Shown one piece after another: positions 1 through 64,000 of a stretch of 64,000 bases of DNA. Numbering within the stretch: the first letter of the stretch is position 1; each line of letters starts with the position of its first letter. The DNA is from Ptychodera flava (taxonomy: Eukaryota > Hemichordata > Enteropneusta > Ptychoderidae). Location of the stretch: the NCBI RefSeq assembly GCF_041260155.1, contig NC_091930.1, positions 42,475,096-42,539,095 of the forward strand. Reading direction: 5' to 3'. The position numbers and the translations under genes are program-made. A model generated the notes under the pieces. The model had not been told where the DNA came from, searched no databases, and was given only the letters and a program-made list of their open reading frames with translations.

Positions 1-380
1 TTTAACGATGCAGGGAATTTTTAGTGATTCATCTCCTTCCTTGCAAGGTTTTGTTTTGAATTCCTATTGTCTTTTTAATACTTCGGTGAAATGATTGTGA
101 ATAATGCGGAGGAGTATTTCCAAAAGGGTGCTCTGTACCATGGTTTTAAAAATGCCGGCAAAAAACAGCTGTCGATTGCAAGTAAGAGAAATTCTAAAGT
201 AGCCACAACTTGTCAACAACAGGAGATGTTACTCTAACTTTGAAACTTGAGAGAAAATCAATTCAAAGGTCACTTTGGCGCCTTAAACTTGAGTAATGAA
301 CATTCTCAGTACTTGATTATATATGTTTGTGCACTATCTATCTATATCTTTGTGTGTCTGTATGTGTATATATGGGTATG

Positions 381-412
381 TGTCTGTCTGTCTGTCTGTC
401 TGACAGACAGAC
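381..412. repeat. (GTCT)n microsatellite ending in its own complement
   Basis: About five GTCT units run directly into three to four ACAG units. The tract can therefore fold on itself as a hairpin. It has no coding value; the overlapping open frames are low-complexity translations of it. Confidence 0.8.
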
Positions 413-541
413 ATATTTGTGTCTGGCAGTCTGTCCACCTGTGGTATAGAAATAGACCTTCAAGTCTACCATAGAGGTTTGAGTGACATCGAGCAATACA
501 TTGCATGTATACTACAATGTCAAGAATATACTGATTCCTAC

Positions 542-791
542 CTGAAAACGCCCTTGGATATCTGTAATCAATAGCTATGTAGTTTACATTGAATCCCTTC
601 TTAGACTGATAATGATCACTATGAAAAATAACAAAGAGATTCGGTCCCGAAGAATAGATTGTGTTTGGCAGCTCGTCCCCGCAGAACCTCCCAATCAGAG
701 GGTGATTTGCGTCATCCCCATTATAAACTTCCAAATAGTCATTTTGACAGTCATCTGATGACCCCTCTACTAGAAAAGTTTGAAAGGTGAG
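542..791 (-). CDS. Internal exon encoding most of a CUB domain
   Basis: This 250-nt exon on the minus strand is bounded by a good acceptor (ctgtattttcag) and a good donor (TTTTCAG|GTAGGAAT). Its translation has the CUB pattern in order: a cysteine, then NDYLEVYNGDD, then IGRFCGDELP, then SSGPNLFVIFHSD, and finally KKGFNVNYIAI. The Asp of NDYLEV and the SD pair are the usual calcium-site positions of cbEGF/CUB-type proteins, and the two cysteines match the second disulfide of the fold. CUB domains are extracellular, in secreted or membrane proteins such as astacin proteases, tolloids and scavenger-type receptors. The N-terminal part of the domain must lie in another exon. I searched higher coordinates on the same strand by eye and could not identify it, and the next exon lies below 541 or outside the window. 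The parent protein cannot be named. Confidence 0.82.
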
Positions 792-3460
792 CTGAAAATA
801 CAGACATAAATACGCATTAGTTCGCAGCAAGATGGAGCTGTCGCTGTGCCGTTTCCTTTATATATCTGCGACGGTTGGATTTCTAACATCGATAACGTTT
901 GTGCATGTTTGTAATATCGTCATTTCTGCAATCATATTATGAGGAATAGGTCGACGGGTTATGTGCCGGGAGAGTGTTACTATGTCTACAAAAGCCATTG
1001 TCTGCAGTAATCTTTATAACAGTAGTCCAGTTAAATTTCTTTTCATGGCTGATGCATGCATAAATAGGACAGGCAAGAAGATAGGAGCAACATGTAACGA
1101 ATCAGAAACTATACCACTAACAAAATGCATGTTTATCCTTCTGGAGAACTTCCGGGACATGATACCGTCAGTATCTGTGATGCCATAATACAAATAGGAC
1201 TGTTTGTGAAGCGAGATAAGGGCAATGAATTAGGTGGATTAAGAAAAATGGGCTTCTCGTCCCCATCTAGTGCTATGTATATACCGACCTTCCCAGCCCA
1301 CTCCACAACAAACTAGGTCGAGTAGGAGACGCATTGCACATTCATAATGTACAATCGACTCGATAGACCAATTCATAGGCCGGGTTTACAATGTGTATCT
1401 CACGATGCGATCGAGGGCCACTGAGAGGTAGGCGAAAGAGGCGTCTAAATATACTCATAAAAACAGAATAGGTTTGAAAATTTAGTTGCTAACAAACTGT
1501 CATCAACAAGACGCCTGGTCGTGTACATGTTTTGAAAAGGACACGATCTCATGACCCCTCAACCAATAGTTGACCACACATCAACAGCAATGCAAATAAA
1601 ACGAATGAACATTTGTTTCAAAAAAAAGGTCCCTAGTTGTGAAAACAACTGCACAACTGTTGCCCTCATATTATTACTACAAGAACTGGACTATCAACAG
1701 ACGATTCTGTCATTTTCGTCTCTGCAGTAACAGTGGAAGACCAATGTCTGGCAAAACCGACTGTTATCGCTTAAATGGATGGCTTGCAGCTATCCATGGG
1801 ACATGACGTTTTGAACAGGGCAGAGGCCGAGAGAAACATTTGCATAGACTTCATAAGTGTAAGTGTCGACCTGTCTTGAGTTTGATAGCAGTTGCTCTTA
1901 TTAGACGCGCACTGAATCCACAATTTTATCCGTTTATTCAGTATAAACTTGAACATTTCCTCTGATTTTGTGTGACGGACCCCTCCACTTCTTTCACACT
2001 AAGAACACGCAAAATCGCGCAGCTTATCTAAGAGACAACAATTCCTCTGTCTGACTTCGACGGCAGTTGTCTTGGCCCGAAATAGAGCCGTTACACAAAG
2101 ACACCTTTTCCAGAAACATAAACGTCAATAAAAACAATTGTACGCTTATCTGAAAGTCTTTGCAGCATGAAAATAAAAGTTTCTCTAAGGCTTCCCTATA
2201 ATCAAGCTGCTTCGCTCTCGCCATGTTGCATTGGTGTTGTTTCCAGCATGACCAGTTGACCTAAGATCCGCTTCACCTATCAATCATTTCTGCTGCGTTA
2301 GGTTACAACACAGTTTCCTCTGTTGATGTCGGCGATCGAGGGCGCGGCCGCTCATAACAGTCCGTCGTGCTTTCAGCACTGGCGGTCATGCCTTCGGTAT
2401 TTTCGACCCGCTCCCCCCGTATGTGCCTGAGACTATACCACAACAGAAAAGAAAAAAGGCTCAAGAAACGGTTGACAAGTCTAACCAGTAACATGACCAG
2501 AAGGGATTTCCCTATCGCTCAGACACAAGTGAATACACTTACCTTTATGACTTTATTATTATCCTCATTCGATATGGAATAAGAACAATCAGTGTTTGTA
2601 CCGTAATCTTCAGGGTACCCTGGCGAGTGGAAACTCCCAGATTCCCCGGATAGTGAAAGATCACATGTTTGGTCAGCTGCTGCTCATTGGAGACAAGAAA
2701 AGAGAAAAATGAAATGAGTGTGAGACGGCTTTGGGTAACGTTGACATAGATAAATAGCCAGAATGGCTTTCTCTCAAAGTTCTTTTATTTGCACTTGCCT
2801 AACAAGTACACACAAGTGTAACTGTCAAGTAATATTATTGATAATGTGTAATAATGGCCAAGCTATTTAACATGTTTTCTCCCCGCTTGATGTTGCAAGT
2901 GACCGTTACTGTTTAGATTGTCACACTGTCACATCCTATAGTTTTTCTCCGTTTTTATCAGTAGTCTCATTCTGTTGATTAAAAGGTCGCACGGATATAC
3001 ATTAACGCAATAGTGATGGAGTTAAAATCGCTTATGTCCTAGCCCTGTTCGAGTTATAGAATCTGGTACCCTCTTATTACTTCCGATAATCAAAAACAGA
3101 CCGTCACTATTTCTATATGTTTTTAGGCTTTGGGCGATAGCAGTGTGTTGGTGGTTTCGCTGCCGGCCATCGTGTAGTAAACGAGCGCTGTAGCAGCCCT
3201 AAAAAGCACCAGATAATAGGTGTTTTATAACAGGCAACATGCTCATGCGGTTCTGTGTTTTTGTTTTCGATGTGCTATGTTGTATGCACTTGAACTAAAC
3301 TAATAGGACCTTACTCGGCGAGTGTCTCGTCAGTTGTCATAAAAGTGCCAGTTTCTTCAGAGAAAGGAGCCAAATGCCTTAAGCTCAGCGAGTGATTCCC
3401 CTCGTTAACCTTATAGTTTTGTTGATGAGCTTTAATTTCTTGTGCCAAAGTAATTTATAG
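792..3460. other. No recognisable gene
   Basis: The stretch has only short open frames without family motifs. If the CUB gene extends upstream it must splice across this region, but I cannot point to its exons. Confidence 0.6.
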
Positions 3461-3461
3461 A

Positions 3462-3690
3462 GAGGAGGTCGTGGGAACTGGGCGTGTGCGACTTTCCTTT
3501 CTACAAACAATGTATTCATGGATGGACAGTATCACGTCAACAAACCTGCAACATTTAAATTTTACGATATCTATTGTTAATAAACATGTTATTAGGTTCA
3601 TCAATCGCCAATGTACCCTGGACACAGTGTTTATATTGGTCGTAGTGGTCCCCGGCAACCTTTGGGCAGAGTTCCAACGACCCCTCCCGT
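3462..3690 (+). repeat. Dispersed repeat, second copy inside 55247-55576
   Basis: About 225 bp align base for base with 55310-55540. Shared blocks include the GCGTGTGCGACTTTC start, the GCAACATTTAAAT middle and the CAATCGCCA...GTACCCTGG end. The copy at 55 kb lies between TTAA-1-type ends, whereas this copy shows no clear terminal repeats, so it is probably truncated or decayed. The open frames over it are translations of the repeat and not genes. Confidence 0.7.
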
Positions 3691-3699
3691 TAATATCTT

Positions 3700-5015
3700 G
3701 CTCTGTTTATCTGATTCTTGTCGCTTTTGTGCATTGTGCTTTATCAACCTGCGATTGCTTCAAAGGTACAGGCGACATTACACGCATGGCCACGTTACCA
3801 GAACCTTTGTTCTCAGATTTTTTCCCAAGAGGAATAACCTTTGAAAATACCATTTGAGGTCGCGATGCCACTGCTCTCGAACAGGTAGACTTATACAAGA
3901 CTGTTCAAGGTCCCATCGCCTAAATCGGTCTGGGGAATGTTCACCGCGAGTTCGATGAATAAACATGTGGTATGCCACAAACTAAACTGTGACTTTTCCG
4001 CCTTCCCTTTGGAATATAACTCTGCCACACCTACCCGCTTTTGACAGGGATCTTCCAAAGTTGATAGATGCAAGCAAGTGCAGTATCAATAGTTTGTTCA
4101 TCCTTTTCTCGTTCCTAAATCAACACTTCATGAGACACTGATAAATGCAATGAAAGAGAAAAATCAAAGGAAGTAAAGAAAAGAATAAAAGAGAAAAAAC
4201 ACGAAATACCAGAAACACACTTATGTTGTTCTAAATGTATCAGCAGTGGTGACGTGAAAGTTGAATTAACGATGCGACTCAGGTTCAAAGGTCCATTTAG
4301 CATTTTTTTTATTTCAAATTTCGAACCACTGACATGTGGCCTTTCTTTGAGGGAAAAGTGTTGGGTCACATCGTACCGAGAAATTCTTGAAATATTACTA
4401 AAAGGGCAAACTATCAGCTACACCGCGTGCCGTTATTTCCCTTTTGTCTTAACGGTCGCGAATTACCGACCACGATATCTTTGATAAACACGCAGAGATT
4501 ATGTATAGGCTTGGCGGTAGAGGTGCGCATGCTCTATCTTCAACGTTATGTTAAGCGTTCTGAACTTCCCAGGTATCGGTACAGCAAACATGTCCAGCAG
4601 ACCAAAGCCGGCGCTCGCGCTCAGTACCGTCGAAAAAGCAAGCGAGGTCCACAAAAGCGAACCTAAAAAAGACGGCAATGTGCGAAAAGGTCGATTTTAA
4701 TGTAAAACAGTCCGACTTTTGCTCATACTGCACTGCAATAAAGATCAAGAACGTAGTGAATAGTCAGATTTGGCCGAGGGACGCAGTCGTTAACGGAGAC
4801 GTGCTCAGTTCAACAACAACGGAAGTATTTGACACGCTGCTTTTCGAACATATTAGGCTACTCTGGTATTGCGCAAGTCGAGTGACTCCACTGTAGACTA
4901 GTCGATACTCTGTCTCGGAACACGCTGTCGATGACACCCTGCACTGTTCTATGCTACGGCGTGATTAAATTGCAGTGAAAAATTTGAGAACTGAATTTGA
5001 ATACTCTTAGTTTTG
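3700..5015. other. No recognisable gene
   Basis: There are only short frames. One 36-codon frame at about 4589-4700 begins with a plausible ATG, but it has no relative I recognise and no convincing splice site. Confidence 0.5.
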
Positions 5016-5019
5016 TAAT

Positions 5020-6585
5020 TACATCTAAATAATATTTCACCTCCAAATGAGTTGAGTTTACTCTTAACAAATAGTTTCCAAAGATGTTTAATATCTTGGT
5101 TTAAGTAACGTTTGATCTACTGAATTCTCTGATGTTTCTTAATAATATACAAGTTCGGCATTTTAATCCACCTTGGCCCACATCTCCTATCATAACTTTC
5201 CTTGCAACTTTGTCTTTGTCATCCCAAAGAAATTGTAAATAATCCTGTGAATTTCCTTGATGACTTCTTTTGAAACAGCTATGTTATTGAAAACGAAGAT
5301 AAATTGTGAGTTGCCAAAGGTTTTTATAATCTGAACTTACCAAACATTGACAACTTTTTACATTTTCAAGTACTGAGATTGTTTTTCAAATTGTTCATTC
5401 GTAATATTATAACTCTTTGCTTCTTCTAAATTATAGGAGAAGTAAATACCTACAATTTTGTCAGTAGATGTGGGCCACTTAACCCCGAACAGTTTATCCT
5501 TTCTGTTCCGCCATTTTCCCAGCCACTTTGCTTCAGTTTTCTCAACATTAATTTTCAGTCCTGGACACTCCTTAAAAATATCAAAAACTTTAAATAAATC
5601 TGTGGCAGATGCCTCATCAGATAAGAAGCAAGTCATATAATCTGCAAAAGCTGCTACTTTGATCTCTGATCCCAAATTCTTACACCAGAAATATCTTTGT
5701 TGGAACTTATAGATAACAACAATGTTTCCAACACCAAAATTAACAACATTGCAGACAAAAGGTCTCCTTGTCTTACTCCCCTACCTTATTCAAAATAACA
5801 AGTTCTAAAACCATAATTCATAACACAGCTTTCGATATTTGTGTGAAATACTTTGATCCAGTTAATAAAAGATGGTCCAAAGTAAGAAATTTTCCATAAC
5901 CCTAAACACATAGATACAGTTAACTGTATTAAAAGCTTTTTCGAAGTCTATTGCCATCAAAAGGGCTGGTATGTTGTATTCCTTTGTAAAATGATAAAAA
6001 ATCATCAATAAGTCTGATATAATCACAGATATTACGTCCTTTAAGAAAAGCAGCTTGGGTCTGACCAATCAAGTCGGGGAGAACTTTCTCAAGTCGCTTG
6101 GCAAGACATTTAGAAGTTAATTTAGTGTCCACATTAATAAGAGAAAAGGGTCTCCCATTCTTAAAAGCGTACAGTCCCTGCCCGGCTTAGTAATTAAAGT
6201 AATATCTCCAGTAAGATGGGCCATGAATTTGATTGGGGAAACTTAAAGAAGCAAAACCGTAAGAATGATCCGAACTAAGATCAGGGATAATCTCAGTCTT
6301 CTTATCAAAAGTTTGTAACTCGCTTGAAATAACAAGTAATCTAGGCGTCTTTGTTGTACAAAAGGGCGCCGTCTTCTCCAGGTAAATTGCTTTTTACTAT
6401 TATGGCACATTCTCCATACATCTACCAACCTGAAATGATCAACAATACTATTAAACACATCTACTGAGTTTTCCCATGGTTGTACATTGCTTCCCGTTCT
6501 ATCCAAAACTATTGCCAATTGTAAAGTTTAAGCCCCCCTCCCATATTATTGTACAATCTGGATCTTGGTAATGGTCGATTAGAAT
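5020..6585 (-). mobile_element. Tx1/L1-like LINE, ORF2 part (endonuclease and reverse transcriptase), decayed
   Basis: Read on the minus strand, this holds the end of an apurinic-type endonuclease followed by reverse transcriptase. At 6518-6243 the pattern is an Asp-Arg-Thr-Gly block, then VDVWR, then KKQFTWRRRR and RRLDYLLF, as in Tx1-group L1 endonucleases. At 6132-5862 comes GQTQAAFLKGRNICDYIRLIDD with LLMAIDFEKAFNTV (the first catalytic Asp motif). At 5675-5358 the second catalytic box reads FADYM, so the expected FADD/YADD has lost its second Asp. A C-terminal region with a DDKDKVARKVM-like stretch and GGLKMPNL reaches about 5020. The frame changes several times. The element is dead and has no recognisable 3' tail. 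Confidence 0.85.
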
Positions 6586-6591
6586 TTGTCT

Positions 6592-6672
6592 ATTCCGTTC
6601 ACCTTCATGTGATTAGCAATAAATTTTCTGACAAAGTCCGCTCATGACTTTCTCGTTGTTTTCGCTTTTTTT
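6592..6672 (-). repeat. Second copy of a LINE ORF1 segment (see 7562-7642)
   Basis: These ~80 bp repeat 7562-7642 in the same orientation with only a few differences (both contain ATGTGATTAGCAAT and CTCGTTGTTTTCGC). In the second location the sequence is part of ORF1, encoding NNEKSCADFVRKYIANHMKV. Here it sits directly upstream of the endonuclease piece. The two copies bracket the segment holding the Crypton-like fragment. Confidence 0.8.
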
Positions 6673-6850
6673 TCAGGAACTTCTAAAAAGTTAAGGTTAA
6701 TTCGCCTACTTCTCTTCTGTTCTGTTCGCCTACTTCTGTTCTGTTCATGACCACCAGGCCGAGGGCAGGCAATGAATCGTGATATTGCCCTAGCTCTCAT
6801 GTGTTATTATTTTTACTACACCGAACAAGCAAACATGCAAAGACACAACA

Positions 6851-7027
6851 CAAAGACTTCTTCGAGTACAGTTTGCCTTTCTTAGTCCGGACCTCAGCGT
6901 AAAATGTTGTCAGTGCCGAGTCTAAGCTTAGGGTTGCCGCTGAAAGTTTGCCGATCTCCTCGGTGGCGTATCCAAATTTCTTGCTTGCATAGTCGCTGAA
7001 CACAGAAATTGCATTCCTTGTTGCCAT
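6851..7027 (-). mobile_element. Fragment like the N-terminal domain of Crypton/DUF3504 tyrosine-recombinase proteins
   Basis: An open stretch starting at an ATG (7027) reads MATRNAISVFSDYASKKFG, then an acidic and hydrophobic helix, and then ALTTFYAEVRTKKGKLYSKKSL. The spacing of an N-terminal 'ATRNAISVFSDYA' helix and a later 'FYAEVRTKKGKLYSK' block is what I know from the SAM-like DNA-binding part of Crypton-derived proteins (the DUF3504, QRICH1/ZMYM group). In those, it is followed by a recombinase-fold domain. No such continuation is seen here, and the frame soon ends. It could be one exon of a Crypton or of a host gene derived from one, stranded between the two halves of the LINE. Recognition is by pattern only. 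Confidence 0.5.
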
Positions 7028-7249
7028 TTTCGTTCGTTTGCTGTTTACTTGCATCAAAAGTATTGTCGCTATGCATGACGTTTCGCAGCTATAGTTGCCG
7101 ACTGCAAGTACCAAGCGAACGACAATTTGTTATGCGCAGAAACGATGCGCAGTAAGTAAAATGACGTCATCCATGTAATATCAAATGCAGAGGGCATCAT
7201 CAAGTTCGCAGAGGGCATCGTCACGTTCTTTTACATGTCCCTGAGTCGT

Positions 7250-8062
7250 GTTTAACCATTGGCAGTGCACGCTGAATGAGTGAGGTGTAATAAAGCTCTT
7301 TGTGGGGATGCTCTGCTTTCAATTTTTTTTCGGAACGCGAGCAGCTGTTTCATTTCATCTACTACCCGTCTTGTAACATCATCTGTGATGAAGATATTCT
7401 TGCCTTGAAATGGATTGTCTTTGAGGCGTTTTGGGGCAGCAAATACCACCTTGCGAGCAATGCTCGCGTCAACAAAAGCGACTTTGATTGGTCTAGGTTT
7501 CCTAATCTGAGTGTTGAGCTGGTACTCGTTGTACTCGTTGGATTGCAACATCTTCTTCTATTCCGTTCACCTTCATGTGATTAGCAATGTATTTTCTGAC
7601 AAAGTCCGCGCATGACTTCTCGTTGTTTTCGCTTTTTCCCTTCTGTTTGATGAATTTTGGATTCTGGAATTGTTACCTTGTTTCTTAGCTCCTCCATTTC
7701 AGTTTCCTGCGGCATTCTTTGCAGGTTATTTTCATCTCGTCAATTTGTCCATGAGTATATTCCAATGATTCTTCTAAATTTGTCACTTTCTGGTTAGTCT
7801 CACTTAGTTGTCTGGCGATGGGGTCTATTCGAGCAATGTCTTTCCTGATGGAGAGCAGAAGCTTCAGAATCATTTCAAGTCTTTCATCACTTTACAGTTG
7901 CACGATGTTTTCCAAGTCCAAGTCGCCATCTTGCAGCACATCAGCTTGTTGGATAGCATCAGCTCGGTCTTTTCCCGCTGCTAATAACTCGTCCACCCTT
8001 CTTCCAGTTGATTCTCCTTTACTGGCGGCACTTTTACTTGTTTTTGTCTGCCTTGGTGGCAT
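7250..8062 (-). mobile_element. Tx1/L1-like LINE, ORF1 (RNA-binding protein) part, decayed
   Basis: ORF1 starts at 8062 with MPPRQTKTSKSAASKGE. It continues through a polar stretch to a coiled coil (IRKDIARIDPIARQL, then SETNQKVTNLEESLE). It then shows an RRM-like part (CADFVRKYIANHMKVNGI...IQRVQRV) and a C-terminal domain (RPIKVAFVDASIARKVVFAA, NIFITDDVTRRVVDEM). This is the domain order of L1 ORF1p, a trimeric RNA chaperone. There is an in-frame stop near codon 56 and at least two frame changes, so it cannot be translated as one protein. Together with 5020-6585 it makes one minus-strand element, disrupted in the middle. Confidence 0.82.
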
Positions 8063-8287
8063 GGTTTATACTCAGGACTGTTATTTTTATGAGAATATCA
8101 CGGAGGTTCAGCGGAGCCCGTCTACCACGTTGTTACTCTAACAAACGCATGCGCAGGACCAAACAAGTAGAATCTCTTTGTGTTTTCAGGGTGGGGTGAC
8201 TTGAAGAAATGAACAAAGCACCGCAATAGATGTAATCACTATTTTCGTTCGGGAAAATACGTGTGACGCAGTAGGTATTCTGACACC

Positions 8288-8609
8288 TTGAGGTAGTTTG
8301 TGCCCTCGGGGACCCTCAATATACATTTTGGTCTACCAAGTGTGCAGGCTCATTATGAAGCACATGGAATATCTAACGTTTTTTGGAGAAATCGAAATTT
8401 AATGTTGCCATTGAGTTTACTCACGGATAGCGGCCATTATAGATTAAAGATTCACGTGTCGGTAAATTCAGGTGTATTTGTTTCTCTAGTACCAAATTTT
8501 GCACAGTGCCACCCTATTCTTTATGGCAAAGTAAATGGTTAAAATCTCCGTAAGGAAAGTTTTTGGCGAAAATTTAAGTCGTTGAATTTTGAGGTGCCAA
8601 CTACTTCAA
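8288..8609 (+). mobile_element. TTAA-1 MITE copy, diverged
   Basis: The left end is GAGGTAGTTTGTGCCCTCGGGGAC and the right end is TTTTGAGGTGCCAACTACTTCAA, matching the TTAA-1 ends with several substitutions. The inner blocks TTTGTTTCTCTAGTACCAAA and the AGTTTTTGGCGAAAATTTAAG region are conserved against the copies at 44.5 and 54.2 kb. The copy is old, because the TTAA duplications are mutated. Confidence 0.72.
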
Positions 8610-10555
8610 TGCAATGTTCAAAAGATTTAAACTTGCCATACAGTTTTGTAACTTATTCGGCCAAAAATGTTATTCAATAGCAATATGGATACAAAATGAC
8701 ATAAATTCTTCTGCCACTCTTAGAAACTTTCAATTTTTTTTCTTTTTAGGTTTATACTCGTAAAAATCTTATTTCGACATACTTCGTAAATTCACCGTGA
8801 TATATAAAGTGCGACATTATCAGGTAAAATGTTTAGCCACTAATTTGAACGATTACTCAGTAAATCAGATATATAGGAAATAAAGATGAAACAGATAGTC
8901 AAAATCACTTGCCAGAGTTAAAGCCATGCATTCCGTCTTCGTCAATCTAGCTGCCTTCAGACGTTTGCAGTTAACAAATGACTCTTTGCATTTCAAGGTG
9001 TTTGTTTTATACAGACCCTGGCAGGGCAGGTAGATACAATGATTGCGACACAATGTACATAGGGTGTCAGGTGTGGACAACATGTGGACAACATGTGGAC
9101 AACATGTAGGCAATTTCTAAACAATGGGCCCATGGGCGATTGTCTGATGGGAATGGTTTGAATGCCGGGTATTACGGTATTTTGATTACGTGTTCAAAAT
9201 ATGGCCTTGCATGAACTTATTTTTTTGGTGATTGGAAGATTGATGGTTTCGAAACCTATCAAGATATATAGATAAAACACGACGAAGAAAAAGTATAAAC
9301 AAATCAAGTATAAAAATTAAAAACATCACAAGATCTGGTTGGAGAGATGACCTTGAAATAGGCAACATTGTTCATCCCAATGGCAGCGGTCAAGTAATGT
9401 AACTTTTATCGGGAATAGTCGCAGTTATAGAACAACTGAACTATGGTTCCGGCTGGGTAAACAACCGAGGAGCGACAGCTATTGGACAATAGTTTCCTGG
9501 CACCTAAAGGACATTACCCTGGAATAGACTTAAACGGCACAAGGTGTGTACTACTCAAACCTTACAGATTATGTGGGTATTTCCCGTACGCTGTTAAATT
9601 GACTTTTAAAAATTATTCTAAAACCATGGCTTTACTTCACACAATCTACATTTGTGGATGACCACGTGTGGTGATTTGAAGATTGTAGCTTCGTAATCAA
9701 GCTATATTTATTGATAAAACGGTAATGAAGATGATCTTGACAAGTAGTATTTTCATTGGTTGTCATACGATCTGGTCGCTTGGAACGCTCTTTTTACTTT
9801 ACTACATATACATCCAGGGCATGAAAAATTATTCAGCGGACGTCACATATCTGGGGTCCAAGTAATGTCACGAACAGTCTTACTAAGTATAGCAGTGGTC
9901 TGCCTTGTCTAGCTGACCAAATCATTTACATGTCAGGCAATACTTGCTGTTCAATAATCACCTTGTATGGTAATGGTCAGTGCATTGATCTTCCACCTTC
10001 CATATATCTGAAAATTTTATTAAACAAAATCTGAGACCTCATGGCGCTCTTCACAACAGCGCTGGCCTCATACACAGCCAGGCTAAACAGGCTGCCTTAC
10101 TCAAGAGGCAGCGCTTCGTCATGCTACTTCTGCAATACGTCAGTATTATAGCAAAATTAAGCTACGTCACTGACTGAGCACATGACTCAAACACATTACA
10201 TTGACATTTCAAATCATAAACATGGATATCACATCACTGACTACAATCGCCACTTTCGTTAGTGGTTTACAATAAAGAAGCCTGGAGTTATAAGCGATGA
10301 AACAAAGCTATTTAGGAGAGAGGCATACCCAGTGCCATCTTGTGTGATTGCATAGAATCATTTACAGTACGGCTCTCTCGGGTTTGGAGCAATTTATGCT
10401 AATGGGATATCCTTGATTCAGAGATAACAATCCTCAGCTCGGCTACCTAGTCGATTCTATGTTCAAAACGTATACACACAGTTGTATTGTAAAGTGGAAA
10501 ACCAACGGTTAGATAGAGTTATGGATGTAAGGTCGTCTCCATATTATGACAGAAC
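8610..10555. other. No recognisable gene
   Basis: At 9070-9108 there is a short minisatellite of three GGACAACATGT units. Segments near 9220-9420 and 9669-9870 look faintly similar (GGTGAT..GAAGATTG, then ATAAAAC and CAAGTAATGT) and may be an old duplication. No coding pattern was recognised. Confidence 0.5.
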
Positions 10556-10569
10556 ACCATGGCCGGTCA

Positions 10570-10669
10570 GCGCGCCGTTCTAGCGGTATTTGCACGAGTG
10601 CTGCGGTGTATTCGGCGGCACAGCCGAATACACCGCGGCACGAGTGTAAATACCGCTAGAACGGCGCGC
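10570..10669. repeat. Large hairpin, 47-bp arms and 6-bp loop
   Basis: The left arm (10570-10616) and the right arm (10623-10669) are reverse complements with about four mismatches, separated by GGCACA. The arms begin with GCGCGCCGTTCTAGCGGTAT and are much richer in GC than their surroundings. The hairpin ends 15 bases before an assembly gap. It may be the end, or an entire copy, of a fold-back element. Confidence 0.85.
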
Positions 10670-10684
10670 TTGCACTCACAGGCC

Positions 10685-10784
10685 NNNNNNNNNNNNNNNN
10701 NNNNNNNNNNNNNNNNNNNNNNNNNNNNNNNNNNNNNNNNNNNNNNNNNNNNNNNNNNNNNNNNNNNNNNNNNNNNNNNNNNNN
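10685..10784. other. Assembly gap of 100 N
   Basis: There are exactly 100 N, a conventional scaffold-gap length, so the true size is unknown. The hairpin on its left is a likely reason why the sequence could not be joined. Confidence 0.97.
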
Positions 10785-10794
10785 GTGCAGTGGA

Positions 10795-12515
10795 CGCGAT
10801 CGGCAGTGAGTTTCTCCCGTGAAGCCCGTGTGTGTGCAGGAAGCAAAAAGCAGTGATGTTATGGTTATAGGCGACTGGAATGCTGATGTTAATTCTGATT
10901 TTTTGTAATGAAATGACCTCTTTTTTTAATGATACCATGTTGATTTCCTCTGATGTTACTTTCCTGGGAACTTAAAATCCATAGAACTTCACATTTTACA
11001 GCGAAACCCATCGTACAACCTCAATGCTAGACCATTGTGTTTCCCACAATCCCCGCTCTGATAACTGCGTCCGTGATATCAGCGTTTTTTCATCAGTGTA
11101 TTTTTTTCCCTTTTCTATTTTTTTTATTTATTTATTTTTTCATCAGTGCATTGCTTCTGATCATTTTCCCGTCAGTGTCTGTTGTAATCTTGATAGTCTA
11201 CAGAAATACGATCTCCAGCATACACAGTCTGTTAATTCTGCAGATATTAATCGGTTTTGTATGGAGAAAAACTCTCTGAAACCATACTGTGCATAGACAG
11301 ATAGTAAGCTTTGTGATATTGGCATAGTGAAGCATTCGCACTGTAAGCTTCAATCTTATGTTGCTGCAATAGATAACTTTTATATGATGATATTGTGAAA
11401 GCTTCACGTCTTGCAGCTGCTGATCACCTTCCAACAAAGCCTGCCACCAGCGCCCCCAACGTGTGTGCCAGGGTGGAATCAAATGGGGAGGAATTATCAC
11501 TCACTAGCTCGAGATGCATTTCTCCTTTGACGTAACGACGGCATCCCTCGGTATGGCCCCATCTTTGAAATCGTGAGAAAAAAGACGTGCAAAATTCAAA
11601 TATGCTTTAACCTGTTCACCCCATTTCCCTGTAAACAGGTCCACACTCACCATTGATATCAATAGGTGTGGACCAAACCATGGTTTGAAAAGGTTAAAAG
11701 CAATGCAGAAAGAATGAAGATCAAATGAGAGCCAATGCTATTGCTGGTGCCCTAAATAAGAAAGGTAATAGTTTTGGAAACTTGTGAGAGGCTCTAAAAA
11801 GTCTTCATCTCTCTCATCCTCCGTTAGGGGTTGTAATGGTCGTACAGAGATTGCACAGATGTGGCGGGACCACTTTTCACCGAGGCTTATTGTGAATGTC
11901 ATCTGTCACGGACAACAGTAATGAGTCATTTGTACAGGATGATATATCTAAAATAGTATTTGATAATTATGTGATCGTTGCACTTGGTGAAATAAGAAAT
12001 GGCCTTTACAAGCATACTGTTGGCAAGGCTGCACGACCTGACGACATTACTTAAGAGCATATGAAATATGCGCATTACCATTTGTGTATTTTGTTATCGA
12101 TCTTGTTTTCTGCTATTCATGTTCATTGTTATACCTCCTCGTATGATGGACACTACTTAAGTTCCACTCGTGAAAGACAAAAACGGTGATGTTACTAATT
12201 CCAACAATTACCGTCCAATTGCAATAACTACTGCCATCTCCAAACAGTACGAAATAATTATCTTAGAAAGATGTAAGCAATTTCTCAGCACCAGTGATCA
12301 CCAGTTTCGAACCGCTCACTGCTGATGTGTGTATTTTTATTCTGAAAGAGGTCATTGATTTTTACAATCGACATAACAGTACTGTAGTTATATGCTTTTT
12401 GATGCGACAAATGCATTTGACAGGATTAACCATCGGACCTTGTTCCTTAAATTGACTGAAATCGTGTTGTACATTCTGAGATGGTTGTCGAAATAAAGGT
12501 TATTATATAACGCTA
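10795..12515 (+). mobile_element. CR1/Rex-like LINE remnant (endonuclease and reverse transcriptase)
   Basis: Several frames in order show the family. VIGDWNADVNSDF at about 10862 is the endonuclease GDxN box. It is followed by THRTTSMLDHCVSH and, after a T-rich insertion around 11095-11150, by ASDHFPVSV, the last endonuclease box. A linker follows (NANAIAGALNKKG, then TTFHRG), then GKAARPDDIT-EHMKYAH. At 12165-12480 comes reverse transcriptase with VKDKNGDVTNSNNYRPIAIT, an LFDATNAFDRINHRTLF block (first catalytic Asp motif) and LKLTEIVLYILRWLSK. The region carries many stops and frame changes and lacks the rest of the palm and thumb. The last ~420 bp lie inside a duplicated segment (12091-13252). 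Confidence 0.8.
11605..11700. mobile_element. Short MITE-like hairpin
   Basis: The ends CTTTAACCTGTTCA and the complement of TTTGAAAAGGTTAAAAG face each other. Inside, GGTCCACAC and GTGTGGACC make a second stem around ATTGATATCAAT. It is about 95 bp and sits within the LINE remnant. No second copy was found in the window, so the call rests on structure alone. Confidence 0.5.
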
Positions 12516-13252
12516 CTACATTGCCGTCAGCATAAACAAATAACAAACCAAAAAAAACCCAAACAACTTGAAAACATTCGTGGTCACTTAACTACGTCAC
12601 TATGTTAGCGTTTATTTGCAGAACTACACAGAGTCCGGCAGATAAAAGAGATACATAATCATGACGCTCAGTACGACACGATCAGCAGACAGCGACAGAA
12701 GCGCAAATAAGCAGTCTACATCGCAGAAACTCGAATTTTCCTAGCATCATGATTTGAATCATTCTTGCAGACTTGAGCACGCAGGGATACCAACTGAGCG
12801 TCGTAACAGTGTACATTTTGTAAGCTCATATTTTGGCGGGTAAATACTCTGTGTGAAGATTGACATCTCCTCTCCAAGGAGCAAACCCCGAAAATTATCC
12901 AAAACTTGGACGACTAAGGAGTGGTCCGACGTCAAACAGACCTGATAAATAAGGGTAGCGTTTAGATAAATCAATCAAAAATATAATAAAATCGGAAAAA
13001 ATAAATGTTATTGGTCCTGCTGTCTTCAATATTCAGAGTGCTGCGCATGTACGGTAGGTTTTGCTGCACATGAAGACCGTAGCTGTTAAAGGGCTTCGAG
13101 AAGTCCACACTGAGGGCGTTGTCATCACTGAGAAGTCGACAGCCGGTGAATCGAAGTTGGACGACTATAACAGCATTAATGAGGAAAAGTATTATAATTT
13201 AATAAATATGAATCGAATGATTGTGTATCAACTTTAAGTCACAGGTAGGTTA
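12091..13252 (+). repeat. Segmental duplication, copy A
   Basis: About 1.16 kb match 15041-16204 with small indels and a low level of substitution (I estimate mid-90s percent by eye). The copy carries the 3' part of the CR1-like LINE plus ~750 bp of unrelated DNA. Similarity resumes at 13474-13504 (GGATTTAACCATT...TTTTTT) against 16205-16240. Copy A therefore has ~220 bp that copy B lacks. Confidence 0.9.
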
Positions 13253-13504
13253 CCCTTCAATTTGTCAAGTTCACCTATTAATCTTAATGGCTAAAAGTAT
13301 ACATTTTTGGGTTCGTCAGAGTTCGCCAAGGTGCCGAGCTACTGGCCAAAAGTATTCACCGTGAGCACGCCCATTATATTCGCATTTTGCGAGTATGGGA
13401 AGTGTTAGGATGAACATCAAATATTGCAAACAGATTTGAAAACCTGCTCCAACTGGTTTCGCTTTTATTGGATTTAACCATTTTATTTTTGTTGGTTTTT
13501 TTTT

Positions 13505-15040
13505 AGTCCCCACGGACACAGTCCGGGGGGACTTATAGGTTTGGTCATGTCCGTCCGTCCGTCCGTTCACGCAGATATCTCAGACATGCCGTGGTCAATT
13601 TCTTTCAAACTTTGCACAAGGATAGTACCCTACCCCATACAGATGCAGGTCGATTTGCTTCAGAATGTGATCAAATTTGGCTGTGTTAGAGGACTTTTTA
13701 GTTTTCACCGCCATAGACTCCCATGTATAAGGCAGCTGTCCATAGACTCCCATGTATAAGGCAGTCCATAGACTCCCATGTATAAGGCAGTCCATAGACT
13801 CCCATGTATAAGGCCAAGAAAAATAAAAATTTAGTTTCTCATCGTATTCATATTGCAAAAAGGATGCAGTGACACAGTTTTTAGTCCCCATGGATGAAGT
13901 CCAGGGGGCTTATAGATTGGGTCATGTCTGTCCGTGAGTCCATCTGTGAGTCCATCCGTGAGTCCATCCGTTCACGCAGATATCTCAGATATTTTGACAA
14001 AATGTCACGTGACCTTGGTGACCTCAAATATATATATTTGTCCATAACTCAGTAACCACAAGTGCAACACCCTTCATATATGGTATGATGGGACAGCTTA
14101 TGACGCCACATATTGTACCTCATTAATTATGCGCATATCTAATTTTGAACAAGCCAATCGAGCTAGAGGTCTGATTTTTGGTATATAGGGATAACTTAGC
14201 AATACAATTTTTTTGACACAGTCACATGACCTCGGTGACCTTTGACCTCAAATATACATATTTGTCCATAACTCAGTAACCACAAGTGGTACACCCTTCA
14301 TATATGGTATGATGGGAGACCTTATGATGCTTCATACTGTACCTCATTAATTATGCGTATATCTATTTCTGAGCACACCCATAGAGCTGGATGTCTGATT
14401 TTTAGTATATAGGGATAACTATAGGATAGAAATTTTTTGACCAAATGTCATGTGACCTCGATGACCTTTGACCTGAAATATACGTTTATGTCGATAAATA
14501 CGTAACCACAAGTGCTATGTCCTTTATATTTAGTAGGGTGGAAGACCTTATGACAACACACGCTTTACCTCATTAATTATGCACACATCTAATTCTGGGC
14601 AAGGGAATAGAGCTAGAGGTCTGATTTTTGGCATATAGGGATTAATTAGCAATACGATTTTTTTTCAAAATGTCATGCGACCTTATGGCCATTTGACCTT
14701 GATTATACATATATATGCATAACTCAGTAACCACAAGTTCTATACCCTCTAATTCTGATAGGATATTAGACCTTAAGATGTCACATCTTGTACCTCATTA
14801 TTATGCGCATATGTATTTCTTGGCTGGCCAATACAGCCAGAGGTCTGATCTTTTTTTCCCGATTTAGAACCATAACTTAGACATGCTCATGTGTTTCAAA
14901 TTGGGAACAACGAGATAGACCTATGTGCCCATATATCTCAACAGATACACTCGTGTGATACTTCTTAATGACCACATTTCCCTGCCCCATCAAGACTAAT
15001 ACTCCTATTACAAGTGGGGGCTATGTCATTGACAATGACT
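13505..15040 (+). mobile_element. Satellite-bearing Helentron-like element (type Y)
   Basis: The element begins after a T run with a hairpin head, AGTCCCCACGGAC / GTCCGGGGGGACT. A (GTCC)n microsatellite and TTCACGCAGATATCTCAGA follow. A second head of the same design starts at 13883. After it come about five monomers of ~220 bp (13990, 14210, 14437, 14660 and a decayed last one). Each holds a CATGTGACCTCGGTGACCTT-like block, CATAACTCAGTAACCACAAG and CCTCATTAATTATGCGCATA. Hairpin, tetranucleotide repeat, tandem monomers and insertion in a T run recall non-autonomous Helentron/'pearl' elements. The family is inference, and there is no protein-coding part. Confidence 0.5.
13711..13815 (+). repeat. 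26-bp minisatellite, four units
   Basis: Four copies of CCATAGACTCCCATGTATAA-GGCAGT start at 13711, 13740, 13766 and 13792. The first is 3 bp longer. The array lies between the two hairpin heads of the type Y element. Confidence 0.9.
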
Positions 15041-16204
15041 TGTTATCGATCTTGTTGTCTGCAATTCATGTTCATTGATATACCTTCTGGTGTGATGGAC
15101 GCTACTTAAGTTCCACTAGTGAAAGACAAAAACGGTGATGTTACTAATTCCAACAATTACCGTCCAATTGCAATAACTACTTCCATCTCCAAACAGTACG
15201 AAATAATTATCTTAGAAAGATGTAAGCAATTTCTCAGCACCAGTGATCGCCAGTTTCGAACCGCTCAACTGCTGATGTGTGTATTTTTATTCTGAAGAGG
15301 TCATTGATTTTTACAATCGACATAACAGTACTGTAGTTATGCTTTTTTGATGCGACAAATGCATTTGACAGGATTAACCATCGGACCTTGTTCCTTAAAT
15401 TGACTGAAATCGTGTTGTACATTCTGAGATGGTTGTCGAAATAAAGGTTATTATATAACGCTATTACATCGCCGTCAGCATAAAACACATAAACAAACAA
15501 AAAACAAACAACTTGAAAACATTCGCGGTCACTTAACTACGTCACTATATTAGCGTTTATATGCAGAACTACACTGAGTCCGGCAGATTAAAGAGATACA
15601 TAATCATGACGCTCAGTAAGACACGATCAGCAGCCAACAGACAGCGACAGAAGCGCAAATCAGTAGTCTACATAGCAGAAACTCGAATTTTCCTAGCATC
15701 ATGATTTGAATCATTCTTGCAGACTTGAGCACGCAGGGATACCAAGTGAACGTCGTAACAGTTTACATTTTGTAAGCTTATATTTTGGCGGGTAAATACT
15801 CTGTATGAAGATTGACATCTTTCAAAGGAGCAAACCCCGACAATTATCCAAAACTTGCACGACTAAGGAGTGGTTCGACGTCAAACAGACCTGATAAATA
15901 AGGGTAGTGTTTAGATAAATTAATAAAAAAATATAATAAAATCGAAAAAAATAAATGTTATTGGTCCTGCTGTCTTCAAATATTCAGAGTGCTGCGCATG
16001 TACGGTAGGTTTTGCTGCACATGAAGACCGTAGCTGTTGAAGGGCTTCGAGAAAGTCCACACTGAGGGCGTTGTTTTCATCACTGAGAAGTCGACAGCCG
16101 GCGAAGTTGGACGACTATAACAGCATTAATGAGGAAAAGTATAATAATTTAATAAATATGATGAATGATTGTGTATCAACTTTAAGTCACAGGTAGGTTA
16201 CTCT
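15041..16204 (+). repeat. Segmental duplication, copy B
   Basis: This is the partner of 12091-13252, and it begins exactly where the type Y element ends. It holds the same LINE reverse-transcriptase fragment with its own small indels. The long open frames here are shadows. Confidence 0.9.
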
Positions 16205-16726
16205 TGGATTTAACCATTGTATTTTTGTTGGGTTTTTTTTCTGATAGTCTTTTGATTCACAAAAGTAACGTGTACGGTAGTTTGTCAGCTACACTGCGCG
16301 GCCTTTTCTTTGTTGCCTTTGAAAATAATATTTTTTTCAGCATTTGTCTCTTTCAGATTTCACCTATAGGCATAAAAAATCGTTAAATATATTCAATATC
16401 GTACAGAAAGGAAATCCTTTCCCCTGTCGTATTCCCCCGCGCCTGGTTCGGCCTGCCTTTCCCTCCGCCTATAAAACATTCCTCATGAAAACCGTGGGAG
16501 GGCGCCTTTTTAGCTCACGTGTGTTATGTCGCAGCGATGTCTGCCTCTCTATCTTTCTGTCTGTCTGTGGTCCCGATATCTCTAAAACGGCTCATCGGAT
16601 CAGAATCAAGTCAGGTACACAGATTCTGTTTGAGAATGGTAAGAACTAACTGATTAGTTTTTGGTGGGTGCGGTTTGCATATTTTAGACTCAATTGCATA
16701 ATTAATGATTTGCTAAACATATTGAT

Positions 16727-16763
16727 CCATAGACAGTCGAGAAAGTTTCTCGACTGTCTATGG
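16727..16763. repeat. 37-nt perfect hairpin flanked by TTGAT repeats
   Basis: CCATAGACAGTCGAGAAA is followed by one G and then by its exact complement. TTGAT stands on both sides (16722-16726 and 16764-16768), like a target duplication. The arm resembles the end of the transposon at 16895 (CATAGACCCTCGAGAAA), so this may be a minimal end-to-end derivative of that family. Confidence 0.85.
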
Positions 16764-16849
16764 TTGATCACACAAGAATTTATCTGCAATTAAAGACATG
16801 AGTGACATCAAAGTTAATTGCTAATTTGCATATTTGATGGACTTTCTAA

Positions 16850-18539
16850 AAGGGACAAAGTCGGCCATTTTTCATGAATTTTGTTAGGTACGAGCATAGA
16901 CCCTCGAGAAAAACATACGGGACAGGCAACTGCGATAGAGAACAAAGGGTCAATGGGATTAACAGCGTGCGATCTATCTTGGAATAATTAAGAGGTGTTC
17001 ATGGGTCGGGGACGGAATGAAGCTGGACCCAATCGACTGCACAACGTCCGGTTCATAGACACGTGCATGCGGGTATACGGTAATAATGTTTTCGGATTAC
17101 AAGTTATTTCGGATTACCCGCAAGTCCATTTTTAGAAAGAAAAGTGTTACAACTATCTTGAGAAGAATTCGTGCAAATGGTTTTAAAGTACTTTTTACAT
17201 CATGGTAGCGAGATTCGATTCAACTAGAAGTCTGCAGGGAGTTAGTATGTTGCTGTAAAGTGACAAAGTTTCGAATAGAAATCCAAAACACATACCGCTG
17301 CAGTTCCAGACTTGACAGCAGTTGACATCACAGAGTTGTTTACATTCCGCAATCGTCCGTATATCTCCGAATTTTCCCTCGTTTTTGCAGTTTTTTAACC
17401 CTCGGAATATTTTCTGTGTGTGGAGTGCTCCATGGTTCGGTAAAGTATGTATGTTAACTACTGAAATGTTGTTGTTTGAAAACTGTGAACGGCCAAATTT
17501 ACGAGGACAGCGTTCAGCTTTGTGTAAATGCATGTCTACCTTACCGCTTCTGACTTCACCAACCGTTGGAGAGTCCCGATTTATCGCAAAGTTTCTCCTG
17601 ACAGCGAAAGTCAGTGTTACAATATATTTCCTAGTACTTTGCGGATGTACACATGTGTAGCTTATCCCAAATTTGGTGTTTCTTTAGGCTAAAACAGTAC
17701 CAAAATGTTAGAGGTCGTGTATTTGAGCTCCGATGGAGTAGTCATTTTTTATGTACCCTGATTTTCGTCAAATGTTGCGTGACAGATGAAATAAAGGTCA
17801 GATTTTCGTTTCGCAGGACTGGGGAAGTGTATAGCTGTTTAACTTGTAAATGTTTGTTGTTATCGGAGATTTTTATGGTAGGGAATGTAAACTTATATTG
17901 TCGATACCTAGCAAGAGTTTTCTGCAGCGTCTATGGCTAAATGTACACTGTTTTTATCGTTTGTTTTTTCACGTTGACTTCGGCTAGAATCCAAAATGTG
18001 ATCCTCATCGTTACCAGAACATTCACCATGACTAGTATAAAAAAACCCCTTACATTCTCTGTTTCATTACTCGGAACGTGCCATGCAAGAGCAAAGTGTA
18101 CATATTCAGAACGTCAGTTTGATCGTTAATGAGATTCAGCTGTTAAGTACGAAGTGTTGTTGTCGGGGACCGCTTGGTAAATAAACTTAATCTATTCCAA
18201 GATAGATCGCACAAAGAAACCTCAGCAGTTGCCTGTCCCGTTTTTCTCGAGGGTCTATGGTACGAGATACTACTTATATTGTTTGACATGTTGAAAGATA
18301 ATGAATGAATGGGTGACCATGCATATATTCGACCCCGGTTTTAGACAAATTAAATGAAACCATCGCGAAAATGAAATGACCATTAAATCATTTTCGCGAT
18401 TGTTTCATGTACCGTGTCTAAACCGGGGTCGAACATATGCATGGTCACCCATTCATTCAGTATCTTTCAACATGTCAAACAATATAAGTAGTATCTCGTA
18501 TCCAACAAAATTCATGAAAAATGGCCGACTCTGTCCCTT
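16850..18539. mobile_element. Fold-back transposon (arms ~165 bp) carrying an inserted transposon
   Basis: With the inner element (16895-18266) removed, the left arm AAGGGACAAAGTCGGCCATT ... GTACGAGATACTAC ... TCGCGAAAATGAAATGA is the reverse complement of the right arm ending at 18539 (...GGCCGACTCTGTCCCTT). The arms meet with almost no loop near 18380. The element sits inside a type X satellite monomer. No target duplication is clear and no coding part is present. Confidence 0.85.
16895..18259. mobile_element. 1.37-kb non-autonomous DNA transposon with ~95-bp TIRs and 7-bp TSD
   Basis: The ends CATAGACCCTCGAGAAAAAC (left) and their complement (right) continue inward through GGGACAGGCAACTGC and GTGCGATCTATCTTGGAATA with small gaps. 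GTACGAG flanks both sides (16888-16894 and 18260-18266). A 7-bp duplication is unusual; Dada-type elements make 6-7 bp, but I see no transposase, so the superfamily is open. The frames inside match nothing I know. Confidence 0.85.
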
Positions 18540-20060
18540 CAATGCGGGATATATATATATCTGAATTAACTCAATAAAAATTGATGAAACTCGGTATGTA
18601 TATTGAAGATACTATGATTTAATATTACTGAATTTTTACGTCAGCCAATTCCTAACTTGCATATTTAATGAACTTCCCTAATTAAGGTTATATATCTTGA
18701 TTGACTTGACCAAAGACAACGAAACTTGCTATGTATATGGAAAATACTGTGATACAACATTATTGAAAGTCATTAAGCATTTTACGTCATCCAATTCCTA
18801 ACTTGCATATTTAATGAACTTCCCTAATTAAGGTTATATATCTTGATTGACTTGACCAAAGTTGACGAAACTTGCTATGTACATGGAAAATACTGTGATA
18901 TAGCATTGTTGAAAGTCATTAAGCATTTTAACATCAGTCAATTTCTAATTTGCATATTTAATTAACTTTCCTAATTAGTGATATATATCTTGATTACCTC
19001 GACTAAATTTTCTTCTGCCAATGCCTAATTTGCATATCTAATACACTTTCCTAATTAGGGTTATATACCTTGATTGACGTGATCAAAGTTAGCGAAACTT
19101 GCTGTGTACATGGAATATAAGCCTACTGTGATACAACAGTACTTAAGTCATTAAGATTTTTTGCTAAAGCAATTTCCAAATTTACATATTCAATGAACTT
19201 TCCTAATCGGGGATATACCTTGATTAACTTAATCAAAGTTGGTGAAACATGCTATACACATTGATGATACTAGGTTAAAACAATATTGAAAGTCATTTAG
19301 TATATTCACTTCAGCTAATCGCTAATTTGCATAATGAACAAACTTTCCCAACTAGAAAGAGATATATTTGGATTGACAAGATGAAAGTTGAGGAAACTTG
19401 CTATGTATATTCGAGATACACTGATATAACAGTCATGAAAGTTGCTTTAGAAGTTTTTCATAAACTTATCAACAATTAGCATATTTTACGAATTTTCCTT
19501 ATTAGGGACACACATCTGGACTGACATAAAGTTGACAAAACTTGCAATGAATATTAAAGATAATAAGTTAATACTTTATTTGAAGTCATTCAGCAATTTT
19601 TACTGCAGCTAATTATTAATTTGCTATTAACGAACTTTCCTATTTGGGAAATATATCTGGATTTACTTGATCAAAATTGTTGAAACTTGTTCTGTACATT
19701 GAAGAAACTATAATGACCAAAGGTAGGTTTAGAATCTTTTAAAACTTCTTATCACTAATTTTGCATATCCAACGAACTATCCTAATAACAGATATACATC
19801 TGGATTGGCTTTATCAAAGTTGACAAAACGTGCTCTGTACATTGAAGATACTACGATGTAACAATATTGAAGTCATTTAGCACATTAATTTAGCTACTGA
19901 CTAATTTGCGTATTTAACGAACTTTCCTAATAAGGGATGTATATCTGGATTGACTCGACCAATTAGGGATATAAGACTGGAAGGAAACTTGCTATGTACA
20001 TTGATGAGAATATTATGCTGTATAAGTGAAGATGTTTTGAATTTTCATTTCAGCTAATTT

Positions 20061-20670
20061 AGAATTCGTATATCTTATTTTCACAGTTTGGTATACACAG
20101 TTTGGTATAGCCTTAAGAACTTTACCGCAGGCAATTACTCTTGTAATATAAAGTGGTGATACAATGACAGCGGTCAAAGAAATTTCAGCCAATGACGTTG
20201 GTATACTTAATAACCTTTAGAATTAATCTGTGGAGAATGTTATTATGTTGATCATAAAACGTTTAATGAAGTTGCAAACATGTGGCAAAAGTTCAAATTT
20301 ACAGACAACAATTTACAGGCAATATGTACTGAAACGTGAGCATTTCCGGTTTCTATCTGGTTTATGACGGACACGTGTCACTCCACCAAACCTGGCTCGA
20401 CCTGGCGTTCGGTAAGACAGATACAGTGACCGGTACAGTGACATACTTGACACAAGGGTTATCAAAAAATAAAATAATTGTCGGCCACTATGGTTAATTA
20501 TTAATGGCGTTGTTGTGCCTTGCCATATTGCTTCGACTTCAGACTGCAATAAACAGTGTGGACAAATTGACTGACTGGACCACAGTCCAATCATCACCGA
20601 TCTCTGACCGCGACCACAGAGAGATAGACGAAAATCGCATATACTTTTGATGATTATGTGTGATATTTCC
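20061..20670. other. No recognisable gene
   Basis: A 119-codon minus-strand frame (20313-20672) has no domain pattern and crosses the MITE boundary. I treat it as chance. Confidence 0.5.
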
Positions 20671-20674
20671 AATA

Positions 20675-20886
20675 AACACGATTGGAACTAATTTGAAATA
20701 ATTGGATAGTGAAGTAATGTCGGTTTAATCTGCAAATGTAAGATCGTCTGCTTTTCTTTTTAAGTTACACACTTGTTTTAATGAGTAATTTTTAAATTGC
20801 AGCATTCAGCTACACGGCACCTAACACGTTTGAGAAACCTGAACAACATGAAGATCAAATTCTCCCAAGTTAGTTTCAATCGTGTT
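20675..20886. mobile_element. MITE with ~31-bp TIRs and 4-bp TSD (copy 1)
   Basis: The ends AACACGATTGGAACTAATTT and the complement on the right (AGTTTCAATCGTGTT) enclose 212 bp, flanked by AATA on both sides. Its twin is at 47785-47997. The inner blocks TTACACACTTGTTTTA and GGCACCTAACAC are conserved. Confidence 0.92.
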
Positions 20887-21076
20887 AATAAAAAAACTGT
20901 ATTTCCTGTAGTTGCTCCTCTATCTTTCCTAAAAACTTTATTTGTGATTTTCGATTAATTGACTACACAATAATGTTTAGTCCACAAAAATTAATGTTAT
21001 CTTTAACCAAAAATCAAGGTTCTACCGTCCTTAAAAATTAAGGCCTTTTCAACTTCGATTTACGCCGTGGCGGTAA

Positions 21077-22878
21077 AGCCGGCCGCACACGAGAGAAATT
21101 AGCTGAGCAAAAATCCTCGCGAGGAAAATTGCTCAGCAAACTTCTCTCCGTGTGCGGTCGATTTTTTGCGCGTTGCATCACTCTTTTGCGCGTTGAGTAA
21201 AATATCCAACATGTTTGATATTTTTTTCCTCGCGAGGAAAATTACTCACCGTGTGCGCTCGACTGAGTAATTTTACTCACGACTTTCTACCTACGCGCAT
21301 GCGTACAAAATGGCTGCCCCTATGGAAAACGATCGTTATATTAATGATGCAGTTATTGAGGATAAATTAGTTGAAATCTGGTCAAGTTATCCCGCCTTAT
21401 ACGACGTTAGATCACCCCGATTTTAAGAATAGAGACAAAAAAGAGCATGCACTTGTAGCGATAGGGACGAAGCTTGGAAAAATAGGTAATAATGGGAGAT
21501 TCGCAGATTTGTGTTCTTTCAAGTCAAACATATAACTCCGCTCCAGAGATTGAGAGTTCCTCTCCCCTAAACATTCCCTCATTTGTTAGTCTCGTCGTGC
21601 CACATCTTTTTTAATACACCTAGAACTTCTCGGTTTCTATCGGGGTGAGATAGCAACTATCCACCCTTACCTATGCAACCCCGTTTATATATCAATTCTG
21701 TTGAAACTCTGTGTACGGTTGTGTGTAGATTCCCAAGTATGCTCGAGCGATCAGAGTAACCGCGGGCTAAATACACGAAAATCACGATCAATGTGATTTT
21801 AACATAATGTAATCCCTTTCAATATTTAGCAGATATTTTAATTAGATCAATGGATCTTTTTATTGCGTGTTAGTGTTTTGCAAGTTCGTTTTTGCGTACA
21901 GAAAGGCCACTGATTTAGTGAGGCATCTTGGGATATGTTTTCAACAAGGGGGACACCCTCACGAACGGTGCGCCGCACGACGAGACTTATAAGCTGATTA
22001 AACATATGCGAAGACCGTCACAAAATAATTTGAATAATAATAAAGGCACAGCGACATGGTAATTAGCATAACAGGGGCAGGTAAGTATCTTCGGTGGGGG
22101 AGGTGTCACTTTTTCTTTTTAATTTTATTATGGCGGCGAAGCACTTTGTCACCTGTTACAAAAATGCTAAATGGGGCCTATATCTTATTGTTGTATGGCG
22201 CCTTTCATTTCGATACTGTGGCATTCATAGGCAATTATGTGATTTTCAGAAAAAGGGGAACATAAACAGAAAAAGAAATAGGAAAAAACCAATCATGAAT
22301 TTTAGCATATAATTTTTTTTATATTTATCTCATAAAGATCAGGATAAAATCTGAATGTTTCGCCTTTTGATTTTTTCAAGTAAGGGTGGGTGGAGAGAAG
22401 GAAAAGCATGTTTGCAGGAAGTATATTTTACTTTTATAAATTAGTTATGGCTTCTCTCATTTTAATAAAAAATAATTTTTTAAACAATTGGCCGAAATGT
22501 CAATTTGAATCAGAAACCAATTGGTGTGTACAATAATTAAAGGGAAATTTACCCTGAAAATTAATTTCAACTAATTTATCCTCAAGAACTGCATCATTAT
22601 ATAACTATCGTTTTCCATTGGGGAAGCCATTTGTACTGTCATGTGATTCAACGCATGCGCGTAGGTAGAAAGTCGTGAGTAAAATTACTCAGTCGAGCGC
22701 ACACGATGAGTAATTTTCCTCGCGAGGAAAAAAATATCAAACACGTTGGATATTTTACTCAACGCGCAAAAGAGTGATGCAACGCGAAAAAAATCGACCG
22801 CACACGGAGAGAAGTTTGCTGAGCAATTTTCCTCGCGAGGATTTTTGCTCAGCTAATTTCTCTCGTGTGCGGCCGGCT
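21077..22878 (+). mobile_element. PIF/Harbinger-type transposon with ~230-bp TIRs
   Basis: The ends AGCCGGCCGCACACGAGAGA and their complement extend ~230 bp inward (21077-21305 and 22652-22878) at high identity. They contain the self-complementary TCCTCGCGAGGA several times and TGAGTAAAATTACTC-like motifs. TAA flanks both ends (21074-21076 and 22879-22881), as expected for PIF/Harbinger. A MADF-type exon follows the left TIR. No DDE transposase is present, so this copy depends on another. The near-identical TIRs suggest a fairly recent insertion. Confidence 0.9.
21310..21485 (+). pseudogene. Broken exon of a Harbinger-encoded MADF/Myb-like protein
   Basis: From the ATG at 21310 the frame reads MAAPMENDRYINDAVI, then EDKLVEIWSSYPALYDVRSP. 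After a one-base shift it continues DFKNRDKKEHALVAI and GTKLGKI up to a likely donor (ATAG|GTAAT) at 21486. 'LVEIWSSYPALYDVRSPDFKNRDKK' is the MADF signature: a Trp, then YP.LY, then F.N...K. Harbinger elements carry such a protein as a second gene, which binds DNA and helps import the transposase into the nucleus. One extra C near 21416 breaks the frame, and later exons are not recognisable. Confidence 0.72.
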
Positions 22879-22881
22879 TAA

Positions 22882-24488
22882 CTAACAGAATTTAGTGCCA
22901 CCTGGCATGTATTAGCTCAAAATCTGCTTTTGCAATTGATTGACGGTGGAAGGTAATAGCTGGCGGATTTTCAACAAAAAAGTAATCACCATGTAAATGT
23001 GAAAAACAGATTGTGTCTCAACAGTTAATTTTAGCAGAAAATGTATGGCACACACTTTGATGCGCTTGACCTAGCTTGGCAGGTTAATATTGCCTACGGA
23101 GCTGCCTCGTACTGAGTTGGCCAAAGTACCATTAAAAGCTATGGTGTTCAGTTTACCATTTAATCAGTGTCCACGTTGTGTTACTATTTTGTTGTGGTTA
23201 TTGTTTCTTTAATTTGCTTTCGTAGAAGGCTGACAGGTGCCCTGCTCTTAGAAATCTATAAAAATATATTTTGCATGATACACGTGTAAGACCTCGTATG
23301 TGTTGGTCACTTTTGACTTGTTCATATCTTGAATTGTAACCAGGGCAGCTAACAACTTACTCATGCTGTAACATACCATATTGTACAAGGAGTGTTGGAT
23401 GGAAGTAACCATATAGTGAGTCTACAAGAGGCTGTGACGCACAGATCTTGTAAACAACATGCTTTTTTATTTACAAATGATTATGCAGGATGACATGAAC
23501 ATATACATACAAACAAATATGTCCTTTGTATAGATGGCAAATTTGGCAGCTTAATCAAGCAAAGTCAGGCTATAAATCATCAAATCTTACATTAAAACAG
23601 ATGTAGATATCTAATGGCACAGGCTCCATGGTAGATATAGGTTTGAGTTTGGAAGTTTCCCCATTTGTCTATGATACTGCAGCTTGGCACATGCCATTGT
23701 CATGTAGGTGTGGCAGCATTCTTAGCAGTGGTAGCCTGGAGAAACCCTAATTGAAAACTATAGTTTTCGTTCAGTTCGATAAACCTATGAACCTACATTG
23801 ATTTTGTAAGAGTGCACAATGCTGAGTGCCCATTTTAACATGTTACCTTAGTCTTCAATCGTGCAACCATAGACAGTGAAGGGATCAAATACTGTCCACT
23901 TGAATTCCATGCAGTACATTATTACACGAGGACATCTTTATTTTGGTGTGATACATTTGATCACTACTTTTAATGTAACAGGCTGCATGGTGCTGTATAG
24001 GTGTACGTATATTTGAACAGGTGACAAGGATCAACGCCGTCTCCCTCAACGCATTTACGTAAAAGGCGCCATAGCTGACAAGCGATTGATCTGTAACCGT
24101 CCGTGCATCCGAAATCTTCGCGCATGTCTGGTAACGAGCTGACCTTTCACCCCTGATGGTCTTCAACATAACTCAGGTGGCATCCTTGTTTTTTTGAATA
24201 TTTCGAGGAAAACTTTATCGGAGAAGGAAGCCTTATTCCAACAAGCCGCGTTTGGAATGACGTGACGCCATTTTCTGAACACAAAAGGTGTGTTATGATT
24301 TCATCTATCCAGATAGCGTCTAAAAATTTGACAAGAATTGACCTTTTTCTTTCCAATTAACCTATTTTGATACAAAACATGACTTGATTGTTGTACAAAG
24401 GGCACTGTTAAACAAGAAATATTCGTCAGCCGAAATTTTGTACACATTCCATAATTGTTGTCGTCTGTGGAAACCAATTTCTGAACTC
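22882..24488. other. No recognisable gene
   Basis: The DNA is AT-rich with short frames only. CCATAGACAGTGAAGG at about 23870 resembles the transposon end seen at 16727, but no partner end was found. Confidence 0.5.
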
Positions 24489-24855
24489 GTGCGCCTGGAA
24501 ATTTAAAAGACTCAAACTTCTGTCTCAAACTTTTCGTAAGGGAACTTCAATGCATTACCTTTTAAAATCAAGAATAAAATATCAGGGGGTCACCATGCAA
24601 AAGTTGGTACTTCATAAATCAATTACTATATAGTTACCCAAAATTTACTGACCCATGAAATTCACAATGGCTGCCATTTGTGTAAACTCGGACCATGAGG
24701 AGAAATACAATTTTCAATTTTCATAAATTAGCTGGTGAATAATTTAGTTATTTAAAGAATTTCAATATAGGCCCGCGCAAGTGGTAGACCGTACACGTAT
24801 TGAGAATGGTGGAGACTCCAAATATATGTCCTCGGGGCTCATTCTAGTACTTTAA
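24489..24855 (-). mobile_element. TTAA-1 MITE copy, reversed and diverged
   Basis: Read on the minus strand, it begins TTAAAGTACTAGAATGAGCCCCGAGGAC. It passes through GGCAGCCATTGTGAATTTCA and CATGGTGACCCCCTGATATT, and ends in AGTTTGAGTCTTTTAAATTTCCAGGCGCAC. Order and spacing match the 54-kb copies. Confidence 0.75.
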
Positions 24856-24859
24856 ATGG

Positions 24860-27800
24860 CTTGGTCTTTCATTTTCTAAACAAGCTCTTTGTGTGTGAGG
24901 CCAAGCTTTATTGCTTTCGCATAATTTTAGCCCAAGGCAATAATTCATTAAGCCTTCAGGGGATTTAATTCTTGCAGACATAATGTACACAATATATGTG
25001 ACAGTGCTACTTCGGATCGTAGCAACGCTGTTTCTTCTCAATGGTGATGTTTTTACCTAACATATCAATTTGAAGTACACACACGCTTCGACATCAAAAT
25101 GTTGTAACATTTGCAACAAAATTGATTGGTTTGCCTTTTGAAATTTGCTGCACGTTTAAAGGTATTCCGTACCCATACCAGTATCAACAAGATCATTTCC
25201 AACAAGTTACCCAAGATATTGCAATATCTCGCTGTTCCGATGGTGGGATTTTTTGTCTGTGTCGATTTTATTTTTTCCACTTCTAACACTTACAAGCATC
25301 AGCCACTTCCTGCTAGTCGAAGACTGATTAAAAGCGCCCACTAATTTGTTGTAGCTCGGCGTTGAAAATTCACTAACATTTTTAATCGGAATCAAAGCAT
25401 ACGATCAAGTAATACGCATTCAACCATGTTCCCTGGAACATTCTCGGTCCATCCGCGTCATTCGCAAAATTCGTCCTTGCGATTTCTACCCGATGGCGCA
25501 GCGCTAGATTCAACACACGAAGACAAACATAGGTCGCGGAATCAACACATGACACATTTTTGCAGCACATCTTTGAAAAAAATCGCTGACAGCGACAGAC
25601 TGTCCATTTGTATCAAAATGTGCTCACGTTTTGAACAGAATCATTGTCGTCCCCCGCCCCTCTCACGACAGAGTCCCTCCACGAGGGAGTAGAGAAAGAA
25701 GTACAGGCTCCATAGTATGAGGTTGGGTGTCCGGTGTTTGCTCGACATTGTACGGCGTTGGGTCCCAGGTATGGCGACGCCGCGGCTGTCGCCTCAGTGT
25801 GGCCATGATATGATGGCAGAAGGGAGAGCTCTTCCTTTCTGCCTCCATAGCGTGGCCAAAAGCTGTCTGCCATTTGACTGGGCCGCTTGAAACGTGCCCA
25901 AAAGCAAACACAATCTGTGTGTTCGTTCTGACGATGTGTCCTTCCTAGCAAGCAACAGCTCGTTCGACAACTGGCAAGTGTGAGTATAGCCGGCGTGCAC
26001 TCCCTTCGTTTGTTACCTGCAAGGGCTAGATGAGTCTGGCTCATGCTTCTAGGCATAGCCAGGTCTCGTCACGGACAATGATTTTAAAAGTTGCATGGAC
26101 AGGCCGTCCGGTCCGCAGGACTTTGGTAGCTCCGTCTCGGGGGCGTACACCTTCTGTTCTGATGGACGGTTCCCGAAAGGACGGGCTTTGCTACTGGATA
26201 TGCCGTGTATATACAGACTTGCTCGGACTGAGGTCTATGCAAGAAATTTATGGCATAATTCTTCTCCGCTTGTTGCGTATCTTAGCAAAAAACTATTTGT
26301 GAGGTCATGGTATTTTTAAATACCGTTGTCTTTTGTTTCAGACTTGTTAAAACGTTTTGTTTTGAAGGAGACATCTCTCACTGTTCAAAGGCGGACGATT
26401 CTACTCAGTTTGACGCTATCAAAGGCTTGTTTGGACACAATGGTCCGAGCGTTGCGGTGCTAGCGGGAATCGCTCGTACCTAAACTGTCTGGGAGATAAA
26501 AATAGGTACGGGTGTCCGCTAAGGTAAATTGAGCGGAACAACCAGCGTCTGCTTACCGGAATAAACTAAAACTTGTCAATTATTGTCCGCCATCACCGAT
26601 AAAGGGTCCATAACGGTCCTGCTGTGTAATCCACATGTACAACTGTGGGCTGCGTATCTCACCCGGTGCTTGACCCAGCGGTCAAAACGTTGCCGTCAGT
26701 TAGATCTGCAAGTGCCATCTGTAAAACACTCAGATCTGCCTGTTACTTGAACTTTTTGGTCAAAATAGCTCAGTAAATACCTCCTATAGATTAGACGAGT
26801 AAAAACCTTAAAATTCAGAAATGTTGTATTTAAACGTAGTAGTTACAGCGCTTCCAAGGTGGCATTTGATTTCTAAAGCCCACAGCCATATCATGCACCT
26901 GTTCTTGCAAATGAGTTAAAAAAATGAGTCACGATTATATTATTAAGTTGTGACTTTTTCACCTGACCCATTTCCTTTTATGCTGATTTCTTGTTCCCTT
27001 TTTGCATGGCGCTACTTTTAATGACTTGTAATTTCCTATTTTGCTATGCTCTGCATTTTTGGCGCCATTTTAAGTTTTGTAAATTGATACGTTTTTTTAT
27101 TTTGTTCACCGATACACTGACTACATCTTGTTTTCATTATTAACTATGATGGGTTCTATCAAGGGCTTGAAAACCCAGTTTCGGATAAATTGATTTAGAG
27201 AAATACAAAGAAACAGAGAAATGACATGAACGTTTCCATTATAGGCCAGGTCCTCAATCCCCCTATTGCCTACGAACACCTAATTACTAACTGCGCCCTG
27301 CAGTTTACCTGTCGTAGTCTGTTTGAAGGATACCAAACTAGGGGCGTCGTTCGTTGGAGGAAATTTACTGCGTGTTTTAGTAACGCTGTTTGGCTCATTC
27401 CTGAAAGCGTCGGTCAGAAGTGGAATACAAACTGATGTGAAATGCTCATAATTTATGGTTCAACAATTGTGTAAATTTATATCCTTCTGCACCGAAACCA
27501 CAAGGCCGGGCCATCTTCCTTCAAGCGCTACAGAACTTGTAGACAGTCGAAAGCACGGAGACTACCAGCTGCGACTGAAATATCCTGTAAATACATAGAG
27601 TATCTGCTATGTCGTTCTTGTTCAAGTGTCATTTAATTTACCTTCCGGATTTTATTTCTTTCCCCTCTGCAGCAAGCTGTAATGTCGGCCAAGCTGATTA
27701 TTAAACATTTCGAGTAAACTTTGACCAGTTTTCACGGCCCTAAAAGCGGTCCAGCCGTCTAAATGACAGGCTCTAGTAATTTCTGTTGGTATTACGCGGA

Positions 27801-29555
27801 CAGATGTGTCCGCTGCTTTTATAATCTGCTGTGAACGGATTACGACGCCATCTCGTCACGTACCGTGCATTCGTCATGATTGGGTCGGCATGGTCGACTT
27901 GCGTAAAATGGCGACCATTTAGGGAGTTCTGTATGAATTGCAAACAGAAGTACAATATGCTGCCATTTGTATGCACGGCACATATTGTTGTTCAATACCA
28001 AGTGCATACCGGACCCGTGAATGCATGGTCATAGTGTAGTCGTTCGGTAAACATGCTTGACATTTCGCCCACTCTTTCGCTGGCAATGGGAAGATATGCA
28101 CCGAGCCACAGAAAAGACGCCAGGGCAAAGGGACAAAGTCTTTATTTGATGTCATCGTCGCCTCAACTTAAAATCGAAAGAGGAGCAATCTTCTTGTAGG
28201 AGTGTTCAGATTGTTTGAATTACCATGTCTCCAGTCGTTAGTACAAACCTAGTACAAACCTAGGTCAAGTCTTACAGTTTTGGCAGTGGATTTTCGTTCG
28301 CGTTTCATCGCTATTGACCATTCCTTATCATCACAAAATACAGAGTCCAACAGTTGATCTTTATTATTTTCTGTGTCAGAAATCATCAGGTGATGGCGTC
28401 CATAGATTGGTAACTCACCCTAACCCGTTCTTGCTGACGGATTTGGCAAATCTTGCTGAGTCATTACGCGGTCTTTCTGACGGATTAGGCAATATGGCTC
28501 CATCAGTCGCGTCAGATGTTAGAAGATGCACAATGGTAAAACTTAGCTTTCACTTATAACAGGACAAATACATGACACCAAAAAGGGGAAAAAATAAGAA
28601 ATCTTTACAAAACCAGTGCAAGGTACCAAAGGTTGGTAGTTTGAATCCTTATTAGGAATATAACAATTCAAAATTGTTAGATTGAATAAAATCATTTTAA
28701 ATAAAATACGCAACAGCACAAAGTAGGACCAAGGCAAAAATTTCAGTAATATTGACAAAATGGATATACAGTATATGTGAGCTCTGCTGTGTATAGGCTG
28801 ATTTCATGCCGGCTTTACATCTCGACCAAGGTGAAAGTCACAGAAAATTTCTCTCAATTTCAATAAATTTTAACACGTCCCAGTCGTCTAAATGGGAATT
28901 TTTTTTTTATTTTATTGGGGTGGAGTCAAGTAAGGATGTGGTTTTTCTATCACACAGTTGTCTTATAGTCTCATTTGCACCTACTCCTTGACTATATGTG
29001 GAATTATATATATATATTATTGCCTGAATACATATGTGCTCGAGAGCAGGTGACAATTTGCCCGACGCCAGGAGCACTACCACAGTTAACGCTATATGAC
29101 ATTTAGTTACGTGCAGGGCAGTGTCAAACAATTACCATTATCGACCAGCGTCAAACAGATTTTAACGAAAGTCAAAATAGCATTGCGCGCATCTAACGTA
29201 AAGCGTCTACTTTGACGTCGAAAACTCCGAAGGGATTCACTGGCCTGGATAACCATGGAAACCGGTCAGTACATCTTTCACCTGCCCTCTAACTCCCCGG
29301 ATGTTCCTACTCAAATCAATGCACTGAATTGCACGCACATCAAGGCATGTAATTAAAATCCTACCGAACAAGTGGAGTTTTGACACCTACCTCAAAAAGG
29401 GTTGGGGAGGGAATGCAGATGTACGGCAGATAGCTAGGCGTCATGCAACATCATTTCCAGGTGTAGACATTTCACTTGCCGCGTGGTGTTGTGGTACTAC
29501 AGACCGAATGTATGCAACGCGAAGTCTCTTCTCTTATAGTCTTATTTGCGCCTAC
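24860..29555. other. No recognisable gene; one CpG-richer stretch
   Basis: About 25430-26200 is richer in CpG than its neighbours and holds overlapping frames on both strands, the longest 147 codons (minus). None shows a motif, repeat or splice context I can name. It could be a promoter-proximal region of an unseen gene. The rest is AT-rich and silent. Confidence 0.4.
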
Positions 29556-29558
29556 TCC

Positions 29559-29790
29559 ATCGTTCCTAGATCGAACACCTTTCGGCAATATTTTGCAACA
29601 GCTCAGCCAAGTCCCACGCATCATTGCTGGTAGCCTGTCGCAGACGACTCACCGTAAGACTAAGGGTGAATTCTATCGTTCCTTGATCGAACACCTTTCG
29701 GCAATATTTTGCAACAGCTCGGTCAAGTCCCATGTATCATTGCTGGTAGCCTGTCGCAGGGGACTCACCGTAAGACTAAGGGTGAAGACT
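29559..29790 (+). repeat. 116-bp tandem duplication
   Basis: The two units start ATCGTTCCT at 29559 and 29675 and differ at a handful of positions. Both contain GATCGAACACCTTTCGGCAA and CATTGCTGGTAGCCTGTCGC. The 161-codon plus-strand frame crossing them is partly a translation of this repeat. Confidence 0.9.
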
Positions 29791-30885
29791 CTGCCAAGGA
29801 AGCGAGCGTTGACTTCAAGCGCAATGAACTGTCACGTGATATTAAGTAGTGACGTCATGCCTTCGCGACATTTGAAGCAGAAAGGTGCTTTCTGTCTGTC
29901 AACAAAAATTGCCTTGGATATCGGACTCAGTTTTCAGCCAGCCTTGTTCTGTGTGCGATAGGAAAATTGTGAATTAGTACTGTATGATCTTAAGTCCTGT
30001 GAGAGCGAAAACAGCGCCAAGAAGGTGTTACCAAGAACGAGGTAAGCAATGACAACCTTTGACAATATGTTAAAATCGCTGTGCCGAACACACCGTGAAC
30101 GCGCATAGGATCTCTCCATGATCTGAGTCTGCTGAACCGTTACCGTCAATGCGTTTTCCGTTGTTTTTGTAAAAAAAAAGACGTTTTCTTGTCCTATGCC
30201 CCACATTAAGTTAAAGTGCCTACTGTACAGTGTACACTTGTCGACGCAGCGTGCGTTTGCGTATAAATCCCTGGTGTTTAGTGCGTGACGATTGGATGCT
30301 GAATTCTAGACCTGACAACAACCCGCTTTAGTGGACAAAACAACTGCGTATGACACACAATCTGGCTCGTTTTTGAAGGCTAATGTTTAAAAAACAATAC
30401 TTTTTCTCGGGAAGAAATATTATTGTAGTTGTTTCCTGTAACACACAAACACGAAAACATATATTATGAAAGGTCACCATAATAGTGTTGTGCCTTCATG
30501 ATTTCTATATCATGCAGTGCTCAAAGTCTGTGGGCGTATTGGAATTAAATTTAAGTCACTGTAATATATTCTTGCTGGCTGTTGTGTAGAGATAGCGGGG
30601 TGAACGCATTAACGTTGGCCCGCAGTAACTGCCTCAGAGAGAAGCCAAGTGACTGGGGCCAGTCTAATTCCACGGCGGATTCTCCGCTTAAGCGAGTGAA
30701 TTCATGACTCGCAAAGCGTCGAAAATCCCTGAGCTTTTTTGATAGGCCATTTGTCGAAACGAGAGACGCAACGAGGCTAGTTTCATTTCTTGCTTGTTCC
30801 TCAAAATGTCACCCGTGCTCGGTATACAGTCTATCACTTTTGTGGTAGGTGAACTTTGTACATACATTTGTGGCCTGACACCATG
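29791..30885. other. No recognisable gene
   Basis: There are no family motifs in any frame, and no terminal repeats were noticed. Confidence 0.5.
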
Positions 30886-30887
30886 TC

Positions 30888-31186
30888 ACCATGCGCCTCA
30901 GAGATATATGTTTGGACTCTCGATTGCTCTCAAGACTTTTCTGCTCTATTGATTGTTTTTGCTCATTTGAAAACTCTTAGAGTAAGAACAAATTCACCGT
31001 CATAGTGGTGGCCATTTTGAATTCCAACTGTCAGGAAATCGTAGGAAGTTTCTTTCTGTAGTACCAAACTTTGTTGTTTTATTCTTGGTTTGAGAAGTGA
31101 ATTGAGTTTGAAAGTATTGTTGAGGTAAATTTGAGGAAAAATCGAAGTCTTTCACTTTCGAGACGCGTACACCTAAAATCACTTTT
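30888..31186 (+). mobile_element. TTAA-1 MITE copy, partial ends
   Basis: It starts near ATGCGCCTCAGAGATATATG, contains GGTGGCCATTTTGAATTCCAA and CTTTCTGTAGTACCAAACTTTG, and ends AGTCTTTCACTTTCGAGACGCGTACACC. It lies only ~460 bp left of the tandem array that contains the same right half. Confidence 0.75.
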
Positions 31187-31649
31187 GTATAAAGTGATGG
31201 TAAACATGTGCAATATGCATATTTTTGCAGACGCTACACTTTAAAACTGTGGTTTGTATATCATGTCATTCGAATGTTCCACAAACGGTAATAAATAGCA
31301 CCGAAAGACAAGGAAACTGCTGTTCGAGACAATTTTCAAATCAGTGCTCGTCGCCTTCAGGACCTTGTTCAGAAACCCGCTGGAAAAAGTTGCCTGCACG
31401 TTGGCAGTCATTAGCTCGACTAACCTGTGGGCAAGGTTCAAAGTTGTCGTGTTCCCGTATAACCCTATACATGACAGGACTTTGATAAAACACTGATGTT
31501 AATTCGGCAGAGTCAAGGGTCACTCCGTTCTTACACGCTTTCTTCAGAGGCTACTTGCAGCTCTATTTAGGGCTTCCAATATTGGGGAAAAGGTTTCACT
31601 AACACAGTTCTATATAATGTAAATGGTAACTGACATAGTTGATTTTCTT

Positions 31650-34600
31650 TAGGTAGAACCGTGACGCGCAGATATTCTGACTCTCAAACTTTATAATTTT
31701 ATTGAAGTTTATTGGTGTCAGGTCGGCAGTAAACTGTTATCTTTAGAGGGCAATATTCTACACACCAAGTTTGTAGTTGTTATTTTTTTAATTCTTCATT
31801 CAAAGATCAATATAAATTGATGATTGAACCAAGATCAATAACATAATGTGTGTAATCTTAGTTGTCCAGTGTATCTAACTGGAATTCATGTGCCACTTAA
31901 GGGACAACGGAACTTTGAGTTGTGTGCACTTGCATTACGTTGTAAATTAACAACTTTCATGAAAGCTGTATGACCTGTTACCCGTATTTCTTGTCGGTAG
32001 GAACCAATTATTTCACCGAAAGTCTGTACCAGCAAACACACATACTGGATTACCACATGGTGTCCATTTCCTTCCTAAATAATAAATTGGAATTTTTTCT
32101 CAAAGCACAATGTCAATTTTATGTCAGCTTCCATTGAAATGGAAGAGGACGTTAAGTAATCGAGGAGTCATAACAATAGCCCTTTTCAGTCTTATGGGTG
32201 ATAATGTTGAGGCACACATAACGAAAAATATCCTCCTTCTTGAAATTCAAATTGAAGGCAGGCCATTCAAAATGGAGAGTGGAAATGGCGCGCAACGTTT
32301 ATGCACAGAGTTATTTTCGTTTAGTTCGTGCAGTTTGTAGGTTTTAGGACGGCATTAATTGTATTTTTAGAGAGAATAGCTGAACAAGCTAATTTTGTGG
32401 GTTTTTTTTAATTCGCCTTTCAATGATTTATATGCATTGATGATGAATCAAGAACATTGTGTGAACTTAGTTGTCCAGTGTATCTACCATGGTTTCATGT
32501 GCAACGTAAAGGAAAATGGAACTTTTCAGTCGTGTGCATACATGCATTATGATGTAAATTAACAACTGTCATAAAAGCTCTACGACCTTTAACCCTGATT
32601 ATTGTTGGCAGGAACCTATCCATTTCAACTAAAAGTCTGTACAAGCAAACACATAAAACTGGATTACCACGTCTTGTCCATTTCTTTCCAAACAATAAAT
32701 TGGAGGGGTTTTTTTTCTCAAAGCGAAATGCCAACTATTGTGTTAGCTTCCTTTGAACTTTAAGGGACGTAAAGTAGTCGTGGAGTCACAGCAATAGCCC
32801 TTTTCAGACTTGTGAGTGATAATTTTGATGACAGTATATGCTTACAGGATTGAGTTGAAGGTATAAAAACTTGACCTCTACTGTCGTTCTTCAATCAGTG
32901 ACCGGGGTAACCATGTTCCGATAATTAATCCCTTCCTCGTTTCACATGTCGTGTTTATCAGATAAACCACAGTAACAAAGTAACCCAAAGTGAAACAAAA
33001 CTACTCCCTAGCGGCAAGGCGACCTGCTTGGGAGAATATAACTTGCGAGCGAAAGACAATAAACACGACATGTGAAACGAGGAAGGGAGATCAGATTATG
33101 ATTGTGTTGTATTTATAGCAGTGCCGCACAAAGAATGATACACATATGTCTTTCAGAGAATCTGTTTCATTTGCCAAATCCTCTGGAGAGAATGCCTTTA
33201 CGTGTACGTTTAATAATCACCAATCACCCATCTTTTATCTTTAAGAATCATTTGTTAACCTATGCAAGAAAAAACGACGTTGTATTGCGTCCCGACTCCC
33301 TGGGAGCCAACCTGCTACTGCAGGCCGTCTACTTTACACAGCGATTCTGTACACCGTGACAATGCATGTCGACTAACTTGATTTAGCTGTTGTACTTCAT
33401 CATCTTATTTGACCCTCTGTCAAAGGTAGGGGTTGAAAGCACGCGATTTGTGTGAAACGGCTGTAAAATTGAGGTCACGTCTCTCCTGTTTAGCTTTGAA
33501 TAGGTCCTGTTAATAAAGGGGTGGAAGCGGCTACACTTCTGAATTATGGGCAGGTCAAACCGGGTCACGGGCAACAAACAAGTAATTGACAGTTTAGAAT
33601 ACAGTTTGGCCACTCTTAACCTGCCGACTGAAAGATTATAATGAATGAAGTAAATTCCTAGTTCCGGAGAATATATGCATGTCATCGGGGGTTTTTTGTA
33701 GAAATACAAATACTTGCATATATCTTCGTATAACGTCCGTGCATTTGAAAAAACCTTAGTGCACATATTGCTGACCATTTATCAAATTGACCCCCGAGTT
33801 TAATTTTACATTTATTGCGAAACTTTTGAAAGACACCTTGAGGAAATTTTGATCGAAAGTTGAAGTCTTTCACTTTCGAGGCACATATACCGAAAAGCGT
33901 TCTCTCTCTGGTCCATTTCAATTATGGAGAGTAGAAATGATGTGTAATGTTTATGCACAGAGTTATTTCATCTACTTCATAGTGTATGAAGTTTATAAGT
34001 TTCAGGACGGCAGTAAACTATATTTTTAGAGGGCAATATTTTACACACCAATTTTGTAGTTGTTATTTTTTTCAAATTCTTCGTTCAAAGATCAATATAA
34101 ATTGGTGATTTAATCAAGATCAATAACACAATGTGTGTATTCTTAGTTGTCCAGTGTATCTAACTTGATTTCTAGTGCCAATTAAAGGACAATGGAACTT
34201 TTCAGTCGTGTGCACATGCGTTATATTGTAAATAAACAACTTTCATGAGAGCTATACGCCCTGTAACCCTGATTTATTGTTGACAGGAACCAATTATTTC
34301 ACTGAAAAGTCTGCACCAGCAAACACACATACTGGAATACCACGTGGTGTCCATCTCTTTCCAAACAATAAATTGGAGGGTTTTTTTTTCTCAAAGTGAA
34401 ATGCCAACTATTATATGTTAGCTTCCTTTGAACTTTATTGGGACGTAAAGTAATCGTGGAGTCACAACAATAGCCCTTTTCAGACTGGGAGCCTGCGTCC
34501 TACACTGCAAGCCGTCTACGTTACACGGCAATTCTGTTCCCCGTGACCATGCATGTCGACTTCCTTGTCTTAGCTAGTTTACTTCATCATCGGCTTTGAC

Positions 34601-37600
34601 CCTGTGTCAAGGGCAGGGGGTTGAAAACACGTGGTTTGTTTGAAACGACTGTTGAATTGAGGTCACATCTCACCGGTTCAGCTTTGAATACGTCGTGTTC
34701 ATAAAAGTGGTGGAGTCGGGTACTCTTCTGAATTATGGGCAGGTCAAACCGGGTCAAGGCCACAAACAAGTAATTGCCAGTTTAGAATACAGGTTGGCCA
34801 CTCTTAACCTGCCGACTGAAAGATTATAATGAATGAAGTAAATTACTAGTTCCGGAGAATATATGCATGTCATCGGGTTTTTTTGTGTAGAAATACAAAT
34901 ACTTGCATATATCTTCGTATAACGTCCGTGCATTTGAAAAAACCTTAGTGCACATATTGTTGACCATTTATCAAAGTGACACCCGATTTTAATTTTAGAT
35001 TTAGTACGAAACTTTTGAAAGATACCTTGAGGAAATTTTGATCGAAAGTTGAAGTCTGTCACTTTCGAGGCACATATACCGAAAAGTGTCCTCTCTCTGG
35101 TCCATTTCAATTATGGAGAGTAGAAATGATGTGTAATGTTTATGCACAGAGTTATTTCATCTACTTCATAGTGTATGAAGTTTATAGGTTTCAGGACGGC
35201 AGTACAATATTTACACACCGATTTTGTTGTTGTTATTTTTTTTTAATTCTTCATTCAAAGATCAATATAAATTGGTGATTTAATCAAGATCAATAACATA
35301 ATGTGTGTAATTGCAGTTGTCCAGTGTATCTAACTTGATTTCATGCGCCACTTAAAGGACAATGGAACTTTTCAGTCATGTGCACATGCGTTACGTTGTA
35401 AATTAACAACTTTCATGAAAGCTATACGACCTTTAACACTGATTTATTGTTGGCAAGAACCAATTATTTCACCGAAAAGTGAGTACTAGCAAACACACAT
35501 ACGGGATTACCACGTGGTGTCCATTTCTTTCCAAACAATAAATTGGAGTTTTTCTCAAAGCGAAATGCCAACTATTATGTTAGCTTCCTTTGAACTTTAA
35601 GGGACGTAAAGTAATCGAGGAGTCACAAAAATAACCCTTTTCAGTCTCGTGAGTGACAATCTTGATGGCAGTATATGCTTACAGGATTGAGTTGAAGACA
35701 TTAAAACTTGATCCTTACTTGCGTTTCTCAATCAGTGGCCACGGTAAGGATATTTGATAAAGCACAGTAACACAGTAAGCCAAAGTGAAACAAAAATACC
35801 TCCTAGCGGTAAAGGGACCTGCTTGGGAGAATACAACTTGTGACCGAAGGACAAAAACAGGACATGTGAAACGAGGAGGGAGATATCAGATTATGATTGC
35901 CTTGTATTTATAGCAGTGCAGCACCAAGAATTATACACATAATTATGTCTTTCAGAGAATCTGTTTCATTTGCCAAAGGCGCAGAAGAGAATTTCTTTAC
36001 AAGTACGTGTAAGAATCACCAATCACCCATCCTTTATCTTTAAGAATCATTTGTTTAACTTATGCAAGAAAAAAACCGACGTTCTATTAGCGTCCCGACT
36101 CCCTGTGAACCTGCTTGATAATGCAAGCCGTCTACTTTACACAGCGATTTTGTACACCGTGACCATGCATGTCGACTTCCTTGGTTTAGGTATTGTACTT
36201 CACCATCGCCTTTGACCCTCTGTCAAGGGCAAGGGGTTTAAAATACGTGGTTTGTTTGAAACGACTGTTGAATTGAGGTCACATCTCACGGGTTTACCTT
36301 TGCATACGTCGTGTTGATAAAGGGGGGAGGAGTCAGCTACACTTCTGAATTGAGGGCAAGTCAAACCGGGTCACGGGCAACAAACAAGTAATTGCCAGTT
36401 TAGAATACAGTTTGGCCACTCTTAACCTGCCGACTGAAAGATTATAATGAATGAAGTAAATTACTAGTTCCGAGAATATATGCATGTCATCGGGGGGTTT
36501 TTGTGTAGAAAAACAAATACTTGCATATATCTTCGTATAACGTCCGTGCACTTGAAAAACCTTAGTGTACATATTGCTGACCATTTATCAAAGTGACACC
36601 GATTTTAATTTTTGATTTAGTGCGAAACTTTTGAAAGATACCTTGAGGAAATTTTGATCGAAAGTTGAAGTCTTTCACTTTCGAGGCACATATACCGAAC
36701 AGCGTTCTCTCTCTGGTCCATTTCCAATGGAGAGGAGAAATGATGGTAATGTTTATGCTTAGAGTTATTCATCTACTTCATAGTGTATGACGTTGATAGG
36801 TTTCAGGACAGCAGTAAACTATATTTTTAGAGGGCAATATTCTACACACCAATTTTGTAGTTATTATTATATTTTAAATTCTTCTTTCAAAGATCAATAT
36901 AAATTGATGATTGAATCAAAATCAATAACACAATGTGTGTAATCTTAGTTGTCCAGTGTATCTAACTTGATTTCTAGTGCCATTTAAAGGACGATGGAAC
37001 TTTTCAGTCGTGTGCACATGCGATTATGTTGTAAATAAAGAACTTTCATGTAACCTATACGACCTGTAACCCTGATGTATTGTTGACAGGAACCAATTAT
37101 TTCACTGAAAAGTCTGCACTAGCAAACACACATATTGGAATACCACGTGTGTCCATTTCTTTCCAAACAATAAATTGGAGGTTTTTTCTCAAAGCGAAAT
37201 GCCAACTATTATATGTTAGCTTCCTTTGAACTTTATTGGGACGTAAAGTAATCGTGGAGTCACAACAATAGCCCTTTTCAGACTGGGAGCCTGCGTCCTA
37301 CACTGCAAGCCGTCTACGTTACACGGCAATTCTGTTCACCGTGACCGTGCATGTCGACTTCCTTGTCTTAGCTAGTGTACTTCATCATCGGCTTTGACCC
37401 TGTGCAGGGGGTTGAAAACACGTGGTTTGTTTAAAACGACTGTTGAATTGAGGTCACATCTCACCGGTTCAGCTTTGAATACGTCGTGTTAATAAAAGTG
37501 TTGGAGTCGGGTAGTCTTCTGAATTATGGGCAGGTCAAACCGGGTCAAGGCCACAAACAAGTAATTGCCAGTTTCGAAGACAGGTTGGCCACTCTTAACC

Positions 37601-39430
37601 TGCCAACTGAAAGATTATAATGAATGAAGTAAATTCCTAGTTCCGGAGAATATATGCATGTCATCGGGGTTTTTTTTTGTAGAAATACAAATACTTGCAT
37701 ATATCTTCGTATAACGTCCATGCACTTGAAAAAACCTTAGTGTACATATTGCTGAACATTTATCAAAGTGACCCCCGATTTTAATTTTAGATTTTGTACG
37801 AAACTTTTGAAAGATACCTTGAGGAAATTTTGATCCAAAGTTGAAGTCTTCACTTTCGAGGCACATATACCGAAAAGCGTTCTCTCTCTGGTCCATTTCA
37901 ATTATGGAGAGTAGAAATGATGTGTAATGTTTATGCACAGAGTTATTTCATCTACTTCATAGTGTATGAAGTTTATAAGTTTCTGGACGGCAGTAAACTA
38001 TATTTTTAGAGGGAAATATTTTACACACAAATTTGTAGTTGTTATTTTTTTTCAAATTCTTCATTTATAGATCAATATAAATTGGTGATTTAATCAAGAT
38101 CAATAACATAATGTGTGTAATTGTAGTTGTCCAGTGTATCTAACTTGATTTCATGCGCCACTTAAAGGACAATGGAACTTTTAAGTTGTGCGCACATGCG
38201 TTACGTTGCAAATTAACAACTTTCATGAGAGCTATACGACCTTTAAACACTGATTTATTGTTGGCAAGAAGCAATTATTTCACCGAAAAGTGAGTATTAG
38301 CAAACACACATACGGGATTACCACGTGGTGTCAATTTCTTTCCAATAATAAATTGGAGTTTTTTTCTCAAAGCGAAATGCCAACTATTATGTTAGCTTCC
38401 TTTGAACTTTAATGGACGTAAAGTAATCGAGGAGTCACAAAAATAACCCTTTTCTGTCTCGTGAGTGACAATCTTGATGGCAGTATATGCTTCCAGGATT
38501 GAGTTGGAAACATAAAAACTTGACCCTTACTTTCGTTTTTCAATCAGTGGCCACGGTAAGGATATTTTGATAAAGCACAGTAACACAGTAACCCAAAGTG
38601 AAACAAAAATACCTCCTAGCCGTAAAGGGACCTGCTGGGGAGAATACAACTTGTGACCGAAGGACAAAAACACGACATGTGAAACGAGGAGGGTAGATTA
38701 GATTTTTATTGTGCTGTATTTATGGCAGTGAAGCACAAAGAATTATACACATTATTATGTCTTTCAGAGAATCTGTTTCATTTGCCCAAGTCGCAGAAGA
38801 GAATTTCTTTACAAGTACGTTTAAGAATCACCAATCACCCATCCTGTATCTTCTAAGAATTTTAAGAATTATCTGTTTAACTACGAAAGAAAAAAAAAAC
38901 ATATAGTATTAGCGTCCCGACTATCGAACCTTCGTCCTACACTGCAAGCGGTCTAATTTACACATTGATTCTTTTCACCGTGACCTGCATATCGACTTCC
39001 TTGTTTTAGCTATTATACATCATCATCGCCTTTGTCCTCTGTCAAGGGCAGGGGGTTGAAAGCACGTGATTTGTTTGAAACGGCTGTTAAATTGAGGTCA
39101 CATGTCTCTGGTTTAGCTTTGCATACGTCGTGTTAATAAAAGGGGTGGATGAAGTTGGCTACACTTCTGAATTGCGGGCAGGTCATAGGTCATACCGGGT
39201 CACGGTACACAAACAAGTAAGCTTAATTCCAGTGTAGAACACAGGTTGGCCACTCCTAACCTGCCGACTGAAAGATTATAATGAATGAAGGATAGAAGTA
39301 AATTACTAGTCCCGGAGAATATATGCATGTCAACATTTCTGTGTACAAATACAAATACTAGCGTATATCTTCGTATAACGTCCGTGCACTTGAAAAAACC
39401 TACGTGCACATATTACTGACCATTCGTTTG
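31650..39430 (+). repeat. Higher-order tandem array of alternating ~1.2 and ~1.6 kb units
   Basis: One marker, TTATGCACAGAGTTATT, recurs at 32300, 33951, 35142, 36754 and 37931, giving intervals of about 1651, 1191, 1612, 1177 and then the last unit. The long units hold an extra ~430-bp module (GTGAGTGACAATCTTGATGG through ATCACCAATCACCC) that the short ones skip, joining CTTTTCAGACTGGGAGCCTG directly. Short plus long make a ~2.8-kb dimer present twice (33.9-36.7 and 36.7-39.4 kb). A part-unit opens the array at 31650. Each unit ends with TCTTTCACTTTCGAGGCACATATACC, the right half of TTAA-1, and the array opens with a TTAA-1-like left end (31651-31690). The repeated minus-strand frames are translations of the repeat. 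Confidence 0.88.
32929..33088. repeat. 29-bp inverted repeat within one array unit
   Basis: TCCCTTCCTCGTTTCACATG TCGTGTTTA at 32929-32957 is the exact complement of 33060-33088, with ~100 bp between. The other long units (near 35760 and 38570) keep only the right arm; the left arm is replaced by AAGGATATTTGATAAAGCAC. Confidence 0.88.
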
Positions 39431-39993
39431 TGATAGGGTACCCCATATTACGTATACCTCAACTGTTAAACCGATGCGCGCAACGAATATTGCAAACGAC
39501 TCGTTCTTATTTATTTTGTTCTTGTTTTAGAGGTAAACAACTGTTACGACTGGGTTTTTTTTGTTTTTTTTTGCTTAATTCTTGATTATGATCACCAAAA
39601 TTATGGTGAGAAAAATGTAAAATTGAAGACAAGTCAAGCCTACCTCAATATTCTAAGATTATGTGACTTCCGGTGAAAAAATTCACAAAAGATGATACAT
39701 GCATAGAATATGCTCCACATACAAAGTTAAGAAAATGTTTAAACACAATTGGACTGTTGGCTACAATAAACGGGACCTTTCACAGGCAGACAGTGAATGG
39801 TTGGGAGGGGACTGCAGGTCGACAACCTCACCATAACGCTGATCAGCCACAAGGCCGAATTCCAGCGTTGCAGGCGTGGCAACTTGCACTGGTGCAAAAA
39901 GAAGATGAGAAAAGCAAAAAACAAAAGCTGAGTTCAAGGTAGGAAGGTAGGAAGGGTGGGAAAGGTCGAAGGTCGCGGTCCATAGTGGATGAA
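39431..39993. other. No recognisable gene
   Basis: One 89-codon plus-strand frame (39673-39942) is rich in Gln and Lys but matches nothing I recognise. Confidence 0.45.
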
Positions 39994-41592
39994 TCAACGA
40001 GGTAGCCTCGTCAAATGACCGTCTCACTTATAACCTTGAACTAAGCTCTTATCAATTCTCTTCTGATCTACCACTTTTTAGCTCACACGTAGGCTAATGT
40101 CATAGCGATGTCTGTCTGTCTGTCCGTGTGTGTGTGTGTGTGTATGTGTCTGTGTCTGTCTGTCTATTACACGATAACTCAAAAATGCCTTAACAGATTA
40201 AAGTCAGATTTGGTAAAGAGGTACCATACTCGCAAGAACAGATTAGATTTTGATTAGTGTGGCTTGCATATTAATAAGTTATGACATATCTTTTTTTCAT
40301 ACAATGGTTCCCTATGGAGACAGTAATGACAATTGTACTGAAAAGCATTGGGCAGTGTCAACTTAATTGATAGCTCATTTGCATATTTATGAAGTTTTAT
40401 TAGGCAATAACTCCGAAATAAATGCACCAATGAGGAAATCTGCTGCCGATACCGATCTGACAGATATCTGACTGTGTTGTACAGCATTTAGTAATGTGAA
40501 GTTAATTAAGGGTTCATTTACATATTTAATGAATTTTGTAGTTAGGTATATAACTCTGAAATTACGGCACAAATTCGGTTGAAACCTGCTACAGATACTG
40601 ATCTGATAAAAATCTAATTGTGCTATGACACATTGAGCAGTGTCAAGTTAATTATGGGTTCATTTGCATATTTAACGAACTTTATAATTAGTGATATTAC
40701 TCCAAAATTGCAGCAAAATAGCTCATTTGCATATTTTATGAAGTTTTGTAATTAGTCATGTAACTCCGAAATAACTGCACCAAATTTGATGATATCTGAT
40801 GCAGGTACTGATCCGACTAATATCTAACTGTGGTGTAAGGATTTAGTAGTGTGAAGTTAATTAAGAGTTAATTTACATATTAAATGACTTTGTAATTAGG
40901 TATATAACTCTAAAACTACTCTACCAAGTTTGGTGAAATCTACTACAGATATTGATCGATAAATATCTAATTGTGCTCTGAAACATTGAGCCGTGTCAAG
41001 TTAATTTAGGGTTCATTTGCATATTCAATGAACTTTGTAAATATTAGTGATATTACTCCGAAATTACAGCATTAAATTTGATGAAACGTGCTACATACGT
41101 TGATCTAATAGATATCTAACTGTCCCATGAAGCATTGAGCAGTAAAAAACCTCATTTGCATATTAAATAAAATTTTGTAATTAGTTATTTAACTCTGAGA
41201 GTACTGTGCGAAAGTTGATGAAACCTGCTACATATAGTGATATAAAAGATATCTGATTGTTCTGTGAAGCGTACTGCTGTTGATTGAACCTGTTGTAAAA
41301 CACGTGAGCACATTCAGGTCACATCTGATATAGCTCTTGGTGTAAGAAAAGTTTCTACCGTCTCAGTTTTTCTAATTTTTTCCCCATAGAGTTAACACAA
41401 GGATGGCGGCCATTTTGAATTTCAAATATCGCGAAATCTTAGATAATTTGTCTCACTAGAACCAAATTTTTGAAGGTGACCCCCGATTTTTATTCTTGCT
41501 TTGGTAAGAGAATGGTTGAAAGTTTCATTGAGGATAATTTGAGAAAAGATTTTAAGTCTTTCATTTTCGATGCTTATACTACCTTAAGGTAG
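39994..41592 (+). mobile_element. TTAA-1 MITE copy split by a type X element
   Basis: The left piece (39994-40079) runs from an ACGAGGTAGCCTCG end to TTCTGATCTACCACTTTTT. The right piece (about 41328-41592) resumes at AGCTCTTGGTGTAAGAAAAG and continues through GGATGGCGGCCATTTTGAAT to TTCGATGCTTATACTACCTTAA. The split lies in the T run of the 'CCACTTGTTTGG' segment. Confidence 0.7.
40080..41311 (+). mobile_element. Satellite-bearing element (type X, second copy)
   Basis: The head is AGCTCACACGTAGGCTAATG TCATAGCGATGTCTG, with a (GTCT)n(GT)n repeat, then ACGATAACTCAAAAATGCC. Seven monomers of ~145 bp follow, each with TCATTTGCATATTTAATGAA, TTTTGTAATTAGT, ATAACTCCGAAATTAC and GAAACCTGCTACAGATA. 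The tail AACACGTGAGCAC is the complement of the head GCTCACGTGTT (as in the copy at 16512), so the element has short inverted ends. It inserted after a T run within a TTAA-1 copy. Confidence 0.65.
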
Positions 41593-42210
41593 TGTACCCA
41601 TCAAGGAACGTTTGCTTAGAAGTTTCCTCAACGGTATTTTCAACTATACACTTTACCAAATAGAGAATGAAAACCAGGGTAACCGTACAAAGTTTTCTAC
41701 AAGACAAACAAACTACATAACATTTATTGATATTTGAAATTCACAATGGCCACCATTTCTGTGTTAACTCAATGAGGAAAGGTATATTTTTTCGATTTTG
41801 GTAAAACAAGGAAGTGAAAACTTGCCAACCAATAATCTATACCATAGTCATAAGTTCCATAGTGACAAGCTCGATATGACAAATACAAACAGCACAGTAC
41901 AGATAAAAAACCAACAACAAACAAGTAGCGGTATACACCAAAGTCACATCCTTATAAGAAAAACGTATGACCTCCTCTGGTAAAGACAATGAGCTCCACA
42001 AGAAGTAGACCAGACAAGTATTCGAACAATTTCAGAGACCGAATATGTGCGTCCCCGAGGCTCACTTAACCTTTTCATTGTAAAAATGGGTCGTGTAGTC
42101 TTTGAATTCGCAAGGTAAGAAGACAAATATTTGAACAATTTCAGAGACCGAATATCTGTACATGAAGCTCATCCAACCTTATCATTGTAAAAATGGGCCG
42201 TGTAGACTTC
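41586..42210 (-). mobile_element. TTAA-1 MITE copy, reversed, with internal insertion and tandem end
   Basis: It abuts the previous copy head to tail at CTACCTTAAGGTAG. Read on the minus strand it ends near 42069 with TTAAGTGAGCCTCGGGGACG. The segment GAACAATTTCAGAGACCGAA...AATGGGTCGTGTAG is present twice (42024 and 42133, ~109 bp apart), so the left end has been duplicated. A ~130-bp stretch around 41815-41960 has no counterpart in other copies. Confidence 0.6.
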
Positions 42211-42622
42211 GCATTAGCCTTGTGCCCAAAATACCGTCTATTTCCCACATTAACTTGTTGTTAAGTCACTCGAGTTGCACCTCATACAGTAGGGCAAAAT
42301 TAAAAAGTATGCAAATTGAGGTGATAGAACTGGTTATGCCCAGAATGACCCCTAGTCGCTTTGCTTTTTTCGGCAGCAGTTACTTGCTGATGGATCATCG
42401 CGTTCACCCTAAACGCAACAGTCTGCTGAAGTTCATTTCTTAATTTTTTTTCCTGTTTTGATATCTATATGCCCACAGACTTGGACTAAGTCTAAATCAT
42501 ACCTTGTCCCCTTATTTAACACGACATTACTGCTTCGTATGTTTTACAGAAGCAGCGGAAATGTGACATTCAAAATAATAAATATTCTGAATAGAAAAAT
42601 AAATTGGGAAGTGTTTTCTTAG

Positions 42623-42685
42623 ATGAGTTACACAACTAAAGCGACACTATTTGTTACCTTGCTATTTGCCCTGCAGTCTGTGCAG
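42623..42685 (+). CDS. Possible alternative first coding exon with a signal peptide
   Basis: ATG at 42623 opens 21 codons that read MSYTTKATLFVTLLFALQ followed by SVQ, then a donor CAG|GTACGA. This is a textbook secretory signal: a short polar start, a hydrophobic core, and small residues before the end. The exon is 63 nt and ends in phase 0. The acceptor of the NXPE-like exon at 44925 also needs phase 0. Spliced to it, this exon would give a secreted NXPE-like protein in place of the membrane-anchored one from 43313. It could equally be a chance frame or belong to an unseen gene. There is no transcript evidence here. Confidence 0.35.
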
Positions 42686-42981
42686 GTACGACGAGAAGTA
42701 GAAGTGACATTTTTGAAAAGCTTTTGTCTACCATGTCCCATAATGCCTATGGTCAATGGATTCTCCGTGTCATATCGTTCATGTTTTGTTTTTGATGTCG
42801 AGGGCACAGCTCAGTTTATAGAACCAAGCAAAAGCTGCCACTTCAAAATGACTTACATAATAACGCCGGTATAGTTGTCACTTTTGAAATAATAATTGAC
42901 AAGTGGATCACTCTCAACAATAAATTTCCAATAAACTCAAGACCACGGAATGTCTTTGAGGCTTTGTTTGACTGTGATCCA

Positions 42982-43016
42982 GAAACAAAATGGCCGCCAG
43001 GCGGCCATTTTGTTTC
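42982..43016. promoter_or_regulatory. 35-nt perfect palindrome with paired YY1/Pho-like motifs
   Basis: GAAACAAAATGGCCGCC, a central A, and its exact complement. Each arm contains AAAATGGCCGCC, close to the YY1/Pleiohomeotic consensus (AANATGGCGNC). It lies ~300 bp before the start codon of the NXPE-like gene. The regulatory reading is inference. Confidence 0.45.
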
Positions 43017-43312
43017 AATTTTTCACCTCTTGAGCAGTATCTATATCTAGTCCGGTCCTATTAGTGTCAAAGTTGGTGCAGGGTTATGCATGATTTTATC
43101 GTCAAATGTAAAGGTGCTCAGGTAAACTGGATTATTAGTAGTAGTTTATCAAATTAAGTTTAGACTTCAGAAAACGCTCAGTGAACTTTATTCTGCTTTG
43201 ACTGTTCTTAGGGAGAACTTGCAAACTGGCAAGTATCTGAAACAATAAGATTTACTACATGCTGATCTTTTTTTACATCAATTCTTCTCTATAGATCGAG
43301 ATTGATGAATGA

Positions 43313-43668
43313 ATGTCAGTGGGAATACCAAAAATGATGAAATCTTCAGAACCATCAAAGAACTCTAACGCATTGCCTGGGGTGAACAGAAAGAAGATCG
43401 GAATCATTATAGTTTGTTTATCATGCCTCTGCCTTATTCCCCTTTATTCCACGATGTATTTGAAAGCCAATAATACAGTTGTTGGACCTTTACATAAAGC
43501 CAGAGTAAGTATTCCAACGTCATATTTATTTCATAGATATTTCCACCTTAGGGAGCAATGCTTTAGGGACAGATACTCGGACTCTTTAATAATAACGATA
43601 CTTTGTTTCTCTGCTGATCGATTGGACTCATACTGATAATTGCAGACTAACTTGCGATAGATAGATAA

Positions 43669-43750
<82 letters not shown>

Positions 43751-43907
43751 CGATCGATCGATCGATCGATCGATCGATCGATAGATAGATAGATAGATAG
43801 ATAGAGAGATAGATAGATAGATAGATAGATCGATCGATTGACCGACCGATCGATCGATAGATCGATAGATCGATCGATCGATCGATAGATAGATCGATCG
43901 ATCGATC

Positions 43908-43961
<54 letters not shown>

Positions 43962-46378
43962 GATTGATAGATAGATATACAAAGGAGCCTATGGGATAAG
44001 TTCGCACATGTTTGGCTTCAGTGGGGGGTAGGGGTGCAAAAAATAAACGAAACGTTTTCTCTTCAGTCCCCTTCAATTAACCCTTGAGCGCCAAAGTCAA
44101 TTTTGTCGCCTTTAAAAAAAAACACCCCAGTCATTTTTTTCATATTTTTGCCAAACTTTTGATATAAAACTGTAGCCAATGAAATGTGATGTCCATTTGG
44201 TTCAAAGTTATCAAAATATCACAGAAAATTCATAAAAATTGGTAAAATGCTGCATTAAAATTTTGGTGGGAAAAACACAGCACTCGAAGGGTTAATTGTA
44301 CTCATGCCCTTTGCATTTTGATTGTATATATGCATGCATTTATCTATGCACTTGTATATATTGTAAACAAACAGAATGAAGGCGATAAACATTGATATAT
44401 TGGAAGGAATAATCTTAGTGATAAAATCTTTCATTGTGATTTTGGGGTACTCCATGGCTCTTTCGCAAGCCATTATCCATTTCTTTTTGTTTCGTCCTCT
44501 GACGATTGAGCGAATTCATTTAACAGTTCAGGTAGAATGCGCCTCGGGGACATATATTCGGACTCTTAAACTTTTACAATTCTGTTCTGCTATACCACTT
44601 GTTTGGTTCATTTTAAAGCTCTTGGTGTAAGAAAACATTTAACCGGCTTAGTTTTTCGAAATTTGAATTTTTTGTCCATAGAGTTAACACAGGGATGGCG
44701 GCCATTTTGAATTTTAAATATCGGTAAATCTTGGGATGTTTCTTTCTCTAGTACAAAAATTTGCACGGCGATCCCCGATTTTTATTCTTGATTTTGAAAG
44801 AGAATAGTTGAAAGATTCCTACGGAAAGTTTTGAGCAAAAGCTTAAATCTTTCACTTTCGAGGCGCATACTAGCTTAAGAGTTACATTCACCTTATCTGT
44901 TATTTCTTAATCCATATTTTTCAGAACGGAACAGTCGGCCCATCAATAACCTCTCAATTTCTTGTAAACAATGTCATGGAACTAGGGAACACTTTCTTAA
45001 CAAATATGGTGTCTCCACCTTCCAGTCTATGCAGTGAAAACGAGTTCCCGGAGCAATTCGTCCTCGAGACTGCTAACAGAACGCAAGAAGGAGACAGCGT
45101 CGTCTTAGAAGCTTGTGCACAAAATATATTGACAGTCACGGCTGTTGGCAAGGATGGACAAAATGTAACATGTGAACCATGGGTTGACATATACGGGAGG
45201 ATAGTTGGGCCAGATCTGGCCACGTACCCCAAAGCTAAGCAGTACAATCTATATTTCAACAAAGTGGAAGTTTCCTATATTCAGGGAGGGAATTTTGAAG
45301 TGAGAATCCCGCCACTTGAATCCGGGAAATACCTACTTGAAATTCTCCTCGTCCACAAGGGAGCGTCAAGGGAACTTGTGTACAACACGCTGAAGAGGGT
45401 TCCCTGTCTCGATGAACCGCTAGTGAATACCCCGACATCTATCCTCATGGTTGACACTGGGAAATGTGCAACGTTGCCTAAGAACGCGACCGCTCTTTGC
45501 TTAGAAGGGGATGTCCCTGGTCGATGGGTCACTCTGCCAAGAACCGGGTGCGATGGTATACACTGCGAGGGAAACATCAATGTTCTCGCCAGCTCCAATA
45601 GAGTGTGGGCGCCATACAGCTGCCACTACAAACTGTACAACTCCCAGGAAACGAAGCAGTGTGTTTCGGGAAAGAACATTTTGTTCATCGGGGACTCAAT
45701 CACCGAGGAATTAACCAATGAATTAATGCAGATTTATTACTTCAGGCCAAACAAACCACCTTAATGAAAAGCGGATTGGTCAAAGAAAAAGCATGGGTTG
45801 GAAGACCGACGCACTGGACGAAACCCGCGACCGACGGTGGTCGGATCGGGTTCAGCTTTGTGATGGCGACGCCTCTTGGATGTGGAATCAGCTGTGTGGT
45901 TGGCAAATCAGACAGCAAACTGCAGCAACTTTTGGCGCCGCACGGCAAGATAGACTTGTTAGTCTTGCTGACGGGCTTACACGACGCGTGCCCGAGGAGG
46001 AAGCCCGAGTTCTTCGACGTGTTCGGGGTGTACCAGAGTAAACTAGGTCCGTTTGAAGCCAAGCTGCGCAAGCTCATGGCCAACGACGGCAAGATAATTT
46101 GGATTAATTCGCCGGAAGGGAGCGACAGGTCCCGCTGCGACTACCTGTCTAAGCCACGTTTGACACTAATGAACGGTCTCACCAAGAACTTTCTCAGCAC
46201 CAAGGAAGATATCTCCCTCCTGAATTATTTCGAAATCTCGGGGAGCTGTTACTGCGGTAACATCCACAAAGGAATCCGATTCTACAAGAGTAGTTCCGCC
46301 GTGAAAAGTTACAATGGATTTGTTTCCCGTATGGTCGCGCATATCATTCTGAACATGTACTGCAACAGACGACCTTGA
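43313..46378 (+). CDS. NXPE-like protein (neurexophilin-like and PC-esterase domains), type II membrane
   Basis: There are two coding exons. Exon 1 (43313-43507, 65 codons) starts directly after an in-frame TGA. It has a basic RKK followed by one hydrophobic segment (residues ~29-49), a signal anchor. The donor is AGA|GTAAGT. Exon 2 (44925-46378) follows TTTTTCAG in phase 0. It first encodes a neurexophilin-like region ([15 protein letters not shown] on), with paired cysteines and a [20 protein letters not shown] strand. The PC-esterase part comes next, with the nucleophile motif [12 protein letters not shown] near residue 321, then [13 protein letters not shown]. The total of ~549 residues fits vertebrate NXPE proteins. 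The C-terminal GNIHKG occupies the place where the family's Asp-x-x-His would be expected, without the Asp. At 45761-45762 one base appears to be missing (CCACCTTAATG; an extra T restores PPLMKSGL). PC-esterases of this superfamily act on acylated glycans, but the substrate of NXPE proteins is unsettled. The intron carries MITEs and a microsatellite. Confidence 0.85.
43656..43976. repeat. (GATA)n / (GATC)n compound microsatellite in the NXPE intron
   Basis: Over 300 bp consist of GATA units interrupted by four blocks of GATC (for example 43750-43780 and 43830-43900). The GATC blocks are self-complementary. The long Ser-Ile/Tyr-Leu frames over it are translations of the repeat. Confidence 0.97.
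44081..44291. mobile_element. TTAA-2 MITE (copy 1), in the NXPE intron
   Basis: TTAA at 44077-44080 and 44292-44295 encloses ends CCCTTGAGCGCCAAAGTCAA and the right-hand GCACTCGAAGGG, a 12-bp imperfect TIR. The inner blocks CCAGTCATTTTTTTCATA, TGATGTCCATTTGGTTCAAA and AAATTCATAAAAATTGG match the copy at 58841. TTAA targets point to piggyBac or Kolobok relatives. Confidence 0.85.
44528..44878 (+). mobile_element. TTAA-1 MITE copy, in the NXPE intron
   Basis: It starts CAGGTAGAATGCGCCTCGGG, carries GGGATGGCGGCCATTTTGAA and TTTCTTTCTCTAGTACAAAA, and ends CTTTCACTTTCGAGGCGCAT-ACTAGCTTAA. It ends only 46 bp before the exon 2 acceptor. Confidence 0.88.
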
Positions 46379-46980
46379 CAAAAAAGGTCGCGCGAGGAAG
46401 AAATTAGTTAAAATCAAGTTTTGTTTTTTATATGTGCATTCACCGTTTGGCTGATTATTACACGTAAAAATTATATTTTTGTGACAGATTTTTATGAAAA
46501 CAGGGTCATAAGCTGCTACTATATATGCTCACCGTGGTACCGATACACGTGCATTTTCGTCTACTAATGTATAAAAAACATGAATTTGCATAATGCACTA
46601 CTTCCGTAAAGCGAGAACATGATTTTAAAATATAATGTTGGTAAAAGAGTACTGTCCCAAGTTTGTAAACGAAATCGAACTGAGCAAACCAGTTCTCTCG
46701 GGGGGGGGGGGTGGGGTGGGGCATTGCCAAAGGCAGGATATAGGCATAATGTACAGCGATTTTGACATCCTCTTATCACCTCCTGCAGACTTGTGATAAG
46801 GCAAATGTTTCAAAAATGTGAACCTTTGAACCTAGTTTTTTTTTACTCTAACCCAGATTTTATAAACACTTGACCTATCTTTGCATTCAATACATTCAGA
46901 GTTTTGACAAGCGTTTGACCAAATGCGACCACGCCCTCTTTTAACGGAAAAATAGTAAATGTTGTACTTTGTACTAGCTT
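46379..46980. other. 3' flank of the NXPE-like gene; no further gene
   Basis: No canonical AATAAA was seen within the first 600 bp after the stop. A run of about ten G lies at 46700. Minus-strand frames here are low-complexity. Confidence 0.5.
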
Positions 46981-46989
46981 GAAATGTCC

Positions 46990-47135
46990 TCAATCTGATT
47001 AAAATCAGATGTAGAGTACGGCGACGTCTCTGTACTTGCGCGGTTTTCTCTTGCTGTCGCCTCTCACTACAGCAAGAGAAAACCTCACAAGTACAGAGAC
47101 GTCGTCGTGCGCTACATCTGATTTTAACAAGATTG
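46990..47135. mobile_element. Fold-back MITE with 9-bp target duplication (Mutator-like)
   Basis: The left arm TCAATCTGATTAAAATCAGA TGTAG...TTTTCTCTTGCTGT and the right arm are reverse complements over ~66 bp with a ~12-bp loop. GAAATGTCC stands on both sides (46981-46989 and 47136-47144). A 9-bp duplication is the mark of Mutator-like elements. There is no coding part. Confidence 0.88.
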
Positions 47136-47145
47136 GAAATGTCCC

Positions 47146-47780
47146 CTGCCAACAGCCTCTTAAATTCTACTCTTGGCGCCACATTGTTCGGCCTTTGTTG
47201 CTCAGCAACGGTCAAAAGGTCACAGACTATCTTCAGACGGAATATTACAAGAATATTATTCAAAAAAAACTGATCTAACATGGTTGGTAAATACCCGGAT
47301 GCTACATCGAAAGAGAAACTAGTTCGCCGGGTTACTAATAAAATATTAATGCTCGTAGCCAGTAGCGTGCACTCAGACCAATGGAGCATGACTCTATTAT
47401 AGCTATATATATTGCAACTGGTCTCGTTTTTTAATTAAGATAAATTTTAACTCCCCATTTGAGGGGATGTTAATGTTTACACACTTTCACACGGCACTTT
47501 ATCCAAGGACATACCGTATATGCAGTTTGCACGTGATGATTGTTAAACAGGATGTTATTGGTCTTGCTGACTTTTCGCAATAAATATTTCACATCCATAT
47601 TTTCAGAGACGCTGGATTGCGCATTTGTACTATGCATCTACGGAGAGTTTCAGACACTACAATGATGATATCACCGTCAATCTTGAACTGCTTCAAATAA
47701 AATCGCCCGCGTTTACGTTTTAGGGAGGCTCTACTTTGGCAGTAATCGATATCTTCAAGGGGTTCTCTGATAACAATTGG
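47146..47780. other. No recognisable gene
   Basis: A 66-codon minus-strand frame (47589-47789) begins at the edge of the next MITE. It reads like ordinary protein, but I cannot assign it. Confidence 0.4.
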
Positions 47781-47784
47781 TGGT

Positions 47785-47997
47785 AACATGATTGGAACTA
47801 ATTTGAGATAATTGGATGGTGAAGTATTAACGTCGATTTAATCTACAAATGTAATCTTATCTGTTTTTCTTTTCATATTACACACTTGTTTTATGAGTAA
47901 TTTGCGATATTGCAACAGTAAGCCATATGGCACCTAACACTTTTGAGAAATTGCAAAATATGAAATCCAATTATCCCGAATTAGTTCCAATCGTGTT
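47785..47997. mobile_element. MITE with ~31-bp TIRs and 4-bp TSD (copy 2)
   Basis: The 213-bp twin of 20675-20886: ends AACATGATTGGAACTAATTT and ...AATTAGTTCCAATCGTGTT, flanked by TGGT on both sides (47781-47784 and 47998-48001). The two copies have different target sites of equal length, which confirms the 4-bp duplication. Confidence 0.93.
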
Positions 47998-48001
47998 TGG
48001 T

Positions 48002-48790
48002 CAATAACAAAGTTAGAATCGAACGTCCCTCAACATGTGGCAGAAAAAAAAATCGCATTTCCCACATTAATTCAAAATTAAATGATTAGGTTTCATATTC
48101 CAATAATTGATGGCCGCAAATGTACCGCACATGCTGCAAATCCAAAAAAAAGTTAGATAGATGTTTGGTTGGCAAAAAAGGACATGATAATCAAGAATAT
48201 CCGATATGCCGGTCGTCATATGGGATATCGATACATTGGTATATATAGGGATTGACCGAAAATGCAGGTGTAAAAATCAAATAGGGAATTAGGTAACTGT
48301 CGGGATACCAATATGTCGATGTACCGATTTTAACCGTTTGGCCGCGAAATGTCGCGGATTCTTTAAGGAAGTTCTGCAAATAGATTTTATGTTGATGTGA
48401 CTATATTGAACTTTTTCAAATGATATGAGATCGGGCGAGGAGGGGGATACAAAAATTGATTGACTAAATTCTGACTTGAGTGTCAATGAATTTCAATTGA
48501 ACTCAGTTAAATCAGTGATGACCGTCATTTTAGTTTCAACCCCCACACAATTGAAATCTATTTCTAACATGTTGAACGATGTCCCCCCCCCCCCCCCCGA
48601 ATCACTTGGCCTGCTCTATTATTGAAAAACAAAGTCCCAATCCTTTACTCGATCAATGGGAGGCTGCATTTCAACAGAAATTCCAACAAGGGTTAGGGAT
48701 ACTTCTTAGGTTGAGACCACTTGTTGCCTCGTTTCTGTATCGCTGTACCGTCGACCCACAATCCATTGCTTCAGACATTGCTCATCTATG
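48002..48790. other. No recognisable gene; poly-C run
   Basis: A run of about 17 C lies at 48582-48598. The rest is AT-rich without coding signs. Confidence 0.5.
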
Positions 48791-48792
48791 CT

Positions 48793-49142
48793 TTAAGGTA
48801 GAGTGCGCCTCGAAAGTGAAAGACTTAAACTTCCGTCAAACTGCGCGCGCAATTAATATTTCAACCATGCTCTTTCAAAATCAAGAATAAAAACTTAGGT
48901 TCACTTTTGGTACTGGAGAAACAAATTACCCAAGATTTACCGATATTTGAAATTCAAAATGGCCGTCATCCCTGTGTTAACTCTATGGCGAATAATAAAA
49001 TCTCCGATTATTGAAACCTAAGACGGTAAAAACTTTTCTTTCACCAAAACTTTAAAATGCGCCCCAACAAGTGGTAGATCAGAAGAGAAATGATAAAATT
49101 TTAAAGCCCGAATTTCTGTCCCCGAGTCGTATTTTACCTAAT
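48793..49142 (-). mobile_element. TTAA-1 MITE copy, reversed
   Basis: It begins (plus strand) TTAAGGTAGAGTGCGCCTCGAAAGTGAAAG and passes through ACCGATATTTGAAATTCAAA and ATGGCCGTCATCCC. It ends TTCTGTCCCCGAG...TTTTACCTAATTTAA. Both ends are present. Confidence 0.87.
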
Positions 49143-49589
49143 TTAAGAATTTGACGACTGCAATGTAATGATAAAAATTAGTAGCAAATGTCAGAAAAAT
49201 TAAATGTCCGTTTTGAAGATGTCTTTAAAAATTTTTTTACCCTATTTTGCCTCATAGCTGTAAATTGAGTCTTACTATATTACCTGTCCGCAGCGTTAGA
49301 TGATCCATTTTGGTTGGATATTCATACCCTCCTCTTCATAACTTCATCAAGCTTGCACGACTGAATTGCGGAGACTGGACGCGGTGATACGTTGACCACT
49401 TGCTTTCTATGAACTCTACAAATTGTATAAATTATGGTAACTTCTGTGTGGAACTTGCCAAAACTGTGAGCCCCACAGTCTTAGAACATGTTCATAACGT
49501 AGCCCCTATGCTGCGCACAGAGGATGTTGATGATCTATTGTAGAGTTAGAAATATGAACGTTTCGAAAAATGAAACATTTCTTCTACAC

Positions 49590-49825
<236 letters not shown>

Positions 49826-49964
49826 TTTGAACAAAAAAGCTCTAATGCATTAAAGTCCGTGGATAATATGTTAAACAAGGAATTTGCTGACGATGAGACC
49901 AGGTGAACATGTGTTTTGCCTTTCTTTGGTACCAGTTGAGATCAGGAGATATCAACATCGGTGC

Positions 49965-50031
49965 TATAAAAGCCCGCGCGTTGACAAGCTGTTACCTTCT
50001 GTAAGCTGTCGGATCTGCGGGGCTCAACGGG
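49965..50031 (+). promoter_or_regulatory. TATA-box promoter with a possible non-coding first exon
   Basis: TATAAAAG at 49965 is followed by a GC-rich stretch and a transcript start expected near 49995. The exon-like segment ends in a donor, CAACGG|GTATGTTT, at 50031. It faces the decayed NXPE relative ~1.5 kb downstream and may be what remains of that gene's promoter. The sequence of the box is clear; its activity is inference. Confidence 0.45.
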
Positions 50032-51520
50032 TATGTTTGCTTTCCGGCAATGATTTCATCGTCAGTGATAAAATTTGACGTCTCGGCGACACCCTTAACC
50101 TGATATGGATTTTTCTACTGTGTAGATATTTATCTTCTATGGGGAGGCGTGACATAGGAATTTTGGTAAGGCAACCGATGAGGGAGTTTCGTACAGTTAT
50201 GCCTTCGCGGGCTGCTTATCCGACCCGAGTCCCTGTTCTACTACAACGCCGAAAATCTTTGTGAACTGTGGCAAAAAAGGATGCTCTTCGGGACCCGGCG
50301 TCATGCGTTGTACGTCTGTGGTGGAGGGCGCTGTTCATAATCAACGCGACGGTGCAAGCTCACGCAATTCCATCGATCGGGTCTGCACACCATTTTCGTT
50401 GAAAAAATGATGGCATTTTAGGTTGTTTAAGTTTCTAAGTCTCGCCAAGTTGAAAGCAATTGCATTACCTTGTACCTAGTTTATTATTTGCTCAGTTCCC
50501 TTTCATTAAATACACTAGGTATATGCGAGGATGTCTATTTGTCTGACATTTGGCGCAGAAATTTTGGCTTGTGTTTGGGTTGTAACAACTTTTATAACTA
50601 TAGGGACAGTGACGAGCCTCTCATGTGTCCTGCTCAAATCGGAGACATTTATTGGTCTTTGTTGAACTGCACTTTAAGGACACGATTTGCAAAAAATTGT
50701 CAATAACATAACTATACATAAGGGTCATGTGGGTAGATTGAATTTAATTTCAGTTTGGTGTTTCAGGAAACGTGAAGTAAAGTAGAAATTATCTTTTGAA
50801 AGTTACTCATATTTCTATAGCATGTTTTTGAATTTATAGGAGCGAGGCAAGAAGCTGATTGGAAATTCTGCCCGTCAGTTTGTAATGCGCCCGTCGTCGC
50901 GTTCTGTCCACCTTGTAATCGGTACAAGTTTTAAATGTACAATGCTTTGATTGCACGATGCCTCTTCCTTGAACACATAGTAAGTAAGAGCAAGCAATTG
51001 TAGACTTGGTGTTCCCGTAAAGACTTTTTTATCGGACGATATCACATTTAAAGAGAAACATTTTGATCACGGGATTTGGTAATCTCATTCGCGTATCCGT
51101 TGCGCATTCTATATCTTTTACAAAACATAAGTTGAGGTACCGGTAACCACACCAGCTTTCACTTCCGTTGCGCACCTTGTATTGCTATCATCCTGAAGTC
51201 GCCGCTCCAACTGTGACGCCTGGCACGCACAGTCCTCAAAATTGTTCAACAGAAAGACTTAATGTTCAGGTTTTACTCAAAAGTTGGGTTGTCATTGGAC
51301 GGGCATCAACATATGATAAACCATGCTTAATTATAAATATAGATTCTAGCTTACTTGCAACGGACGTTTGATAAAATAATGGCATGCTGACGTCACAGTG
51401 TTGCTTTTGTATGCACTGTCCCTTTATCAATTCACCTAACTGCGTTCCTTTGATTGGTAGTTTACTTTCATGTCTGTACCATACTTGCGCTGTGTTTCTT
51501 TTTATGCTTGCAAGCTCATT
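50032..51520. other. No recognisable gene
   Basis: Exons for the N-terminal half of the NXPE relative would be expected here but are not recognisable. One 78-codon frame (50470-50706) is Cys-rich and unassigned. Confidence 0.45.
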
Positions 51521-51521
51521 T

Positions 51522-53190
51522 CGAGTGCGGGCGCCATACAGTTGCCATAACAAATTGTAGGCCTGTTGACTACAAGGTGTTTTGCAGGAAAGAACGTTTT
51601 ACTCATCGGCAACTCAGTTAACGAGGAATGAAGCAACGAGACATTGCAGATTTATCACAGCAGGCCAGCGAAACCATTGTTATAGAAAGCGATTTGATAG
51701 AGCAAAACTTGTGAGTTGGCAGACCAACGTATTGGACACACCTTCTGGCTGCGTGGTAAGAGTCGGCTTTGGTTCAGTTATGTTATGGCAACACCGACAG
51801 AATGTGGGATTAGCTGTACCACGGGCAAAAACTGAAAGCGAAACTACCGGCAACAATTTTTAACATCGTAGGGAAAAATATCGCCAATGATACGGTGTTG
51901 CTCACATTTGATCGGGATTGTTACATACTAGTATTGGTACCAAAGATTAACGATGAATGTTGTTTCTGTCTGTTAAGTATGGCAAAATTCTACATTATGA
52001 CAATAATTTCTACGCAGCGCAACCTGAAAAACAAGAATGACAAAAGCAAATAAGGTCTGCAACATAGGTATTGGAGGTCAACTTTAGAAACACGTATATC
52101 AACTTCTGTAGCAATGGGACAAGCAGATCCTACATACATTGGCAAATGTCAATAAAAAAATCAGCCAGATTAGGCTTGAAAAAAAGAAAAAGTGGGAGAG
52201 TGGAGACATATAATGTACAAAGGATCAGGTAAAAAAATAATGCTACCTCGTAAATCTTCTACATATCCCCCATCCCCCCATGTCGAATTTTCCACGCCTT
52301 GATATTGACCTTATTTACATAAAGAGTTACAATGGCCAGTAGGCAGGAAATGTTAAGTAGTTGAGCTATTTACAACCTTGGGGTTTATTTAAATGCTATC
52401 CTGTCATTCGAATGTAAACAGCAGCAGTTACAGATAGCGAAATGTCTTCCACTGTTGGGTGATTATGACATCTTGAATTATCCTGGATCTTCATTTCTTA
52501 TGAGTTCTTGTGTGTCTTACATGTAAAAGTTGTAAACATAAAACTGTATAAGGTCCACCACTGGCACACTAATTATCAAAGCAATCGAAACTGTGGTTCT
52601 TAAGTTATTTTGTTTTGACCATTTTCACGTCTTTTACGCTCATTTGCATAATTTGGACAATGTAAATTTCATTTGAACAAAATCCAATCTATAGCCCAGG
52701 ATGCATCTACACACCAAATACCAAGCTAAAAAGTGCAGCCGTTAGCGAGTTTTTGATGTTGACGGACATACGATACGTACGTAGATACATAAATACACAC
52801 ATACATACACGCCACCGACTTCAGCTTATACGATAACCTCACATTGGTATACCAAATGTGAGCTAAAAATGGGTCTATTGATGGCGTTGACAGGAATACA
52901 TGGCGCCTCCCAAATAAAAAGACAAACTCAACCACATCGACGTTTCCGGAGTGTGCCAGGGTAACCTTCAACTGTTTGAAGCCAAGCTACGCAAGCTCTT
53001 GTTGTAATATGGGTCAATTCACCAAAGGGAAGCGAAAGATCCTGCTGTGACACATTAGCAAAGCCAAGTTTGTTTGTTTTGTTTGTTTTGTTTGTTTGTT
53101 GTTTTGGGGGGAGAGAAAATATCACCAGGACGTTTGTCGGCACGCGGGAAGACTTCATTTGAATTATTTCTTACAGGTTACAACAGCGGT
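51522..53190 (+). pseudogene. NXPE-like pseudogene, tandem relative of the 43-46 kb gene
   Basis: 51522-51862 aligns with 45603-45945 of the intact gene: GGCGCCATACAG-TGCC, then GGAAAGAAC-TTTT over the GDS region, then TTGGCAGACCAACGTATTGG for VGRPTHW. 52935-53190 aligns with 46013-46210: CTGTTTGAAGCCAAGCTACG for FEAKLR, then GGGTCAATTCACCAAAGGGA for INSPEG. The GDS serine motif is lost (the aligned DNA reads ATCGGCAACTCAGT, Gly-Asn-Ser), and there are many stops and indels. The ~1.07 kb between the two blocks is foreign. The 5' half was not found. The order and orientation match the live gene, so this is a decayed tandem duplicate and not a processed copy. Confidence 0.85.
51863..52934. mobile_element. 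Insertion splitting the NXPE pseudogene
   Basis: This segment replaces ~68 bp of expected coding sequence. Its right part (about 52560-52900), read on the minus strand, has a simple ATGT/GTAC repeat, a GTTATCGTATAAGCTG-like block and CTCATTTGCATAATTTGG on the plus strand, which resemble the head and monomer of the type X elements. The ends were not resolved. Confidence 0.4.
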
Positions 53191-53199
53191 GTACTTTCT

Positions 53200-54240
53200 G
53201 AATAATAAAAATATAAAGTGAGTATGTAAGTGTTTGTAAGATGGCTTTATTTTACAGCCTTATTTTAGTTTGACTCTGTCTTCCTTTGGACTTCAGGACA
53301 GGAGAGTTCAGTTCTTGTCACAGGGAAGAGTTCTGGAGTTCACCGAGCTTGGACTCCGATTGATCAACGACAATAAATCGTGGTCCGTCTTTGAAATGCA
53401 AATATACAGCGGCTCGTATGGGAGAGCTGTGACATGGTGGGTGGACTTGATTGAGGCGCCCCGGTTTACCTGACCGGAGCTTCACCGTTTTTTTTCCGTC
53501 ACGTGGCCGCAATATTGTAGTCGGGATCCCAGAATAGATGCGCACGCACAATCCCACAACCAATCAAGGTACGAACTTAGTTGGCCTGCGTGCACCGGTC
53601 CACACGGGTCGCCCCAATCAAGTCCACCTAAACAGACTAGACAGACCGATCTCGTTACACCTTGCTGCACTACGCCCCCAGCGACAGAAATTGTAAGACA
53701 CTGCTCATGCGTGTGTTTACATTTGCCCACATGTAACTTCTCTAAAGAATATTAATTTTTTTCTCCTACCACGTGTTAAAAGTTTTGTGAACAAGTTGAA
53801 AGGCAACATCAAATACTATCCCAACAAAAGTAAAATACAGTAGTTTATATATTTACTTCAACTACATATCAACGGATAAAATGACCATAATTACCGAGGC
53901 GGACCTGGATTTTCTGATAAAACAGGCGATCAACTTTTCTTTTTTTCCGCATAAGTGTTCTATTTGCCGTGCTTTGTGATCCCGGCCCATTTCCTTGGTC
54001 CTATTTGTATAATATTTTTCCTTCGCCCACATGAGTCATGTTGAAATACATCGATGTCCAACTTGCCAATGCCGCAAACACAGTCGCCATATCCATTCTA
54101 TTTTGACAAAACTAGATTTCGGTCATGACAAGAATTCATTTTTTTTCAGAGAAAAATCAATCGAATGTTTTCACCAAACTGTATTCACCCAATAGAACAA
54201 AAATAATGCAGCCGCATTATCAAAAACAGCTGCTGTCCCC
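53200..54240. other. No gene recognised; one unassigned frame
   Basis: A 67-codon frame at 53270-53473 follows two acceptor-like CAG/TAG sites and has a protein-like ending (SVFEMQIYSGSYGRAVTWWV). I know no family for it. It could be an orphan exon. Confidence 0.35.
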
Positions 54241-54241
54241 T

Positions 54242-54602
54242 TTAACGTAGAATGCGCCTCGGAAACGGATATTTGGACGCCCAAACTTTTATTATTCTTT
54301 TCTGATCTACCACTTGTTGGCGTTCATTTTAAAACTCTTGGCGTAAGAAAACTTTTCACCGTCTTAGTTTTTCAAAAATCGAAAAAATTATTTTTTTCTC
54401 CGTAGAGTTAACACAGGGATGGCGGCCATTTTGAATTTCAAATATCGGTAAATCTTGGATAATTTGTTTCTCTAGTACCAAAATTTGCACGGTGACCCCC
54501 GATTTTTATTCATGATTTTGAAAGAGAATGGCTGAAAGATCCTTTAAGGAAAGTTTGAGCAAAAGTTTAAGTCTTTCACTTTCGAGGTGCATACTACCTT
54601 AA
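54242..54602 (+). mobile_element. TTAA-1 MITE, well preserved copy
   Basis: Starts TTAACGTAGAATGCGCCTCG and ends TTTCGAGGTGCATACTACCTTAA, ~360 bp. It carries GGGATGGCGGCCATTTTGAA, TTTCAAATATCGGTAAATCT and CACGGTGACCCCCGATTTTT. The right TTAA is shared with the next copy. Confidence 0.92.
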
Positions 54603-54957
54603 GGTAGAATGCGCGCCTCGGGGACGAATATTTGGACGCTCAAAGTTTTATTATTTTTTTCTGATCTACCACTTGTTTGCCTTTATTTTAAAACTCTTGG
54701 TATAAAAAAACGTTTTCACAGTCTTAGTTTTTCAAAAATTGACAATTAATGGGTTTTTTCTCTCCATAGAGTATAACGCAATGGAAGCGGCCATTTTAAA
54801 TTTCAAATATCGGTAAAGCTTATGTAATTTTTGTCTTTTGTGCCAACATTTGATCCCTATTTTTGTTCTTGACTTTGAAAGAGAATGGTTGCAATATTCC
54901 TAAAGCAAAGTTTTAGCAAAGGTTTAAGTCTTTCACTTTTGAAGCGCATACTACCTA
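54599..54957 (+). mobile_element. TTAA-1 MITE, second copy in tandem
   Basis: Starts TTAAGGTAGAATGCGCGCCTC at the shared TTAA and ends TTTTGAAGCGCATACTACCTAA. It is more diverged in its middle (GGAAGCGGCCATTTTAAATT). The head-to-tail placement implies insertion at the TTAA of an existing copy. Confidence 0.9.
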
Positions 54958-55246
54958 AAAGATGAGCATCATACAGTGATTAGAAATTTCAAACTTCCAT
55001 TCTTGGTACGGGTCATATAATGGTAAATTGGCCTTATGTATTGCTAACTGTGTTATGTTGGACTTGGTCAAAGTTGATATAAATGACGTCACGTACAATA
55101 ACTGTCCATGTATGTCTCTTTATTGTTTCACATGAAAATGCTTCAGTACCATTTAAGTTGGCTAAAGAGTATGCGCATTACGATCGGCTGAACGCCATGC
55201 AGTTCCTTTTATAGACATCGCGTGCAGCCGTAGGCCTACTGTACAG

Positions 55247-55576
55247 TTAAAGGTATAACATGCCCCAGGGACAGATATTCGGACTCTCAAATTTGAGCAT
55301 AACCGGGGAGGGTGTCGTCGGAACTGCGCGTGTGCGACTTTCTTGTTTATAAACAACGTATTTTATGCGTGGTATCTGGTACACCACGTCAACATGGCCG
55401 CAACATTTAAATTGTATGATATTCATTGTCAACAAAATATTTTAACTGTAATCAATCGCCAGCGTACCCTGGGAACAGTGTTTACATCGGTCGTGGAGTC
55501 CCTGGCAACCTTTGAGCAGAGTTCCGACGACACCTTCCCTTTAAATCTTGCACTTATGAGGCGCACACTATGTTAA
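55247..55576 (+). mobile_element. TTAA-1-like MITE with a different core
   Basis: TTAA at 55247-55250 and 55573-55576. The ends AGGTATAACATGCCCCAGGG and ATGAGGCGCACACTATG are TTAA-1-like, and GGACAGATATTCGGACTCTC follows as in other copies. The core (55310-55540) instead matches the dispersed repeat at 3462-3690. Confidence 0.8.
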
Positions 55577-55579
55577 CAA

Positions 55580-56570
55580 TCAAACGAAAAGAAACATAAA
55601 TACGACGGTTTCAACAACTCATTCAAATCACAGACTTGTTGAACAAAGTTTAGTGCTATTTTGTTGTTCCTGTACTCTATTCACCTTGCCGACGAGCACT
55701 GTTGAACTTTTGCTAAACAACATCGCAGATGTCAGAAAACATGAACGTTGTTGCGTGCAAAACCATAATTGGCCGAGATGGCGCACTTCACAACAACAAA
55801 CCCTTTGCAGGCAGGCAGCCATGACAACATATAATCATTGGAGTAAAACCAGCAAAAATGTAAAACGCTAACATTACCACAAATGATCACTGCCCACTTT
55901 TAGAGGGAATCCGCCTGACACGGTTCAAGGAAAATAAAAGCAACACAGCGACAGGAGCGAAGATAGTTCAAGGTGTGTACGATTTCAAAGTTCAGTTTCA
56001 CAGTCAATGACATCAGTCATTAAATGTTCACCGCGTATTTATACAATGTGCGTGGGAATAAACGCTCTTTCGGCTTGTAATTAAAATACAGCTGCTCGGG
56101 TGAAAAAAGTTGCCGAAATTTGTCTATCACGATAAGTTACAAAAAAGAGTTCTTTCTGGTCATAAACTTACGCCTCATGCCCCCATCGTCCTTGGTATCT
56201 TCGGCAAAAATCCTATCCATAGTAGTTCTCCTTAAATAAACTGTTGACGCAGTAACAATATTTGAAAGCAAGTAATGTGTCGCAGCAGGAAAATTAATGG
56301 CAAGTCACACAGACAGTTTTCTCTCTTCCCGTCCTTCAAACTCATAAAATACGATGTAGAAAGAAAACATAATTTGCAATAAGAACAAAGTTAACAAAAC
56401 CTGTTGCCGAAACCTGAAACCAAAGAGGTGTAGAGAAAAGATAAGACAAAACAACAACATAATTGTATCACTGCATTTGTTTTGTGAACTGTCAACTTAG
56501 GACCAGAAACGAATCTCTCTCTTATTTTCTCGGCCAAACACAATGTATTCTCGATGGCTAAGTCATCCGT
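55580..56570. other. No recognisable gene
   Basis: This is the 3' flank of the minus-strand TRIM gene and probably includes its 3' untranslated region. No clear poly(A) signal was picked out. Confidence 0.45.
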
Positions 56571-56577
56571 TTGTAAT

Positions 56578-58678
<2,101 letters not shown>

Positions 58679-58840
58679 CTATTACTATCTAGATAGTCTC
58701 ATAGCCGTCGAGATATCTACTTGACTGTCAACCTGTTTGTAAGAGAATAATTACGACCGAAGCCCTGCAATTAAATACTTAACAATACCTCCTGTCGTCT
58801 TAGAACAATAAGAACTGTATTGCCCTATGACTTTCCGCTG

Positions 58841-59039
58841 TAACCCTTTGAGCGGCAAAGTCAGTTATTGTCACCTTTATAAAATATACCCTAGTCAGTT
58901 TTTTTTAAGATTTTCACCAAATTTGATAAAAATGCAATGTCCATTCGGTCCAAAATTATCAAAAGAAAAATTCACAAAAATTGAGGAAATGTTGCACTAA
59001 AATGTGTGGCGGGAAAAATTACAGCACTCAAGGAGTTAA
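58841..59039. mobile_element. TTAA-2 MITE (copy 2), upstream of TRIM
   Basis: Ends TAACCCTTTGAGCGGCAAAG and ACAGCACTCAAGGAGTTAA. It matches 44081-44291 through CTAGTCAGTTTTTTT, CAATGTCCATTCGGTCCAAA and AAATTCACAAAAATTG. It lies in the probable first intron or promoter of the TRIM gene. Confidence 0.85.
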
Positions 59040-62019
59040 TATCAGAACTACCACACACAGCGCACAGTCTCTTTATCGAATCGCGAGCTGCTATGGTACA
59101 GCGTATGCCTCAAAAATGACTGGCAAAAACTGTACGTAGAAATCTACCTAATTTTCCGCCAGTTTCATTCCCAATTGGTTGGTTAGTATCACGTGGGCAT
59201 GTTTCCACTACTGGTCCAGTGACCGCTTGCCACAGATTAAGGTGAATGGCATGGTGGTGTTTGAACTTTAATGTAGGGGTATATCGATCATAACGCCAAG
59301 CATGATTAAGCTTAAATACACGCCGACATCGGTCAAGCATAGAATGTAGCGTGAATAATCGTTTTTTGGTGACAAGAAATGGCAATATGATCACATAATT
59401 TACCACACTTGACAACACTTCGAATGCCATAACGTTCACGAACGCGAAGACGACCAGATCATGAAATATATCAACTTGAATGTATTACATCATGTAGTAT
59501 TGTAAGCTAACTCGATTTCTTTTTAATCTGATTTTTTCCTATTAACTTATCAATGTCGATGTCTCCGGCTACAATGGACTAATAAACGGTCATTTAATAG
59601 CCTAAGTGTTATACTGCTGCTACCGTAACAGCAAAAGCAGGCTGTTTGAAGACACAACCTGTGTTCAGGCTTTCTGTAGCAAATGAAGTTTTCACAGGAA
59701 TCTTCGTTGGATGCTGGCTCGTTTGAGTACGAATCACGAAAGTTTGACACTGGATAGAATCGCCTACCACACTGTGGTGATCTAAAAAGGGTAGATCGTC
59801 CATGTAGCCGACACGAACACAAAGTGTCTCTGAAAAAGATCCAAAGCTGCCGTCAAATTCACCTTTAACAACTCATCAATCTGCAGGTTGGTCACGCTCC
59901 TGACAGTCTGGGAGTGGATGGTGGTAATCCTGCGGTAGAGGGTACTCAAGAAGTTGCCCATCTGTGTGCGAAAACAGGAGTCTGCCGTACGTTTGGGCTG
60001 CGATGTGATACGATACATGTATGCTGCCCTGGGACGGAGAACAAAGCGCCGTAAATAGTGGCATGGATGTTTGTTTAAAAGACCGAAAGAGATCCCGCAA
60101 ATAATTAGCGCCCACTCGACTTGTCAAGTGGAATGGGTCTGCTTAGATTTATCCGCAGGTGGTTATTTCATCGCGCAGGAATGGATGTTTAGGCGCAGTT
60201 GGAGGGACTGGGATCTATGTCAAGTGTGTAGACAAACACAGTTACATATAAGCAACTTTTCAATTGCCTATATCAATGAACCGACAAAGTAGATTCCTAC
60301 CCTCTCACATATCTTGTGTTTATGAATTTTAAACAGCAACACCCCCTACACATAAAACCGGACTTCCCAACTGAATTTAAATCATTTGTAATTTTTTTTC
60401 ATGCATCCACAACGCTCGAAGGTCGAAGCCAATTGAGGTTAACATTAAGGTGGCCTCGTCCCAGGAGCGTCCCACTCGCAGCCTCGAACCCGGCCGGTTA
60501 AAATTACAATAAAACAAATATTATTTTCTCTGTAATTTTTCGATGCATCGTGCTGTTATGACCTCGGTAAACGTTTTGTTTGGCTAACATGACCCCATCA
60601 GTTTCTTATCTGTCAGGCCACACTGTGAACAGTGACACCGGCAGCCATTTTAGTGTATCGAAACATGTTCAGCTCTTGTTTAATGATTAACTCAATCGCA
60701 ATGGCAGTGATATCAGCACCTCGCCCACTTGTCAGTTGGTAAATATTCAATTAGTCACGGTAGATTGTGACGACAGTATATCAGTGTAGATCAGTATCGT
60801 ATATTTAACATGTTTAAATGTACATCTAATGAATCACAAACGAAATGCCATACTTAGCCATTTGTTTTATTATCTGTTCATTTGTTTTCAGAATGATCTA
60901 AGAACGGCAGACGTCAATTATAGTAAAGGACGCCGCTTTATTTTAAATGGGTTAACAACTTTCTACTATCAGCCTTCTTTGACTCAGTATATACAGCATT
61001 ATTACGAATGCTACGAGATGTGATTAACGATGCGAAGTGTACGTCATTACCGATACTCGTTATATTTAAGAAGGACTGTGATAATACTATTGCAATATTA
61101 ATTCAGATTAAACCACTCGCACGTGATTCAAACATACATGTACTAATAGCACTACAACTGATGGCTGTTTAATAGATAGGTGTTGACTAAGTAAGTGAGT
61201 GAGTAAGTAAGTGATATTTATTCAGTACTACAGGCCATTGGCCTTCATGTACAGCGAAAACAGGAAATGAATGATGAATATCAAGGACAGACGTGTTCTC
61301 TCTTCATGGTAATATTACACAGTTTTAATGACATGTCTGCATTTATTAACGTTATTCTTGATACCAAATATGTACACTTCATGTATTATTTAAAGCCCCA
61401 ATAGCTGCAAATTTTATACATTATTTTCATGATTTTATTTTCAAACCAAAGTTGGATTGTGTAAATGTGCTAACTGAAGGACATTTATATAGAAGTATCA
61501 CTGCTCGCTGATTTGGATCAAGCCTACACTTTTAACAGGTTAAATAATGAACGGGTGCCGCGCTCATAACATGGCGTCCCCAAGAATAGTACAAAAAACA
61601 CAGTACTTCCTACACACACATCTTTGTCCTACCAGAAACAAGCATGATGCCATTTACTTGAATGCACAACACACGATGGCCAACATTTTGTTGTTGTAAT
61701 CTTTATTTTCTCTGTCATATAGATTATTTTTTGAAAATGGCGGGAAATCTAAAATGATGTTAAAACGTTTGAATTTACATGCCACTTTCGACGTTATGAC
61801 AGTGTTATACATTTTTTCAGTCTTTATTAGGTCTTATTCAAAGAGATGTCTTAGAAAACTGAAGATATTTTGAGATCAGTTTACAACACGTTCGCAGCTA
61901 TTTTGGCTTTACTTATCGATTTTTAAGTGAGGGATTTCAACGCATGCGGCTTCACATACGGGAATTGGGTTTTGGGAATGTCATGTCCTTTTGCCACTTA
62001 TTTTTCATGGATTTAATGA
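59040..62019. other. No confident gene; candidate exon near 59782-59961 (minus)
   Basis: On the minus strand an acceptor-like TTTTCGCACACAG precedes a 60-codon frame (MGNFLSTLYRRITTIHSQTV...) with G/C-rich third positions and a stop at 59782. It is protein-like but unassigned. At 61186-61212 AAGTAAGTGAGTGAGTAAGT next to GATATTTATT...CAGGCCATTGGCC looks like the short-repeat tail of a minus-strand retroposon. Nothing else was recognised. Confidence 0.35.
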
Positions 62020-62023
62020 TTAA

Positions 62024-62367
62024 AGGGCCAGTATAGTGCCAACTTTTGATAATTTTTTCACTATTTTTGAATGTGAACCATAATTCCTTGTTCTACTCCC
62101 CAAAGAATGTTGATATACACATTGTTCAGCTTGTCAACTCAGCCCTATGGTTGTAAACTGCAATTGCTATCGTTGAAAAGGGACTTCTGATCTGGACTTG
62201 AATTCCAATGTAAACAATAACGATGCATTTTACACATATAGATGCTAAGTTGACAAGCTAAATAGTGAGTGTTTCAACATTCTTTGGGGAGTAGAATAAG
62301 AAGTTGCAATTGATGTACAAAATAAAAACAAAGAAAAAATTCATCAAAAGTTAGCATTACTGGCCCT
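62024..62367. mobile_element. TTAA-3 MITE, 344 bp
   Basis: TTAA at 62020-62023 and 62368-62371. The ends AGGGCCAGTATAGTGCCAAC and, on the right, AAAAGTTAGCATTACTGGCCCT form a ~40-bp imperfect TIR. Further inside, CTACTCCCCAAAGAATGTTG and AACATTCTTTGGGGAGTAGA are also complementary, as are TCAGCTTGTCAACT and AGTTGACAAGCTAA. Most of the element can therefore fold. Confidence 0.92.
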
Positions 62368-62371
62368 TTAA

Positions 62372-64000
62372 CTGTTTTCATTTTACGTATAGAGAAGTGA
62401 AACCTGTCTTCCTCTTGATCGATAATGACACCTGACCCTTCTTTAAGGTAATGGTACGCCCGTCGAAACTTTGCAGACACATCACCGAGCGATACTGTAC
62501 AATACTTTATTTATTACGTCATAAAAAGAACGAAACTAACGGTTCAAACTGGTACAATCAATAATTAGTGATGTATTGAGTGGGAAAATACCGGCAAATT
62601 TACTGATATTTGCACCAAAATGGCGACCCGTCTCTTTGTTGGCTCAGTAGGAAGCATAAGCTTAGTTATTTTATTGTCTCAAAAAACACAAGGATGCCGT
62701 TAATTTGCTCAGAGAGTTTCAAAATATATCAACAAAAAAGATTTCAGGCCAGCGATCAACAGTGAGGTTTTGAGATTCAGGAAATCTGTGTCTCGTTAAG
62801 CTTTATTAGCACAATTTCCCGAAAAATTTTTGCCTCGTTATTGTTAAAGATCTCATGAACTTCGCCTTATAACATTGTTCATTGTATGTTAGAATTTCAT
62901 AGAAAGTAGTGCTGTTGAATACAATCAAATTTTTATTGCAATAAGCATCATGACAAATTCGTTATTTTCCGTGTCTTCACTAGGATGTGTTGACTATATC
63001 CAAAGCTTATTTGAGACCTCTTTCAATAGCACTACAGACAAACATAGACATCTATGTTTGTCTGTGATAGCACAAGTCTTTCAAAGCGCGAAATAAATGA
63101 AAATTATGTTTTCCGCCACTTTTACCTGCCATGTTATAAACCTACCGACTCAGATACTTTTTCGAAGCTTCAAAAAGAGAGCGTAGAATTCTCAAATTTT
63201 GCCGTTTTTCGTTGGTCTCAATAACCAACTGAAATAAAAGATACAAATAAAATTAAACCGGTCTAAACTATTTCCAGGCGGAATGTTGCAGGAAACGGCT
63301 AATTGTTGATTTAATATCTTGACACTTGTGTAGAGTACTGTGTTTTTGACTGAGCCAGCACAGGATGCAAAATCTCGAACGCAATTGCTCAGCGTTTCAA
63401 TTCAATGTCGCCATTGTTTCTTAGACGTACTGAACAAATGACCACTACTTATCATAAGAGGACTGTATTGTTTTTGTGTTTTTATTAATGGCTACTTTGA
63501 CCATTATCTTAATTGTGTAATATTTACACAGGAACGCTGTTGAACCTTGGCCTGTGAAATATCGAGTCACCACTGAGTGAGCGGTAAACTACTGTATCAA
63601 ACATATGCCGAATATGATAAAAACCATTCTCTCCATGCCGATAACATTCCTATCCGTCTGACTGAAGAACAATAACATTTCTGTTTTGGGTTTATCTCTC
63701 TCTAATTCTGTCATAGGACAGGGATTATTGTCAGAAATTCTAAATCACTGTCTGTGGAAAGTTCCTCGATGATCGAGGAATGTGATGCCATTACAGATGT
63801 ATTAGATCATGATGACAGCATATGTGTTGTCCAAATGAGTGCCATCGCTATTTTAATCATTCAATATTGTTTTGCTACATTGTAACTGTTACGCGGGTTA
63901 TGGGTTGTCTGCCGTTGAATTGCCGCCATTTCGAAGAAATACCGCGCATTTCTGTGTCGCTCAGTTCGAGAACCTGAGAACTCGTTACATTGTCGCTCTG
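62372..64000. other. No recognisable gene
   Basis: AT-rich with short frames; a small hairpin at 63034-63065 is listed separately. Confidence 0.5.
63034..63065. repeat. 32-nt perfect hairpin flanked by ATAGCAC repeats
   Basis: ACAGACAAACATAGA, then CA, then its exact complement. ATAGCAC lies at 63026-63032 and 63067-63073, like a 7-bp target duplication around a minimal insertion. Confidence 0.85.

Follow-up and report, generated by a model that had tools for sequence, protein, structure and literature searches.

A small tandem array of alternating long and short units in Ptychodera flava that may derive from a non-autonomous DNA transposon

In alpha-satellite higher-order repeats, different monomers alternate and the multimer that they form is itself repeated. 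A locus on contig NC_091930.1 of the Ptychodera flava assembly GCF_041260155.1 shows an alternation of this kind among units more than a kilobase long, and raises the question of whether it is a higher-order satellite and how its pattern arose. We analyzed a window of 64,000 nucleotides around it (positions 42,475,096 to 42,539,095 of the forward strand; all coordinates below count from the first base of this window). Self-BLAST of the window, together with unit alignment, delimited an array from 31,649 to ~39,424 in the order A1, L1-S1-L2-S2-L3, with repeats far above chance (BLAST matches reach 5,328 bits). An alternation of ~1.2-kb and ~1.6-kb units had been proposed in a sequence-only reading and was borne out by both methods: long units (L) measure ~1.60-1.65 kb, short units (S) 1,189 bp each, and the two LS dimers 2,841 and 2,791 bp. 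The order of modules is A1 / A-M-B-C / A-B-C / A-M-B-C / A-B-C / A-M-B, the last unit being without its final ~145 bp. The units are as follows.

31,700 to 32,214, + strand: A1, partial outer copy of module A, reaching ~22 bp into M (BLAST from 31,703)
32,272 to 33,923, + strand: L1, long unit A-M-B-C, 1,652 bp (self-BLAST, unit alignment)
33,924 to 35,112, + strand: S1, short unit A-B-C, 1,189 bp (self-BLAST, unit alignment)
35,113 to 36,714, + strand: L2, chimeric long unit, 1,602 bp, best single switch at ~36,032 (segmentation, informative sites)
36,715 to 37,903, + strand: S2, short unit, 1,189 bp, 95.4% identical to S1 (unit alignment)
37,904 to 39,424 (end approximate), + strand: L3, last long unit, 1,521 bp, without module C (self-BLAST, unit alignment)

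A single module, M, of 457-491 bp makes up the difference in length between long and short units. The presence of an extra module in the long unit had been recognized before; the ~430 bp then given was slightly too small. The three copies, bounded by their junctions, are these.

32,811 to 33,301, + strand: M of L1, 491 bp
35,648 to 36,104, + strand: M of L2, 457 bp
38,460 to 38,925, + strand: M of L3, ~466 bp

The outer copy A1 bears on which unit type came first. In BLAST comparisons it is 84-86% identical to module A of S1, L2, S2 and L3 and 77% identical to that of L1, whose module A is the most diverged. The A1 matches with S1 and S2 end at 32,192, whereas those to L1, L2 and L3 extend to 32,210-32,214. 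Because the homology of A1 enters M when compared with long units and stops at the A/M junction when compared with short units, M is probably ancestral and the short unit probably a deletion derivative. The alternative that M is an inserted element is not favored, given that A1 extends into M; inverted ends or a flanking duplication were not seen at M by eye. Separately, M of L1 holds a perfect 30-bp inverted repeat (32,929-32,958 and 33,059-33,088) around a 100-bp loop, and a near copy of its right arm is the sole arm retained in L2 and L3. This could reflect the gain of a templated inverted insertion in L1 or the loss of an arm in L2 and L3.

If the ~2.8-kb dimer were itself repeated, as the sequence-only reading held, units one dimer apart should be more alike than neighbors. 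We computed unit identities in the A and B columns common to long and short types. S1 and S2 are 95.4% identical (964/1010), clearly above every neighboring pair (L1-S1 85.9%, S1-L2 91.8%, L2-S2 90.2%, S2-L3 87.6%), but L2 and L3, at 91.9% (908/988), do no more than tie with S1-L2; L1-L2 and L1-L3 reach 86.9% and 83.2%. Two-state segmentation at the 2.8-kb offset found one 2.3-kb block, 33,555-35,876 against 36,361-38,689, with 4.3% divergence. Outside this block, 979 + 520 compared bases lie at 15-25% divergence and 239 + 185 bases, in five short stretches, at 1-5%. Since most bases outside the block are at 15-25%, about one dimer has recently been repeated, not a series; the dimer repeat is thus real but recurs only about once. 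Trees of module A joined S1 with S2 and L2 with L3, each with 99-100% support. In the M-proximal part of B, S1 + S2 was again supported (99.8/100) and there was no L2 + L3 clade, and S1 + S2 was poorly supported in far B (0/17) and in far B plus C (68.5/67).

The identity between units of one type depends on distance from M. In A near M, S1-S2 and L2-L3 reach 97.8% and 97.2%, against 88.9-92.7% for S-L pairs, and in middle A 93.3% and 95.9%, against 83.6-90.3%. In B near M, S1-S2 is at 97.1% and S-L pairs are at 83.0-87.2%, with L2-L3 at just 86.0%. Pairs that include L1 are not higher within type beside M (L1-L2 84.3-89.9%, L1-L3 83.4-87.2%). Away from M, most pairs are alike whatever their type: the six pairs among L1, S1, L2 and S2 are 94.3-96.6% identical in far B and 92.4-96.2% in module C, and in far A S1 is closer to L3 (96.7%) and L2 (95.1%) than to S2 (93.3%). 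Exceptions are far A of L1, at 72-76% to all four others, and far B of L3, at 88-91% to the others. Judged from these alignments, the higher-order look is partly local, because type-specific identity is strongest beside M. Such a pattern fits exchange blocked near the M indel, but only a few units are available, and a recent local conversion, or selection acting on B, would look no different. We offer as a tentative idea, and one that we think rather doubtful, that the 0.46-0.49-kb M indel itself makes the higher-order look, through homogenization of both unit types at a distance and a block beside the heterology, where type-specific sequence would then mainly survive. If so, one indel within an array of transposons could be the starting point of higher-order organization.

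L2 is a chimera, L3-like on the left and L1-like on the right. Among 240 informative sites in the comparison of L1, L2 and L3, the maximum chi-square was 54.3, a value reached in 0 of 1000 permutations, with the switch at 36,032-36,034. To its left, L2 agrees with L3 at 116 sites and with L1 at 31; to its right, the counts are 29 and 64. The switch is not clean: the ratio of L1-like to L2=L3 sites runs 23:103 (35,113-35,856), 8:3 (to 35,976) and 0:9 (to 36,031), then 29:5 (to 36,146), 12:19 (to 36,343) and 23:6 (to 36,630). Between 36,102 and 36,360, L2 differs by ~15-18% from L1, 14-20% from L3 and ~13% from S1.

An unequal crossover between the two L units of an L-S-L array, within M at ~35.88-36.04 kb, would yield L-S-L'-S-L, in which S is present twice and the L between the two S units is a chimera; the switch is seen directly, and the crossover is what we infer from it. 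One such event could account for the second S and for the mixed composition of L2, not for the ~250 bp of L2 B, which are close to no other unit and call for another exchange or the loss of a unit. The unit alignment, the segmentation and the informative sites in L2 support the origin first suggested for this array, unequal exchange among units that had diverged beforehand.

As in alpha-satellite higher-order repeats, different units alternate and a multimer is repeated. Unlike them, the array has five units, its dimer is repeated about once, L1 and L2 are 13% apart in shared columns, and gene-like open reading frames (ORFs) lie nearby. Many successive multimer copies were not found, the series comprising only L1, S1, L2, S2 and L3. 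Of the earlier comparison with higher-order satellites, the alternation stands, and the likeness is otherwise weak, with five units and a stub, a dimer present about once more, a 13% difference between L1 and L2, and type identity strongest beside M. The array is hardly a satellite. It is probably the product of an ordinary kind of event, unequal exchange, that resembles a miniature higher-order satellite: an indel together with a single unequal crossover can be enough to make unit types alternate, and no principle is changed.

What the units were before they multiplied is suggested by their ends, which tie them to a dispersed element that the sequence-only reading had missed. The window contains four full-length copies of a ~360-bp dispersed element and many fragments. 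A profile of 359 positions built from these four copies (inclusion line E 0.001) gave 22 matches in the window at E <=0.05, a total that includes the array start as well as the four training copies and the four C modules. The weakest 4 of the 22, one of them the array start, exceed E 0.001. The relevant features are listed here.

44,528 to 44,880, + strand: full-length dispersed element, relative of the array termini (profile, pairwise tests)
54,243 to 54,962, + strand: two full-length dispersed elements, head to tail on a common TTAA (profile)
48,790 to 49,141, - strand: full-length dispersed element, ends not significant inverted repeats (278/1000 shuffles as good)
31,649 to 31,699, + strand: probable family left terminus, first 51 bases of the array (profile 2-56 of 359, weak match, E 0.0043)
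33,788 to 33,897, + strand: C1, family right terminus in L1 (profile 245-356, E 3.2e-12)
34,976 to 35,086, + strand: C2, family right terminus in S1 (profile 244-356, E 8.3e-15)
36,593 to 36,695, + strand: C3, family right terminus in L2 (profile 244-349, E 6.6e-14)
37,756 to 37,877, + strand: C4, family right terminus in S2 (profile 237-356, E 2.1e-15)

Terminal inverted repeats are significant in three of the four full-length copies (17/20, 19/23 and 12/13 bases; 0, 0 and 1 of 1000 shuffles as good), the exception being the 48.8-kb copy. TTAA or near-TTAA, a candidate target-site duplication, stands at several family ends, by eye, and two further copies (41,329-41,591, + strand, and 41,581-41,823, - strand) lie tail to tail on a common TTAA. 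All four internal units carry the family right end, and none was found after L3. At the array start, in a segment picked because its likeness to the family had been noticed by eye, shuffled sequences reached the pairwise scores against the four copies in 0, 0, 0 and 3 of 300 trials. The left terminus was significant at none of the five starts of units after A1. No right terminus matching any of the four copies was found at 39,400-39,500; one suspected by eye at ~39,450 was not significant against any of them. The ends of the whole array are not mutual inverted repeats (205/300 shuffles as good). At 55,251-55,576 both family ends occur (profile 4-48, E 7.6e-6, and 302-354, E 3.1e-5) around a different interior, so the window seems to contain elements that agree in their ends and differ in what lies between them. 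Part of this copy (55,308-55,554) is 76% identical to 3,462-3,704.

We consider it reasonably probable that the locus is a small, old, apparently non-coding tandem array of a non-autonomous DNA transposon, with the exchange history proposed here. On the sequence evidence, we read each unit as a decayed copy of such a transposon, joined in tandem to the next. A complete long unit, made up of left end, A, M, B and C, would correspond to an element of ~1.65 kb that has both ends in common with the 360-bp dispersed element; we infer that it had family ends and an interior of its own. At least two copies would have come to lie head to tail, internal left ends would have been lost or have decayed, and one unit, to judge from A1, would have lost M by deletion to give the short type. 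After the crossover within M, continued exchange may have evened out both unit types at a distance from M, and sequence next to the M indel seems to have stayed type-specific on account of it. Several results count against the proposal: no significant left terminus at the internal units and no right terminus after L3, array ends that are not mutual inverted repeats, a weak match at the array start, the 48.8-kb copy with its non-significant ends, the ~250 bp of L2 that the crossover leaves unexplained, and the exceptions to homogenization in L1 and L3. A neutral relic is the simplest reading of the array, and the proposal needs no function.

The same layout could possibly, although we think it unlikely, have come from the ordinary duplication in tandem of an intergenic segment that happened to hold a 3' fragment (C) of the dispersed element, the unit then being no transposon. 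Such a duplication would explain why self-BLAST found no further copies of A, M or B elsewhere in the window, why internal left ends are undetectable and why the last unit is without C; the match to the left end at the array start is also weak. That match, however, sits exactly at the array start, and the element at 55,251-55,576 likewise has both family ends around a different interior. A partial assembly artefact, in which S1 and S2, each with its flanking sequence, represent two haplotypes placed one after the other, strikes us as improbable. A divergence of 4.3%, as in the 2.3-kb block, falls within what alleles of very polymorphic marine invertebrates can show, and 100 consecutive N at 10,685-10,784 point to a scaffold. 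Against this, that N run is the only one in the window and falls outside the array, and the three L units differ by 14-17% in M-proximal B, which we take to be too much for alleles; the three L units are therefore probably real.

Origin from a transposon would place the array beside several known cases. The Tetris element of Drosophila virilis (TIR-220) is reported to be a non-autonomous DNA transposon that gives kilobase-size tandem arrays, and a related miniature element (MITE), DAIBAM, resembles it at both ends (PMC4079207). Both features recall the locus described here, namely tandem arrays from a non-autonomous DNA transposon and a related small element similar at both ends. The Tetris repeat, in that account, is a ~220-bp piece inside a long terminal inverted repeat, whereas the array unit here is 1.2-1.65 kb and internal units keep the right end. 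Xstir and miDNA4 of Xenopus, according to a review (PMC12628747), are MITEs with tandem repeats, with loss of inverted ends proposed for miDNA4. They too are MITE-related arrays; Xstir repeats reportedly come from the MITE interior and those of miDNA4 from a captured repeat, whereas our units look element-sized. The same review cites McGurk and Barbash 2018 for transposons that inserted in tandem and then expanded through unequal exchange (PMC12628747), and here as there adjoining transposons would seed the array, with unequal exchange later. By the review's description, our case differs in that internal left ends are undetectable. The kind of array is already known, since tandem arrays seeded by transposons have been described in the literature. 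The present one illustrates, on a small and legible scale, how transposons may give rise to such arrays.

No genes were found in the array. Stop-to-stop ORFs overlapping 30.5-40.2 kb reach at most 131 aa, with 36 of at least 60 aa, and we rejected an array of coding sequences or exons. In a Pfam scan of ten window ORFs, five matched at E 0.01, none of them in the array; the longest array ORF, the only one of the ten lying mainly in the array, had no Pfam match. An array of RNA genes (snRNA, 5S, tRNA) was likewise rejected: the window has no Rfam match at gathering score, the 31-40 kb region has one match at chance level (E 3.5), and ARAGORN found no tRNA. The stretch 32,272-39,424 had no match in a phage collection, and exact-pattern searches of viral contigs with a piece of module B and with the family right end gave 0 matches each, a result of little bearing on an animal genome.

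Elsewhere in the window, Pfam matches to RING/B-box and NHL mark gene-like ORFs at 56.6-58.7 kb, a CUB match also occurs among the ORFs, and an NXPE-like match at 44.9-45.8 kb falls below Pfam's cut-off. A weak reverse transcriptase match at 5,932-6,186 (- strand), also below that cut-off, is perhaps a LINE remnant. A 1.2-kb direct repeat (12,091-13,263 and 15,040-16,211, 93.4% identical) flanks a 224-bp tandem array at 14,010-14,854. Repeats with a period of ~146 bp at 18,554-20,004 and 40,331-41,270 have a common motif around GCATATTTAATGAACTT, by eye, and a GATA microsatellite of 81 copies lies at 43,656-43,977.
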